A stretch of DNA of 49,092 nucleotides from a virus. Below, piece after piece: positions 1 through 49,092 of the stretch. Numbering within the stretch: position 1 is the stretch's first letter; each line of letters opens with the position of its first letter. Where the stretch lies: the IMG/VR virus record IMGVR_UViG_3300025151_000056, positions 1-49,092 of that record; one strand, written 5' to 3'. The position numbers and the translations under genes were made by a program. Under the pieces are notes generated by a model. That model saw only the letters and a list, made by a program, of their open reading frames with translations. It was not told the DNA's origin and searched no databases.

Positions 1-1
1 T

Positions 2-2116
2 ACTGTTAAAAATTTGAATATGCAAACTATTCTTGATGGGACATATGATTTAGTAGATATTAGACCGAAAAAAGTTTCTGTTAGAAAGAGTGATGAGGCA
101 TTAGTTAATTTGAGTCAAATGTTACCTTCATTAAAAGGTAAAGAAAAAGAAATTGTAAATACACTAATGCAATATTTACAATCAGGAAAAAGTTTGGCCG
201 CAGGAAAAGGTGCAGTTGTTGTAGAAGTAGAGGGAGATAGATTAGTTTCTTTCTTTGATTTGAAAAAGACTAACAGAAGAAAACAAATTTATGATTATTG
301 GGGAGAGTTAGATTATGAAACATTTTCTAAGGCATATAATGACTGTAAGGAAAAGTTAGAAGGTTTAGATGTTGAAGATAATTCTGAGTTGAAAGAAATC
401 ATTGATGAATTTTCTAGCCATAGTGAAGCCATTAAAAATGGAAAATATGATTACATTATCGAATTAGATTCTGTAGAATTAAAAGATGTTCCTATATTGA
501 AAAACATGGGATATTCGATTGTTAATACATTGTTCTCTACTTATGGTGCAGATTTAGATGATGCAATGTTATTTGATTCAGAAGTCTCAGACAAAGAAGA
601 TAGTTTAGCCCGAACAGGAGATGAATTAGAAGACGATGAATTGGCAGGTTTCGGTGTAGAATTTACAGGTAAAGATGGGCGAGCCATAAGATTCGGTGAA
701 ATGGCTGACCCAAGAAAATTATCCACTACTCAAGAAGCAGATAACATTGAGTATGTTTCAGCACTTAAAACTAGATTGAGCGAACTTCAAGATGTAAAAG
801 TAGACCCATTGTTTTATTATGCTTACACACAATCTCCCGATAAATTTGGTTCTGTAGTTTTTGAACAGGATGGTAAACAAATTAAAAATTTAGATTCAAT
901 CATACGTAGAGCGAGAACCGCAGGTAGAGTTGTGGCTTTTGATATTGATAATACAGTTGTTCAATATGTAAATCAAATGAAAAAGAATGCAAGTTTAGTG
1001 GATAGAAAAGAGTATTCATTACCTTATACTAAGACTTTACAAAAAGAAATAAATTTAGAATTATTTGATTTATTAGAAAAGCCCGACATAGATGGTATCG
1101 TAAAATTCTTTGATGATGTAACTGCCTTTTTAGAGGTCAAATCTGGGCCTTCTAGGATAGGAGAATCTAAAAGAAAGAAAAAGAGAGGGCGTGAATCGCC
1201 AGCAGTTACTTTAGCAGGAGTAAAACGTAGAGGACTTTACGAAGAAATAGAAGATGCACAAGATGAATTCAAAGACCTTTTATCTGCTATTGCTGACTAC
1301 TTTTTAGTTCCCGCTTCTTCTAAATTCTTCCCATTTGATGAGGAAATTGAATTTGTGAAGAAGGCTGAATATACTGCAATTGTAGAAAAATTAGATAAAG
1401 ATACTTATCCATTCTTTGCTGCTAGTAATTTATTTTTGAAATACGAAAATTCTTTCTTGACTCAAAGAAACATTGAGGAAATTACAGAAATTTTATCTAA
1501 ATTAACTAGACCTAATGCCATTAGAAGACAAGCATATTTCAAGGCTCAATTGATGAAACTACATGATGTTGTTGATGATATATTCATGGATGATAAATTT
1601 GAAGAATTATCTAAAATTGAAATCGGTAGTTACTTCGATGATGTTATTTCAGATGAAGATAATGACCTAGACGAAGATACTATATTTGGTGAATCAACAG
1701 AAAAATGGAAAGATGATTATAATAAATCTACATTATACCCGTTGGAATTACTATTCAAACATATCAGAAAAGAAGAATCTGCTTATTCTGAACTTTATGC
1801 TTCATCAGTTAAAAGATTCATATCTATGGTTGAAGATATGAAAATAATAAAATCAGAAGAAGAATTAGATATTATTGATGCTCATGGAGAAATCCGTAAA
1901 ATGTTAGGTAAGCCTGTTTATAATAATGTTTTCAAGACAGATAATTATGACCATGTTAATGATACTATGAGTATCATAAAAGAAGATTATAATGTTTCAA
2001 TTACTGCACATGAGATTGAGAATATTGTATATGAAATTGATTCGATGGAATCTATTGGTAGAAAATATGGTGTATCATCAGATGTTGTATATTTCTTGAA
2101 GGCTAATTTTAGGTGA
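2..2116 (+). CDS. large charged protein of unknown function, open at the left edge
   Basis: The reading frame is already open at base 2. The first in-frame starts are TTG at 14 and ATG at 20, neither with a GGTGAT-like leader, so the true start is probably upstream and this is a 5'-partial gene. At least 700 residues are visible, rich in Asp, Glu and Lys and apparently mostly helical. A basic patch (KRKKKRGRES) is encoded near 1170-1195. The last 35 residues end in SIGRKYGVSSDVVYFLK, which reads like a helix-turn-helix of the kind found in terminase small subunits and other DNA-recognition proteins. This is weak similarity only. A DIDNT string at residues 310-314 recalls HAD motif I, but no supporting motifs follow. 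Its place just upstream of the acetyltransferase and large terminase fits a packaging or DNA-recognition role, which is inference. Product unrecognised. Confidence 0.75.
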   Translation, partial: TVKNLNMQTILDGTYDLVDIRPKKVSVRKSDEALVNLSQMLPSLKGKEKEIVNTLMQYLQSGKSLAAGKGAVVVEVEGDRLVSFFDLKKTNRRKQIYDYWGELDYETFSKAYNDCKEKLEGLDVEDNSELKEIIDEFSSHSEAIKNGKYDYIIELDSVELKDVPILKNMGYSIVNTLFSTYGADLDDAMLFDSEVSDKEDSLARTGDELEDDELAGFGVEFTGKDGRAIRFGEMADPRKLSTTQEADNIEYVSALKTRLSELQDVKVDPLFYYAYTQSPDKFGSVVFEQDGKQIKNLDSIIRRARTAGRVVAFDIDNTVVQYVNQMKKNASLVDRKEYSLPYTKTLQKEINLELFDLLEKPDIDGIVKFFDDVTAFLEVKSGPSRIGESKRKKKRGRESPAVTLAGVKRRGLYEEIEDAQDEFKDLLSAIADYFLVPASSKFFPFDEEIEFVKKAEYTAIVEKLDKDTYPFFAASNLFLKYENSFLTQRNIEEITEILSKLTRPNAIRRQAYFKAQLMKLHDVVDDIFMDDKFEELSKIEIGSYFDDVISDEDNDLDEDTIFGESTEKWKDDYNKSTLYPLELLFKHIRKEESAYSELYASSVKRFISMVEDMKIIKSEEELDIIDAHGEIRKMLGKPVYNNVFKTDNYDHVNDTMSIIKEDYNVSITAHEIENIVYEIDSMESIGRKYGVSSDVVYFLKANFR

Positions 2117-2120
2117 TAAT

Positions 2121-2654
2121 ATGATAAAGAAATTTCATCCTAGATTGAAAGAACTATCTCAAGGTAAAGATAGAGTTTCTGTTCAAATTGGTGATGAAAA
2201 ACAAATGAAGGAACTTTGGGATGTGAGTAATCCTGATATGCCTCATAAAATGAGAGATAGGGGCTATCCTATTGATAATTGGTTTGGGGCTATTGTTAAT
2301 GAAAACGGTAAGTCTAGGTTGGTTTCTGTAACAGGCCATGCAGTAAGAAGTGGAAAAGAAGGAAAACAGTTTGCATATGTTGGCGGAAATAAAACACATC
2401 CTGATTATCGGGGTAAGGGATTGATATCAGAAATAAGAAATAAAAATTTAAATCTCATACGTGGTATTCCTAAAGTTGCTAGTTATACTACACAAGGCAG
2501 AAAGAGATTCAAAAGTCCAATGGTTGATGAACCTGAAGAACATGAAGTTATTCCTGATAAAGTTATTCAGGAGATGAAAAGAAGGGTGGAAGAAATTCCT
2601 ATGTCTGATACTTGGGGAGTTTTCAAGAGTTGGAAGGATATTCTAAGGCGATAA
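2121..2654 (+). CDS. GNAT-family N-acetyltransferase
   Basis: This 177-residue protein shows the GNAT acetyl-CoA-binding motif A at about residues 85-105: AYVGGNKTHPDYRGKGLISE contains the R-G-x-G pyrophosphate loop after a beta strand. GNAT enzymes transfer the acetyl group of acetyl-CoA to an amine; the substrate cannot be read from the sequence. The ATG follows the previous stop by 4 bases and the next gene starts 1 base after its stop, so it is co-translated with the large terminase. The extreme C terminus (residues 169-177, KSWKDILRR) carries the [ST]W-x-[DN]-I motif shared with several small proteins up to the scaffold. An acetyltransferase directly before terL is unusual. It might modify a virion protein, the portal or terminase, or a host factor. 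The family call is good; the role is unknown. Confidence 0.78.
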   Translation: MIKKFHPRLKELSQGKDRVSVQIGDEKQMKELWDVSNPDMPHKMRDRGYPIDNWFGAIVNENGKSRLVSVTGHAVRSGKEGKQFAYVGGNKTHPDYRGKGLISEIRNKNLNLIRGIPKVASYTTQGRKRFKSPMVDEPEEHEVIPDKVIQEMKRRVEEIPMSDTWGVFKSWKDILRR

Positions 2655-2655
2655 T

Positions 2656-4092
2656 ATGGAATTAGATAATTTAGATTTTATGTCCTCTATGGATATGGAA
2701 CTATCTAAAACATCTTTTCCATATTTTTTTCAAAATGTGTTGGGTTGGGACTTTGCAACTCATCAACAAGAATGGCATGAATTGATGGGAAAAGGCCAAC
2801 GTAGTGTAATCATATGTTCTAGGGGTCATGGTAAATCCGTATTTATGCACAGTTGGGTAGTTTGGAATTTGATATTTCAAGAGCCACCATATCAAATGCT
2901 ATACATTTCTTCTAACCAAAAGCAGACATTAGTTCACATGAGAGAAATTGATAGATATTTCAATCATCCTGCACTCAAACAATTCAAACCTACTAGGGGT
3001 TGGGCTATTGGAAATATTACATTGACTAACGGTAATCAAATTCTAGAACGTTCCGTTGGTTCTCAGATTCGCGGTCTTCACCCTCAAGAAATTATTATTG
3101 ACGACCCTTTGAAAGAATTTAGTTTAGCAGGAATACAAAGAGTAACTGATTGGTTCTTCGGAGATATGATACCAACTTTGCATCACACTTCCAAACTCAG
3201 GATGATTGGAACACCATTTACTTACACAGATATTTTTGCACAGTTAGAAGAAAATGAAGCATATACTGTAAATAAATATCCATGTTTGAATTCACTCAAT
3301 GAACCCCTTTGGCCTGAACGTTGGGATTATGATGCACTTATGCAAAGAAAGGCTGAAATCGGTTCTCTAAAATTTACAAGAGAATATTTGTGTGTGCCGA
3401 TTTCTACCGGAACTGCTCTTTTCTCACCTGAATCTATTACACAATGTAAAAACAAAGAATATATTTTAAAGTTAGGTAATCGTAAAAATAAAGGCTACAA
3501 ATATTATGTTGGTGTAGACCCTGCAATTTCTACTGATGGAGATTACAACGTAATTACTGTATTAGAAGTAGATGAGAATATGAACAAGGCTATTGTTCAT
3601 GTGGATAGAGCGAAGAATGTAGAGTTTAGAGAAAACATTGAGAAGATTAGATTGATTGGTAGGATATATCAACCCGAAGCAATTTTATTTGAAACAAATA
3701 CCTTTGCTAAATCATTCACACAGGAACTTAGGAACATTTCAGATTTGAATGTTTTAGATTTCAACACGACAAGGAAGAAGAAACAAGAAATAATTTTGAA
3801 TCTGCAAATGAATTTTGAAAATAAAAAAATGATTTTACCTTATGGCGACAATAATAGTAGGGTTCTTACAAATGCTTTGATTGAAGAATTGTCTATGTTT
3901 TCAATCACAGAATCCGGTAAATTTGAGGGTGTAGGAGCACATGATGACTTAGTAATGAGTTTGGCTTTAGCGAATGCTGCAACTAATAGACCGACCGACA
4001 GTTTTTATTTGCTAGATGATATCGGGTTGTTTGATAGTCCCACAACTACTACTAACGTAGTGCCTAACGGATTAGTCGGATTGAACTTCTAG
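2656..4092 (+). CDS. terL: terminase large subunit (ATPase and nuclease)
   Basis: This is the DNA-packaging motor that docks on the portal, pumps genome into the prohead and cuts concatemers. At 478 residues it has normal length. The ATPase domain shows a Walker A-type loop at 54-61 (CSRGHGKS), a Walker B at about 145-151 (EIIIDDP) and a coupling motif at 183-188 (MIGTPF). The RNase H-like nuclease shows the first acidic strand GVDPA (D288), an acidic residue in ILFETN (E346) and the last acidic motif GAHDDLVMSLALAN (D430/D431). All expected catalytic positions are present and there is no intein. The start is ATG, 1 base after the stop of the acetyltransferase gene. It is followed by a nuclease-like gene and then the portal, as expected for a packaging module. 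Confidence 0.96.
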   Translation: MELDNLDFMSSMDMELSKTSFPYFFQNVLGWDFATHQQEWHELMGKGQRSVIICSRGHGKSVFMHSWVVWNLIFQEPPYQMLYISSNQKQTLVHMREIDRYFNHPALKQFKPTRGWAIGNITLTNGNQILERSVGSQIRGLHPQEIIIDDPLKEFSLAGIQRVTDWFFGDMIPTLHHTSKLRMIGTPFTYTDIFAQLEENEAYTVNKYPCLNSLNEPLWPERWDYDALMQRKAEIGSLKFTREYLCVPISTGTALFSPESITQCKNKEYILKLGNRKNKGYKYYVGVDPAISTDGDYNVITVLEVDENMNKAIVHVDRAKNVEFRENIEKIRLIGRIYQPEAILFETNTFAKSFTQELRNISDLNVLDFNTTRKKKQEIILNLQMNFENKKMILPYGDNNSRVLTNALIEELSMFSITESGKFEGVGAHDDLVMSLALANAATNRPTDSFYLLDDIGLFDSPTTTTNVVPNGLVGLNF

Positions 4093-4103
4093 GAGGGTTA
4101 AAG

Positions 4104-5462
4104 TTGGGAGAAAAAGGAGACAAACTCAGGGAAGCAGCCGAGATTGCTGATAGAGTAGAAGATACTGAAACGGAACTTCAAGATAAAATTAATGAAATCA
4201 AAAGAAGTGATGTGTCTCAATGGTTAGTTGGTCAAGGGGTTAAAGACCATTTTGATTTAGAAAAACAATTTGCAAAAGAATTTAATTTATCCCTTACAGA
4301 TTCTAAAAATATACTTTCCTTTGACGTGAAGAAATACGAAATCGAAGGTAAAGACATTCCATCTCTAGTAAAGGAACTACGAAATTATCGAAGGACATTG
4401 AAAGGAGATGACCGAGTAAAAATAACACACTCTATTGAAAACTTAATCAAAGCATATTCAAATCATCTTGATAGTAACATGGATTCAATATATTGGCTAA
4501 AGTCATACAAATCCCCGTTGAAAGAGATGAATTGTAATGAGGATAAGTTGCATAAATTATCATTAATTAAGGATGAAAATACTAGAAGGGAAGTCGTAGA
4601 TTCATTGTGTAAATATTGGGAAGCGAGATTAGATAGAAATAATTTGTCTATTGGTAAAGAGTATGCCTCTTTAACTAAGAAAATGACTAATACAAAAAAA
4701 GGATTTAGTTCCATTGTTAAAAAATTACCTTCATCTTATAGCCCTAAAGAAGAAATTAAAAAGTATATTTTAGATTCTGTTTGTGAAGAACAGGGCATAT
4801 CTGCACGACAAGTGCATGAGAAATTACCTGAGAATCTATTCAAAAAGACTTCACCTAGTATGATTGTTAAGATGGCTAAGAGACAAAACATTACTACTGT
4901 AAATGGTGCATTGTATAAATTTTCAGATGATATAAAGAAAGACATTTACGCTTATACTGCTGCATTCTTAGATAGTGATGGCTACATTACAATGGATAAG
5001 AACTTCAATCCTAGAGTGGGATTGATAGCAACAGGAGATAGAGGTAAGGCTTTCATGTTAGAAATGCAAAAGTCATTAGGCATGGGGCGACTACACTTAG
5101 ACCAAAAATCACCACAGAATACTAAGCCGATAAATCGTTTGAATTTTTATGCTATGGATGATGTACAAGATTTACTAACAAAGTGTAGGCCACATATCAA
5201 ACTCAAAAAGGGAAATGCAGACATTTTATTAGAACTAATCAGAATGAAAAAATCACATAAGAAGGCTGAATGGTACAAAGAAAGGAGAGAGGAACTATTC
5301 AAACTTATGAAGTATGAAAACCATAAGGATGAAGCGAATTATGACTTTGCAAGTTATGGCATTGATTTGGATAATATTTCCAAATATTACGACAACTGTA
5401 AAATGTCGGTTATGGATAGCATAGAACAAGACACAATCATAGCGAAACAGGAGGAAGAATGA
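4104..5462 (+). CDS. LAGLIDADG-type endonuclease-domain protein between terL and portal
   Basis: 452 residues, TTG start behind a strong GGAGG leader. Residues 1-210 are helical and unrecognised. Residues 215-272 look like a winged helix (ISARQVHEK... NGALYKF). Residues 282-383 match a LAGLIDADG homing-endonuclease fold: YTAAFLDSDGY at 284-294 is the motif helix carrying the catalytic acid (D290/D292). It is followed by RVGLIATGDRGKAFMLEMQ and, near the end, IKLKKGNADILLELI, typical of this domain. Only one motif copy is seen, so the protein would act as a dimer. It overlaps the portal start by 4 bases. It could be a free-standing homing nuclease parked at the conserved terL-portal junction, or, as the HNH proteins beside terL do in some phages, a packaging cofactor. 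The long N-terminal part and tight coupling favour a resident function; that is inference. Confidence 0.8.
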   Translation: MGEKGDKLREAAEIADRVEDTETELQDKINEIKRSDVSQWLVGQGVKDHFDLEKQFAKEFNLSLTDSKNILSFDVKKYEIEGKDIPSLVKELRNYRRTLKGDDRVKITHSIENLIKAYSNHLDSNMDSIYWLKSYKSPLKEMNCNEDKLHKLSLIKDENTRREVVDSLCKYWEARLDRNNLSIGKEYASLTKKMTNTKKGFSSIVKKLPSSYSPKEEIKKYILDSVCEEQGISARQVHEKLPENLFKKTSPSMIVKMAKRQNITTVNGALYKFSDDIKKDIYAYTAAFLDSDGYITMDKNFNPRVGLIATGDRGKAFMLEMQKSLGMGRLHLDQKSPQNTKPINRLNFYAMDDVQDLLTKCRPHIKLKKGNADILLELIRMKKSHKKAEWYKERREELFKLMKYENHKDEANYDFASYGIDLDNISKYYDNCKMSVMDSIEQDTIIAKQEEE

Positions 5463-7111
5463 TGGTAGAAGAAAAAAGAACTTTCTCGGTTACTAATTTG
5501 TTTAGGAGAACTACACCTAAACCACAAGACCGAGAAGTGTTCAATGCAGGAATACAAGAGAAGAATACAACATACATGATTACACCCCCGATTATTTACC
5601 ACATGGTAAATCAATCAGTAATTGTAAGGTCGTGTATAACTCAATTGAAACAGGAGATTTTCAGGCGTGGGTATGTTTGGGAAGAAAAGTTCGTTGCTAA
5701 ATGTAACTCTTGTGGAAAAGAACATAGTTCACCGACAGAAGAATGTATTGATTGTGGTTCTACTGATTTAAGGAAGGCTGACCCTAAGCAACTAAAATAT
5801 GCTCACAATTTACTAGGCGGTAGAATAAATAAATCTGAGCAGATGTTTATTGATGTTCTAAAGGAACTAGAAGATGATTTGAATATCATGGATGATGCTT
5901 ATCTCGTTATGGTTAAGGAGTATTTCTTAGATTCTAACAACATGATTAGAATGCACAGAATAAAGGAGATATATCGTGGCGACCCTGTAACAATGCACAT
6001 TTATTCTGATGAATTAGGTGAAAGAGGTAAAGAAGGCTACACTTGTTTGAGACACCGAGATTTTATTTCTAAATCTCAATCAGATACTTGTGATTCTTGC
6101 AACGGAGAATTATATCCTGTTCATTATGTAAATAGAGTGAATGGTGTAGAGCAATATTTCATAGAAGGAGAAGTATTACATTTCAGCAAATATTCTCCTA
6201 GTAGATTGTATGGTTTGTCTCCAATACTTACACTTTGGAATCATGTTACTACCTTGATAGCAATGGAGAACTATGTTAATTCATCATATACTAAAGCGAG
6301 AATGCCTAGAGGATTACTTGCAGTTCAAACTAGAAATATTGATTCGATGAAATCATTTTGGCGTGGAGTCAAAGAAAAAATTGAACAAGACCCTCACTTT
6401 ATTCCTGTAATGGGTATTGAATCAGAAGGTGGTAAAGGTTCAATTGAATGGGTTAAATTCATGGATAGCCTAAAGGAAATGGATTACATTTCAGTAAAAG
6501 ATGATTTGAGGGATAGGATTTCAGCATTTTATGGTGTAAGTAAAATTTTCATGGCGGATAATTCTGCTAGTGGTGGATTGAATAATGAAGGTATGCAGGT
6601 CTTAGTTACTAATAGAGCAGTAGAAATGGCTCAAACAATTTGGAATAATTATGTGTTCCCATTCATTACAGAAGAATTTGGAATAACTGATTGGTGTTTG
6701 AAATTACCACCATCGGAAGAAGAAGATGAAATTGCAGTATTAAGAAAGAGAGAGATTGAAGTTAATATTGCGGCCTCAATTAAGAATTTAGGATTTGAAG
6801 TAGATATGGATGATGAAGGTAGATTTACTTACAAGAAACCTGAACCAAAACCCGAAGAAATGGGTACAGAAAGTGAAGAAAGTGGTGGAGATGCTGCATC
6901 TACTGACCCATTTGCAGGAACAAATATTGATGCTTCTCAATTGGGACAACTACAAGAACAGGCTCTTACAGGCTCTAAACCACAGGAGAACCCTCCTGCC
7001 ACTAGAAACAAACCTAGCATGAGTACAGGGCCGGATAAAAGATTTAGTGGATTACCCGAAGAAGCAGGAAATCAAAACGTAGATAGAAGAACAGAAAGGA
7101 GAGTTGGATGA
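5459..7111 (+). CDS. portal protein with two zinc-ribbon insertions
   Basis: 550 residues, dodecameric portal at the capsid vertex through which DNA is packaged. Family signatures are the stem/wing segments around RMPRGLLAVQTRNIDSMKSF and DRISAFYGVSKIFMADNS followed by an Asn/Gly-rich loop and the helix EGMQVLVTNRAVEMAQTIW. Unusually, two zinc-ribbon knuckle pairs lie in the N-terminal half: C82-x2-C85...C96-x2-C99, and C196-x2-H199...C211-x2-C214. The C-terminal 80 residues are low-complexity, rich in Glu, Pro and Gly, ending in a basic tail. The ATG at 5459 overlaps the previous stop and has GGAGG about 8 bases upstream; ATG at 5462 is an alternative. The next gene starts 1 base after its stop. 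Confidence 0.92.
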   Translation: MMVEEKRTFSVTNLFRRTTPKPQDREVFNAGIQEKNTTYMITPPIIYHMVNQSVIVRSCITQLKQEIFRRGYVWEEKFVAKCNSCGKEHSSPTEECIDCGSTDLRKADPKQLKYAHNLLGGRINKSEQMFIDVLKELEDDLNIMDDAYLVMVKEYFLDSNNMIRMHRIKEIYRGDPVTMHIYSDELGERGKEGYTCLRHRDFISKSQSDTCDSCNGELYPVHYVNRVNGVEQYFIEGEVLHFSKYSPSRLYGLSPILTLWNHVTTLIAMENYVNSSYTKARMPRGLLAVQTRNIDSMKSFWRGVKEKIEQDPHFIPVMGIESEGGKGSIEWVKFMDSLKEMDYISVKDDLRDRISAFYGVSKIFMADNSASGGLNNEGMQVLVTNRAVEMAQTIWNNYVFPFITEEFGITDWCLKLPPSEEEDEIAVLRKREIEVNIAASIKNLGFEVDMDDEGRFTYKKPEPKPEEMGTESEESGGDAASTDPFAGTNIDASQLGQLQEQALTGSKPQENPPATRNKPSMSTGPDKRFSGLPEEAGNQNVDRRTERRVG

Positions 7112-7112
7112 T

Positions 7113-7349
7113 ATGACTTGGGAAAATATAGTAAAGAAACCATTTATTTATGGTGATGATAAACTACCGAATGAAGAAATGAAAGCGTTTCTTAACGATG
7201 TCGAAACAGTTCTTTCTAAACATAGAAGAAGTGATGATGCAGAATTAGTAGATTTAATTGATAGATTAGAAGATTTCTTACAACTAGGTGGGCCAAGCGG
7301 TACTAACTTAAATCTTAAAGATAGGATGAAAAGAATACAAGGAAAGTGA
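7113..7349 (+). CDS. small head-operon protein with N-terminal MTWENI tag
   Basis: About 78 residues. I chose ATG at 7113, one base after the portal stop, over an in-frame TTG at 7104, which is too close to its GGAG. With this start the protein begins MTWENIVKK, the same motif that opens the next gene and that recurs at protein ends elsewhere in this block. The rest is a charged helical body with a GGPSGTN turn before a basic C terminus. No family recognised. A small virion or assembly protein is likely from position alone. Confidence 0.75.
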   Translation: MTWENIVKKPFIYGDDKLPNEEMKAFLNDVETVLSKHRRSDDAELVDLIDRLEDFLQLGGPSGTNLNLKDRMKRIQGK

Positions 7350-7354
7350 TTAGA

Positions 7355-7591
7355 ATGACTTGGGAAAATATAATTAAACAAGCAGATTGTAAAGTAAAAA
7401 TTTGTGATGCTATTACTTGTATGTATAATGCTAATAAGCGTTGTACTCTAGATGAAATAACAATTAACTCAAAAGGTAAATGTGATTATTTTAGAGTTAG
7501 AAAGGCAGGTAACGTAGGGGCTAATTTAGGCTCTAGAGGATTAATTGATAGAGCAAAAAGAAATCTACAAGAAGAAAAAAGAACGAGGTGA
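7355..7591 (+). CDS. DUF1540-like cysteine-rich small protein with N-terminal MTWENI tag
   Basis: About 78 residues. The body has the spacing C-x4-C-x4-C-x7-C, then ITINSKGKC, which is the DUF1540 pattern (CxVxxC-N-rich-C-A/LxxIxI...C), a small presumed metal-binding domain of unknown function known from Firmicutes. ATG at 7355 is preferred over the GTG at 7346, because it starts the protein as MTWENIIKQ, matching the neighbouring gene exactly at MTWENI. The leader is AAAGTGATTAGA. The C terminus is basic. A zinc-binding virion protein is plausible; function unknown. The tagged N terminus and DUF1540 body look like separate modules. Confidence 0.75.
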   Translation: MTWENIIKQADCKVKICDAITCMYNANKRCTLDEITINSKGKCDYFRVRKAGNVGANLGSRGLIDRAKRNLQEEKRTR

Positions 7592-7596
7592 ATAAT

Positions 7597-7821
7597 TTGA
7601 GTGAAGAAGGAGTTAGAGAATTAGAAAGAAAACTAGCAGACGCTAGGGCTAAGGAATATGCAGAAAGAAGAAATGAAGTTACAGTAAGTAGAGACTATTC
7701 TTTTGGTGGAGTAGACCCAACAACAACTGTTGAAAAGAAGATACCAAATTCGGCTGATATTCCTGATGCGATTCTTCTACCTAAGAAAAGAAAACAACGC
7801 AAAGAAAATATTCCATTCTAG
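7597..7821 (+). CDS. small charged protein, unknown
   Basis: About 74 residues from TTG at 7597, which has GAGGTG six bases upstream (the GTG inside that leader, at 7588, is the alternative). It has an N-terminal charged helix (EEGVRELERKLADARAKEYAERRN) then a disordered-looking middle and a very basic end (KKRKQRKEN). No family recognised. It is coupled to the preceding gene and followed after 8 bases by the large helical protein. Confidence 0.65.
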   Translation: MSEEGVRELERKLADARAKEYAERRNEVTVSRDYSFGGVDPTTTVEKKIPNSADIPDAILLPKKRKQRKENIPF

Positions 7822-7829
7822 GTGATGTA

Positions 7830-10037
7830 ATGTTACTGAAATCTTCCGCTTATCCTATGTTTGAAGGAGCAGCAATGGGAGAAGAAGAAAAGGAAAAATT
7901 GTATGAAACACTAGACAAAAATAAAGAGTTGATATATTCTTTATTGTTTGGTAAAAATGAAAAGGACAAAGAAGAAAAAAAACATCTCAATCTTAGTTAT
8001 ATTGAAGATGGTGGAACTGACGTAAGAGATATTTTTAGATTTATAGACTCAACATCTACAGAAAGAAAAAAATTTATTTCTGCTAGTAAAAATTTGATTA
8101 AGTTTCTAGAATACATGGATAATTTTGAAAGAAAGAATCTACAAGAAAATATTGCTAATATAGAAAAGGGTATTGAAACTGCTCCTAAATATGAAGATTT
8201 TAAAATTAAAGGTAAAGCAGGTCGGGCTAAAACTGTAAGAATACAATCTACATATAGAGAAAAACTTTCTATATTAAATGAAGAAATTGTAAAATTCAGG
8301 CAAGCAGTTAAATTCTTTGAAAATCCACAATTACCAAAAGGTGCAGAAAAGGCAAAAGAACAAAAAGAACGCTTAGCCGATGCAGAAAAAGAATTCGATA
8401 GACTATTAGGAATAGCAACAAAAAAATTAGATAATAAAATCACGTTTGATTATAACGGCGAAAGTAAGACGGCTCGTTTACAAGATGCTAAGAAATTACT
8501 TTCAAAGGATAAAACCACTCTATCTAAACTAAAACCCAATGATAAAATAAAGAAATTGGTTATGTTTTTCAAAAAACTGATACAAATTATTTCTAGAGAA
8601 GAAGATACTGATGATACAAAAGAACTTCTTACTAGTATGTTAGAGGCATACGAGGAAAACGATTTCACAGTTTATGAAAATATGTTGGAAAAGTTAGATT
8701 CAAAACGATTCTTCAATAAAGAAAACATTGGAATGTTTGTTAAGTTTTTCAAGAATCCTAAAGGTTCTAGGCTCAAAAGAGATATCAAAGAAGCATTTTT
8801 TAAAGAAGGTTCTACTGATATAGATGAAGAAAAAGTAGAAAATTTCAAACAGATATTAAATGAAAGTCAATTGATATCTGTTGCCGACACACAAGATGTA
8901 AAGCAAAAATTTGAGCAATTGATTTCTTCTAGTCAAGAAGAATACATTAACAAACTACAACAGGCTATGAAAAACCCTAAAAAATTCTATGATATAATGG
9001 GACGGGACATGAAAGTTGTAGGTGAAAAAGGAAAAGGTGCTAGAATACGTGGAACTAAAAATGTTCGATGGAAAGAAACTATGGAAATACAGATGTATGA
9101 ACTTGCAGATGATTTGCTAGATATGGCAGATATGATAGAAGAAAATAGGAATGAGAAACCTGATTACGAATTAGATAAAAAGGAAATAGAATTTGTAAAA
9201 GAACAAATAGAAGCATTTGAGTTTATGATAAATGTTCTATATACGATAGATTATGATGTTAGAGATTATACAAAAATATCTGAGACACTTGAAGTTGTAG
9301 GGTATTTACTAAATGATGAAGATTCTGAAATTGATATTGAAACATATGAACCAAAAAAGGTAGCACTACCTAAACCCAAAACTACAGATAAAGAAATGAC
9401 TCAAATAAATATGTTGAAAAGACTCAAGAGAGAAATTTTACGTGAATTACCTAACCCCATATCTAAACCTAGTAAAATGCAAAGTAGATTCAATACACTT
9501 GATGAAAAAACTAATGCTAATTATCTAAATGAAGTCCTTGAAAGAATTAAAGAAGATGGTGATTTTAAGAAAAAACAAATTGAAATGGAAAGAAAAATCA
9601 ATAAAATAAAAACACAATTGAATAAGTTAGTTGATAAAGATGGGTCTATAAAACCTGAAAATAAAAAAGAGGTAGAAAAACTAAGGAAACAAATTAAACT
9701 AATTTCTAAAAAGTTCTATGATTCTTATGCTAGAGGATTTGGTAATGCTATCAAAGAGGTAAAAGTTGATATTAAAAACAACATAGAAGAAAGAAAAAGA
9801 TATCTTTCATCAGCAGATGGTAAAAGTAAAATTAACGCATTGAATAACAGACTAAATGAAATTAAAGAAATAGAAGAACCGGAAAGGTTTGAAAGTAAAT
9901 ATGCTGAATTCATAGATTTCATACAAGAATTGAAAGACATTGATAAAGACGTAGTAACTAGTTTAGACGAAATATCTAACGAGTTAGATAGTGGTGAACT
10001 TACTCCACAAGAACTGTTAGAGAGATTAGGTGGCTAA
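7830..10037 (+). CDS. 735-residue Lys/Glu-rich helical protein, unknown
   Basis: ATG at 7830 with an ideal GGTGATGTA leader immediately after the previous stop. The protein is almost all charged helix, with many Lys/Glu/Ile heptad-like stretches, suggesting long coiled coils (for example residues about 565-670). A short Gly-rich element (GEKGKGARIRGTK) lies near residue 400. There is no signal peptide, membrane segment, Cys cluster or recognisable enzyme motif. Lysine is mostly encoded AAA, unlike the capsid gene, suggesting lower expression. Together with the proteins at 2-2116 and 19958-22381 it makes three oversized charged proteins scattered through the head genes. It might be an internal virion, ejection or structural rod protein; inference only. 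Confidence 0.75.
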   Translation: MLLKSSAYPMFEGAAMGEEEKEKLYETLDKNKELIYSLLFGKNEKDKEEKKHLNLSYIEDGGTDVRDIFRFIDSTSTERKKFISASKNLIKFLEYMDNFERKNLQENIANIEKGIETAPKYEDFKIKGKAGRAKTVRIQSTYREKLSILNEEIVKFRQAVKFFENPQLPKGAEKAKEQKERLADAEKEFDRLLGIATKKLDNKITFDYNGESKTARLQDAKKLLSKDKTTLSKLKPNDKIKKLVMFFKKLIQIISREEDTDDTKELLTSMLEAYEENDFTVYENMLEKLDSKRFFNKENIGMFVKFFKNPKGSRLKRDIKEAFFKEGSTDIDEEKVENFKQILNESQLISVADTQDVKQKFEQLISSSQEEYINKLQQAMKNPKKFYDIMGRDMKVVGEKGKGARIRGTKNVRWKETMEIQMYELADDLLDMADMIEENRNEKPDYELDKKEIEFVKEQIEAFEFMINVLYTIDYDVRDYTKISETLEVVGYLLNDEDSEIDIETYEPKKVALPKPKTTDKEMTQINMLKRLKREILRELPNPISKPSKMQSRFNTLDEKTNANYLNEVLERIKEDGDFKKKQIEMERKINKIKTQLNKLVDKDGSIKPENKKEVEKLRKQIKLISKKFYDSYARGFGNAIKEVKVDIKNNIEERKRYLSSADGKSKINALNNRLNEIKEIEEPERFESKYAEFIDFIQELKDIDKDVVTSLDEISNELDSGELTPQELLERLGG

Positions 10038-10089
10038 CGATAATTATATCATATGAGTAGTAGTGCGAATTGTTGAAGGGGGATTGTGT

Positions 10090-10419
10090 ATGAGTTGGCA
10101 GGATATATTAAAAGCCGATTCTATGATAGACAAACTCAGTTCTAAAGACAAAAAGAGAGTAAAGAAATTACTGCAAAAAACACAACCTACGCAGTATTTT
10201 GGTCAAGATATGACCCAATTAGGTGATTTGATTTCTATGATGGAAACCTTAGATGTAGTTAAGGATGATTCAAAGTTAGCAAAGAAAATGAAGACATTCG
10301 GCGAGCAGAATTTAGACATACTTGCATCTGCGGCTGAATTAAGAAAAGATTACGAAACTCTATACTATCAATTAAGAAAGGTAGTATATCCTAAGAGTAA
10401 AAAGGAGGAAAAAGAATGA
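10090..10419 (+). CDS. small helical protein with N-terminal MSWQDI tag
   Basis: About 109 residues. ATG at 10090 is chosen because it sits about 6 bases after a purine-rich GGGGGATT leader and opens with MSWQDILKA, the recurring terminal motif; an upstream GTG at 10063 would add nine residues. The body is all helix, Lys/Asp-rich, ending YPKSKKEEKE. The 52-base gap upstream holds an A+T-rich TTATAT string (10044-10049) that could be an archaeal TATA element, though this is weak. It overlaps the next gene by 4 bases (ATGA). No family recognised. Confidence 0.75.
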   Translation: MSWQDILKADSMIDKLSSKDKKRVKKLLQKTQPTQYFGQDMTQLGDLISMMETLDVVKDDSKLAKKMKTFGEQNLDILASAAELRKDYETLYYQLRKVVYPKSKKEEKE

Positions 10420-10643
10420 CGGAAGAAAATAATGAAGTATTGATGTTGATGAAAGAACTTGTAGATAGAGTAAAGGCTCTAGAACAACAAGTATATGATA
10501 AAGACAACTTACTAATGAAGTCGGGTATGGTTGTAGTAGATAGTCCTAGACCAAGTATGGGAGTTAGTGCTACGCCTACAACTGAATCAGTTAGTAATAT
10601 GTCGTGGGACGACATACATAAGATGGTAGAAAACATTAGGTGA
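10416..10643 (+). CDS. small coiled-coil protein with C-terminal MSWDDIH tag
   Basis: 75 residues, ATG overlapping the previous stop, with AAGGAGG upstream. The N-terminal 30 residues form a short coiled coil (MLMKELVDRVKALEQQVYDK). A Pro/Ser/Thr linker follows, and the last 14 residues are MSWDDIHKMVENIR. That tail is nearly the same as the last 14 residues of the scaffold-protease 4 kb downstream (MSWGDIHNVVRGFN), including an identical NMSW start. This arrangement of a trimer- or dimer-forming helix plus a flexible linker plus a terminal tag looks like an adaptor or scaffold helper. Role inferred. Confidence 0.75.
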   Translation: MTEENNEVLMLMKELVDRVKALEQQVYDKDNLLMKSGMVVVDSPRPSMGVSATPTTESVSNMSWDDIHKMVENIR

Positions 10644-10647
10644 TTAA

Positions 10648-10845
10648 ATGAGCGAAGAAAAATTAGTTATTGAAGCAATATCAAAAGCAAAAGAAATTTT
10701 GCAAGAAGCAGGGCATTTGGGATTATTAGAATTAGATGAACCTTCACAGGGAGAAGATGAAAAACTATCTCGACCACCTAAGAAATCAAAAGAAGTTAAA
10801 CTAGGAAATCCTCAAACTCCTGAACCTAAAGGCTACGAAGGGTGA
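10648..10845 (+). CDS. small acidic protein, unknown
   Basis: 65 residues, ATG with AGGTGATT upstream, overlapping nothing but only 4 bases after the preceding stop. A short helix (KLVIEAISKAKEILQEAGH) is followed by a disordered Pro/Lys/Glu tail ending GYEG. It lacks the terminal SW motif. No family recognised. The ligase gene follows after 6 bases. Confidence 0.65.
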   Translation: MSEEKLVIEAISKAKEILQEAGHLGLLELDEPSQGEDEKLSRPPKKSKEVKLGNPQTPEPKGYEG

Positions 10846-10851
10846 TTATTT

Positions 10852-13380
10852 GTGCCTGTATCGGGTTTAGCCTTTGAGAAGAAAACCGATACTGTATCTA
10901 AAGAAATACTAGATTTGTTTGAGAAAACTAGAGTAGCCTATCTTTCGGCTAGAGAAGACCCGAAAGAATATGAGAAGAAGTGGAAATCAATTGTTAAAGA
11001 AATCCGTGAGAAATTTGACGACATTGATAATGTAACTTCTGAATTAAAAAAAGTGATATCTGAAAAAGAACTATTCGCTGATGCAGTTTTAGACCCAAAA
11101 TCTTCTCAGGCAAAGACATTATTTTCAGCCATCAAAAAACTTAGATTTGAATCTGAGTTAGTATCTGACCCGTTCTCTAAACAATTAGGAGAACAGGTAA
11201 TAGAGGAATTAACAGAAAATGATTCTGTATTGGTTGCATTTATTCATTATGCCTTACGTTCACACAGTAATGTTATTCCTGATAAAGCATACAAAAAATT
11301 CAAACTAAAACCTGATAATATCACTCAAGGTATAAGTGGTTTAGATTTGAAAAAGGATGATTTGTCTTTGTATGTGATTGAACATTATGGCGGAGACAAG
11401 AAAGATACAAGACGAGTTGAATCTAGAATTAAAAAGGGTATGAAATTATTAGAGGAAATTTTTGTTGCTGCTTATGGTGAAGAAGAATGGTCTAAACTAG
11501 TTGCATTGGATATCAAAAAAGAAGATAAAGAAGATTCCATTGATTTCATAATCCCAAATAAACCAATGTATAGAATTTTTGAAATTAACGATATGAAAGA
11601 AATTTTAGGGTTTAGTGGAGAATATGTTGTTCAAGAAAAGTATGATGGAATGCGTATTCAGATACACAAAATAAACGGTAAAATTACTATTTATTCATAT
11701 AATGAGAAGGACATTACAGATAAATGTCCCGAACAAGTTAAAGCAATGGAAAAGAAACAATTTGAAGATTGTATTTTGGATGCAGAATTAATTTTATTCA
11801 AAGGGGATGAAGCATTACATCGAGCAGATACAATTTCACACGTCTTCAAGAAAGAAACAGAAGGAACTCTAAGAGCGCACGTGTTTGATATAATGCGACA
11901 TGAAAATAAGAATTTAACAGATGAACCTTTGCGAGAAAGATTGAATATTTTACTCTATCAATTCAGTCCACATTCAAGTGAAGATTTAGCATTCCCTTCA
12001 AAGAAAGATACTAGGGTTGCCGATTCTCTTAAAGAAGTAGAAGAATATTCTAAACTTATAATGGATATGCCTACTTCTGAAGGAGTAGTGATAAAAGACC
12101 ATGAATCTACTTATTTCATAGGTAAAAAGAAAAATCCAAAATGGATTAAGTGGAAGAAATTCATAGACCTTGATGTAATTGTATTGAATAAATCCAAAAC
12201 AAATAGTAACCTTTATTCTTACACTATGGGTATAGGGCCATTAAATGCAGAAGATTCTAGAAATTATAAGACTAAAGAATTAGATGGAAAAGAATACTTG
12301 CCGATAGGTAAAGCATTGAATACTAAAGAATCAGTAGAGATTGGTTCTATCATTCGTGTAAAGGTAGATGAAGTTAAGAAAAGTAAAAGCGGATTCAGTC
12401 TATATTCGGCAAAGGTAATTGAAATACCCGAAGTAACTCAGACAGATACATTACAGGCATTAGAACAACTATCTACTAAAACTAAAAAATCATTACAACA
12501 AATTGCTGAATTAGGTGAGGCATTTAAGGTAGCAGCAGGTTTGAAGAAATATACCATAACTGATGATATTCATGGAACTGCTGAAATTATTCTAAAACAA
12601 GATTTGGATGGTTTTACTGTTTATGGATTCAAGGGAGATTCCTTGATGGAAAAGAATGCTCTATACAACATTGATGTTTGGAAAGAACAAGTAACTGAAA
12701 TCACAAAAACAAAACGTTCTGAATTAAGATTGGCTATTAGAAACTTTATTTTTGAACAAAAAGAAAATGAAGAAATAGAATTCTCAGAAATTGTAGCGTT
12801 TGTTGCTTCAAAACACCCTGATGACTATGAACAGTTATTCGATAATGAGCAAAGAAAATTAATGAATTGGTTGAAAAAACAAGATGATTTGATTTACATT
12901 AATCCTAATAAATTCCAAATCAATGCTGATATTCTAGAAAAAGATAAAGATATCATAAAAAAAGATACTCCTGAAAGTGGAAATTTCAATGTTTTTATTT
13001 CAGATAATGATATCGAATTATTAATTGAAGCAGCAAATGAAAGAATGGTTTGGAGAATAGATTTAGAAGATGCAGAAGACGTTTACGAATTATTTGGTAA
13101 ATCTGCTAAATATCCTGCAAAGGTTGGTAAGACTATTCGTAAGGGTAAAAAAATAGACTCCGGTAAAATTATTTTTGGTGTGCAAAAAGACGGCTACCAT
13201 GAATACAAATTAGAAGGAGAAAAGTTTGAAACTAGAATACATTTCAGGGTTGTTCCTATTGAAGAACAAAATAGATGGATAGCATGGACAGGTAAAAAAC
13301 AAGAAATGTTAGACCCCGAAGATGATGAAGGCGTATGGATTATTTCGGAAGACAAATACGCAGATTTAGAATTTCCGTAA
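10852..13380 (+). CDS. ATP-dependent DNA ligase with long C-terminal extension
   Basis: 842 residues, GTG start after GGTGATTATTT. It seals nicks using ATP through a covalent lysyl-AMP. Visible motifs: I, E262-K263-YDGMR with adenylated K263; LDAELI at 309-314; III, HVFDIM at 343-348; IV, EGVVIK at 410-415; V, PKWIKWKK at 429-436. An OB-fold follows to about 525. The N-terminal region (1-235) is a shortened version of the helical DNA-binding domain of archaeal/eukaryal ligases. Residues 530-842 are extra: a linker helix, a winged-helix-like part (622-690) and a final beta-rich domain (715-842) with YHEYKLEGEKFETRIHFRVV, which distantly recalls phosphoesterase-type domains of LigD; I would not assign it. 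Normal archaeal ligases are about 550-600 residues. Its place among head genes rather than replication genes is odd. Confidence 0.94.
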   Translation: MPVSGLAFEKKTDTVSKEILDLFEKTRVAYLSAREDPKEYEKKWKSIVKEIREKFDDIDNVTSELKKVISEKELFADAVLDPKSSQAKTLFSAIKKLRFESELVSDPFSKQLGEQVIEELTENDSVLVAFIHYALRSHSNVIPDKAYKKFKLKPDNITQGISGLDLKKDDLSLYVIEHYGGDKKDTRRVESRIKKGMKLLEEIFVAAYGEEEWSKLVALDIKKEDKEDSIDFIIPNKPMYRIFEINDMKEILGFSGEYVVQEKYDGMRIQIHKINGKITIYSYNEKDITDKCPEQVKAMEKKQFEDCILDAELILFKGDEALHRADTISHVFKKETEGTLRAHVFDIMRHENKNLTDEPLRERLNILLYQFSPHSSEDLAFPSKKDTRVADSLKEVEEYSKLIMDMPTSEGVVIKDHESTYFIGKKKNPKWIKWKKFIDLDVIVLNKSKTNSNLYSYTMGIGPLNAEDSRNYKTKELDGKEYLPIGKALNTKESVEIGSIIRVKVDEVKKSKSGFSLYSAKVIEIPEVTQTDTLQALEQLSTKTKKSLQQIAELGEAFKVAAGLKKYTITDDIHGTAEIILKQDLDGFTVYGFKGDSLMEKNALYNIDVWKEQVTEITKTKRSELRLAIRNFIFEQKENEEIEFSEIVAFVASKHPDDYEQLFDNEQRKLMNWLKKQDDLIYINPNKFQINADILEKDKDIIKKDTPESGNFNVFISDNDIELLIEAANERMVWRIDLEDAEDVYELFGKSAKYPAKVGKTIRKGKKIDSGKIIFGVQKDGYHEYKLEGEKFETRIHFRVVPIEEQNRWIAWTGKKQEMLDPEDDEGVWIISEDKYADLEFP

Positions 13381-13419
13381 ACCGAGTAAGTTAAATAGTA
13401 AAAGTTGAGGGTGGTAGTA

Positions 13420-14616
13420 GTGTCGCAAATTTTGTTAAAGGGAGGTGAAGTTAGTAATTTCAATATACTCAAGTCTGATGATTTGGTTATAGGCGGCTAC
13501 GCATCTATTGAAATGGTAGATAAGCAAAACGATTTGATTACATTAGAAGCCCTAAATGAAGCAGTAGAAAAATTCATGGATGGTAAAAAATACAGAAATG
13601 TAATGTCTAATCACTCAAATGTTCAAGTTGGTGAAGTAATAAATAATTACCGAGACAAGAATGGAGTTCTGCATAAAACCAAAGTAGATGATGTTGGATT
13701 TTATGTTGTTATCAAATTAAGAGACGACATAGAAAAAGCAAAAGAAATTTCTAGAGGAATTAGAAAAGGAACATTGCGCTCTTTTAGTATAGGAGGACAA
13801 GCCATTTCTAAGAAATCAAGAAATTCAGATGAGTACGGCCAATATAACGAGATTGATAGATTAGAGTTACATGAAGTTACTATATGCGAAAAAGGCATTA
13901 ATCCCGAAGCAAAATTCGATATTTTAAAACAAGAAAGAGGTGAGAAAATTTCAGAAGAACTAAGTGCTGCGATTTCCGAGTTGAATGACCTAATGAAACA
14001 AGTCAATTCTTTACATAAAGAAGAAGAAGAAATGATGGATGATGATATGGGTAAAGAAGACGAAGAAGTTGAGGCTATGTATATGAAAGAAGACGAAATG
14101 ATGGACAAGGGAGACGATGAAGAATTGAAAGCCCTTGCCGATGGCGGTGATGAAACCGATGCAAATGATAAAAACGCAGGAGAGTTAGTTGTAGATAATG
14201 GAAATGCAAAAACACAACCTGCTACAAAGCATTTGGCAAAGGGTGTAGAAAATACAGAATTCTCTACATTAGATTTGTCGCCTGAGAATGTGGAGAAGGC
14301 ATATGCTCAATTCCGAGCAGAACAATTGGAAAAGATTGCATATGATTCTCTTTCAAAGCAATTTGAGGAAAGATTTGCTGCTGAACTAGAAGTTAAGAAG
14401 GCTGATGCTGAAAAGGCTGAATATGATGCACAAACAGAAGTTGCAACTCTAAGACAAGAGTTTGCTGAACTACGAAAGTCATTGACTGAAACTAACGAAA
14501 TTGCAAAATCTGAGGGTGTATCTCTAACATTGCCCGAAGGATTCCCAACATCTGCTGATGAAATTCAGAATATGTCGTGGGGAGATATACACAATGTTGT
14601 TAGAGGATTTAATTGA
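13420..14616 (+). CDS. prohead protease (S78/XkdF-like) fused to scaffold domain
   Basis: About 398 residues. GTG at 13420 is chosen because GAGGGTGGT lies just upstream; TTG at 13405 is possible. Residues 18-170 form the protease: VIGGYASIEMVDKQNDLI, then the catalytic-His region VMSNHSN (H65), the nucleophile region RSFSIGG (S121/S123) and ELHEVTI, all typical of XkdF/HK97-type prohead proteases. Residues 175-398 are an acidic helical scaffold with a Met/Glu/Asp-rich stretch (about 200-240) and coiled coil (about 290-360). The last 14 residues, MSWGDIHNVVRGFN, match the tail of the small protein at 10416-10643. The protease cleaves scaffold and itself during maturation. The major capsid gene follows after 11 bases. 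A TTAAATA string at 13391-13397 might be a TATA element for this gene. Confidence 0.88.
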   Translation: MSQILLKGGEVSNFNILKSDDLVIGGYASIEMVDKQNDLITLEALNEAVEKFMDGKKYRNVMSNHSNVQVGEVINNYRDKNGVLHKTKVDDVGFYVVIKLRDDIEKAKEISRGIRKGTLRSFSIGGQAISKKSRNSDEYGQYNEIDRLELHEVTICEKGINPEAKFDILKQERGEKISEELSAAISELNDLMKQVNSLHKEEEEMMDDDMGKEDEEVEAMYMKEDEMMDKGDDEELKALADGGDETDANDKNAGELVVDNGNAKTQPATKHLAKGVENTEFSTLDLSPENVEKAYAQFRAEQLEKIAYDSLSKQFEERFAAELEVKKADAEKAEYDAQTEVATLRQEFAELRKSLTETNEIAKSEGVSLTLPEGFPTSADEIQNMSWGDIHNVVRGFN

Positions 14617-14627
14617 GGTGAACTAAG

Positions 14628-15986
14628 ATGAGTGGATATATTAGAACAATGAAAGATTTAGAGGCTGCTTCCTATGGAATGGGCGGTTCAGCCGGAAATG
14701 CTTTGCTAAAGGCAGCAGGTGTTGTTGGTGGTTTTGGAACTCCACACGATGCTGCATCAAATCCATTTAGTGCTGCTAGTAATTTGGGCGATTTGTATAA
14801 CGTTCTTTACGGGCAGAAAGTTTGGTCAATGCTAAATCAAGAGGTTAATCCTCTAGCAATGATAGCAAAGAGGCCATACACTTCTAGTGGTTGGAGAGTT
14901 TTGAAGTCAAGACCTGAAGGTGGTTCTGCTTCTTCCTTTACTATTGGAACAGGAGCGGCGGGTTCTGCTTCTCCTGCTGCTGATAAAATTGGTGGTGTTG
15001 GTGAAAACGCATCTTTAGGAACAGGAAATGATATTCCTGCAATTGCTCCTGAATATGAAAAACTATACGTAAGTCCAAAGACTGTTGCTCACTTGTTTGA
15101 GTTTTCAGAATTGGGTATGGAGTTGGCTGCAATTGATGATGGTGTTGGAGATATTCGTGCAATTATCCGTGAAGATATGGGTAAGCACCATGCAGAAACA
15201 CAAAGTAAGATGCTAGTTATGCCTCTAGAAAAGTATGATGATGGAACTGCAACAGGTATTGAGAAGAACTACACTTCACTATTGAAGATTGTATCTTCTG
15301 CTGCTGAAATTGCATCCATGTATAACGCTAACTTACTAAACACAGGTGCTAACAACGGAGATAACTCCGCAGTTGTCGCAGATGTTGTAAGACTATTCGG
15401 AACTTCCCGAACAGTAGGCGTTTCATCTAACTCCGCTACCGGAACTGCTTCTTTCCTAGATGCAGAAGTTGATTACGGAACAGATTATTCAGATGGTGCT
15501 AGAGTTCTAACTCTAAGCCTACTAAATGATATGATTCGCAGACTCCGACAAAATGGTGGTAGTCCAAAGGTTATTCTAACAGGATATGATACTATTCAAC
15601 ATATCTCAGACCTTCTACAAAGTCAAGAGCGATTTATGGATAGAAAGGAAGTAGTTCCTTCCCATAATGGTGTTCGTGGAGTAAAGGGTTCAGAAGTTGG
15701 ATTTAGAGTAGCAACATACTACGATATCCCAATTATCCCAACAAAGGATATGCCTTCTACCGGAAATGAAACAACAAATCCATTGAGCGATATCCTAATT
15801 CTAGATACCGACCACCTATGGCTATCTGTAATGAAACCAACCCAATACTTTGAGGATGGTATTACTAACGGAAACCCATTCGGTGTTGGAAAACTCGGAA
15901 ATCAGGGTATGTACCGAACAATGGGTGAAACAGGTTGTTCATTCTTTAAGGGACAAGGAAAGATTACTAACCTAAAGAGCGCATGA
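14628..15986 (+). CDS. major capsid protein, HK97 fold
   Basis: 452 residues, ATG with GAGGTGA leader. It follows the protease-scaffold, as usual. The N-arm is Gly/Ala-rich; the P-domain-like C-terminal half has VILTGYDTIQHISDLLQSQ, a variable loop with GVRGVKG, then ATYYDIPIIPTKDMP and ILILDTDHLWL, the order seen in HK97-type capsid proteins. Codon choice is distinct: by eye lysine is about 16 AAG to 6 AAA and leucine favours CTA, whereas the neighbouring large charged proteins use mostly AAA and TTA. This fits very high expression. There is no long helical delta domain at its N terminus, consistent with scaffolding being supplied by the protease fusion. Confidence 0.92.
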   Translation: MSGYIRTMKDLEAASYGMGGSAGNALLKAAGVVGGFGTPHDAASNPFSAASNLGDLYNVLYGQKVWSMLNQEVNPLAMIAKRPYTSSGWRVLKSRPEGGSASSFTIGTGAAGSASPAADKIGGVGENASLGTGNDIPAIAPEYEKLYVSPKTVAHLFEFSELGMELAAIDDGVGDIRAIIREDMGKHHAETQSKMLVMPLEKYDDGTATGIEKNYTSLLKIVSSAAEIASMYNANLLNTGANNGDNSAVVADVVRLFGTSRTVGVSSNSATGTASFLDAEVDYGTDYSDGARVLTLSLLNDMIRRLRQNGGSPKVILTGYDTIQHISDLLQSQERFMDRKEVVPSHNGVRGVKGSEVGFRVATYYDIPIIPTKDMPSTGNETTNPLSDILILDTDHLWLSVMKPTQYFEDGITNGNPFGVGKLGNQGMYRTMGETGCSFFKGQGKITNLKSA

Positions 15987-15995
15987 GGTGATTAA

Positions 15996-16352
15996 ATGAC
16001 TCACACAGTTACAGTCATTGAAAACCATAAGGGCTTAACTGCCTCTAAGGTTGCAGGTGAAGAATACCTAGTAGATGCTAAGATTAACATTACATCTTAC
16101 ACCGCAAATGGAGAAGTAATTACTGCTTCATCTCTAGGACTTTCTTCAATCCATGCAGTTTTAATAACAGGTCAGGAGAAAGGAGTAGGTGCTAGTGGTT
16201 TTCTCGCAACTATCGAATTAGATACATCGGGAGATTACGCTAGTAGTTCTACTTTCCAAATCGTAGCCACAGACTTTGACGGAACAAATGCTGCTGCATC
16301 TGCAACAGATGATATTGGCATGGTTCGTGTTAGAGTTTATGGCAATCTCTAA
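15996..16352 (+). CDS. small beta-rich protein after capsid, candidate decoration protein
   Basis: 118 residues, ATG with GAGGTGATTAA leader. It is rich in Thr, Ser, Ala and Val with alternating beta strands (AVLITGQEK, FLATIELDT, MVRVRVYG) and no Cys or membrane segment. A small beta-sandwich gene directly after the major capsid gene is often a capsid decoration or cement protein; this is inferred from position and composition. It shares the capsid gene's codon style and is followed by a strong hairpin, suggesting the end of the head transcript. Confidence 0.7.
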   Translation: MTHTVTVIENHKGLTASKVAGEEYLVDAKINITSYTANGEVITASSLGLSSIHAVLITGQEKGVGASGFLATIELDTSGDYASSSTFQIVATDFDGTNAAASATDDIGMVRVRVYGNL

Positions 16353-16372
16353 AAGTAAAAACGTAAAGTAAG

Positions 16373-16400
16373 TCCTGCCCCCCTTAATCGGGGGGTGGGA
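16373..16400 (+). terminator. GC-rich hairpin after the capsid/decoration genes
   Basis: An 11-pair inverted repeat, TCCTGCCCCCC against GGGGGGTGGGA, with loop TTAATC (two G-U pairs in RNA). It is by far the most GC-rich element in this A+T-rich window and lies in the 73-base gap between the candidate decoration gene and the AT-hook gene. It is followed by ATTTACCCAATTTT. It could be a terminator or a 3'-end stabiliser that raises capsid mRNA. Archaeal termination relies more on T-runs than on hairpins, so stabiliser or attenuator is as likely. Confidence 0.55.
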
Positions 16401-16425
16401 TTTACCCAATTTTAAAGGTGATAAA

Positions 16426-16911
16426 ATGGTTACAGTAACATCAAAAATTAATAGACCAAACGCTTTAGTTTTAAGACGAGGCGGAAAAGTATATTCGATT
16501 AAGAAAGGACAAAAAACAGAAATTCCATTAGGAATCGCTATTGGGTTTATGCCTGATAGTGGGTTAGAAGTGGAATTTGAAGAATCAGATAGAGAAGCAA
16601 TTGTTGATTTAATTCCTCCATTGAAAAATTCTCTAAAAAGAAATTTAGGAATTCCTGAAAATACTTCTGATGAAGATTTGAAAAATTATGTTTTTCCTGT
16701 AAAAGAAAAGAAGTTAGGTATTAAGAAACCTGCTCCTAAGAAGAAAAAACCAAAGAAAGAACCTGTAGTAGAAGTAGAGGAAGTGATAGAAAATGTTACA
16801 GAAGATATTGTTGAAGATAAAGAAGATAATACCAAAGAAAAAGAAGTAAAGGTTGAAGCCCCTAAGAAAAAGAGAGGCCGACCTAAGAAAAACGTTGATA
16901 AGACTGACTGA
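16426..16911 (+). CDS. AT-hook protein with basic tail
   Basis: 161 residues, ATG with AAAGGTGATAAA leader. Residues 1-70 form a compact beta-containing domain (NALVLRRGGKVYSIKKGQ ... GLEVEFEES). Residues 95-161 are a Lys/Pro/Glu-rich disordered tail that ends in KKKRGRPKKN at 147-156, a textbook AT-hook centred on RGRP (150-153), preceded by a second basic run, KKPAPKKKKPKK, at 100-111. AT-hooks bind the minor groove of A+T-rich DNA, which suits this genome. It may organise DNA in the capsid or bridge capsid and genome; inference. The N-terminal domain is not recognised. Confidence 0.75.
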   Translation: MVTVTSKINRPNALVLRRGGKVYSIKKGQKTEIPLGIAIGFMPDSGLEVEFEESDREAIVDLIPPLKNSLKRNLGIPENTSDEDLKNYVFPVKEKKLGIKKPAPKKKKPKKEPVVEVEEVIENVTEDIVEDKEDNTKEKEVKVEAPKKKRGRPKKNVDKTD

Positions 16912-16932
16912 ATGTAGAGGGGTTTGATTGTT

Positions 16933-17229
16933 ATGTCCTTTGCAGGTTCTAGTTCAAGTGGAGTAAAAACATCTTCACAAATGATTAACGTTGGTAAGAG
17001 TAAATTGATTAGTTGTTATTTAACATCTACCGCTAATGCGGTTTGCACATTGAAACTATGGGATAGTGCAAATTCTACTACTACCGGAAAGAAGGAGATA
17101 CTTAGATTACAAATTCATGCAGGGGGAAATGCGGAATCAATAGAACATGACTTACATGGAATGATTTCAAATAATGGAGTATATGCTCAACTAACGGGAA
17201 CGGGTGCATATACAGTTGCCTTTGCTTAG
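16933..17229 (+). CDS. small Ser/Thr-rich beta protein, candidate virion surface protein
   Basis: About 98 residues. ATG at 16933 is chosen; the upstream TTG at 16924 lies immediately against the GAGGGG leader. The sequence shows beta-sandwich strands (KLISCYLTSTANAVCTLKLWD, LRLQIHAGG, GVYAQLTGTGAYTVAFA) and begins with a flexible Gly/Ser stretch. Small proteins of this look are common next to capsid genes as decoration or fibre-head proteins. No confident family. Confidence 0.65.
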   Translation: MSFAGSSSSGVKTSSQMINVGKSKLISCYLTSTANAVCTLKLWDSANSTTTGKKEILRLQIHAGGNAESIEHDLHGMISNNGVYAQLTGTGAYTVAFA

Positions 17230-17240
17230 GAGATTAAAGA

Positions 17241-17651
17241 ATGCCGACATTAGATACAGATACTCGACTAATAATGACTATACTTTTTGTTGGTGCAGTT
17301 AGTGGCGTAAATGTTTATTTCTTTTCTCAATATGGTGCAGGATTTCTGAACTTCTATGGTGCTTACTCTCTATCCCTAATGTTTGGGGTATTGACTGTAG
17401 GCGGAATAATGATTATCAAAGCATTATTTGATTTGATTCTCAATGAGTATATTGAAGACTTATTGCTTCAACGTAGAATTGAGGCTTATTGGCGAAGAAA
17501 GGCCAAAGAAGAAGATACTAGAAAGAGAATCCGTGAATCTCTCAGAACATACGAATCTTCGGTTTACACCCCGCCATCATTCGTTTCTCCAATGCAACAA
17601 TCAAATGATAATTCTCTTTCTGCTACATTTTTAACAGAATATCAAGAATGA
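17241..17651 (+). CDS. small membrane protein, two transmembrane segments
   Basis: 136 residues, ATG with GGAGATTAAAGA leader. Two hydrophobic segments are clear at about residues 8-27 (IMTILFVGAVSGVNVYFF) and 38-61 (GAYSLSLMFGVLTVGGIMIIK). They are followed by a highly charged cytoplasmic-type helix (QRRIEAYWRRKAKEEDTRKR) and a disordered tail. It is the first of three consecutive membrane or membrane-associated genes ending in the GTPase. A membrane protein inside the head-tail cluster might be a virion membrane, entry or exit component; role unknown. Confidence 0.72.
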   Translation: MPTLDTDTRLIMTILFVGAVSGVNVYFFSQYGAGFLNFYGAYSLSLMFGVLTVGGIMIIKALFDLILNEYIEDLLLQRRIEAYWRRKAKEEDTRKRIRESLRTYESSVYTPPSFVSPMQQSNDNSLSATFLTEYQE

Positions 17652-17665
17652 TGTGAGGGATATGC

Positions 17666-17890
17666 GTGGTATCAGAATTACTAATGGGATTTGATGAATC
17701 CACATTAGCATACGATTTACAACGAGCGCATTCTGCTGATGTTTGGTTTTTAAGAGCAAGGTTTTGGCTTTGGGGAACTGCTGCCTCAATATGTAGTTTT
17801 CTTTTAGGTCATGCCTTACCGTTTTGGGGAGTAAATCTCTACGGTTGGGCGTGGGGAGGTATAGTTAATTTTTGGAATCATTTATGGTGA
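17666..17890 (+). CDS. small tryptophan-rich membrane protein
   Basis: 74 residues from GTG at 17666 (ATG at 17684 is an internal alternative), with GTGAGGGAT upstream. An N-terminal amphipathic part is followed by a hydrophobic, aromatic C-terminal half: about 46-59 (GTAASICSFLLGHA in context FWLWGTAASI...) and a terminal run of Trp/Gly (LYGWAWGGIVNFWNHLW). It contains eight or more Trp in 74 residues. It looks membrane-inserted or membrane-interfacial. The GTPase gene starts 4 bases after its stop, implying coupled synthesis. No family recognised. Confidence 0.65.
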   Translation: MVSELLMGFDESTLAYDLQRAHSADVWFLRARFWLWGTAASICSFLLGHALPFWGVNLYGWAWGGIVNFWNHLW

Positions 17891-17894
17891 TTAA

Positions 17895-18566
17895 ATGTCT
17901 ATAATGGCAGGTTTCGCAATATTAGTTGTTGAGGCTACAAATAAATTATATCAAAGATTACATTCAATAAATTTCGGTGTCTATGGAGCGTCAATGGCCG
18001 GAAAAACTACATTACATAATCAACTTAGAACAAGAGGTGAAGTTCCCACAATCCAAGAAAGAACGGTTGGTAGAAAACGAGCCACTAGAAAATATGTAAA
18101 ATTAGATGGAGATGCACACACAATCAAAACCGCAGATATAGGAGGACAGTCAGTTTATTGGGGTGAATGGATAGAAGACATGAAAAGAAGACGTACTAAA
18201 TATGTAATATTCATGTTAGATGATAGACATTTATCGAAACATTATGATATAGAACAACAATTATGTTGGACTTTTTTAGTTGATACAATATGTTCAAATG
18301 AATGGTATTATAATGGAAAAAGAGTAAAAAAGAAACAATCAGATTATCCGATTGCAGTAGGGCTATGGGCTAACAAATATGATTTGTGGAAAGACAAATA
18401 TGATTATGAGGGAGATATGGCTAACCATCCAATATTTGAATCATTCAAAACAGGTATGCAAAAATTAAACGATAAAGGAATTCCATGTTACAAATATGTT
18501 GTAAGTGCAAAATCAGATTCAGAAATGGTGTATAGAGGAATATTAACAATGATAAAAGACTACTAG
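17895..18566 (+). CDS. Arf-like small GTPase
   Basis: 223 residues, ATG with GGTGATTAA leader. G1/P-loop GASMAGKTT at 31-39; likely G2 threonine in PTIQ at 51-54; G3 DIGGQ at 81-85; G4 WANKYDLW at 158-165; G5 SAKS at 204-207. The DxGGQ followed by a Trp-containing helix, PTI-type switch 1 and ANKxDL are the Arf/Sar/Arl pattern rather than that of translation factors. Residues 1-25 are hydrophobic to amphipathic (MSIMAGFAILVVEATNKLYQ), like the membrane-binding N-terminal helix of Arf proteins. An insertion around 134-150 (YYNGKRVKKKQSD) is basic. All nucleotide-binding residues seem intact, so it is probably an active GTP-dependent switch at a membrane. It sits directly after two small membrane-protein genes. 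Virus role unknown. Confidence 0.86.
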   Translation: MSIMAGFAILVVEATNKLYQRLHSINFGVYGASMAGKTTLHNQLRTRGEVPTIQERTVGRKRATRKYVKLDGDAHTIKTADIGGQSVYWGEWIEDMKRRRTKYVIFMLDDRHLSKHYDIEQQLCWTFLVDTICSNEWYYNGKRVKKKQSDYPIAVGLWANKYDLWKDKYDYEGDMANHPIFESFKTGMQKLNDKGIPCYKYVVSAKSDSEMVYRGILTMIKDY

Positions 18567-18574
18567 GTGATAAG

Positions 18575-19249
18575 ATGAGTATGCAGTATCAACCCAATTC
18601 ATTTATAGGTGCAGAATCAACAACTGTTCCTAACGCATTTTTAGATAGAATATCTCAAGCGAGAGCAGCAGGAACAGTAATGGCTTATGAATATAAAAGC
18701 CATAAACAAAAGAAACAATTGAAAGAAATGATTACAATTTTAAAACCTGAAAAAAAGAAATTTTTAGGAATAAAATATGGATTTAAATTCAATATAAAAG
18801 ACCGTTGCGTAGTATGTGGAACACAGAAAATATGGAGTTCTAATGATAAAGTTAGACCTCCAATACCCCTGCATAAAGTTAGAAAAGGCTATCCAATGAG
18901 GGGAACTTATTGCAATAAACACGCAGAACTCCATCGTCAATATGAAATGCTTGAGCAGCAAATTTTAGCAGAAGAACATGGGCTTTCCTTTTCTGCTTAT
19001 GTTCCCTCAGTTGCTAAGACTTTGAATCCGTTAGCAACAGGCCCATTAACTTCTTTAAAACAAGAAGACATACAATCACTTTCTTCATTAGGTTGGGCTA
19101 TAAAACCCCCACAAATGGGGTCAGAATCGAAAGAAGAAGAAATTTTTAGACTATTAATTGAAACTAATTCAATTAGTGAAAGAATCAAAACTTTATTGAG
19201 CGAAGGCATTGTGATACCCATTGAAGAAGAAGCGGAGAGTGATGATTGA
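18575..19249 (+). CDS. zinc-knuckle protein, unknown
   Basis: 224 residues, ATG with AGGTGATAAG leader. A probable zinc site is formed by C78-x2-C81 (CVVCG) and C113-x2-H116 (YCNKH). Before it is a basic region (SHKQKKQLK...KPEKKKFLG), after it a helical segment and a Pro-rich linker, ending in a very acidic tail (EEEAESDD). It follows the GTPase gene by 8 bases and overlaps the next gene by 1 base, so it belongs to the same unit; it could be a partner or effector of the GTPase. No named family recognised. Confidence 0.68.
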   Translation: MSMQYQPNSFIGAESTTVPNAFLDRISQARAAGTVMAYEYKSHKQKKQLKEMITILKPEKKKFLGIKYGFKFNIKDRCVVCGTQKIWSSNDKVRPPIPLHKVRKGYPMRGTYCNKHAELHRQYEMLEQQILAEEHGLSFSAYVPSVAKTLNPLATGPLTSLKQEDIQSLSSLGWAIKPPQMGSESKEEEIFRLLIETNSISERIKTLLSEGIVIPIEEEAESDD

Positions 19250-19941
19250 TGGGTCTTTTTGGCACAAGTAATGGCAGTATTTCTAATCAAATTACTGCTC
19301 AAGGACAAACTAATTTTAAGACAATGAATAATCTTTTAACTCTACAGGAAAACCATGTTGAAGAATTTTTTCAATATCATGGAGAAAATTTCCTAAGTAG
19401 TTTTGAAAAGTTATTAGAAGATGTAATTGAAAGAGTAGTTAGTAGAATGCTTACTGATTTGAAATTTAGTACAGGTTCTAGTGGTGAAATCACCATGCAC
19501 CCTGATGCTATGCGTGAGTATGAAAAAATAACTGCTGAAAATATTCAATTAGATTTACAGAATTTATTGGCTACTGCATTGAATAGTGAAGTAATTGTTC
19601 AACGTAGAATGGCTAAACAACAATATTTGGAATCTCAAGGATTTGCAGTTCCACAGGAACAACAACCACAACAACAATTGCCTATGGGACAACCTAATGC
19701 TCCTGCAAATATTCAAGGCGCACCTGCTATGGGCGGAATGAATCAACAAATGATGCAACAACAAATGGCTTTTAACAATCAATCAGGTTATCCTATTCCA
19801 CCATCAGGTTATGACCAATATAACAATCCATATTGGATTGACCCCGCAACAGGACAACCAACATATAATCCACCGCAAAGTGGTTTAGGTTTAGCCGCAG
19901 GATTAGGTAAAGCAGTAGCATGGGCGAAGTGGTTAGCATAA
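19249..19941 (+). CDS. Q/P/N-rich protein with helical N-terminus
   Basis: 231 residues from ATG at 19249, overlapping the previous stop (TGATG); a TTG at 19246 is the alternative. Residues 20-120 are helical and amphipathic. Residues 125-215 are a low-complexity stretch rich in Gln, Pro, Met, Asn and Gly (for example EQQPQQQLPMGQP, MNQQMMQQQMAFNNQ) followed by PYWIDPATGQPTYNPP. The C-terminal 19 residues (GLGLAAGLGKAVAWAKWLA) form a hydrophobic or amphipathic helix that could touch membrane. It may be a virion or membrane-remodelling partner of the GTPase unit; inference only. Confidence 0.68.
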   Translation: MGLFGTSNGSISNQITAQGQTNFKTMNNLLTLQENHVEEFFQYHGENFLSSFEKLLEDVIERVVSRMLTDLKFSTGSSGEITMHPDAMREYEKITAENIQLDLQNLLATALNSEVIVQRRMAKQQYLESQGFAVPQEQQPQQQLPMGQPNAPANIQGAPAMGGMNQQMMQQQMAFNNQSGYPIPPSGYDQYNNPYWIDPATGQPTYNPPQSGLGLAAGLGKAVAWAKWLA

Positions 19942-19957
19942 GGTTGGGGTTGAATGG

Positions 19958-22381
19958 ATGCTAATGAAAGAAGACAGAATTAGAATACCTGAAAATAAAT
20001 CAGTTAATCTCCCTGTTCTTTCTTATTCTCAATCAGATACTTCTACAACTAACTTTGATACTTTGATGCGTGATGATGAAATTCTTCATGCTATGATAGG
20101 TAGTTTGATAGAAGGACTTCCTGCGGGTTTTGGTAAAGGTGTTAGTAATTATATTAATACTGCATCTAAAAGAATGAGATATATTGGCAACTATAAATCC
20201 GAAGATACTAAAGAAAACGATTCTATTAGAAAACTAAAAAGAAATAGATTCAATTCATTAAAAAAAGAAAAATTTGAAGATGTAATAAATCACAAGGATT
20301 TACCGGATGATTTGAAAAATAAATTAGAATTAGATAAACTATTCAAATCAGGTACTTTGTATAATTATCTTTTTACTGATGTTTTGATAGACAAAAAAAC
20401 AAAACGCCGTATTAGTGCTTTTGACCCAACAGTAGAACAGATATGTAATCCTGAATTGATTACATCTAGATTTGGAGACATAGGCTTTCCCCTTGAAGGG
20501 AGTGAATATGAATATGAAGAAGGCATTAAGAGAGAGCGTGAAAAATTAAAGATTACAATAAGTAGAGATGTGGAAAACTTCGTTAAAGCAATGCAAGAAA
20601 ATAAAGCATTGATATATCCTGAAATGTTGAAAGGTAGTATTACGGTAGAAAAAGACGAAGAATCTATTGAAATTATTTTTGATACTCATAAATACATTCA
20701 ATTAGTCTTTAAAAAAATATTTCCAGATATGAATTTTCAAGACCTTTCAAATAATAAAGCGTTACAAAACAGATTTAAAGAAATATACAATATGAAAGTT
20801 TTAGATAAAAAATCAATATCAACTCGTAAAGTCGAAAAACTATTGGCGAATTCATCTTTTAATTTATTAGAAGTAGAATCTGAAACAGTAGAAGGTAAAG
20901 TTGATTTAGACAAGTTAAAACTACTTAACTATATAGAAAAGATTAACCCCGCAACAGGAGAACCAACTGCGGTAACAACAAAAAATGTATCTCTTAGGCA
21001 ACTTCAATCTTTAGACCCAAGTAAAGAAATAAACGTTTCAAATGTTAATGATGTGATTAATTCTATTGATAAACAAACACTCATTGGAAATGTTTTAACT
21101 AGTTTAATTACTCCTACAGATTCAATTCTAACAACAGGAAAATTTAGTTTCTTTATTGATATTAATTCAGAATTTCAGGAATTAGATAGCATAGATAAAT
21201 TTACAACTTTCTTATCTAAAGATGAAATCATTGAAAATCTTGAAGGTGAAATGTTTGATATTCTAGTATTAGTTGTTATAGCAGGATATTATGTTGATAT
21301 TTTGAGAGAAACTTCTGAGAAGTTTGAAGGAGAGACTTTAGAATCTCAATCTAAAGAACTTGAACAATTTTACGATGAAGACGAAAGAGTTAGAACGTTT
21401 TTAAATGAAAATTCAGAAGAATTAGAACAATTAAAACAAAAGGCAGTAGAATCACAAAAAGATGATAAAAAAGAAAGCGTCAAAGAAATCGAAGAAAGGG
21501 TCGAAAGAGAATACATTGATGATGCCGTGAGAGAAAGAAAAAAATTATCTGATGGACTACCAATAATTTTAGTTGGAGAAACAAAAGCAGGTAGAAAATC
21601 ATTTGAGCGTACACTTAGAGAATTAGGACAAGAAATTTCTAGTGGTAAGGTATTTCAGAAAAAAACATATGAAAGATATTTTGAATTAGTTGATAAAGAA
21701 ATAGAAAATTTTGATAAGAAATCTATTGAATATCAAGTTTTAGATAATTTACTTTCAACATTTTATGATTTAACTAAAAAAGATAGTGCAATATTTACTA
21801 GTGCAAATCAAGTATATGATTCTGAGGTTCTAGATGAAATGTTAAGATATGTGAATGAATTTTCTGTTGAAGACATGACGGAAATAGATGAAGATGGAAA
21901 TATAGATGAAAGTAGGTTAAATAATCTTAGAAAAGCATTTACTAGTGAATTTAAAAGCGATAAAAAAGGCAAATTAGATGAACAGACTGAAAAGGCAATA
22001 CTGTGGTACAATTCTTTAACAGAAGAAGATAAAGAAAAATTAGAAAAAGATAAAAAGATAGACTCAAGAAATGTTTTAGAAGCATATCTTGAAAATAAAG
22101 ATAAAAAAATAAACATCAAACGAGGTCTTGCGTATTTTAGAAGAATAGGAAAAGGACTAGATGAAAAATCTGGGAAAGTAGTTAGAAGAAAAGAATTCGG
22201 TACAGATTTCTCTAATTCAATTTCTCTTGATGCTAAAACAATTCAAAGTGTTCCTTCAAAAAGACCCTTTGATAAAGGAAAAATAACAATTGGTAGTAAA
22301 AAAATAACTAAACAAGATAGTCAGGTTCTATTAAGACTATCAAGAAACTATGACCGACTAGAAAGATATGTGAATAAATGA
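19958..22381 (+). CDS. 807-residue charged protein, unknown
   Basis: ATG at 19958 about 7 bases after GGTTGGGG (ATG at 19964 also in frame). The first 70 residues (SYSQSDTSTTNFDTLMRDDE, GSLIEGLPAGFGKG) look globular; the remainder is Lys/Glu/Asp-rich and mainly helical, with NPATGEPTAVTT near residue 331 and one hydrophobic helix (MFDILVLVVIAGYYVDILRE) at about 431-450 that could be a core helix or membrane-associated. Lysine is mainly AAA and leucine TTA. No family recognised. It lies between the GTPase unit and the connector genes; an internal virion or ejection protein is conceivable but unsupported. Confidence 0.72.
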   Translation: MLMKEDRIRIPENKSVNLPVLSYSQSDTSTTNFDTLMRDDEILHAMIGSLIEGLPAGFGKGVSNYINTASKRMRYIGNYKSEDTKENDSIRKLKRNRFNSLKKEKFEDVINHKDLPDDLKNKLELDKLFKSGTLYNYLFTDVLIDKKTKRRISAFDPTVEQICNPELITSRFGDIGFPLEGSEYEYEEGIKREREKLKITISRDVENFVKAMQENKALIYPEMLKGSITVEKDEESIEIIFDTHKYIQLVFKKIFPDMNFQDLSNNKALQNRFKEIYNMKVLDKKSISTRKVEKLLANSSFNLLEVESETVEGKVDLDKLKLLNYIEKINPATGEPTAVTTKNVSLRQLQSLDPSKEINVSNVNDVINSIDKQTLIGNVLTSLITPTDSILTTGKFSFFIDINSEFQELDSIDKFTTFLSKDEIIENLEGEMFDILVLVVIAGYYVDILRETSEKFEGETLESQSKELEQFYDEDERVRTFLNENSEELEQLKQKAVESQKDDKKESVKEIEERVEREYIDDAVRERKKLSDGLPIILVGETKAGRKSFERTLRELGQEISSGKVFQKKTYERYFELVDKEIENFDKKSIEYQVLDNLLSTFYDLTKKDSAIFTSANQVYDSEVLDEMLRYVNEFSVEDMTEIDEDGNIDESRLNNLRKAFTSEFKSDKKGKLDEQTEKAILWYNSLTEEDKEKLEKDKKIDSRNVLEAYLENKDKKINIKRGLAYFRRIGKGLDEKSGKVVRRKEFGTDFSNSISLDAKTIQSVPSKRPFDKGKITIGSKKITKQDSQVLLRLSRNYDRLERYVNK

Positions 22382-22390
22382 CGTGATACT

Positions 22391-23467
22391 ATGGCAAAAC
22401 TATCCTCCCCAAGTGATTTTACGAATATAAATGTGAATTATGCAATTGGAAATGGTTACTATACTACCCATACTGATGTATCTAACCTGTTACAAATATC
22501 TGCATTTGGTGATAGCACAACACCAACAAGAGCCGAAGTTGGTAAGATAATTAAAAGAGTAGAGGAAAAGATAGACGATGCAATCAAACTATCGTATCGT
22601 CCTATCATTTACAAAGACGAATATTATAATTTTGAAGGAGTGAATGAGAGCCATTATCCATTGAGAAAGTATCGAGATTATGTAGGTTTTATTCAATTAC
22701 AACACCCAAAAGTGCAGAAGATAGTTAGATTAGAAGTTTGGCAGAATGATAAATATGTTGATTTGGCTTCTGCTACTGCTAAGATAAAAGTTCCATCTTC
22801 AACTACTGAATCAAATTGGAATATTACATTAACCGCAGGGCCACATTCATTTACTTTAACAGAAAATACACATTTCTACGATTCGTTTGGCCCTAAAACT
22901 ACTGCGAGTCAAATCGTTGATGCAATCAATGAAGTGTTTCCTGCTAAAACTGCTAGATTTACAGGAGAAACTGCTGCTAAATCTGTAACTGCTACCGGAA
23001 ATACTTCAATTAATGTTTCAGATTTCTTTTATGCAACTACTGATAGTGAAGCAGGAGATACTGTTGTGATTTCTTCGTTATTGCTAGGAGATGACGGTTC
23101 AGCCTGTACTGTTAATTCTACATTTGGTACTGTTACGAATTTTACAGACCATCAAGACCAAAGAAGGTTAGGAGATTATTGGACTATCAATTCAGAATCA
23201 AAAATATTTTTCCTAAGACAATATCCGTTTTTACAAAACCATTCAATTAGAGTTACTTATGTTAGTGGAGATTCTAGAGTTCCTGCTCCAATACATGAAG
23301 CCGCTACTAAATTAGTTGCAGCAGAAGTAATTCGACATGATGATAACTCAATTATGATTGCTGAGACAGGTTCTAACATTGACCTGAAAGCCAAACACGA
23401 TATTCTGAAAGAAGAAGCAATGGAAATTATCAATGGTAAAAAGGAAATGATACACTTTATTTCGTGA
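22391..23467 (+). CDS. head-tail connector (adaptor) protein with inserted beta domain
   Basis: 358 residues, ATG after GTGATACT. The N-terminal helical part (TPTRAEVGKIIKRVEEKIDDAIK) and the C-terminal part (APIHEAATKLVAAEVIRHDD ... KHDILKEEAMEIINGKK) together resemble the gp6/gp15-type adaptor fold that sits under the portal. Between them, about residues 115-250 are a Ser/Thr-rich beta region (TAGPHSFTLTEN ... GDTVVISSLLLGDDGSACTV) inserted in the fold. Position before the tail terminator and tube genes agrees. Family call moderate; insertion makes it larger than typical adaptors (about 100-200 residues). Confidence 0.72.
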   Translation: MAKLSSPSDFTNINVNYAIGNGYYTTHTDVSNLLQISAFGDSTTPTRAEVGKIIKRVEEKIDDAIKLSYRPIIYKDEYYNFEGVNESHYPLRKYRDYVGFIQLQHPKVQKIVRLEVWQNDKYVDLASATAKIKVPSSTTESNWNITLTAGPHSFTLTENTHFYDSFGPKTTASQIVDAINEVFPAKTARFTGETAAKSVTATGNTSINVSDFFYATTDSEAGDTVVISSLLLGDDGSACTVNSTFGTVTNFTDHQDQRRLGDYWTINSESKIFFLRQYPFLQNHSIRVTYVSGDSRVPAPIHEAATKLVAAEVIRHDDNSIMIAETGSNIDLKAKHDILKEEAMEIINGKKEMIHFIS

Positions 23468-23471
23468 TAAT

Positions 23472-23681
23472 ATGAGTGAAATAGATAGACTAACTAGCCG
23501 ATTCGATGAGTTAGTTGAAATTGAAAAAGAAAGAAATGAACTCTTAAAAGATTTAACAGATATTTTGGGTTTTGATATTAGTTTTTCAGATGAGCAAATA
23601 ATACAAAATGCGAAAGATGTTTTAGCAATAGAAACTAAAAAAGTTCTTAAAAGTGAGGTTAGAAAATTATGGATGAAGTAA
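23472..23681 (+). CDS. small coiled-coil protein in connector region
   Basis: 69 residues, ATG with CGTGATAAT leader. Nearly all charged helix with heptad-like Leu/Ile spacing (RFDELVEIEKERNELLKDLTD). It overlaps the following gene by 13 bases, whose ATG lies inside its last codons. Likely a short oligomerising helper in connector assembly; no family recognised. Confidence 0.65.
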   Translation: MSEIDRLTSRFDELVEIEKERNELLKDLTDILGFDISFSDEQIIQNAKDVLAIETKKVLKSEVRKLWMK

Positions 23682-24196
23682 CTTTCATAACTAGACTTCT
23701 AAGTGATAATTGGTCTTCTGCTGCATCTGCTTTAGTTACTAGGGGAGACATTACTTCTTCTCATAATGCGACACCGAAATTTATTGACGTAAGGTCTATT
23801 CAACCCAATGAAGGAAGACGTGTAGATGTGGATTCTCAGTCTGTAATCGTGGTTTTTGAGGATAGTTCTAGTACAGATTACCCTACTATTGACTACGCAG
23901 TAAGAAATGAAACATTTACATTCACATTGCATCTGCGAGTATTACACCGGAGGGACTTTGTAGAGAATACTTACTCAAGAGATAGGCTTCAAGCACTATA
24001 CAGAATTGTAAGATATATTATGGAAAATAATTCTTTACGTCCTACCGTATATGTTAATGGAGATTCTAATAACGCTAAAGAAGAAGAAGCAGAAATAATC
24101 AAATTAACATCAAGAAGTGAAGCCAATGATAGAGGAAAAAGATTATTGGGTTACAAGATAGGCGTAGAAATGAAAAGATTTGCTAGGAACGTGTGA
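23669..24196 (+). CDS. tail terminator / head-tail completion protein (candidate)
   Basis: 175 residues, ATG after GAGGTTAGAAAATT inside the preceding gene. Alternating beta strands and a central helix (RDRLQALYRIVRYIMENN) with QSVIVVFEDSS and ETFTFTLHLRVLHR fit the tail-terminator (gpU-like) architecture. Its place between the adaptor and tail-tube genes is where that gene usually lies. It ends at 24196, 11 bases before the preferred tube start. The call leans on synteny and fold-like pattern, not on diagnostic motifs. Confidence 0.6.
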   Translation: MDEVTFITRLLSDNWSSAASALVTRGDITSSHNATPKFIDVRSIQPNEGRRVDVDSQSVIVVFEDSSSTDYPTIDYAVRNETFTFTLHLRVLHRRDFVENTYSRDRLQALYRIVRYIMENNSLRPTVYVNGDSNNAKEEEAEIIKLTSRSEANDRGKRLLGYKIGVEMKRFARNV

Positions 24197-24207
24197 GGGG
24201 ATTTGAA

Positions 24208-25767
24208 ATGGTAAGTAATGAAGTGTTTGTAGGCGCAGGGGCAATGGCTACATTGATACCCGAAGTTGATATGTTTTTTAATGAATGCACAGTAAGTGGG
24301 GCAGTTGCAACATTAGATACATCGGTTGATGATGAAATTAAACTAGTTCCTAATTTATATGTGGGTTGTGTAGCAAAAATTGATACGAATGCTAGTGCAG
24401 CAACCGAAATTGCTGAACAGTATTTAGTGATTAAATCTAATACCGCAACTACAATTACATTTAATGAAAACATAGACCAAACTGTTGGCGGCCCTGTTGA
24501 TGTAACAATTTTATCATTTGGTGCGCCTTGTGTTGGGCCTATGGATGGTTCTTCAAATGCTACACTACTTTCTGATAATTGGTTAGGATTAGTAAATACA
24601 TTTACTCCGCCTAGTGTAGAAGTAGAAATGAAGCAAATGAATTTAGCAGTTTCCGGTGGTAGAAATTTAGATTATCAATTCAAAGGAGCAGAAACAGTTA
24701 GTGGTGGTTCAATGGATATATCTTTGAACAATGGTTCGTGGTTATATTATGCACTAGGAAAAATTACTGCAATGAGTGGTGGAGAATCTACAACAAATTT
24801 AGTATCGGGTTCTGATAGTAATATCGGAACACACAAAGGATTCTTTATTGATACAAGTGCAAAATCTATTGTTAGAGGGATTACAGGTAATCTTTACCCA
24901 CCTATGAGTGATGGGGATGGTAATCCTGAACACAGACACGATGATGATGGAATAGGTGATAGATTTCATCAATGGGATGGAACTCCAATAACCTATACAT
25001 TTGGAGAAGCAGATGGAGATATTCTTCCTTCTTTTGCACTAGAAGTTCTTTATTCAAAGACAGGCCGCACTTCCTCAACTACACTTGATAGTTTAGACCC
25101 ACATGAGAATATGTATTCTAGAGTTTTTACAGGATGCCAAGTTAATACTTTAACTCTAAACTTTGAAGAAGGTCAAGAACTCAAAACAAGTTTAGATTTA
25201 GTAACACGTAGGGCTTTTGATTCTCCTAATGGATATCTACCTACACGTGGTAGAACAGGTGTTGCAGCGTTGTCTGCATCTGCCGGATTAGCAAATTATA
25301 GTGCTACTGCTACAGATAACTACCCGTTCTTATTCTCCGATGGAGCAATTACTCTATTCGGTCAAACATATGCTAGAGTAAAATCAGGTTCTCTAACAAT
25401 CAACAACAATCTAACTCCACAAAGATTCATCGGTAATTACAGTAGAGAGATTGTGTCTGCTCATCTACCTGCTCAAAGAACATACGAATTGAGTTTTACA
25501 ATGTTGATTACAGATACTCAGGTTTGGGATGAATTGCGAAACGCAAACGAATCAACAGGAAATATTGTTTTAAAATTTGAAAAAGACACAGAATCAATCA
25601 CAATTACTCTAAGTGATTACCTAATCAACAATGTAACAGTTCCTTTCCCCGAAGATAAAGGAGCAATTGAGGTAGAAGTTACTGCTACTGCTAGAACACT
25701 AGGCACTACTACCTATACAGGTAAATGGGGAATCGTTACCATTGGTGGCGTAGCATCAGAAAACTGA
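24208..25767 (+). CDS. major tail (tube) protein
   Basis: About 519 residues. ATG at 24208 is preferred over GTG at 24193 because GAGGGGAT lies between them at good spacing. Beta-rich, Gly/Ser/Thr-rich, starting with EVFVGAGAMATLIPEVD, and with repeated tube-like elements (SGSLTINNNLTPQRFIGN, TYELSFTMLITDTQVWDEL). Near the C terminus, a segment TITLSDYLINNVTVPFPED is typical of tube proteins with immunoglobulin-like or receptor-like additions. Its position directly before the tail assembly chaperone with the frameshift site supports the call. Larger than the usual 200-350 residues, perhaps from added surface domains. Confidence 0.8.
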   Translation: MVSNEVFVGAGAMATLIPEVDMFFNECTVSGAVATLDTSVDDEIKLVPNLYVGCVAKIDTNASAATEIAEQYLVIKSNTATTITFNENIDQTVGGPVDVTILSFGAPCVGPMDGSSNATLLSDNWLGLVNTFTPPSVEVEMKQMNLAVSGGRNLDYQFKGAETVSGGSMDISLNNGSWLYYALGKITAMSGGESTTNLVSGSDSNIGTHKGFFIDTSAKSIVRGITGNLYPPMSDGDGNPEHRHDDDGIGDRFHQWDGTPITYTFGEADGDILPSFALEVLYSKTGRTSSTTLDSLDPHENMYSRVFTGCQVNTLTLNFEEGQELKTSLDLVTRRAFDSPNGYLPTRGRTGVAALSASAGLANYSATATDNYPFLFSDGAITLFGQTYARVKSGSLTINNNLTPQRFIGNYSREIVSAHLPAQRTYELSFTMLITDTQVWDELRNANESTGNIVLKFEKDTESITITLSDYLINNVTVPFPEDKGAIEVEVTATARTLGTTTYTGKWGIVTIGGVASEN

Positions 25768-25794
25768 AATTAATTTTTATGATAGGTGAAGGGA

Positions 25795-25816
25795 GGGATT
25801 AGACAAAAATAATCCC
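25795..25816 (+). terminator. hairpin followed by T-run after the tail tube gene
   Basis: Seven-pair stem GGGATTA/TAATCCC with loop GACAAAAA, followed by GAAC and five T (25821-25825). It lies in the 111-base gap between tube and chaperone genes, one of the few real gaps in the window. Partial termination here would give more tube protein than downstream tail proteins, which matches stoichiometric need. Activity is inferred. Confidence 0.5.
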
Positions 25817-25831
25817 GAACTTTTTGAAATT

Positions 25832-25874
25832 CCACCAACACACGTTTGTTTGTTTGTTGGTTTGATGTAGGTGG
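25832..25874 (+). promoter_or_regulatory. possible ribosome-binding-site hairpin before the tail chaperone
   Basis: CCACC at 25832-25836 can pair with GGTGG at 25870-25874, the ribosome binding site 4 bases before ATG 25879. An alternative pairing, CCAACA (25835-25840) with TGTTGG (25855-25860), would leave the site free. The loop contains four tandem GTTT units. The two exclusive pairings would allow control of chaperone translation, but the stems are short and this may be chance. Confidence 0.3.
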
Positions 25875-25878
25875 AAAT

Positions 25879-26244
25879 ATGGAAAAGAAAACTGTAAGTG
25901 ATAAGAACAAGTTGTTCGCAAGAATTGAAACTGAACGCCACTTTCTCAGAATTGCTGATGATTCTGATGAATATCTCCAAGTTTGGATAAAACAACCAAC
26001 TTGGCTACAAGTGGAACAGGCGTTATCGTCTGTAATGGATATGAATGCTCAAGGGCAAACAGTAGGAATCAACCTAAACAAAATGTATCGTTACATGGTT
26101 GAAAACTTTGTTGAGAAGACCGAGCCTTCATTGACGACAATTGAATTAATTAGACTCAATCCGTATATCGGAAATCAACTAAAAGAAATTCTCCCAAATC
26201 CGTTTGAAGACGTAATGGGGGATGATACGGGAAACGAAAACTAA
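25879..26244 (+). CDS. tail assembly chaperone, short (G-type) product
   Basis: About 121 residues from ATG 25879 (GTAGGTGG leader); an in-frame upstream start is possible but has no leader. The position between tail tube and tape measure, a helical/beta body (YLQVWIKQPTWLQVEQALSSV) and the 3' slippery site identify it as the G-like chaperone that coats the tape measure during tail assembly. It ends in NPFEDVMGDDTGNEN. Near the end the frame contains GGGAAAC (26229-26235), where ribosomes can slip back one base and continue to 26444, giving a longer GT-type product of about 188 residues. Confidence 0.82.
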   Translation: MEKKTVSDKNKLFARIETERHFLRIADDSDEYLQVWIKQPTWLQVEQALSSVMDMNAQGQTVGINLNKMYRYMVENFVEKTEPSLTTIELIRLNPYIGNQLKEILPNPFEDVMGDDTGNEN

Positions 26245-26444
26245 TACGTAGAGCGTTAAAAGGGGGTAGTGTAGCACCAATTATAGCATCAAAGATTATG
26301 ATATATACATATTCAGAAACCTTTGGCGTTAGCCCCTTAGAAGCATATAATACACCTGCTACACTAATACATGAAATGATGGAGATACATGGAGAAATCA
26401 AACGTATAGAAGCAGAAGAAATGAAGAAGGCTAAACAGGGGTGA
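26226..26444 (+). CDS. tail assembly chaperone T-domain, reached by -1 frameshift
   Basis: This frame lies one base behind the short chaperone and is open from 26226 (just after a TGA at 26223) to TGA 26442-26444. If ribosomes slip at GGGAAAC, the next codon is CGA at 26235 and 69 residues are added, starting RKLIRRALKGG and containing IMIYTYSETFGVSPLEAYNT and a terminal charged helix IHGEIKRIEAEEMKKAKQG. Such T-parts normally recruit the tape measure and tube. The frame has no credible start with a leader of its own, so it is expected only as a fusion. It is not visible as an ordinary gene and would be missed by standard gene calling. The tape measure starts 4 bases after its stop. Confidence 0.8.
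   Translation, partial: YGKRKLIRRALKGGSVAPIIASKIMIYTYSETFGVSPLEAYNTPATLIHEMMEIHGEIKRIEAEEMKKAKQG
26229..26235 (+). promoter_or_regulatory. programmed -1 ribosomal frameshift site GGGAAAC
   Basis: The heptamer G GGA AAC is read in the chaperone frame as ACG-GGA-AAC and has the canonical X-XXY-YYZ form for simultaneous slippage. It is the same class as the GGGAAAG site of lambda G/GT. It sits 6 bases before the zero-frame TAA (26242-26244) and inside the only stretch where both frames are open (26226-26241). No strong downstream pseudoknot was apparent. Confidence 0.82.
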
Positions 26445-26448
26445 ATAA

Positions 26449-28569
26449 TTGGTTAAGGAAAGTCTACAGGATGAAATAAAGGAGTTCAAAGAAGATTTAT
26501 CCGATATAGATAAATTATTTTATGATACTGCACTTTCTACTAATAAATTAAACAAAGGGCTTAGTTCAACTCAAAAAATTCTAGATAGTAAAGTTTGGAC
26601 TGTAGTATCTAGGGTTACTTCCGGTGGGGCGTTTTGGCGTTTTCAGAATAGAGTTAGAGCAGTAATTGAATCTGCAAATATGTTATCTTCTCTTAGTGCT
26701 AGAAAAGCAAAAAGAGAAGCAGAAATGATGCGGGAAACTGCTAAACTAGCAAAACAATATGAAAAACTAATTAAAATTCAAGAATTTTTTGAAAAAGGTT
26801 CTCCATTAGATGACGAAATGAAAAAGAAAATTCAAGAAACTGATGTTTATTATGCTACCCTATTAGGATTTTACAAACAAGGTTTGAGTCAAGAAGAAGC
26901 GACTCAAAGAGCAATGGAAAAAACCCTAAAAATAATTAAAGATAGATTAAAACAAGAAGGAATTCTAAATAAAATAAAGAAAGATACTGCAAAAACCCCA
27001 TTATTTGAAAGAACAAAAGCACTAAAGAAAGTAGGAAAATTCATAGATAAAGAAAAAGAATCGTTCAAGAGTTTGTTTAAGGAAACAAATAAGGGAATAG
27101 GTGCAGTAACGGGGTTCATACCAAAACAACTTAGTGATATCTCTAGAGGGTTAAGTGGAGAATTTTCAGAAACTCCTGATGGAAAAAAAATATCAAAACA
27201 ATTCGGTAAAGGTTCAAAATTAACTAAAATGCAAAAATTGGCTGCTGAATATTATGAAAAAAATCCTAAAAGAAGTGAAAAATTAGTGGATTATGCTAGA
27301 ACCTTAAACACATTAACAAGACCTATAACAAAAGGTGTTAAAACATTAGTATTCTATGTTGCAGCCATAGTAGGTTCTTTGATATTATTAGCAACAGGAT
27401 TAAGAATTTTATACGAGGTTTCTCAACAGTATGGTACAGAAATAAGTAATGGTTTATCTGCATTCTATGATGTATTTATGTATGGGTTTGAACTAATGAG
27501 TAGTGGTCTAGGAAACATATATTCAGGTGTTGTTAAGTTAGGAACAGGTCTTTACGATATACTAAATGGTGATTTTTATACAGGAATAACCACTATTTTA
27601 ACAGGTGGTTGGGAAATTATCTTAGGAGCATTACAAATTTTAGGTGGTTTGTTAGTTGTTTCCTTTGGGGCAATAATCGCAGGTTTAGGCCAAACAATAT
27701 GGGACGTTGGGTCAAGAGGTAGTGGATTAATATTAGAAAAAATCGGAAACGTTCAATCATTTGTTGGTAAGATTATTTTGGGTATAGCATTAGTAGCAGC
27801 AGCAATAAGTTTAGTTGTTGCAGGAACTATTGCTGCTCCGATAATAATAGCAGCCGCAATAGGACTAGCATTAGTAGCAGCAGGTAAATTCTTTATGGCT
27901 TTTGGAAGTACAATTGAAAACACTATTCTAAGTGTAGTAGAAGCAATAGTAGGATTATACATATCATTTAATCTTGCTAGATTAGAACTGCAAAAATTTA
28001 TACTCGATTCAATAATAAATTATGTTACTTGGTATATCAAAAATGTTGTAAAGGTAATGACCGCATTATGGAATGTTGCTATAGCAATTAAAAATACTAT
28101 TATTGGATTTGTATCTAGTATTCCGTCTCTAATCTTGGGTTTAGGACAAACTATTTCGGGAATAGCACAAACTATTATTGATGGTATTATTGGTGGTATA
28201 ACTTATCTATTTGTAGAATTACCTAACCAAATGGCGACTCAAATTGCAGCAATTATGCCTAGTGTTGATGTGCCTGATTTTGGTTTAGGTGGTGTAACAG
28301 AATATTTTGCATCCGGTGGAGTAGTAAATTCACCATATCAGGTAGTAGGAGAAGAAGGGCCGGAATTAGTCAAACTACCTAGAGGCAGTAGAGTATTCAG
28401 TAACAATCAAAGTAGAAGTATGTTATCAGGTTCTACAAATAATATAACAGTTCAAGTATCAGGTAGAGTAGGTGCATCTGATTCTGAAATAAGAGATATT
28501 GCTAGAAAGGTAGCAAAGGAAATAAACACTCAAATGAATAGAACATCATCAACGGTGGTTAGAATATGA
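26449..28569 (+). CDS. tail tape measure protein
   Basis: 706 residues from TTG 26449 (GGGGTGAATAA leader). N-terminal 290 residues are charged coiled coil; about residues 294-322, 368-412 and 441-485 are hydrophobic stretches (for example VFYVAAIVGSLILLATGL and ISLVVAGTIAAPIIIAAA) as in tape measures that insert into the host membrane. The C-terminal signature FASGGVV...GEEGPELVKLPRGSRVFS (about 622-652) is the classic tape-measure end. Length sets tail length; at roughly 1.5 angstrom per residue this predicts a tail near 100 nm, an estimate. There is no lysozyme or peptidase domain, in keeping with a host lacking peptidoglycan. The stop overlaps the next ATG. Confidence 0.93.
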   Translation: MVKESLQDEIKEFKEDLSDIDKLFYDTALSTNKLNKGLSSTQKILDSKVWTVVSRVTSGGAFWRFQNRVRAVIESANMLSSLSARKAKREAEMMRETAKLAKQYEKLIKIQEFFEKGSPLDDEMKKKIQETDVYYATLLGFYKQGLSQEEATQRAMEKTLKIIKDRLKQEGILNKIKKDTAKTPLFERTKALKKVGKFIDKEKESFKSLFKETNKGIGAVTGFIPKQLSDISRGLSGEFSETPDGKKISKQFGKGSKLTKMQKLAAEYYEKNPKRSEKLVDYARTLNTLTRPITKGVKTLVFYVAAIVGSLILLATGLRILYEVSQQYGTEISNGLSAFYDVFMYGFELMSSGLGNIYSGVVKLGTGLYDILNGDFYTGITTILTGGWEIILGALQILGGLLVVSFGAIIAGLGQTIWDVGSRGSGLILEKIGNVQSFVGKIILGIALVAAAISLVVAGTIAAPIIIAAAIGLALVAAGKFFMAFGSTIENTILSVVEAIVGLYISFNLARLELQKFILDSIINYVTWYIKNVVKVMTALWNVAIAIKNTIIGFVSSIPSLILGLGQTISGIAQTIIDGIIGGITYLFVELPNQMATQIAAIMPSVDVPDFGLGGVTEYFASGGVVNSPYQVVGEEGPELVKLPRGSRVFSNNQSRSMLSGSTNNITVQVSGRVGASDSEIRDIARKVAKEINTQMNRTSSTVVRI

Positions 28570-29306
28570 CGAGTGAAGCATTCAATGGGTTTAGTGTATG
28601 GTTAGAACTCGCTAGAAGAAATGATGTAAGTGGGGAACGTAGCGTAAATCGAATACCACTTTTTGCAACCGAAATACAAATCAATAGTTCAAAGATGGTT
28701 GTAAATACAGGTATTCCTTTTTCAGCCATGACCGAAGGTGAATCTGTAACCATTGCTTATGATATAGGACAAACAGAAAAAACACTTAGCATATCAGGAT
28801 TACTTTTGAATCAAACAATTGTAAAAGATAGTGGGAGTGGGCCAAAGAGTAGAGTATTAACATCTTTTGAAATGGCTCAATTGATACATTCTTATGTTGA
28901 TAGCAGCCAATTACAAGATGACCAATACATAAACAAATTGATTGTTTTAATTCCTAGTAGAGTAGATTCTAATTTTGATTATAGAAATGAGGGAGATGCT
29001 ACGGCGGATATTACCGACTTACCTAAAATTCCTTTTACATACAAAAACAGAAATTATGATAATTCGTGGCAGACAACTGTAGATAATTTTGTAGGAGATA
29101 TTGCTAGTTCTTTGGGTGTGGATTCAAACTTTCAAACAGATACTACAGACTTCTTTGCTGATTTTACAGAATTAGATGAGATTTTAGGTATGGAGGGATT
29201 CATAAATAATTTTTCAACTACTCTTAGTGGAGAACAATTTCCTGCGGTGCAATTTTCCTTTGACTTTGAAGTTGCGAGAGTGATTGCAGATAACCCGTTA
29301 AATTAG
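28566..29306 (+). CDS. distal tail protein (Dit-position), candidate
   Basis: 246 residues, ATG overlapping the tape-measure stop (ATGA). Beta-rich N-terminal half (IPLFATEIQINSSKMVVNTG, ESVTIAYDIGQTEKTLSISG) followed by a helix-containing middle (FEMAQLIHSYVDSSQ) and a beta C terminus ending QFSFDFEVARVIAD. Genes directly after the tape measure usually encode the distal tail or baseplate ring. No diagnostic motif, so the call rests on order and secondary-structure pattern. Confidence 0.6.
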   Translation: MTSEAFNGFSVWLELARRNDVSGERSVNRIPLFATEIQINSSKMVVNTGIPFSAMTEGESVTIAYDIGQTEKTLSISGLLLNQTIVKDSGSGPKSRVLTSFEMAQLIHSYVDSSQLQDDQYINKLIVLIPSRVDSNFDYRNEGDATADITDLPKIPFTYKNRNYDNSWQTTVDNFVGDIASSLGVDSNFQTDTTDFFADFTELDEILGMEGFINNFSTTLSGEQFPAVQFSFDFEVARVIADNPLN

Positions 29307-29314
29307 GTGATACA

Positions 29315-30388
29315 ATGGTTAGTGTACATATTGGAAAGAAAAGAGCATTGGTCTTTCCTGTTATGTGTGATGGTCATTTAAAATTAGACTATGATGCTAA
29401 TGATTCTACAGAATCTTTTTGGGGTTATGATGGAACATTTACATTTGAAGCAATTGTTACTCCTTATGATGTGAATGGTTTAGGACACAGAAATTCAGGT
29501 AAAGGACAGACAGATAGTGCAAAAACTCCACCATTCCCAAACTATAGTTTAGATAATCACGCAGATACTACTTCTAGTTATGAAAGTGTACAATATTTTG
29601 GCGCAGGTAGAAATACACACAAGATGATGCTATTTCATAATCCAAATTTTAAGGTATATTTACAGAATACTACTACAACTACCTTTAACCAACCTTCACA
29701 ATACCGTATTGTTGTAGAAATAAGGGACACTACAGACCCTTCTAACCCAATTACTACTGTAACTACTACTAATCCAATTATACGAGCAGAACACACGTTA
29801 AATGGGTATTATAACCATAGTTCTACTAGCACTAGTTTATACAATGGATTCAAATCTGATTATAGATTGTTAGATTCAAGCACTACAATCAGTTCAAACA
29901 CAATTACTGCTTCAAATTCAATCTATAATATATTGGAAAACGGTGTAGAAATCTTCAATTCAAGTGGTCAAAGTTTAGGAGTCATTTCTAATATTGCAAA
30001 TGATGGGTCTAATACTACTTTTGATGTTCCAAACAGTTCTTTACACACTTCTAACATTTATTATCATAATCAAAAAGAAGCACTATATTTAGAACAGACA
30101 TACAAAATATCTTGTGTGTTTATTGATAGTAAAACAATTCAAATTTATGTTAATAACTCATTAATCAAAACCGGAAATGTATCTATTGGGACTTTTGCAT
30201 TCGATGGTTCTGATTCATACATAGGTCAAGATGCTACACAATCGGCAACAGACAGAAAAGGAACACAATTCATGGGAGAAATACATGAAATAGGATTGTT
30301 TAGAGGGCGTAAAATCAGCACGACTTTAGATACTTTAACTCCACACTATAAAGATATCATGTTTTACTATTCCTTTGGTGATGTTTAA
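29315..30388 (+). CDS. tail protein with LamG/concanavalin-like lectin fold
   Basis: 357 residues, ATG with AGGTGATACA leader. The opening strands (SFWGYDGTFTFEAIVTPYD, about residues 34-55) and the closing pattern (FMGEIHEIGLFRGRK, about 320-334) are characteristic of laminin-G/concanavalin A-like jelly-roll domains that bind glycans. Between them are Ser/Thr/Asn-rich loops and a strand pair YKISCVFIDSKTIQIYVNNS, also typical of the fold. It probably sits at the tail tip and touches cell-surface sugars. Its TAA stop overlaps the ATG of the hub gene. Confidence 0.68.
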   Translation: MVSVHIGKKRALVFPVMCDGHLKLDYDANDSTESFWGYDGTFTFEAIVTPYDVNGLGHRNSGKGQTDSAKTPPFPNYSLDNHADTTSSYESVQYFGAGRNTHKMMLFHNPNFKVYLQNTTTTTFNQPSQYRIVVEIRDTTDPSNPITTVTTTNPIIRAEHTLNGYYNHSSTSTSLYNGFKSDYRLLDSSTTISSNTITASNSIYNILENGVEIFNSSGQSLGVISNIANDGSNTTFDVPNSSLHTSNIYYHNQKEALYLEQTYKISCVFIDSKTIQIYVNNSLIKTGNVSIGTFAFDGSDSYIGQDATQSATDRKGTQFMGEIHEIGLFRGRKISTTLDTLTPHYKDIMFYYSFGDV

Positions 30389-33300
30389 TGGCTAAAATAG
30401 ATGGCAAAATGACCTATGTTTTAACCAATGGTGTTAGTGAAACTAATGTTACTTCTCTTTATACAAGTAGAGGAACTGAAATAACTAACAATAGGACTTC
30501 TCTTGATACTTCTGTAAATCCTATTGTAGCCGTTACAGGAACTAACAATGAAAATTTTGCTATTTCTCCGAGTTATTTATCTAGTGCTATGTTTATGGAA
30601 ATACGAAATGCGCCTCATATTAGCACAATTTCAAATGATTATAGTGATAAAATAGGAAATAGAATACTGCCAACAAACGACAGTATTTCCACATATGCTA
30701 CCTGTACGCAAAACTGTTCATCTAGTAAAATAAAAGTTTATGATTCTACGGTATCTAGTGCTACAACAAATCGGCTTTTTAGATATGGTTCAAGTGATTA
30801 TCCTAGTTCAAATACAGTAGGATTGGACATTGATACATATGATTATTTTATTTTAATCAACCCTGATATTATTGATTCTACAACAAGAGAAGATTCTGTT
30901 AGGCCACATTTTGCTAAAATAACTAAAATAACCACCTTTGATGAATTCGGAGATGGATTAGAATTTGAACCTAAATATCCATCATTTATTTCACAAGGCA
31001 CTAAATTTGAAATTTTCAAAGGCCCAATCAAAACAGATACTAGCGTAGTAGCAGTTAGTTATGGTTTGAGGGGAGATACAGGTGCTTCAACTAAAAAATA
31101 TGATGAATTGTGTATTGTAAATAGACCTACATTTTATTTCTATAATGATAGGTTAGAAGTAAAAGACCAATTAGATTATGCTGAAAAGTATAACTTAACT
31201 TCACAACGTTGGTGGCTTGAAACTGAATCATTGGAAACTCAATCAAATATTGCATATTCACAATATGATGAAGGTAGCACAAGTAAATACTTTGAAGTTA
31301 CTGAAAGTGTTTATAGTAGAATATGTGCAGGTATGTCTATTTTTAGTGATGCAGGTGTGTACTTAGGAAATATTGAGCAAATGTATACACTAACATCTCC
31401 TACTCGATATAGATTTTTTTTGGATTATGCTAGAGTTGCTATTTCTGCTGCTAGTGGAGCAGATTATAAAATAGGTAAAACAGTTCAAAATGTAGCCTTT
31501 GTAACTCAAGGTAGATATCGAGGAACTATTCCTAATATTGGCAGACAGAAATTAGATGCAATATTAGTAGATAATAATAAAATTGCTGATGATAGTGATT
31601 CTAATTTAGACCCTATTTTTTGGGATAAATCTTTTACAAATATGAAAAGAGATTCTAAAGATGAGGTAACAAATCCATTATTTAACACTAAAACTGCTCC
31701 TTCTAGATATATTACATTAGAGCCTACAACTCTAAAAACAAGTAATATTACTTCTATTAATAGTGTTAATGTAAATAGCAGTAGTGGAAAAATATCTAAA
31801 TTGGCTCAAATTGAAATTAATGATTTAGAGGCAATTTATAATTCAAAAATAAAATTAGGAGACGATTTAAAAATTTACAATTCTTTAACTAATGGAAATG
31901 TCTCATCTTACACTATACCACACAAAGTAACTTACAATTCTACAGATACTAAAGTAAGAATAAGTAATGTAGGTATTGAAGAAGATTACAAAAAGTCATC
32001 ATCTATTAAATCAGATACTATTGTTTTGATTGAAGATTATTTCTATATCGTTGATACAATTGATGATAGGAATGCAGCAGGATATCAAGAATTTACAACT
32101 AAGGCTCGTAGATTAAATACATCAGACTATTCTACGTGGTCGGTAACTGCTAACATAGAATATTTTGATGATGTATCTATGAGAGTTGCTAGATTCAATG
32201 ATAAGTTTAGAGTAGATATTGAATCTGATACAGAAGTTGATTATGATTCTAATAATAGATTGACGATTAATAATGTAACAATAGAAAAAGAAAATACTTC
32301 ATTGTATAACTCTATTCTAAATGTAAGTAGATATAATAAACACAATAATTACATTGATTATGTAGATAAAAAGAATAGATTAGTAACGCTACAAACACCC
32401 GATAAATTATATCAAAAATCTAACATTAATCGTTTTTATTATTATGATGAAGGTGGATTTTCAATTAACAAGATGATATTTGATGGGTATGTTGAGTCTG
32501 CAATATCTAATGCTTCTGTTAATGCTCATTTAAGTAAAGGCGGTATATATTATGAAGTTGAAGGTAGAGATAAAACTGCAAACTTACTTACAGATGTTAT
32601 TACAGAAGATTTACAATTTACAGAAGATATTATTCATTCATCTTTGAATCCTCTTTTTGACTTATCAAGTACACAAACTGCTACCGGAACTGCGTTATCA
32701 GGAAAAACTGTAGTGGTTTCAGGTAATAATACATTGAGTAGATACACTTTACTTTTCGACAATAGCGGTAATCTGATTGGTGAAGTTAATACTAGCACTT
32801 ACAGTAGCCCGAACACAACACATACATTATACGATGATGTTTATGTTACTACATTACCTAATACTACAATAAAATACCATTATCCTTTTTCCGATTCAAA
32901 TTACATTTCTGGGACTAAAGCATTAATGGCTAATCCTGCTATGTCTGAAAGAACTGATGATTTTCAATCTATATCAGAAAAAGGATTAGTTATTGAAAGT
33001 GGTTTTGAAATAGATAATTCATTTGCACAAACAGATTTAGTCGGCAAATCTAATAGTGGTAAATTCAATACAGATTTAACTTTAGGTTTTGATTTAGCAT
33101 CTGCAAAAGCAATATCTACGGATAATGATAGCCATTTTGCATTTAAATTAACAAATGAAAATTTAGTAGATATTGATTATTTGAGTAAAACATTTGTGAA
33201 CGCTGAAATGTTTGATGTTGTTGAAACAATTAAGAAAGATGATAATACTACAACGCTTTCTATTGCTCCAAGAATGCCTATTGTTATGGGTAGGGTAGAA

Positions 33301-36300
33301 AATAATTCATTAGATACTAGAATATCTAGTACAGACAAAATGTATCTAGTTAATACTAATATTAGTGATGCCGGATTTATCCATAGGTTACAAAATACGT
33401 TTGATACATATTTTGGAGCAAAAGATACACTTAGATATTGGGATTTACAACGTTTTGGTTCGGATTCTATATCATCAAATCTTGATAGTATTTATAGTAA
33501 TAACAACAATATTCAACATATAAACGGTTATTTAATTGGTTATCCTATAACATCTGTCGGTGGATTAGATTCAGCAACAACTACTACTAACGATTTACGA
33601 CCAATACACGGTAGTAATGTTGTAAATAGTGATTATAGTTACTTGACTGATTTTGGTTTTCATGCAAAACCTCCTATACACTACATTAAAAGGGGAAATT
33701 GGAATACAGGTTTGTATCATAAAGATGAATCTCCTGTTAATAATTTAGAAAATATAGATAAAAAGGCACAACCATATGAGTTATTTGCGGTTGGAGATTT
33801 ATTTCCATATTCAAAATTAAGATATAATAATTTAGGTTATTCTGCTTTTAGTTTTACAGATATGGGCATTTTATTGAAATCTAATACTACTACAGGAAGT
33901 AGTGTTTCACATACTAACTATAACGGCCAAACTAAAGAAAACAAAACACAAGAAATTAACTTTGAAAGAAATAAAATAAGTTCTTCTTCAATTACTGCAA
34001 ATAATACATTTAGATTTGGGATAGTTAGATTAGTAGAAGCAACTTTTGATTGGCACTTTAATCCTGTTGATGTAGAAAATTTTCAAGAAGATTCTCTTAA
34101 ATCATTTGATTATCAAAGATATAGAGTTAAAGACTTAGGAAGTGGAACTGATATAATTAATTTATCAGGAACAACCATGACGAATAATACAGGTGTTGCA
34201 CTCACTTTAGATACAGGAGATGCCTTCTTTAATCAAGAGGATGGCTCTTTGGTTGCAATTTTCGCAGGTTCAAATAATACAACTATAGGAAATGGAAATA
34301 CTACTAGTATAATTTTACCTGTTGGGAATGGGGAATATAAAGTATATCGTCATAAATATTATGCCAAAAATTCATTTAGATTATATTCTAGTCCAAACAC
34401 AGGAGTAAATGATTTAGTAAATGATTCTTATATAACTGATATACATTTGTCTAGGGTTTTGGTTGCAAGAACACCTGTTTATACTGCTGATGGTAAATTT
34501 AAATTGGCAGCAACCATAAAACATGGTACAGGTGATTATAGAATTCCTTCTGTTTATCTTCCTTTAATTTCCGAAAATCGTGGGACTAATTCAACTTTTA
34601 GTAATGAACCCACAACATCTGCTTTTCATATAGATGATAATTGGACTCAAGATACGAATATTAGTAATAATACATATAGACATATGCACATGAGTAGGGT
34701 TTTGGCTGCACACACAAGTAATAATTTTAATGCAAATAACAAAGATTTTTCAGATAGTTTTGGTCTTCCTGTAAATTCAAGTGTTTATGCAAATTGTGGT
34801 GCTATTTTTACAGACTTCAGGTCATTAACGAATAATAGTAGTACAATAATTTCTGATGTAGTTACTAGTTGCCCGTTGGTTGCTAATAACTCAACTAGTG
34901 ATGACCCCTATGCTGATATTTCAGATGATTATACTACACACCAACATTCTCCTACTTTAGTTACATTTAATTATAGCGGGCAAGTCATTGAATACGCAAT
35001 TGAAGGAATAACATCAGAAAAAGTATTCTTACAAGATAAAGAAGGGGCTTCAATAGATTTCTTAACAGATGGAGATTATAATGAACATATTTCAGTTGCT
35101 CCTGCTGAGGCTGATGTTGGTGAATTATATTCAGCAAATATGTTTTTGAAACCCAAATTTGACTTTAGTTCAGGTGATATTAGTATTAATGGTAGTACAA
35201 TAACAATTAATTTAGGAACTGCTACAAATAATAATCATACATGGATGGAGTATATGCCCGATTTAACAGGATATTATTTAGTGTCTGAAAGAGGTATTGA
35301 AAGTGTGGAAGATATTTATCCGAGTATAGCAAATAATCCAATAAAAGATGTTAAACTAGATATTTCTAGCGTTCCAGAAATTCATCCAAGATTAATGCTA
35401 AAGGTTATTTCTCATACTAAAACCGCTCCTAACACTTCTACATCAACACCATCAACTCATACATTAACATTTGATAAAAATATTAGTAATCTTTCTTTTG
35501 CTTTTCAAGTAGCAGCCGATAATCCTTTAGGAAACCCTCCAACATATACTAATTCTAGTAATGCTTTTGGCAATACTTTTAGATTAATGAGGTTAGCAGA
35601 AAAAACATTTGATGAAACTGAAAATATAGAACTGAATAAGTTTTTCCACTCTAATATAGGAAATATGAAAAATAAAACTAGAATTAATTTCTCTACGGGA
35701 GACACTATTGAAGAAGCAGGGGTTCTTTCTAAATATCAAGAAGGACTATTTTCTATGTATGTTCCTATTTCTATTGATGCAATAGACAAAGATGCAGAAT
35801 CAGATGGATATTTGGAACGAAGAATAATAACAGAATCTACATCTTTATTTACTAATCAAACAAAATCTATGTTTGTTACAGATGGAAACATTAAACAAAA
35901 TAAAATGATAGAAATTACAAAATCAACTATTGGCACAACTGATAATGTAAAATTAACTTTTGATGGAAAAATGAATGGTAATGGAGTAGTTTCTTTTGGT
36001 GAGATTTTTACAATTAATTTACCTAATTCACCTAAACTAAACAATATTGAAAGTTGTTATATCGGTACAACCTTTTCAATAGGCGAACAAACTGAAAACT
36101 ATATTGAAAAAATAAGTAGAAATCAAAATTTAGATTTCAACTACATTGATAGTTCTACAACATATACAGGTAATATTGTAAGTAGTGTTAGTAGCAATAC
36201 AATCACTTGTTCTGCTAATGTTACAGGTATTTCTGTAGGAGATGTTCTTTATACAAACGATGGATATCTATTAGGTGAAGTATCTTCAATATCTAGTGCG

Positions 36301-37200
36301 AACATTGTTTTAAGCGAATTGTTTTACACTCCTGCTCAATATGATGAAATTAAAATATTCAACAAAAAAACGTATATTTCTACTGATGACTTTGTGAATA
36401 CAAGTGCATTTGATATTGTAAAAAATCTATCTGCGAGAAAAGGCATGGACTATAAAATACAAAATAATTCTGTTTTATTAAGAAATTTACAAGATGTTGA
36501 TAGGCTTAGAAAAATAAATATCAACCATAAAAAACATGATTTAATTTCAGTAAATTCAGATGAATCGTTGTTCGATTATGCTAACAAAGTTGTGGTTGTC
36601 GGTAATGGAGTTAGAACAAGTGTTTCAAATCCCGTAACTGATTCATGGATGGAAGGAAATCTCAAAACAGTAACTCATATTGATTCTAGCATTAGAACAA
36701 TTACGGAAGCAAAGGCGAAGGCTCAAAATTTATTAGATTTATATTCTGATACATCTATTAGAAAAATAACATTACGAGTTAATAGAACAGGATTAGAAAT
36801 GTTAGAAGCAGGAGATATTGTTAGTTTAGATTTTGCACAAAGAGGAATTCCAAAAGGAGATTACATAATTTTTGAAATAAGTAATTTACTTTCAGGTGTT
36901 TTAGAATTAAAAGTTGGAACATATAATAAAACAATAGCAGAAAGATTAACTGAATTGAATATCCAACAAAGAACTACTAATTCTTCTGTCCTTAGTCAGA
37001 ATGCTATTGTAGAAGATTCTGCATTAGTGTTGCGTGATTTTCTTAGACTTAGTGTGGCTTCGATTGAATATACAATCACCGGAACTGCGCCTACGGCAAA
37101 CATGGGATTCGATGATACACTAGGATTTGGAGAAGTAGTAGGATTTGAAACATCAACAGGACAAGAATTGGCGGATTATTATGCGGAGGATAATTTATGA
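30388..37200 (+). CDS. giant tail hub / tip protein
   Basis: 2270 residues, ATG overlapping the preceding stop (TAATG). It is rich in Ser, Thr, Asn and Asp with many beta strands, as in tail-tip proteins of the gpJ/Tal type. The segment around residues 1990-2190 (FDIVKNLSARKGMDYKI, SVNSDESLFDYANKVVVVGN, AKAQNLLDLYSDTSIRKITL, GLEMLEAGDIVSLDF) resembles the baseplate-hub fold found in gp27/gp44-like proteins, where a late-control-D-like domain prepares the tail end. No hydrolase motif was seen. Its ATGA overlap with the next small gene suggests linked expression. The hub call is by order, size and the C-terminal pattern. Confidence 0.72.
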   Translation: MAKIDGKMTYVLTNGVSETNVTSLYTSRGTEITNNRTSLDTSVNPIVAVTGTNNENFAISPSYLSSAMFMEIRNAPHISTISNDYSDKIGNRILPTNDSISTYATCTQNCSSSKIKVYDSTVSSATTNRLFRYGSSDYPSSNTVGLDIDTYDYFILINPDIIDSTTREDSVRPHFAKITKITTFDEFGDGLEFEPKYPSFISQGTKFEIFKGPIKTDTSVVAVSYGLRGDTGASTKKYDELCIVNRPTFYFYNDRLEVKDQLDYAEKYNLTSQRWWLETESLETQSNIAYSQYDEGSTSKYFEVTESVYSRICAGMSIFSDAGVYLGNIEQMYTLTSPTRYRFFLDYARVAISAASGADYKIGKTVQNVAFVTQGRYRGTIPNIGRQKLDAILVDNNKIADDSDSNLDPIFWDKSFTNMKRDSKDEVTNPLFNTKTAPSRYITLEPTTLKTSNITSINSVNVNSSSGKISKLAQIEINDLEAIYNSKIKLGDDLKIYNSLTNGNVSSYTIPHKVTYNSTDTKVRISNVGIEEDYKKSSSIKSDTIVLIEDYFYIVDTIDDRNAAGYQEFTTKARRLNTSDYSTWSVTANIEYFDDVSMRVARFNDKFRVDIESDTEVDYDSNNRLTINNVTIEKENTSLYNSILNVSRYNKHNNYIDYVDKKNRLVTLQTPDKLYQKSNINRFYYYDEGGFSINKMIFDGYVESAISNASVNAHLSKGGIYYEVEGRDKTANLLTDVITEDLQFTEDIIHSSLNPLFDLSSTQTATGTALSGKTVVVSGNNTLSRYTLLFDNSGNLIGEVNTSTYSSPNTTHTLYDDVYVTTLPNTTIKYHYPFSDSNYISGTKALMANPAMSERTDDFQSISEKGLVIESGFEIDNSFAQTDLVGKSNSGKFNTDLTLGFDLASAKAISTDNDSHFAFKLTNENLVDIDYLSKTFVNAEMFDVVETIKKDDNTTTLSIAPRMPIVMGRVENNSLDTRISSTDKMYLVNTNISDAGFIHRLQNTFDTYFGAKDTLRYWDLQRFGSDSISSNLDSIYSNNNNIQHINGYLIGYPITSVGGLDSATTTTNDLRPIHGSNVVNSDYSYLTDFGFHAKPPIHYIKRGNWNTGLYHKDESPVNNLENIDKKAQPYELFAVGDLFPYSKLRYNNLGYSAFSFTDMGILLKSNTTTGSSVSHTNYNGQTKENKTQEINFERNKISSSSITANNTFRFGIVRLVEATFDWHFNPVDVENFQEDSLKSFDYQRYRVKDLGSGTDIINLSGTTMTNNTGVALTLDTGDAFFNQEDGSLVAIFAGSNNTTIGNGNTTSIILPVGNGEYKVYRHKYYAKNSFRLYSSPNTGVNDLVNDSYITDIHLSRVLVARTPVYTADGKFKLAATIKHGTGDYRIPSVYLPLISENRGTNSTFSNEPTTSAFHIDDNWTQDTNISNNTYRHMHMSRVLAAHTSNNFNANNKDFSDSFGLPVNSSVYANCGAIFTDFRSLTNNSSTIISDVVTSCPLVANNSTSDDPYADISDDYTTHQHSPTLVTFNYSGQVIEYAIEGITSEKVFLQDKEGASIDFLTDGDYNEHISVAPAEADVGELYSANMFLKPKFDFSSGDISINGSTITINLGTATNNNHTWMEYMPDLTGYYLVSERGIESVEDIYPSIANNPIKDVKLDISSVPEIHPRLMLKVISHTKTAPNTSTSTPSTHTLTFDKNISNLSFAFQVAADNPLGNPPTYTNSSNAFGNTFRLMRLAEKTFDETENIELNKFFHSNIGNMKNKTRINFSTGDTIEEAGVLSKYQEGLFSMYVPISIDAIDKDAESDGYLERRIITESTSLFTNQTKSMFVTDGNIKQNKMIEITKSTIGTTDNVKLTFDGKMNGNGVVSFGEIFTINLPNSPKLNNIESCYIGTTFSIGEQTENYIEKISRNQNLDFNYIDSSTTYTGNIVSSVSSNTITCSANVTGISVGDVLYTNDGYLLGEVSSISSANIVLSELFYTPAQYDEIKIFNKKTYISTDDFVNTSAFDIVKNLSARKGMDYKIQNNSVLLRNLQDVDRLRKININHKKHDLISVNSDESLFDYANKVVVVGNGVRTSVSNPVTDSWMEGNLKTVTHIDSSIRTITEAKAKAQNLLDLYSDTSIRKITLRVNRTGLEMLEAGDIVSLDFAQRGIPKGDYIIFEISNLLSGVLELKVGTYNKTIAERLTELNIQQRTTNSSVLSQNAIVEDSALVLRDFLRLSVASIEYTITGTAPTANMGFDDTLGFGEVVGFETSTGQELADYYAEDNL

Positions 37201-37541
37201 TTGTGAATAGTGGTGGAAATGAACTAGCAGACCATATTGCTGCTAATTATAGAAAAGTGAAAATTGGAGATGGTGCAGATACAACATCAGCAGGACAAAC
37301 AAATCTAGACCATACTGTAGCAACTGCAACTGTAACTCCTGATGTAGTCGGTTCTACACTTGTTTATGAAGCAACTTTTAGTGGTTCATCTATTCCTTCT
37401 TCGGGTGTTTCTGAATTAGGAATTTTTCATACAACTAACGATACGTTATTGAGTCGAGTTACTTTCACAAATACGGGAGTAGTAGCGGCAAGCGACTCAA
37501 TAACATTTACAATTAGAATTCAAGTTGGGGTAGGTGCGTAA
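37197..37541 (+). CDS. small beta protein between hub and fibre
   Basis: 114 residues, ATG overlapping the hub stop. It shows beta-sandwich strands (LADHIAANYRKVKIGDGAD, TLVYEATFSGSSIPSSGV, SELGIFHTTNDTLLSRVTF) and ends in a string of alternating Val/Ile. It resembles the adaptor or fibre-attachment proteins often encoded between hub and fibre genes. The fibre starts 2 bases after its stop. Confidence 0.65.
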   Translation: MIVNSGGNELADHIAANYRKVKIGDGADTTSAGQTNLDHTVATATVTPDVVGSTLVYEATFSGSSIPSSGVSELGIFHTTNDTLLSRVTFTNTGVVAASDSITFTIRIQVGVGA

Positions 37542-37543
37542 AA

Positions 37544-40500
37544 ATGGTAACTAATACAGGTTTTATTTCTACATTAGCACAAAACCCTACTACTGAACTA
37601 ACTGATAACTCGGACAATATACATAGTGGTCTAATTAAAACTCTTAATGCTTCAATGGGAGAAAATAGAGCAATAAGCGGATTCAATATTACACAAGGAA
37701 CATCAGGTGGATATACTTCGTATGTTGTTACATCAGGACAAATACTTAGAAATGGAAAGTTAGAAGATGTAAGTAATGCTACTTTAACAAACAGTTCTAC
37801 TGCAAATGCAGGATATGATTGGTATGGTTTGATTGTTGTTTGTGATGGCACAGAAAGTGGTGAAACGGCTAATACATTGAAATGGCGACAAGGTGCAGTA
37901 ACAGGTAAAACAACAAGTAACGCTGCTACTGTTGCTGAATTAAAGGGTGGAGATATACCAATTGCAATGATAAAATATGCTTCGGGTTCTGCTAACAATT
38001 TATCAGATTCAACTACACCAAGACCAATACAGTATCTAACATACAGTCAAACAAAAAGAGAATTGAGTATTGGTGAAGATACAGGTTCAGATGGCGATAT
38101 GGATGAAAAACTCCGTATTGCTAGTGATGGTAAAATATACAAAAATGGGAGTTCATATTCTTTTGATTTTCCAACAATATCTGCAAACAAAATAATTGCT
38201 ACTACTGATGATATTGATAGTATTACACATGAAAATCTTGAAGATGGTGCGGTTAGAACTGCAAAAATAGCAGATGCACCTAATGGAGTATCTACTGCAA
38301 AAATAAATAATTCCGCAATTACTACGGCAAAAATAGCAGATGACGCAGTTACAAATGCAAAGATAGGTGCAGGTGCAGTAGGCACAACTGAAATTGCAAA
38401 CGATGGAGTAACCTATGCTAAAATGCAAAATGTTGCAAACGCAAATAGAGTTTTAGGTAGCACTAGTGCAGGTGGAATAGTATCAGAAGTAGAAGTTCAA
38501 ACTGCTATGATTGCAGATAACGCAGTTACAGTTGGTAAAATAAGCGGTTTAACTGATTTAGGTAGTGGAGAAGTTATTTCTTCTGCCGAAAGAACTAAAC
38601 TTTCAGGTATTGAAACATCAGCAGATGTTACTGATTCAACAAATGTTCTTTCTGCTCTTAACGCTGATTTAGGCGGCGATTTTACAATAGGGACACAATC
38701 AGATGATACTGCTACATTTGGTGGTAATGTAACAGTTCAAGGTAATTTGTTAATAAGTGGAACTACAACTACAATCAATACTACAACTTTAGATGTAGCA
38801 GATAACAATATTACATTAAATAGCGATTTAGGTTCAGGTGTTTCTCCAACACAAAATGCAGGAATTACGATTAATAGAGGAAGTGGAACAGATAAAACAC
38901 TAATTTGGAATGAAACTTCTGATAAATGGTCTATAGGTTCAGAAACATTTGTTGCCGGAACAGTAGAGGCTGCTTTAACAGGAAATGCAACTACCGCTAC
39001 CGCTTTAGCAACTGCTAGAAATGTTAGCATTAGTGGTGATGTAACTGCAAGTGCAGTATCTTTTGATGGTTCAGGAAATGTAGCGTTATCAGCCACAATA
39101 GATTCAGATGCAGTAACAACTGCTAAAATTTTAGATGCTAATGTAACAACTGCTAAGATTGCTAATGATGCTATTACAGGAGCAAAAATTGCTGATGATT
39201 CAATTGATTCAGAACATATTGCTGCTGATTCTATTGATGCAGAACATTATGCAGCAGGTTCAGTTGATACTACTGCATTAGGAGCAGATGCAGTTACTAG
39301 TGCTAAAATTTCTGATGATGCTATTGGCTCAGAACATATTGCAGATGGAGCAGTATTAAATGCACATTTAGCAGGTTCAATTAGTCAATCTAAAGTTACA
39401 AATTTAGTATCTAATTTAGCAGCAAAACAGGCCACATTAACATTCTCTACAGGATTAACTAATTCATCTAATACTGTTTCTGTAGATATTGATAATCTTG
39501 ATATTGAAAATGGAATAAATAGAAGTGCAGATTATCTAATGTATGATGATGCTACAAACGGTTTGAGAAAAATAAACTTAGACAATATATTTACTAAGAT
39601 TACAGGTAGTGATATTCCATCATTAAATGCTAGTAAAATAACCGGAGGAACTTTCGGTGCTGCTAGAATTCCTAACTTAGATACAAGTAAAATAACAACA
39701 GGCACTTTTGCTACTGCAAGAATCGCTGATGACGCAATTACCTTTGATAAGATAGCGAATGTTGCTAGTGGGGTTATTTTAGGTAGAGATACATCAGGAA
39801 CGGGTTCAATAGAGGCTCTTAGTGCATCAGAAGTTAGAGCAGTAATAGGTGTAGACGCATCAGGAACAGATAACTCTACAGATGTAACATTAGCAACAGT
39901 ATCAGATAATTATCTTTCTATTAGTAACCAAACAATAACTGCGGGAACAGTTCCACTTTCATTAGGTGGAACAGGTGCTACTTCTGCTGCTGCGGCTAGA
40001 ACTGCATTAGGAGTAGATGCAGCCGGAACTGATAACTCGACTAATGTTAGTTTATCAGGTAGTTATGATTATCTTTCTTTAACTAACCAAACAATAACAT
40101 TGAATCAAATAGATTACAATACAGATATAGTGAATAGACCTACTATTCCCAACACTCCTGCAATATATGATAATTCAGGTAGCCCTGCTCTACATACAGG
40201 AATAACTGCTGCCGAAGTTAGAACATTATTAGGTGTAGATTCTGCCGGAGCAGATAATTCTACTGATGTTACTTTAACAGGTAAAGATTATCTCACTATA
40301 AGTGGTCAAGCAATTACTGTTGGGGAAGTAGATATTTCTGATGATACTAACTTAGTAGCAGGAACTAATATTTCATTATCAGGAGATACGCTAAATGTAG
40401 ATACTGATTTGGCTAATTACAGTAACACAAACTCAGGATTCCTTACTGCTCACCCTGTAATATCAGGTGCGGCTAGTAGTAGTGATAATAGCGGTAGAAC

Positions 40501-43500
40501 ATATATCCAAGATATTACATTAGACAGTAACGGACACGTTACAGGAATAACAACTGCTACTGAAACAGTTACAGACACTACATACTCAGTTGGTGATGGT
40601 GGATTAACTGAAATAAATTATACTAGTGCTAAAGATGCTAAACTTACAGGAATTTCTGCAAATGCTAACAACTATGCTTTACCAACTGCAACTTCATCTG
40701 CATTAGGTGGAGTTAAAATAGGAAGTAGAATCACAATAACAGATGGAGTTATTTCTGCGGATTCTCAAACAGATGTGAATTTTACTTCTGCATTGAATAC
40801 CAAATTATCAGGTATAGCCACAGGTGCTACTGTTGGTGCTGATTGGAATAGCAATGTAAGTAATATTTCTGTTACAAATGCACAGTTAGCGGGTAGTATT
40901 GCTAACTCAAAATTAGCAAATTCTTCTGTAACAATAAATGGAGATTCATTAGCATTAGGTGGTACTTTAACACTAGATACCGGAGATATTTCAGAAGGTT
41001 CTAATTTATACCATACAACAGGTAGAGTAAATGCCGCAGTTAATTCATTGTTACAGGCCGGAGAAGGCATTGATTTAGATTATAATGGTGGAGCAGGAAC
41101 ATTAACAATATCAGGTGAAAGTGCAAGTTATACAAATAAAGGTTTAGCGTCATTTTCTTCTTCGCATTTCATTGTTGCTTCCGGTGCAGTTTCATTAACT
41201 AATGCAATAAACTCAAAATTAGCATTACTAGATAATGTAACTAGTGATATACAAACTCAATTGAATGCAAAACAAAGTAGTGGTTCGTATCTTACTTCGG
41301 TTGCAGTAGCAGATTTATCAGATATTAATAGTTTAGATACCAATCTGACTTCAACTAGTGCTTCACATGATACTTTAGCGTCTGCTTTATCTGTAAAACA
41401 ATATGTAGATTCTGAAATTAATGCTTTGAATATACCTGATAGTTTCCTTACTAGTGTAGCACTAGCAGATTTAACAGATATTAATGGTATTGAAACTAAC
41501 TTTAGTTCTATTAATAGTGGCCATAGTTATGTTGCATCTGCTACCGCTATCAAAACTTATGTTGATGATAGCATTAGTGAGGCTAGAAGTGCAGATTATA
41601 CAATATCAGCAGTTGATGGGAGTGGAACTGAAAACGAAATTATTCGGCTAACCGGAACTGATAATTCAAATTCAGAAGTTATTATGGAAGCAGGAGCAGG
41701 AATGTCTGTTACTAGAATTGGTAGTAGAATCATATATTCTTCTGATGTATCAGGAGCAGTAACTTCTGTAGGTATGTCTGTTCCAACAGGTTTTGCTATT
41801 AGTGGTAGTCCTATTACTTCAAGTGGGACATTAGCATTAACTTATGATTCAGGATATGTAGGGTTTACTACTACGGAACAAAGTAAATTATCAGGTATTG
41901 AAACTAGTGCTGATGTTACAGATGCAACAAATGTAGCAGCAGCCGGAGCGATAATGGATTCAGATTTCACTACAAATGGTCTGATGAAAAGAACAGGAGC
42001 AGGAACTTATACTGTTGATACAAGCACTTATGCTACAGAAACTTATGTTAATACTCAAGTTAGTGGTCTTGTTGATTCTGCTCCTGCTGCTTTAGATACA
42101 CTAAATGAATTGGCTGCGGCTTTAGGAGATGACGCTAATTTCTCAACAACAATGACTACTGCATTAGGTAATAGAGTAAGAGTTGATACTGCTTCTCAAG
42201 GCTTAACTGCTACACAAAAATCTAATGCTAGAACTAATATTGGTGTAGACCCTGCCGGAACAGACAATTCTACAAACGTAACACTAAACACTTCAAGTTA
42301 TGATTATTTGAGTTTATCCGGCCAAGCAATAACTCTTGGTCAAATAGATATTAGTGATGATACTAATTTAGCAGCAGGTTCAGGAATAACACTTACAGGC
42401 GATACATTAAGTCTAACTAACAATTCTGTAACTATTAATTCAAATTCAGTCGCATTAGGTGGAAGTGTAACATTAGATACAGATGATATTGGTGAAGGTA
42501 GTAATCAATACTTTACAAATGAAAGAGTAGATGATAGAGTAAATGCTCTATTAACTGCGGGTTCTAATGTTTCATTAACTTACAATGATAGTGCAAATAC
42601 ACTTACAATTGCTTCTACTGATACTAATACTCAACTTTCTACAGAACAGGTACAGGATATTGTAGGTGCTATGTTTGCATCTAATACTGAAACTAGAATT
42701 AGCGCAACATATCAAGATGGAGACGGAACGATAGATTTAGTTGTAGATGATATGACGGCTAATACACAACTATCACAAGAAGAAATTGAAGATTATGTTG
42801 GTGGATTAATTGCAGCAGGAACAGGTATATCAGTAAATTATGATGATGCAGGTGGTTCTCTAACAATAACAAACTCAAGTCCCGACCAAACTGTTGCTTT
42901 AACTGCGGGTTCTAATGTTAGTGTTAGCGGTACTTATCCAAACTTTACAATTGCTTCAACAGACACTAACACTCAATTAACTACAGAACAAGTTCAAGAT
43001 ATAATTGGTGGAATGGTTAGTGGAAATACTGAAACTAATATCGCAGTTACATATGATGATACAAATGGTAAATTAGATTTCGTATCTACCGATACTAACA
43101 CACAACTAACTTTACTTGATGAAGATAATTTTTCATCCAATAGTGCTACTGCGGCAGCAAGCCAACAGTCCATTAAAGCATATGTAGATGCAGAAGTTTC
43201 AGGGTTAGTAGATTCTGCTCCTTCTGCATTAAACACGTTGAATGAATTAGCAGCAGCATTAGGAGATGATGCAAATTACGCTACTACAACTTCAACGGCA
43301 TTAGGAAATAGACTTCGTGTTGATACCGCATCACAAGGTTTGACCTCAACACAACAAAGCAATGCTCTTACAAATTTAGGAATAACTGCTACTTTGGCGG
43401 AAATCAACATATTAGATGATGGATTATCTGCTTCTGATATTCCTAATTTGGCTACAAGTAAAATCACATCAGGAACATTTGCTGATGCTAGAATAGCGCA

Positions 43501-46372
43501 ATCAAACGTAACTCAACATCAGGCTGCTCTTTCAATAACTGAATCACAAATTAGCGATTTACAATTAAAATTATTACCGGAAGTATTGTTTAATGATACT
43601 AATTTTGCTAGTAGTTTGCTAATACAAACTCAAGTTACTAATGCTGCTCCGATTACAGGAACATTAAGTAACGCATCTTACAATATAGGGTTGGGTCATT
43701 ATGTATTTTCTTCACTAACCGAAGGAACATTAAACGTTGCAATAGGAAGTGAAGCAGGAAGAAACTTAACAACTTCTTCTAGAAATATATTGATTGGTGG
43801 AGAAGCAGGACATGATATTACTACAGGCGGTTATAACGTAGTAGTAGGTGATTTAACAGGAGATAAAATTACTACAGGAGAACAAAATACACTAATTGGT
43901 GCTAATAGCGGTAGAAACATTACTACTACATTCTATAATAGTGGTTTAGGTTATAGTTCGTTACTTAATACAAGTGGAACAGGAAATGTGGGTGTAGGAT
44001 ATGAAGCAATTCGTGGTTCTTCACATTCCGGTTCATACAACGTAGGTATAGGTTATACTTCGTTACGTAATTCAACAGGTGGTTCTGATAGGAACGTAGG
44101 TATAGGTTATCAATCTCTATATAATGTTGAAGGAGATTATAACTATGCTATTGGAAATGCAAGTGGTACAGGAATAACAACGGGTAGTAGTAACATCAGC
44201 ATAGGTAGTAATTCTTTAGGGGGAACAAACACAGTTGTTACAGGCGCAAATAATATTGCAATAGGTAATAATGCTTTTAGTACAGGCGGTACTCTTTCAG
44301 GTGGATTAAATGTTGGAGTTGGTTATCAAACAGGTAGTTCATTAACAACAGGTCAAGGAAATTTATTGTTAGGTTATTTAGCAGGAGATAATATTACAAC
44401 AGGTAGTGAAAACGTAGTAATAGGTCGAGCAGATGTTCCTTCTGCTACAGGAAATCACCAATTATCAATTTCTGATAACGGCAATGGTTCAGTAGTTTGG
44501 ATAACGGGAGATTCTTCGGGACACGTTTCATTAGGAAATTATGAATTTAACGCTGACCAAACAGTAGGTTCAAGTCAAGATAATTATGTTTTAACTTATG
44601 ATAACTCAACAGGCCAAATTAGTTTAGAAGCAGCAGTTGATACTAATACACAATTAACAACTGAACAGGTTGAAGATATAGTAGGTGCAATGGTTAGCGG
44701 CAATACAGAAACAAATATTACTGTAACTTATGATGATACAAATGGAAAATTAGATTTTAGTGCATCAGGAACAAGTTATTCTGCTGCTAGTGGTGGCGGT
44801 CTTTCATTAAGCGGAACTGCATTCAGTATTGATGACCCAATTAATCTAGGCCAATTAACAGAATCAACAGATGCTACTGATGATAAAATATTGCTTTGGG
44901 ATGAGTCGGCATCGTCATGGAAATATATGACCTTAGATGATTTACAAGATTCGATAGATACATCAGCAACAGGTGGATTATCTGATGTTGTTCAAGACAC
45001 TACCCCACAGTTAGGGGGTGATTTAGATGTTAATGGTAATGCTATCATTTCAACTTCAAATGCTGCAATAGACATTACTCCAAATGGAGAGGGCGATATT
45101 CAACTTAACGCTGACAACATTAGAATTGGTGATTCAAACGCAGATGTAACTATTACTCCTAATTTCAGTAAAGGAACTAAAATTGAAATGCAGACAGATG
45201 GTGATTTGTTAGTTAATGCAGATACATCAAGTGGTAATCTGTATATGAATGCTTATGATTTGGTATCAATACAAAGCAACTATCTCCGTATTGGTAAGAA
45301 TAACGCCGATATGAAAATCACCACATTAGGAACAGGCGATTTAACCCTTGATACGAATAACGGCACTAATTCGGGTTCAATAAGAATTCGTGATGGTGCT
45401 GATGGAGATATAGACATAAACACAAATAACAATGGTGCAGTAAGAATAAATTATGATACAACAAACAATAATGATTCTCTTATGGTTAGTGCTGCTAATA
45501 ATGAACTCCCCGCATCATTTACAAGGCAATCCACTCCAACAAGTAGTGTTGGAACAACTGCTTATTTCATAAATGGCCTTAGTAGTGGCACAAGAACTAC
45601 GGGATTCGGCTCACAAATAGAGTTTAGAATAGGGGAATACAACTACTCAGGGCTTGAAGCCGGTCGTGTCGGGGCTAAAATGCAAGATACGGGCGATTCT
45701 AATTTTGATATGTTTATCACCCCAATGGGAACGGGTAATGTAATATTGGGTAATTTTACTCTTGATGCAGACCAAAGTATAGGTTCGGGTCAAGATAACT
45801 ATGTAATGACTTACGACCATTCAGCAGGGACTATTGGTTTAGAAGAAGCAGCATCTACTACTTACTCGGCAGGGACAGGATTAGATTTAAGCGGAACTAC
45901 ATTTAGTGTTGATGTGTCCGACTTTATGACTAACGGTGCTAACAATAGATTAGTTACTGCTACCGGAACAGACGGAATGAATTCAGAAGCAAACTTAACA
46001 TTCGATGGTTCAACTCTAACTGTAACAGGTCATGTAGCAGCAACTACGAAATCTTTCGTTATTCCACACCCAACAAAAGAGGGAATGACTTTACATCACG
46101 GTTCTTTGGAAGGGCCGGAACACGCAGTTTATTGTAGAGGTAGATTGAAGGATGATAACATAATTCAATTACCTGAGTATTGGAAAGGATTAGTAGATGA
46201 AGATAGTATTACTGTTCAATTAACACCACATGGAGATTTCCAAATGTTATACGTAGAAAAGATTGAAAACAATGAAATCTACGTTCTTAATGAAGCCGAT
46301 GAAGGTATTGATTGCTTCTACATAGTTCATGGAGAAAGAAAAGATATTGGTAAATTGGAGGTTGAATACTGA
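37544..46372 (+). CDS. giant tail fibre protein, 2942 residues
   Basis: Largest gene of the window. N-terminal residues 1-190 are a virion-attachment-type region. After that come repeated short elements DAVT-T/N-AKI-A/G (about 230-330 and 520-620), then GSGNVTVQG/TDKTLIWNETSDKW modules, repeated blocks SGLVDSAP-ALDTLNELAAALGDDAN and GTDNST, and a stretch of NI-x-IG-x-x-A/S repeats (about residues 2045-2300) like YadA-head beta rolls. The last 100 residues (KSFVIPHPTKEGMTLHHGSL ... CRGRLKDDNIIQLPEYWKG) are a fibre C-terminal domain familiar from marine phage fibres. It should form a trimeric fibre that binds host surface. Internal repeats imply growth by duplication. It overlaps the next fibre gene by one base (TGATG). 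Confidence 0.88.
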   Translation: MVTNTGFISTLAQNPTTELTDNSDNIHSGLIKTLNASMGENRAISGFNITQGTSGGYTSYVVTSGQILRNGKLEDVSNATLTNSSTANAGYDWYGLIVVCDGTESGETANTLKWRQGAVTGKTTSNAATVAELKGGDIPIAMIKYASGSANNLSDSTTPRPIQYLTYSQTKRELSIGEDTGSDGDMDEKLRIASDGKIYKNGSSYSFDFPTISANKIIATTDDIDSITHENLEDGAVRTAKIADAPNGVSTAKINNSAITTAKIADDAVTNAKIGAGAVGTTEIANDGVTYAKMQNVANANRVLGSTSAGGIVSEVEVQTAMIADNAVTVGKISGLTDLGSGEVISSAERTKLSGIETSADVTDSTNVLSALNADLGGDFTIGTQSDDTATFGGNVTVQGNLLISGTTTTINTTTLDVADNNITLNSDLGSGVSPTQNAGITINRGSGTDKTLIWNETSDKWSIGSETFVAGTVEAALTGNATTATALATARNVSISGDVTASAVSFDGSGNVALSATIDSDAVTTAKILDANVTTAKIANDAITGAKIADDSIDSEHIAADSIDAEHYAAGSVDTTALGADAVTSAKISDDAIGSEHIADGAVLNAHLAGSISQSKVTNLVSNLAAKQATLTFSTGLTNSSNTVSVDIDNLDIENGINRSADYLMYDDATNGLRKINLDNIFTKITGSDIPSLNASKITGGTFGAARIPNLDTSKITTGTFATARIADDAITFDKIANVASGVILGRDTSGTGSIEALSASEVRAVIGVDASGTDNSTDVTLATVSDNYLSISNQTITAGTVPLSLGGTGATSAAAARTALGVDAAGTDNSTNVSLSGSYDYLSLTNQTITLNQIDYNTDIVNRPTIPNTPAIYDNSGSPALHTGITAAEVRTLLGVDSAGADNSTDVTLTGKDYLTISGQAITVGEVDISDDTNLVAGTNISLSGDTLNVDTDLANYSNTNSGFLTAHPVISGAASSSDNSGRTYIQDITLDSNGHVTGITTATETVTDTTYSVGDGGLTEINYTSAKDAKLTGISANANNYALPTATSSALGGVKIGSRITITDGVISADSQTDVNFTSALNTKLSGIATGATVGADWNSNVSNISVTNAQLAGSIANSKLANSSVTINGDSLALGGTLTLDTGDISEGSNLYHTTGRVNAAVNSLLQAGEGIDLDYNGGAGTLTISGESASYTNKGLASFSSSHFIVASGAVSLTNAINSKLALLDNVTSDIQTQLNAKQSSGSYLTSVAVADLSDINSLDTNLTSTSASHDTLASALSVKQYVDSEINALNIPDSFLTSVALADLTDINGIETNFSSINSGHSYVASATAIKTYVDDSISEARSADYTISAVDGSGTENEIIRLTGTDNSNSEVIMEAGAGMSVTRIGSRIIYSSDVSGAVTSVGMSVPTGFAISGSPITSSGTLALTYDSGYVGFTTTEQSKLSGIETSADVTDATNVAAAGAIMDSDFTTNGLMKRTGAGTYTVDTSTYATETYVNTQVSGLVDSAPAALDTLNELAAALGDDANFSTTMTTALGNRVRVDTASQGLTATQKSNARTNIGVDPAGTDNSTNVTLNTSSYDYLSLSGQAITLGQIDISDDTNLAAGSGITLTGDTLSLTNNSVTINSNSVALGGSVTLDTDDIGEGSNQYFTNERVDDRVNALLTAGSNVSLTYNDSANTLTIASTDTNTQLSTEQVQDIVGAMFASNTETRISATYQDGDGTIDLVVDDMTANTQLSQEEIEDYVGGLIAAGTGISVNYDDAGGSLTITNSSPDQTVALTAGSNVSVSGTYPNFTIASTDTNTQLTTEQVQDIIGGMVSGNTETNIAVTYDDTNGKLDFVSTDTNTQLTLLDEDNFSSNSATAAASQQSIKAYVDAEVSGLVDSAPSALNTLNELAAALGDDANYATTTSTALGNRLRVDTASQGLTSTQQSNALTNLGITATLAEINILDDGLSASDIPNLATSKITSGTFADARIAQSNVTQHQAALSITESQISDLQLKLLPEVLFNDTNFASSLLIQTQVTNAAPITGTLSNASYNIGLGHYVFSSLTEGTLNVAIGSEAGRNLTTSSRNILIGGEAGHDITTGGYNVVVGDLTGDKITTGEQNTLIGANSGRNITTTFYNSGLGYSSLLNTSGTGNVGVGYEAIRGSSHSGSYNVGIGYTSLRNSTGGSDRNVGIGYQSLYNVEGDYNYAIGNASGTGITTGSSNISIGSNSLGGTNTVVTGANNIAIGNNAFSTGGTLSGGLNVGVGYQTGSSLTTGQGNLLLGYLAGDNITTGSENVVIGRADVPSATGNHQLSISDNGNGSVVWITGDSSGHVSLGNYEFNADQTVGSSQDNYVLTYDNSTGQISLEAAVDTNTQLTTEQVEDIVGAMVSGNTETNITVTYDDTNGKLDFSASGTSYSAASGGGLSLSGTAFSIDDPINLGQLTESTDATDDKILLWDESASSWKYMTLDDLQDSIDTSATGGLSDVVQDTTPQLGGDLDVNGNAIISTSNAAIDITPNGEGDIQLNADNIRIGDSNADVTITPNFSKGTKIEMQTDGDLLVNADTSSGNLYMNAYDLVSIQSNYLRIGKNNADMKITTLGTGDLTLDTNNGTNSGSIRIRDGADGDIDINTNNNGAVRINYDTTNNNDSLMVSAANNELPASFTRQSTPTSSVGTTAYFINGLSSGTRTTGFGSQIEFRIGEYNYSGLEAGRVGAKMQDTGDSNFDMFITPMGTGNVILGNFTLDADQSIGSGQDNYVMTYDHSAGTIGLEEAASTTYSAGTGLDLSGTTFSVDVSDFMTNGANNRLVTATGTDGMNSEANLTFDGSTLTVTGHVAATTKSFVIPHPTKEGMTLHHGSLEGPEHAVYCRGRLKDDNIIQLPEYWKGLVDEDSITVQLTPHGDFQMLYVEKIENNEIYVLNEADEGIDCFYIVHGERKDIGKLEVEY
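38224..39410 (+). repeat. short tandem protein repeats (DAVTxAKI type) in the fibre gene
   Basis: Two clusters, about 38225-38550 and 39100-39410, encode many 9-12-residue units with the pattern [DN][DGS]A[VI][TGD]xAKIA or SEHIA (for example DAVTNAKIGAGAVGTTEIAN and DAITGAKIADDSIDSEHIAA). The same residue pattern is encoded by varied codons, so the array is old rather than a fresh DNA duplication. Such units usually form a triple-stranded fibre shaft. Confidence 0.75.
43679..44435 (+). repeat. IG-x-x-A beta-roll repeats in first fibre
   Basis: About a dozen units of 14-22 residues with core N-[IV]-x-[IVL]-G-x-x-[AS] (for example LNVAIGSEAGRNLTTSSRN, YNVGIGYTSLRNSTGGSDRN) end with the module VVIGRADVPSATGNHQLSIS. 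The pattern resembles YadA-like head repeats, which form left-handed beta rolls in trimeric adhesins. A parallel array lies in the second fibre at 47894-48728. Confidence 0.78.
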
Positions 46373-49092
46373 TGGCTAACTCGGACAAAGACATTAAAAT
46401 TACACCAAATACAGGTAGTGCAAATCTACCTAAGATTGAATTTACAGGTGCAGATAACGCCACTAAAACAATGAGTATAGCGGATTCAGGTGCTATATCT
46501 TTTGATGGTGATTTAACTGTAACAGGTAATTTTACTGTTAGTGGTACATCAACAAGTGTAGATACTGAAACTGTAACAATAGATGATAACATTATTGTGT
46601 TGAATAATAATGAAACAGGAACTCCTTCTGAAAATGCAGGTATAGAAGTTGAAAGAGGAACTTCTGCTAATGCACTTATTCGATGGAATGAAACTACAGA
46701 TAGATGGGAATTCACTAACAATGGAACTAATTATTATAATATTCCATTGTCTACTGAATATACAAATAACAACGCAGCAACCACATTTACTTTAACAGGA
46801 GATTCAGGGACAAACCAAACTATTGCTCATGGTAACACATTAGATATAGCAGGTGGAACAGGAATAGATACAGTAGTTGGTGCTACTGATACAGTAACAG
46901 TTGCTATTGATTCAACAGTTGCAACTTTAACAGGTTCACAAACTCTCACAAATAAATCTTTAACTTCACCATCAATAACAGGAACAACATCAACCACAGG
47001 CGATTTAGATATTTCTTCTTTGTATGGGCGTCTTAATTTCAAAAAGGATAGTAATGGAAACGTAAATAATGATGCTATCTATTTCATTAACGGTTCAGAC
47101 CAATATGCAGGGGGAATAAAGTATTTTCATAGCACAAATCAACTAAGGTTTCAGGCTAATCAAGCCGACCAATTATACATTCAAGATGGTGCAATTTATC
47201 CGCCTGTTGATAACGATGTGGATTTAGGAACTTCTTCTCTTAAGTTCAAAGATTCATTCTTTGGATTGGTTGATGCTGAAAACTTCAAAATAAACGGTGG
47301 TCAAGGTTCTGATGGTCAAGTTCTAACATCAACAGGAAGTGGTGTTGCTTGGGAAAATGCAGCAGGTGGTGGTGATTCTTGGGGAGATACAGTAGATGCT
47401 CATATTATTCCTGATACTGATAATGCCTATGATTTAGGTTCTTCTACTGCTGAATTCAGAAATGGTTATTTTGATGGTACGCTTTATGCTGATGACTTAA
47501 TGATGGGTGGAAATATAACTGCGGCTAATACTTCAATGAGAATTACGGCAGGTGGTAGTCAAGAAAGTAGAGCGCATATTTTATTGCCTAACAATGAAAC
47601 GTATATGCGAATATATGGTTCTTCTACTTCTAATACTGATATTATTTTAGATACTAGATATACTTCGGGAACAGGAGAAATTCAATTCAAAACTAAAGGC
47701 TCAACAAGATTCGCAGTTGGCGCAGATGGAGAATTCCTTATCGGTACAAGTGAATCATCAGGTTCTTCCGGTCAAGTATTAACTTCCGGTGGTTCGGGTG
47801 CTGCACCTTCATGGACTAGTGTTAGTGGTGGTGCTTCTGATTTAGATGGACTATCAGATGCTAAGAAAGGTGGAACTAATTTTTCTAATAGCATAATTCT
47901 TGGTCATCAAACTACAGGAACTCTTAGTTCAGCCAATCACAATACCGCAATAGGCGACACTTCTATGAATGCAATTACAAGCGGGGCTTACAACGTATTT
48001 GTTGGTTCTAAAGCAGGTTCAGGATTAACATCAGGTTCTTCCAATGTTGGTATTGGATATACTGCTCTTAATGCAACAATAACCGGAGATAAGAATATAG
48101 GGATAGGTGAATATTCAGGTGCTTTACTGACTGATGGCGACCATAACATCTTCATGGGCCGAAGTGCAGGTTATAGCAATACAACAGGTAATCGAAATAT
48201 TGCTATTGGAAATCAAGCGTATGATGCCGCAGACACAGAAAGCGATAACATAGCAATTGGTTACGATGCTTTAGGAGGTTCTATTGCAGGTGGAGAAGAA
48301 AACCTAGCAATTGGAAATTATGCCGGAGATGCAATAACAAGCGGAGATGGAAATGTAGTATTGGGTCATAGGGCAGGTTCGGGAATAACTACAGGTGCTA
48401 AGAATACATATCTTGGTTGGGAAGCGGGCGAAACCACTTCAACTGCATGGGAAAATGTAGGTATAGGTGATTTAGCATTAAACGCTAATACAACAGGTGG
48501 TGGAAATGTAGCCGTAGGTCATCAAGCACTAAGATATACAACAACAGGATATGTAAATGTGGGTGTTGGTCAAGATGCGGGTATGGCTATTACCACAGGT
48601 CAAAGAAATACAGGTGTCGGTGGAAACTCTTTAAGAGCCGTTACTGAAGGCCATTACAACATAGGATTAGGACAATATGCGGGAGATAATATTACTACCG
48701 GAACAGGAAATGTTGTAATCGGAAGGGCCGATGTACCAAGTGCAACAGGCAACAGGCAACTATCAATAAGTGCAGGTGATATTGACTCAGTAGTTTGGAT
48801 TACCGGAGATTCTTCCGGTCATGTATCTCTTGGTAACTTTGAGTTTGATACAGACCAAACTGTAGGTTCAGGACAGGATAATTATGTTCTAACTTACGAC
48901 CATTCAGACGGGCAGATTTCTTTAGAAGCCGCAGGTGGTGGTGGTGCTTCTGCTATTGGTAGTTTAGATGATGTTCTAATGGATGCTACTAACTTTACTA
49001 ACGGATTCTTACTTCAATTAAATAGTGATGGTTCAGCACCAACAACAGGAACTCTAAATAGTGCAACAGGAAATATCGGTCTTGGAGAAGAT
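46372..49092 (+). CDS. second tail fibre protein, 3'-partial at the right edge
   Basis: ATG at 46372 overlaps the preceding stop. The frame is open through 49092 (907 codons, no stop), so the gene runs off the window; it is easy to miss because it has no end. The N-terminal module DLTVTGNFTVSGTSTSVDTE ... ALIRWNETTDRWEF is paralogous to the first fibre's TVQGNLLISG ... TLIWNETSDKWS. An IG-x-x-A array at about residues 508-786 and the following VVIGRADVPSATGNRQLSIS, VWITGDSSGHVSLGNFEFD and DNYVLTYDHSDGQISLEAAG match modules of the first fibre. Peptide segment QVLTSTGSGVAWENAAGGG is a common marine fibre linker. Role: a second trimeric fibre or a fibre extension. Confidence 0.87.
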   Translation, partial: MANSDKDIKITPNTGSANLPKIEFTGADNATKTMSIADSGAISFDGDLTVTGNFTVSGTSTSVDTETVTIDDNIIVLNNNETGTPSENAGIEVERGTSANALIRWNETTDRWEFTNNGTNYYNIPLSTEYTNNNAATTFTLTGDSGTNQTIAHGNTLDIAGGTGIDTVVGATDTVTVAIDSTVATLTGSQTLTNKSLTSPSITGTTSTTGDLDISSLYGRLNFKKDSNGNVNNDAIYFINGSDQYAGGIKYFHSTNQLRFQANQADQLYIQDGAIYPPVDNDVDLGTSSLKFKDSFFGLVDAENFKINGGQGSDGQVLTSTGSGVAWENAAGGGDSWGDTVDAHIIPDTDNAYDLGSSTAEFRNGYFDGTLYADDLMMGGNITAANTSMRITAGGSQESRAHILLPNNETYMRIYGSSTSNTDIILDTRYTSGTGEIQFKTKGSTRFAVGADGEFLIGTSESSGSSGQVLTSGGSGAAPSWTSVSGGASDLDGLSDAKKGGTNFSNSIILGHQTTGTLSSANHNTAIGDTSMNAITSGAYNVFVGSKAGSGLTSGSSNVGIGYTALNATITGDKNIGIGEYSGALLTDGDHNIFMGRSAGYSNTTGNRNIAIGNQAYDAADTESDNIAIGYDALGGSIAGGEENLAIGNYAGDAITSGDGNVVLGHRAGSGITTGAKNTYLGWEAGETTSTAWENVGIGDLALNANTTGGGNVAVGHQALRYTTTGYVNVGVGQDAGMAITTGQRNTGVGGNSLRAVTEGHYNIGLGQYAGDNITTGTGNVVIGRADVPSATGNRQLSISAGDIDSVVWITGDSSGHVSLGNFEFDTDQTVGSGQDNYVLTYDHSDGQISLEAAGGGGASAIGSLDDVLMDATNFTNGFLLQLNSDGSAPTTGTLNSATGNIGLGED
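47894..48728 (+). repeat. IG-x-x-A beta-roll repeats in second fibre
   Basis: About fourteen to sixteen units with the core N-[IV]-x-[IVL]-G-x-x-[AS] (for example YNVFVGSKAGSGLTSGSSN, ENLAIGNYAGDAITSGDGN). They end in the module VVIGRADVPSATGNRQLSIS, as in the first fibre. At DNA level the two end modules differ at many third positions, so the duplication is old, or the copies were acquired independently. Confidence 0.78.

Follow-up and report, generated by a model that had tools for sequence, protein, structure and literature searches.

The 49-kb window analysed here (the whole stretch, 49,092 nucleotides) is a fragment of a magrovirus, which we take to be a tailed virus whose attributed hosts are marine group II archaea (MGII). 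The closest named relatives of its major capsid protein (MCP) are haloviruses (about 25% identity). The relatives of the window are marine contigs of 84–103 kb, in agreement with the published description of magroviruses as marine genomes of ~90–100 kb with head-module proteins related to those of tailed archaeal viruses, and the MGII host assignment comes from the same literature (PMC10160649). The head genes considered here lie on the plus strand. An acetyltransferase-like protein of 177 aa (2121–2654) lies directly upstream of the terminase large subunit (TerL; 2656–4092; PHROG 38, E = 2e-56), which, like the portal protein (5459–7111; PHROG 18178, E = 7e-66), serves as a landmark without a tag. 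These are followed by a 78-aa protein (7113–7349), a DUF1540 zinc-binding-like protein, also of 78 aa (7355–7591; PF07561, E = 1.3e-5), a 109-aa helical protein conserved in magroviruses (10090–10419), a 75-aa coiled-coil protein (10416–10643), a prohead protease (S78) with a long C-terminal scaffold-like region (13405–14616; PF04586, E = 5e-10) and the HK97-fold MCP (14628–15986; PHROG 24667, E = 7e-25), the presumed receptor of the tags described below. An AlphaFold model of a relative's MCP matches HK97-fold capsids and encapsulins.

Six of these proteins begin or end in a short tryptophan motif, exactly where a first-pass annotation had placed it. The motif is N-terminal in the 78-aa protein (MTWENIVKK from the ATG at 7113; tag MTWENIVK, 7113–7136), the DUF1540-like protein (MTWENIIKQ from the ATG at 7355; tag MTWENIIK, 7355–7378) and the 109-aa protein (MSWQDILKA from the ATG at 10090; tag MSWQDILK, 10090–10113), and C-terminal in the acetyltransferase-like protein (SWKDILRR, 2628–2651), the coiled-coil protein (MSWDDIHKMVENIR, 10599–10640) and the protease-scaffold (MSWGDIHNVVRGFN, 14572–14613). 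With flanks, peptide forms of the tags read MSWQDILKADS, KSWKDILRR and QNMSWGDIHNVVRGFN. The pattern [ST]W.[DNE][IVL] occurs seven times in the six frames of the window, and the seventh match (48152) falls in a 40-codon stop-to-stop frame outside the called genes. No homologues of the first 78-aa protein were found among the relatives. Tagged homologues of the DUF1540-like protein occur in L092, L062 and L095, where the order within the body is shuffled, and orthologues of the acetyltransferase-like protein, for which the earlier GNAT label is weak (PF13527, E = 0.022, below the cut-off), retain a C-terminal W..[ILV]L[KR]. The 109-aa protein has 56 homologues, which among those listed start with the MSWQDILK tag or a variant of it; the coiled-coil protein has 50, which among those listed have a comparable W-x-x-[IV]-[HNRS] motif at the C terminus.

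Because the motif was first defined on the window, its relatives provide the real test. The comparison of termini with interiors proposed by the first-pass annotation covered 3,460 non-redundant complete proteins with about 808,000 residues in total and bore the motif out: the strict K-type form, M[ST]Wx[DEN][IVL][LIVM]K, was N-terminal in 367 cases, C-terminal in 3 and internal in 28. From composition, 0.005 matches would be expected at protein starts and 1.1 in all positions together. A loose form gave 392 N-terminal, 56 C-terminal and 92 internal matches. Terminal placement thus holds as a rule, although the motif is occasionally internal, with an added zinc-ribbon sequence behind it (L298 and L329). 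Under a relaxed criterion, 654 carriers fell into 344 BLAST families with little in common beyond the tag—one short terminal sequence on several unrelated bodies, as in the T4 sense of a capsid-targeting sequence—which confirms that the carriers have different bodies. In alignments of 140 and 145 family representatives, conservation was essentially limited to MSWxDILK. At the DNA level, more than 120 stretches of the viral collection match the pattern for M-S-W-[EK]-D-I-L-K, and those checked are nearly all magroviral; exchanging Ser and Trp in the pattern left zero matches there. A scan of the genome collection for the tag yielded just three contigs, all from magroviruses that had been binned into bacterial MAGs. 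Each genome has 3–16 N-tagged genes. These sequence comparisons support a real, protein-level, terminal and modular signal.

The single shared motif of the first-pass annotation is a real terminal motif but resolves into two related flavours, a K-type on cargo (SWxDILK) and an H-type on the scaffold (xWx[DE]IH). The K-type tag, [ST]-W-x-[DN]-I-L-K, usually stands straight after the start Met and is sometimes C-terminal; the H-type tag, [MLIV]-x-W-x-[DE]-[IVAL]-[HN], is predicted to be helical and ends the scaffold-protease and the small coiled-coil protein. Trp and the +3 Ile are the most conserved tag positions. The H-type motif ends every complete scaffold-protease listed, from ~75 divergent viruses with MCP identities of 45–100%, so that the scaffold has a conserved, helical C-terminal element of the P22 type (predicted helix 50–60 in the model, at low confidence). 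Most members of one homologous family (alignment A1) have the tag at the C terminus, and L197, L319 and L329 have it at the N terminus; in the slot before TerL, which holds diverse proteins, the tag is N-terminal in 17 of 59 and C-terminal in 13 of 59. Such swapping of ends inside a family shows a tag that appears, as judged from the alignments, to be independent of position.

Payloads among the carriers include a PAP2 phosphatase, a 2H-type phosphodiesterase, acetyltransferase-like proteins and a SAM-lyase-like protein, and the majority of payloads lack a recognisable domain. One payload that by eye resembled an ADP-ribosyltransferase (L270:12095) had no Pfam support and was rejected. A PADLOC search returned zero defence-protein matches, and tagged proteins did not differ in net charge from their untagged neighbours, the basic charge typical of T4 internal proteins not being found. 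Tagged bodies are less conserved than size-matched untagged proteins: 41% of the former lack a homologue in the set, compared with 26% of the latter. The 109-aa protein and the coiled-coil protein, both conserved, are probably core components, and the remaining tagged proteins are a rapidly turning-over set that is probably packaged and delivered with the DNA like T4 internal proteins.

Tagged genes are concentrated around the capsid gene. Across 12 genomes, 95 of 574 genes in the head region (-30 to +10 kb of the capsid gene) are N-tagged, compared with 0 of 169 in the further-downstream tail region (p = 4e-12) and 1 of 674 on the opposite strand, and these data support a link between the tag and the head genes. 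Short linear motifs at protein ends often recruit factors or steer localisation, and the tag might in this way recruit a host factor or direct its carriers to a destination within the host during infection (replication site, membrane or degradation) unrelated to the capsid; we regard this as unlikely, given that 95 of the 96 N-tagged genes are on the head-gene strand with none in the downstream tail region, and that the scaffold, a procapsid-only protein, bears a version of the tag. Carriers that stay unpackaged and dock on the portal, the terminase or some other platform of head assembly, as expected of assembly chaperones or packaging factors, would agree with the position of tagged genes beside the TerL and portal genes and with the frequent tagging of the slot before TerL. 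This reading is improbable, as the enzyme payloads, the rapid turnover and the copy on the scaffold suit cargo better than a fixed assembly machine. Finally, the common start might be a by-product, either of sequence conserved for the start of translation or of descent from a single gene family with bodies now too divergent to be recognised as related. The start codons are biased (Ser is AGT in 96% of tags, and GAA and AAA are strongly preferred), yet AGT is also preferred at position 2 of untagged genes (294 of 471 Ser codons), codons 6–8 vary while the residues remain constant, and the motif also occurs at C termini, swaps ends inside a family and sits on recognisably different folds. A by-product is very hard to credit, being already contradicted by the C-terminal copies unless these are unrelated to the N-terminal ones.

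We consider it likely that the motif is a modular procapsid-targeting tag, a scaffold-like label by which proteins of a fast-turning-over set are brought into the procapsid. The H-type end of the protease-scaffold would most likely bind the HK97-fold capsid protein on its inner face while the shell assembles, like the C-terminal end of the P22 scaffold, and the K-type tag would let its carriers enter the procapsid, either at the same docking site as the scaffold or by joining the scaffold core; the protease may then release them, and the tagged enzymes would probably be packaged and injected with the DNA, as T4 internal proteins are. The capsid-targeting reading of the first-pass annotation is supported in part, and indirectly, by a protein-level, modular terminal signal linked to head genes, by the close variant that ends the scaffold and by T4-like spacing, but has to accommodate two motifs, and we infer their common docking site. 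A common receptor is the simplest reading because cargo and scaffold ends have their first six positions, M-S-W-x-[DE]-I, in common; it is not assured, since the K-type and H-type differ at 2 of 8 positions (+5/+6) and no N-terminal H-type tag was found on cargo. The same differences favour a tentative alternative, less probable in our judgement, in which the partner of the K-type cargo tag is not the capsid protein but the scaffold core or the protease, the similar end of the scaffold serves capsid binding or self-assembly, and the cargo is still packaged by a T4-like route. T4 internal proteins co-purify with the scaffold protein gp22 and are targeted to the core (PMC9026906), and a capsid-monomer model had no visible docking, whereas the six common positions speak against separate partners. 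For that model, the scaffold tail was read through into the capsid protein as a monomer with stop codons read as Gly, a modelling device by which no viral read-through is claimed. With 42 sequences the mean pLDDT was 45; with 98 the capsid core folded (mean pLDDT 69) and the tag, at ~pLDDT 50, had no confident placement in this monomer-only prediction, so that docking was not seen. The MCP and the coiled-coil protein both contain a conserved hydrophobic-hydrophobic-Lys, which also occurs where the protease domain begins; the tag also ends in ILK, and C-terminal tags keep Lys/Arg too. The residues behind the tag showed cysteine patterns and common helix-like patterns, and no shared processing motif was found among them.

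Procapsid targeting by a terminal peptide has a close counterpart in the T4 capsid-targeting sequence (CTS), which starts MKTYQEFI (further, MKTYQEFIAEA) and stands as about ten N-terminal residues on IPI, IPII and IPIII, otherwise unrelated, fast-evolving small proteins; the T-even internal proteins are a diverse set with only the targeting sequence in common (PMC3012670). T4 TYQEFI and magrovirus SWxDIL can both be written [ST]-aromatic-x-acidic-hydrophobic-hydrophobic, and the T4 targeting residues 4 and 7 have the same aromatic to +3 hydrophobic spacing as magrovirus W3 and I6 (PMC9026906). Pattern and spacing agree by eye with practically no sequence identity, and homology of the CTS to MSWxDILK is not indicated. 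The magrovirus tag differs from the CTS in sequence, virus lineage and host domain, and it is also found at C termini (where it presumably works too), on the scaffold and in hundreds of families. The T4 motif is absent from the T4 core proteins gp21, gp22, gp67, gp68 and gp23, so sharing of the tag by the scaffold is not general. Sufficiency and cleavage are proven for the CTS, whereas we infer the probable packaging role of the magrovirus tag from sequence, having found neither a magrovirus isolate nor a virion proteome. In P22, the scaffold C terminus, a helix-turn-helix, docks on the capsid interior by binding the coat N-arm (PMC9965877), and scaffold fusions load attached cargo (PMC9962691); there engineers put the scaffold end on cargo, whereas in magroviruses natural candidate cargo bears a similar end of about eight residues. 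For phage P1, the first 30 residues of DarB suffice to put this anti-restriction protein in the capsid, and the authors found no end consensus among Dar proteins (PMC9024508), in contrast to the strong consensus that unites hundreds of magrovirus proteins. The tag is absent from the head proteins of halovirus HVTV-1. Encapsulins, which are cellular compartments rather than viral ones, resemble magroviruses in fold and peptide placement, having an HK97-fold shell and short terminal peptides on cargo (candidate cargo in magroviruses); their cargo-loading peptides are typically C-terminal.

On balance, we lean towards a single scaffold-mimicking address tag, usable at either end, by which magroviruses would stock the virion with a modular, fast-changing set of enzymes and effectors destined for their marine group II hosts. 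We found no earlier description of a magrovirus terminal tag in the literature; if the reading is right, this would be the first tag system of its kind known in archaeal viruses, much wider than that of T4, with cargo loading tied to the scaffold's own capsid-binding end. The tag would also offer a short peptide, usable as it stands, with which to load proteins into archaeal-virus-like shells. Eight residues would then mark hundreds of unknown marine virus proteins as virion cargo, a sequence rule that would predict which unknown proteins of these abundant marine archaeal viruses are virion-borne and hence candidates for counter-defence or host takeover.

The 49-kb IMG/VR virus fragment encodes a terminase, a portal, a prohead protease and an HK97-fold capsid protein, for which haloviruses are the nearest named relatives (approximately 25% identity). 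Close relatives were found in hundreds of marine contigs, the longer fetched ones measuring 84–103 kb. The window and these relatives, whose genomes are metagenomic and in some cases fragments, match published magroviruses, a group of tailed viruses to which the literature assigns marine group II (MGII; Poseidoniales) archaea as hosts (PMC10160649). Three fetched magrovirus sequences (L222, L223 and L224) are labelled as Maricaulis and Altibacter MAGs; these labels are binning errors in the reference genomes.

The first-pass annotation had pointed to a tryptophan-containing motif at the ends of six unrelated proteins, and all six were located in the window (N-terminal at 7113, 7355 and 10090; C-terminal at 2628–2651, 10599–10640 and 14572–14613). 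A six-frame search with [ST]W.[DNE][IVL] gave seven matches, namely these six and one in a short reading frame not called as a gene. As the motif was chosen on the window, a fair test has to come from the relatives. Their overlapping loci gave 3,460 complete proteins (non-redundant at roughly 90%, with approximate redundancy removal; genes called mechanically by a simple script, some starts being wrong). In this set, the strict pattern M[ST]W.[DEN][IVL][LIVM]K occurred N-terminally 367 times and, with Met not required, C-terminally 3 times and internally 28 times; residue composition predicts 0.005 occurrences at protein starts and 1.1 anywhere. The N-terminal consensus, M-S(84%)-W-[EKQF]-D(64%)/N/E-I(83%)-L(70%)-K(94%), shows no further conservation beyond the Lys. 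Back-translated, the tag pattern matched over 120 stretches of the viral collection, and only about six of the pattern loci examined were non-magroviral; a control with Ser and Trp swapped had no match in that collection.

A slightly relaxed pattern yielded 654 carriers (592 N-terminal, 43 C-terminal and 19 internal) in 344 BLAST families, including 240 singletons; this number depends on BLAST sensitivity and is a maximum, because BLAST misses remote kinship. When 140 and 145 representatives of these families were aligned, the tag was the sole conserved part. Most carriers have no known domain, and 41% of tagged versus 26% of untagged proteins (70–250 amino acids) have no homologue in the set. 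Recognisable bodies include a PAP2 phosphatase, a 2H-type phosphodiesterase, DUF1540, zinc ribbons and a protein with an internal tag and SAM-lyase-like and GNAT-like regions (its SAM-lyase match falling slightly short of the curated cut-off).

The tag comes in two types that have their first six positions, M-S-W-x-[DE]-I, in common. The K-type (SWxDILK) is borne by the proposed cargo. The H-type, [MLIV]-x-W-x-[DE]-[IVAL]-[HN], forms the C-terminal end of all complete protease-scaffolds listed (capsid identities 45–100%), with Ala replacing His/Asn in a few, and also ends the small coiled-coil protein; no cargo carries it N-terminally. One homologous family has the K-type tag C-terminally in most members and N-terminally in three (from relatives L197, L319 and L329), and members from L298 and L329 have zinc-ribbon sequence after it. 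Acetyltransferase-like proteins encoded directly before the terminase large subunit (TerL) end in W..[ILM][LM][KR]. By simple patterns, the tag lies at the N end in 17 and at the C end in 13 of the 59 distinct proteins in this slot; 29 have it at neither end, several of these ending in a looser version.

Tagged genes cluster around the head region. In 12 near-complete genomes (3–16 N-tagged genes each), N-terminal tags were carried by 95 of 783 genes on the strand of the capsid gene and by 1 of 674 on the opposite strand. Relative to the capsid gene, the interval from −30 to +10 kb contains 574 genes, of which 95 are tagged; the 169 genes lying downstream of it include no tagged one. One relative, L237 (IMGVR_UViG_3300021958_000021; 184,733 bp), is roughly double the length of the other fetched magrovirus records, and some eight tagged genes in succession precede its magrovirus-type TerL; it is either a large magrovirus or an assembly artefact.

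Other window genes include an ATP-dependent DNA ligase (842 amino acids; 10852–13380; 60 homologues in relatives) inside the head module, flanked by the coiled-coil and scaffold-protease genes, and a small GTPase-like protein (17895–18566; MMR_HSR1 E = 4e-4, narrowly missing the cut-off) encoded between the head and the tail genes. Upstream of TerL lies a family of approximately 850-residue proteins (14–2116; 700 residues in the window); in 66 relatives its members finish in a strongly conserved C-terminal sequence of their own, VY.[IVL]KANFR or a similar one.

Conserved gene starts could also arise from a signal acting purely at the level of DNA or of translation start, and the tag's Ser-2 codon is AGT in 96%. 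Untagged genes, too, use AGT more often than any other Ser codon at the second position, positions 6–8 use several synonymous codons (Leu and Lys usage being close to background) and copies occur C-terminally, which together argue against such a signal. Targeting to the procapsid interior is the best-supported mechanism: tagged proteins would dock inside the procapsid, be packaged and perhaps be cleaved and injected. In P22, the scaffold C terminus docks on the capsid N-arm (PMC9965877) and cargo fused to scaffold is loaded (PMC9962691); in T4, diverse internal proteins, which are injected, have a ten-residue N-terminal tag in common (PMC3012670, PMC9026906). Targeting residues 4 and 7 of the T4 tag (MKTYQEFI) have the same spacing as magrovirus Trp-3 and Ile-6, a likeness of pattern, not homology. 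In AlphaFold modelling, the capsid core folded (HK97-type by Foldseek) and the tag was left unplaced. A conserved hydrophobic-hydrophobic-Lys sequence, which could be a prohead protease site, occurs as LLK in the capsid N-arm (14628–15986), ILK where the protease domain begins (13405–14616) and LMK-SG in the coiled-coil protein (10416–10643). ILK is also the end of the cargo tag, so that cleavage after it might release the cargo. In the halovirus HVTV-1, the head-region proteins gp113, gp115 and gp116 have a VY[IV]...[DQ]EAPE module in common, which lies towards the N-terminal end of gp113 and gp115 and towards the C-terminal end of gp116; this module may be the equivalent of the tag in haloviruses.

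Text searches of the open-access literature found no earlier description of the tag sequence or of such a motif in these viruses. Capsid-targeting tags are themselves a known kind of protein signal; new here would be their presence in archaeal viruses, on hundreds of families and at either protein end, and a core motif in common with the scaffold.

Follow-up and report, generated by a model that had tools for sequence, protein, structure and literature searches.

The open reading frame at 17895-18566 of the window (the whole stretch of viral DNA analysed, 49,092 nucleotides, IMG/VR record IMGVR_UViG_3300025151_000056) almost certainly encodes a genuine Ras-superfamily small GTPase. The protein founds a Magrovirales-specific, virus-only family, small GTPase switches being already known as a kind. 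Its gene belongs to a cassette of five genes (TM136, TM74, the GTPase, g224 and g231; Table 1) located among the virion genes of a tailed virus that resembles the magroviruses (order Magrovirales). The GTPase probably has a part in particle assembly or release at the membrane of the host, by a previously undescribed route.

Table 1. Features of the GTPase gene, its cassette and two virion genes, in window coordinates
Feature	Position	Strand	Description
Major capsid protein (MCP)	14628..15986	+	Cluster anchor; phrog_24667 (7e-25), SU10_MCP; Druskaviridae homologues
TM136	17241..17651	+	Predicted TM helices at ~10-28 and ~44-62; basic C-terminal tail, presumably cytosolic
TM74	17669..17890	+	73 aa, GTG start, one TM helix, invariant RAHSAD; stops a few nt short of the GTPase start codon
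Small GTPase gene	17895..18566	+	Open frame, 223 aa (coordinates include stop)
Predicted N-terminal helix, codons 2-22	17898..17960	+	AF2 helix, hydrophobic throughout residues 2-12 and amphipathic over 10-22
G1/P-loop GASMAGKTT, residues 31-39	17985..18011	+	G36, K37, T38, T39 invariant (228/228)
G2/switch I RTVG, residues 56-59	18060..18071	+	T57, G59 in 228/228
G3/switch II DIGGQ, residues 81-85	18135..18149	+	Invariant W89 and W92 downstream
G4 NKYD, residues 160-163	18372..18383	+	N160, K161, D163 invariant
G5 SAK, residues 204-206	18504..18512	+	S204, A205, K206 invariant
g224	18575..19249	+	Invariant CxxC...CxKH, several invariant Arg/Lys
g231	19246..19941	+	Conserved N-terminal helices, Q/N/M/P-rich middle, conserved C-terminus YWIDP..GQ..Y.PP.SGL...AW.KWL
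Putative head-tail adaptor	22391..23467	+	Downstream of cassette; phrog_17057 (5e-19, unknown-function family); position and likeness to HVTV-2 gp126

Motifs, family and fold of the GTPase

The gene product is a single-domain protein. The sequence-only reading had named five motifs in it, GASMAGKTT, PTIQ (residues 51-54), DIGGQ, WANKYDL (158-164) and SAKS (204-207), and all five were confirmed in that order at 17895-18566. IMG/VR was searched with the single GTPase sequence as query (79 confirmed stretches) and with the GTPase alignment as query (409 stretches). The G motifs GxxxxGKTT, RTxG, DxGG(Q/E), NKxD and SAK were all kept in 242/242 full-length homologues from IMG/VR loci, and 15 G-motif residues (G36, K37, T38, T39, T57, G59, D81, G83, G84, N160, K161, D163, S204, A205 and K206) were invariant across 228 aligned GTPases. 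The motif match is thus far beyond chance. On grounds of this invariance the protein is plausibly an active switch.

Two details of that reading had to be revised. Of PTIQ, the second motif named there, the Thr at position 52 varies (E, Q, D, T, S or A), and the invariant switch-I motif is RTVG, whose T57 lies five residues past the PTIQ Thr and fits the PTIG of Arf. Nor is DxGGQ with a catalytic Gln a general trait: position 85 is Glu in 155 of the 228 sequences and Gln in 73, the window protein among the latter. In a FastTree phylogeny built with column 85 left out of the alignment, Glu was inferred to be ancestral, at the root, with three Q/E changes as against ~37 for shuffled labels. Seven residues past the catalytic position (+7), switch II carries a Trp, a trait of the Arf and G-alpha families. 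Among other small GTPases of prokaryotes, those of Rup group 1 are known to lack the G3 Gln (PMC4316618). The hydrophobic N-terminal helix was borne out, residues 2-12 being hydrophobic inside a predicted helix spanning residues 2-22; judged by hydrophobicity and moment, this stretch is a short one without clear amphipathic character, and for that reason it may pack inside the protein.

Pfam matches were weak and spread over several families (MMR_HSR1, SRPRB, Roc, Arf and Ras), with SRPRB, Roc and MMR_HSR1 as good as Arf. The window GTPase scored 16.7 bits against PF00025 (Arf), under the gathering threshold of 22.3 bits, and 22.2 bits against PF01926, barely above the cut-off of 21.9 bits; a genome search with PF00025 gave no genome above cut-off. 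NCBIfam small_GTP was matched by 11/11 family members tested (best E 2.5e-6), the single bit score given being below cut-off. No specific family for the GTPase was found in PHROGs, NCBIfam or Pfam, and no close match in PHROGs or, by tblastn, among GenBank phages. Against the PDB, an 81-row GTPase profile returned no match at E 0.05 and a 30-row profile returned weak matches only, the best being the archaeal 8oun (E 0.013). A species-level genome scan for a cellular homologue, which reaches close relatives only, returned two virus contigs; both are magrovirus by synteny, and thus no cellular ancestor was found in that scan. These contigs (L114 and L115; NZMJ01000101 and NZMJ01000024) belong to a public MAG that bears the label Maricaulis sp. 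and are misbinned virus DNA. The magrovirus and archaeal tailed-virus papers searched do not mention a small GTPase; an earlier 'GTPase' label may exist elsewhere in the literature.

Two AlphaFold models of the GTPase were compared with known structures (pLDDT 70.7 and 73.0). Foldseek with the 70.7 model placed small GTPases and G-alpha proteins in all 50 best rows (prob 1.00). VIA-align with the 73.0 model was led by Arf1, Arf6, Arl and G-alpha (Z 11-12, rmsd mostly 3.3-4.2, ~155-190 residues), Arf1/Arf6 aligning at Z ~12 with rmsd 3.3-3.5 over ~156 residues and G-alpha, Rag/Gtr and Asgard ArfR tying with Arf within Z 1. The 73.0 model is of moderate quality, with values <50 at residues 47-53 and 55-60; it is poor at the P-loop and switch I and so does not fix the subfamily placement. 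The predicted model has a Ras-like G-domain fold, with G1-G5 in order in a single domain of ~20-25 kDa. 'Arf-like', the term of the sequence-only reading, is fair as a description, since Arf/Arl and G-alpha top the fold comparison (tied with Rag/Gtr), and is not supported as a claim of Arf family membership: PF00025 stays under its gathering score, searches gave no ArfGAP, ArvB/ArvC or Roadblock partner, and neither PTIQ nor the Gln of GGQ is conserved.

A P-loop ATPase or a dead pseudo-GTPase that resembles a switch would agree with the weak sequence scores and with the Glu that most relatives have in the catalytic place. This is extremely unlikely: NKxD and SAK, the motifs that specify guanine, are invariant in 228/228, and the top fold matches are all GTPases.

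The virus and the five-gene cassette

The window record (49 kb) was assigned to the magroviruses because of its synteny and sequence identity to long loci over the virion cluster. Magrovirales were recognised by a genome of ~90-110 kb, a family B polymerase (PolB) split into N and C parts, a chaperonin in some clades and a relation to Druskaviridae. PolB was in two pieces, mostly separate ORFs, in 14/14 long relatives (84-103 kb); the window itself is without a PolB match. A GroEL-like chaperonin was present in 6/14 of them and not in the others, so the GTPase family occurs in magrovirus clades with a chaperonin as well as in clades without one. Two-piece PolB and chaperonin have been described for magroviruses of Poseidoniales (PMC10768690, PMC5332604, PMC12999244), the abundant marine archaea that are the hosts of Magrovirales (PMC5332604, PMC12999244). 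The window's capsid, portal and tail tube match those of haloarchaeal Druskaviridae and related archaeal tailed viruses.

As had been claimed, the GTPase gene stands inside the virion gene cluster, preceded by terminase, portal, protease and MCP genes and followed by those for head-tail adaptor, neck, tail tube, chaperone and tape measure. The adaptor is identified partly by inference from position and likeness. HVTV-2 gp126 (226 aa) was considered as a counterpart of the GTPase and rejected, as it resembles the adaptor instead. Among the other genes of the window, 10852-13380, in the head gene cluster between portal and protease, encodes an 842-aa protein with an ATP-dependent DNA ligase domain (PF01068, 4e-29) that is kept in relatives. 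A fast-evolving gene lies between g231 and the adaptor (19958-22381); its 807-aa window version, which has a P-loop-like VGETKAGRKS, was found only in a 98%-identical relative, and in other loci the same gap holds diverged proteins, mostly of 400-900 aa, in several sequence clusters. Two giant ORFs (30388-37200 and 37544-46372), 2270 and 2942 aa long, matched no Pfam family above cut-off and are presumably tail fibre/adhesin proteins.

The order TM136, TM74, GTPase, g224, g231 on one strand was seen, for the genes found, in 111/111 loci first examined, with median gaps of 9-19 nt between cassette genes. TM74 was missed at an 80-aa ORF limit and is likely overlooked by annotation. The GTPase was carried by 53/53 sufficiently long loci fetched via the capsid gene and was single copy in 14/14 long contigs (84-103 kb). 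It was kept in every related magrovirus genome examined and is therefore not a chance acquisition, the outcome that the sequence-only reading had left as a refutation. In a wider capsid search (Druskaviridae to magroviruses; 43 loci with >=4.4 kb downstream counted), all five genes were present in 19 loci and none in 24, with no intermediates. A motif scan of the cassette-less capsid loci found no other GTPase-like ORF, and no GTPase was found in HVTV-2. The all-or-none pattern is not independent proof of joint function, because one gain in one clade could yield the same.

The CxxC...CxKH of g224 is a probable zinc site, and we speculate that g224 is a candidate regulator of the GTPase, or a GAP. 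Profile searches gave no match above cut-off for an ArfGAP domain or, in 15 records, for OapB (PF09846), OapC (PF09845) and MglB/Roadblock (PF03259).

Constraint, co-divergence and possible function

Median dN/dS was 0.059 for the GTPase, 0.060 for TM136, 0.080 for g224, 0.087 for the adaptor, 0.111 for the capsid protein and 0.135 for the protease (Nei-Gojobori medians, pairs with dS 0.1-1, pairs not independent). The GTPase had the lowest value among eleven virion-cluster genes tested and TM136 the next. Divergence of the GTPase was correlated with that of g224 (r 0.89), the cassette partner that tracks it best, TM136 (r 0.86) and capsid (r 0.81), which argues for common inheritance with the virion genes and against exchange.

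We tentatively propose, as quite possible, that the GTPase, TM136, TM74, g224 and g231 form one functional unit, a membrane-docked switch of late assembly or egress. Briefly, TM136 and TM74 would be placed in the host cytoplasmic membrane late in infection with their tails in the cytosol. The GTP-bound GTPase would dock at the membrane via its hydrophobic N-terminal helix and/or TM136/TM74 and there recruit g231 together with g224, the probable zinc protein and a candidate for GAP or effector. The recruited complex would organise head-tail assembly at the membrane, or remodel the membrane for particle exit, and GTP hydrolysis would reset the switch. We infer nucleotide cycling, membrane docking, interactions within the cassette and the role in assembly or egress.

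A soluble role is a doubtful alternative that retains appreciable weight: the GTPase would act as an assembly checkpoint on capsid, portal or neck, or be a packaged part of the virion, and have no membrane role. Its gene lies between the capsid/decoration genes and those for adaptor and neck, and constraint on it exceeds that on the capsid protein. One of its best Pfam matches is PF01926, a family that includes assembly GTPases as well; some GTPases proofread ribosome assembly. The membrane proteins TM136 and TM74 are, however, always directly upstream, and Druskaviridae make related heads and tails without a GTPase. The same two membrane proteins, small and conserved, could be read as holin-like pore formers gated by the GTPase, which would then time lysis, and no clear holin or endolysin match was obtained among the window genes scanned. 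This is highly improbable, as TM74 and TM136 match no holin family, the cassette position is not usual for lysis genes, and TM136 is as constrained as the GTPase, such constraint being unusual for holins.

The co-divergence data bear on a further alternative, that the GTPase imitates or titrates a small GTPase pathway of Poseidoniales (vesiculation, polarity or division) and so reprogrammes the cell or keeps other viruses out. We consider this quite unlikely. The GTPase gene lies among virion genes, and its divergence keeps pace with that of the capsid gene; genes for host interaction tend to be more patchy in occurrence and to evolve faster. The species-level genome scan was without a close cellular homologue. 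In favour of this alternative, giant viruses have small GTPases with Rab/Ran/Ras annotations, i.e. of a host-like type, and archaeal hosts use such switches (PMC10927574).

The membrane-docked unit proposed above has a cellular parallel. In Haloferax, deletion of ArvA/OapA abolishes RNA-carrying vesicles and overexpression makes the cells release more vesicles; ArvA carries an N-terminal helix, and its operon partners show a zinc-ribbon and a SepF-like fold (PMC10927574). A known exit system is absent from most archaeal viruses, and how tailed archaeal viruses assemble in and exit from wall-less cells is an open question (PMC4456609), for which a GTPase with two membrane partners is a concrete candidate. 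Magroviruses are ubiquitous in the surface ocean and were discovered through metagenomics alone. A bolder version, which we regard as unlikely, is that they own a dedicated membrane-remodelling GTPase machine, with two receptors, a switch, a zinc regulator and an effector, serving membrane assembly, budding or exit. If true, Arf/ArvA-type switching would extend to tailed viruses, and this would be their first virus-encoded membrane-remodelling GTPase system, with an exit unlike holin-endolysin lysis or viral pyramids.

Comparison with known systems

Druskaviridae (HVTV/HCTV) share with the window homologous capsid, portal and tail tube, gene order and a similarly placed TM protein, gp125, but have no homologue of the GTPase, TM136, TM74, g224 or g231. 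Giant viruses also encode small GTPases, and these made up most of the named small-GTPase matches among the 50 matches listed from a viral structure library, none of which was labelled as a tailed virus. They differ in belonging to viruses of eukaryotes and being of Rab/Ran/Ras type by annotation, and we know of none in a conserved virion cassette.

Arf/Arl/Sar proteins (PF00025), including Asgard ArfR (8oum/8oun), resemble the viral GTPase in fold, AGKTT P-loop, TIG-like switch I, DxGG, switch-II Trp at +7, ANKxDL and N-terminal helix. The viral protein differs in falling under the Pfam Arf cut-off, in a G5 of SAK versus CAT in Arf, in often having Glu for Gln, in a longer switch I-II hairpin, and in its viral operon with no ArfGAP. 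ArvA (OapA), as described (PMC10927574), shares a single domain, an archaeal lineage, an N-terminal helix, a Pfam ambiguity between PF01926 and PF00025, and an operon with a zinc-binding protein (in the virus, a probable zinc site). Unlike ArvA with ArvB/ArvC, the GTPase is a viral gene whose partners are TM136, TM74, g224 and g231, with no OapB/OapC domain above cut-off. As no OapB/OapC, ArfGAP or Roadblock match exceeded its cut-off, 'works like' is preferred to 'is': by analogy, the magrovirus GTPase would work like Arf and ArvA while belonging to neither system.
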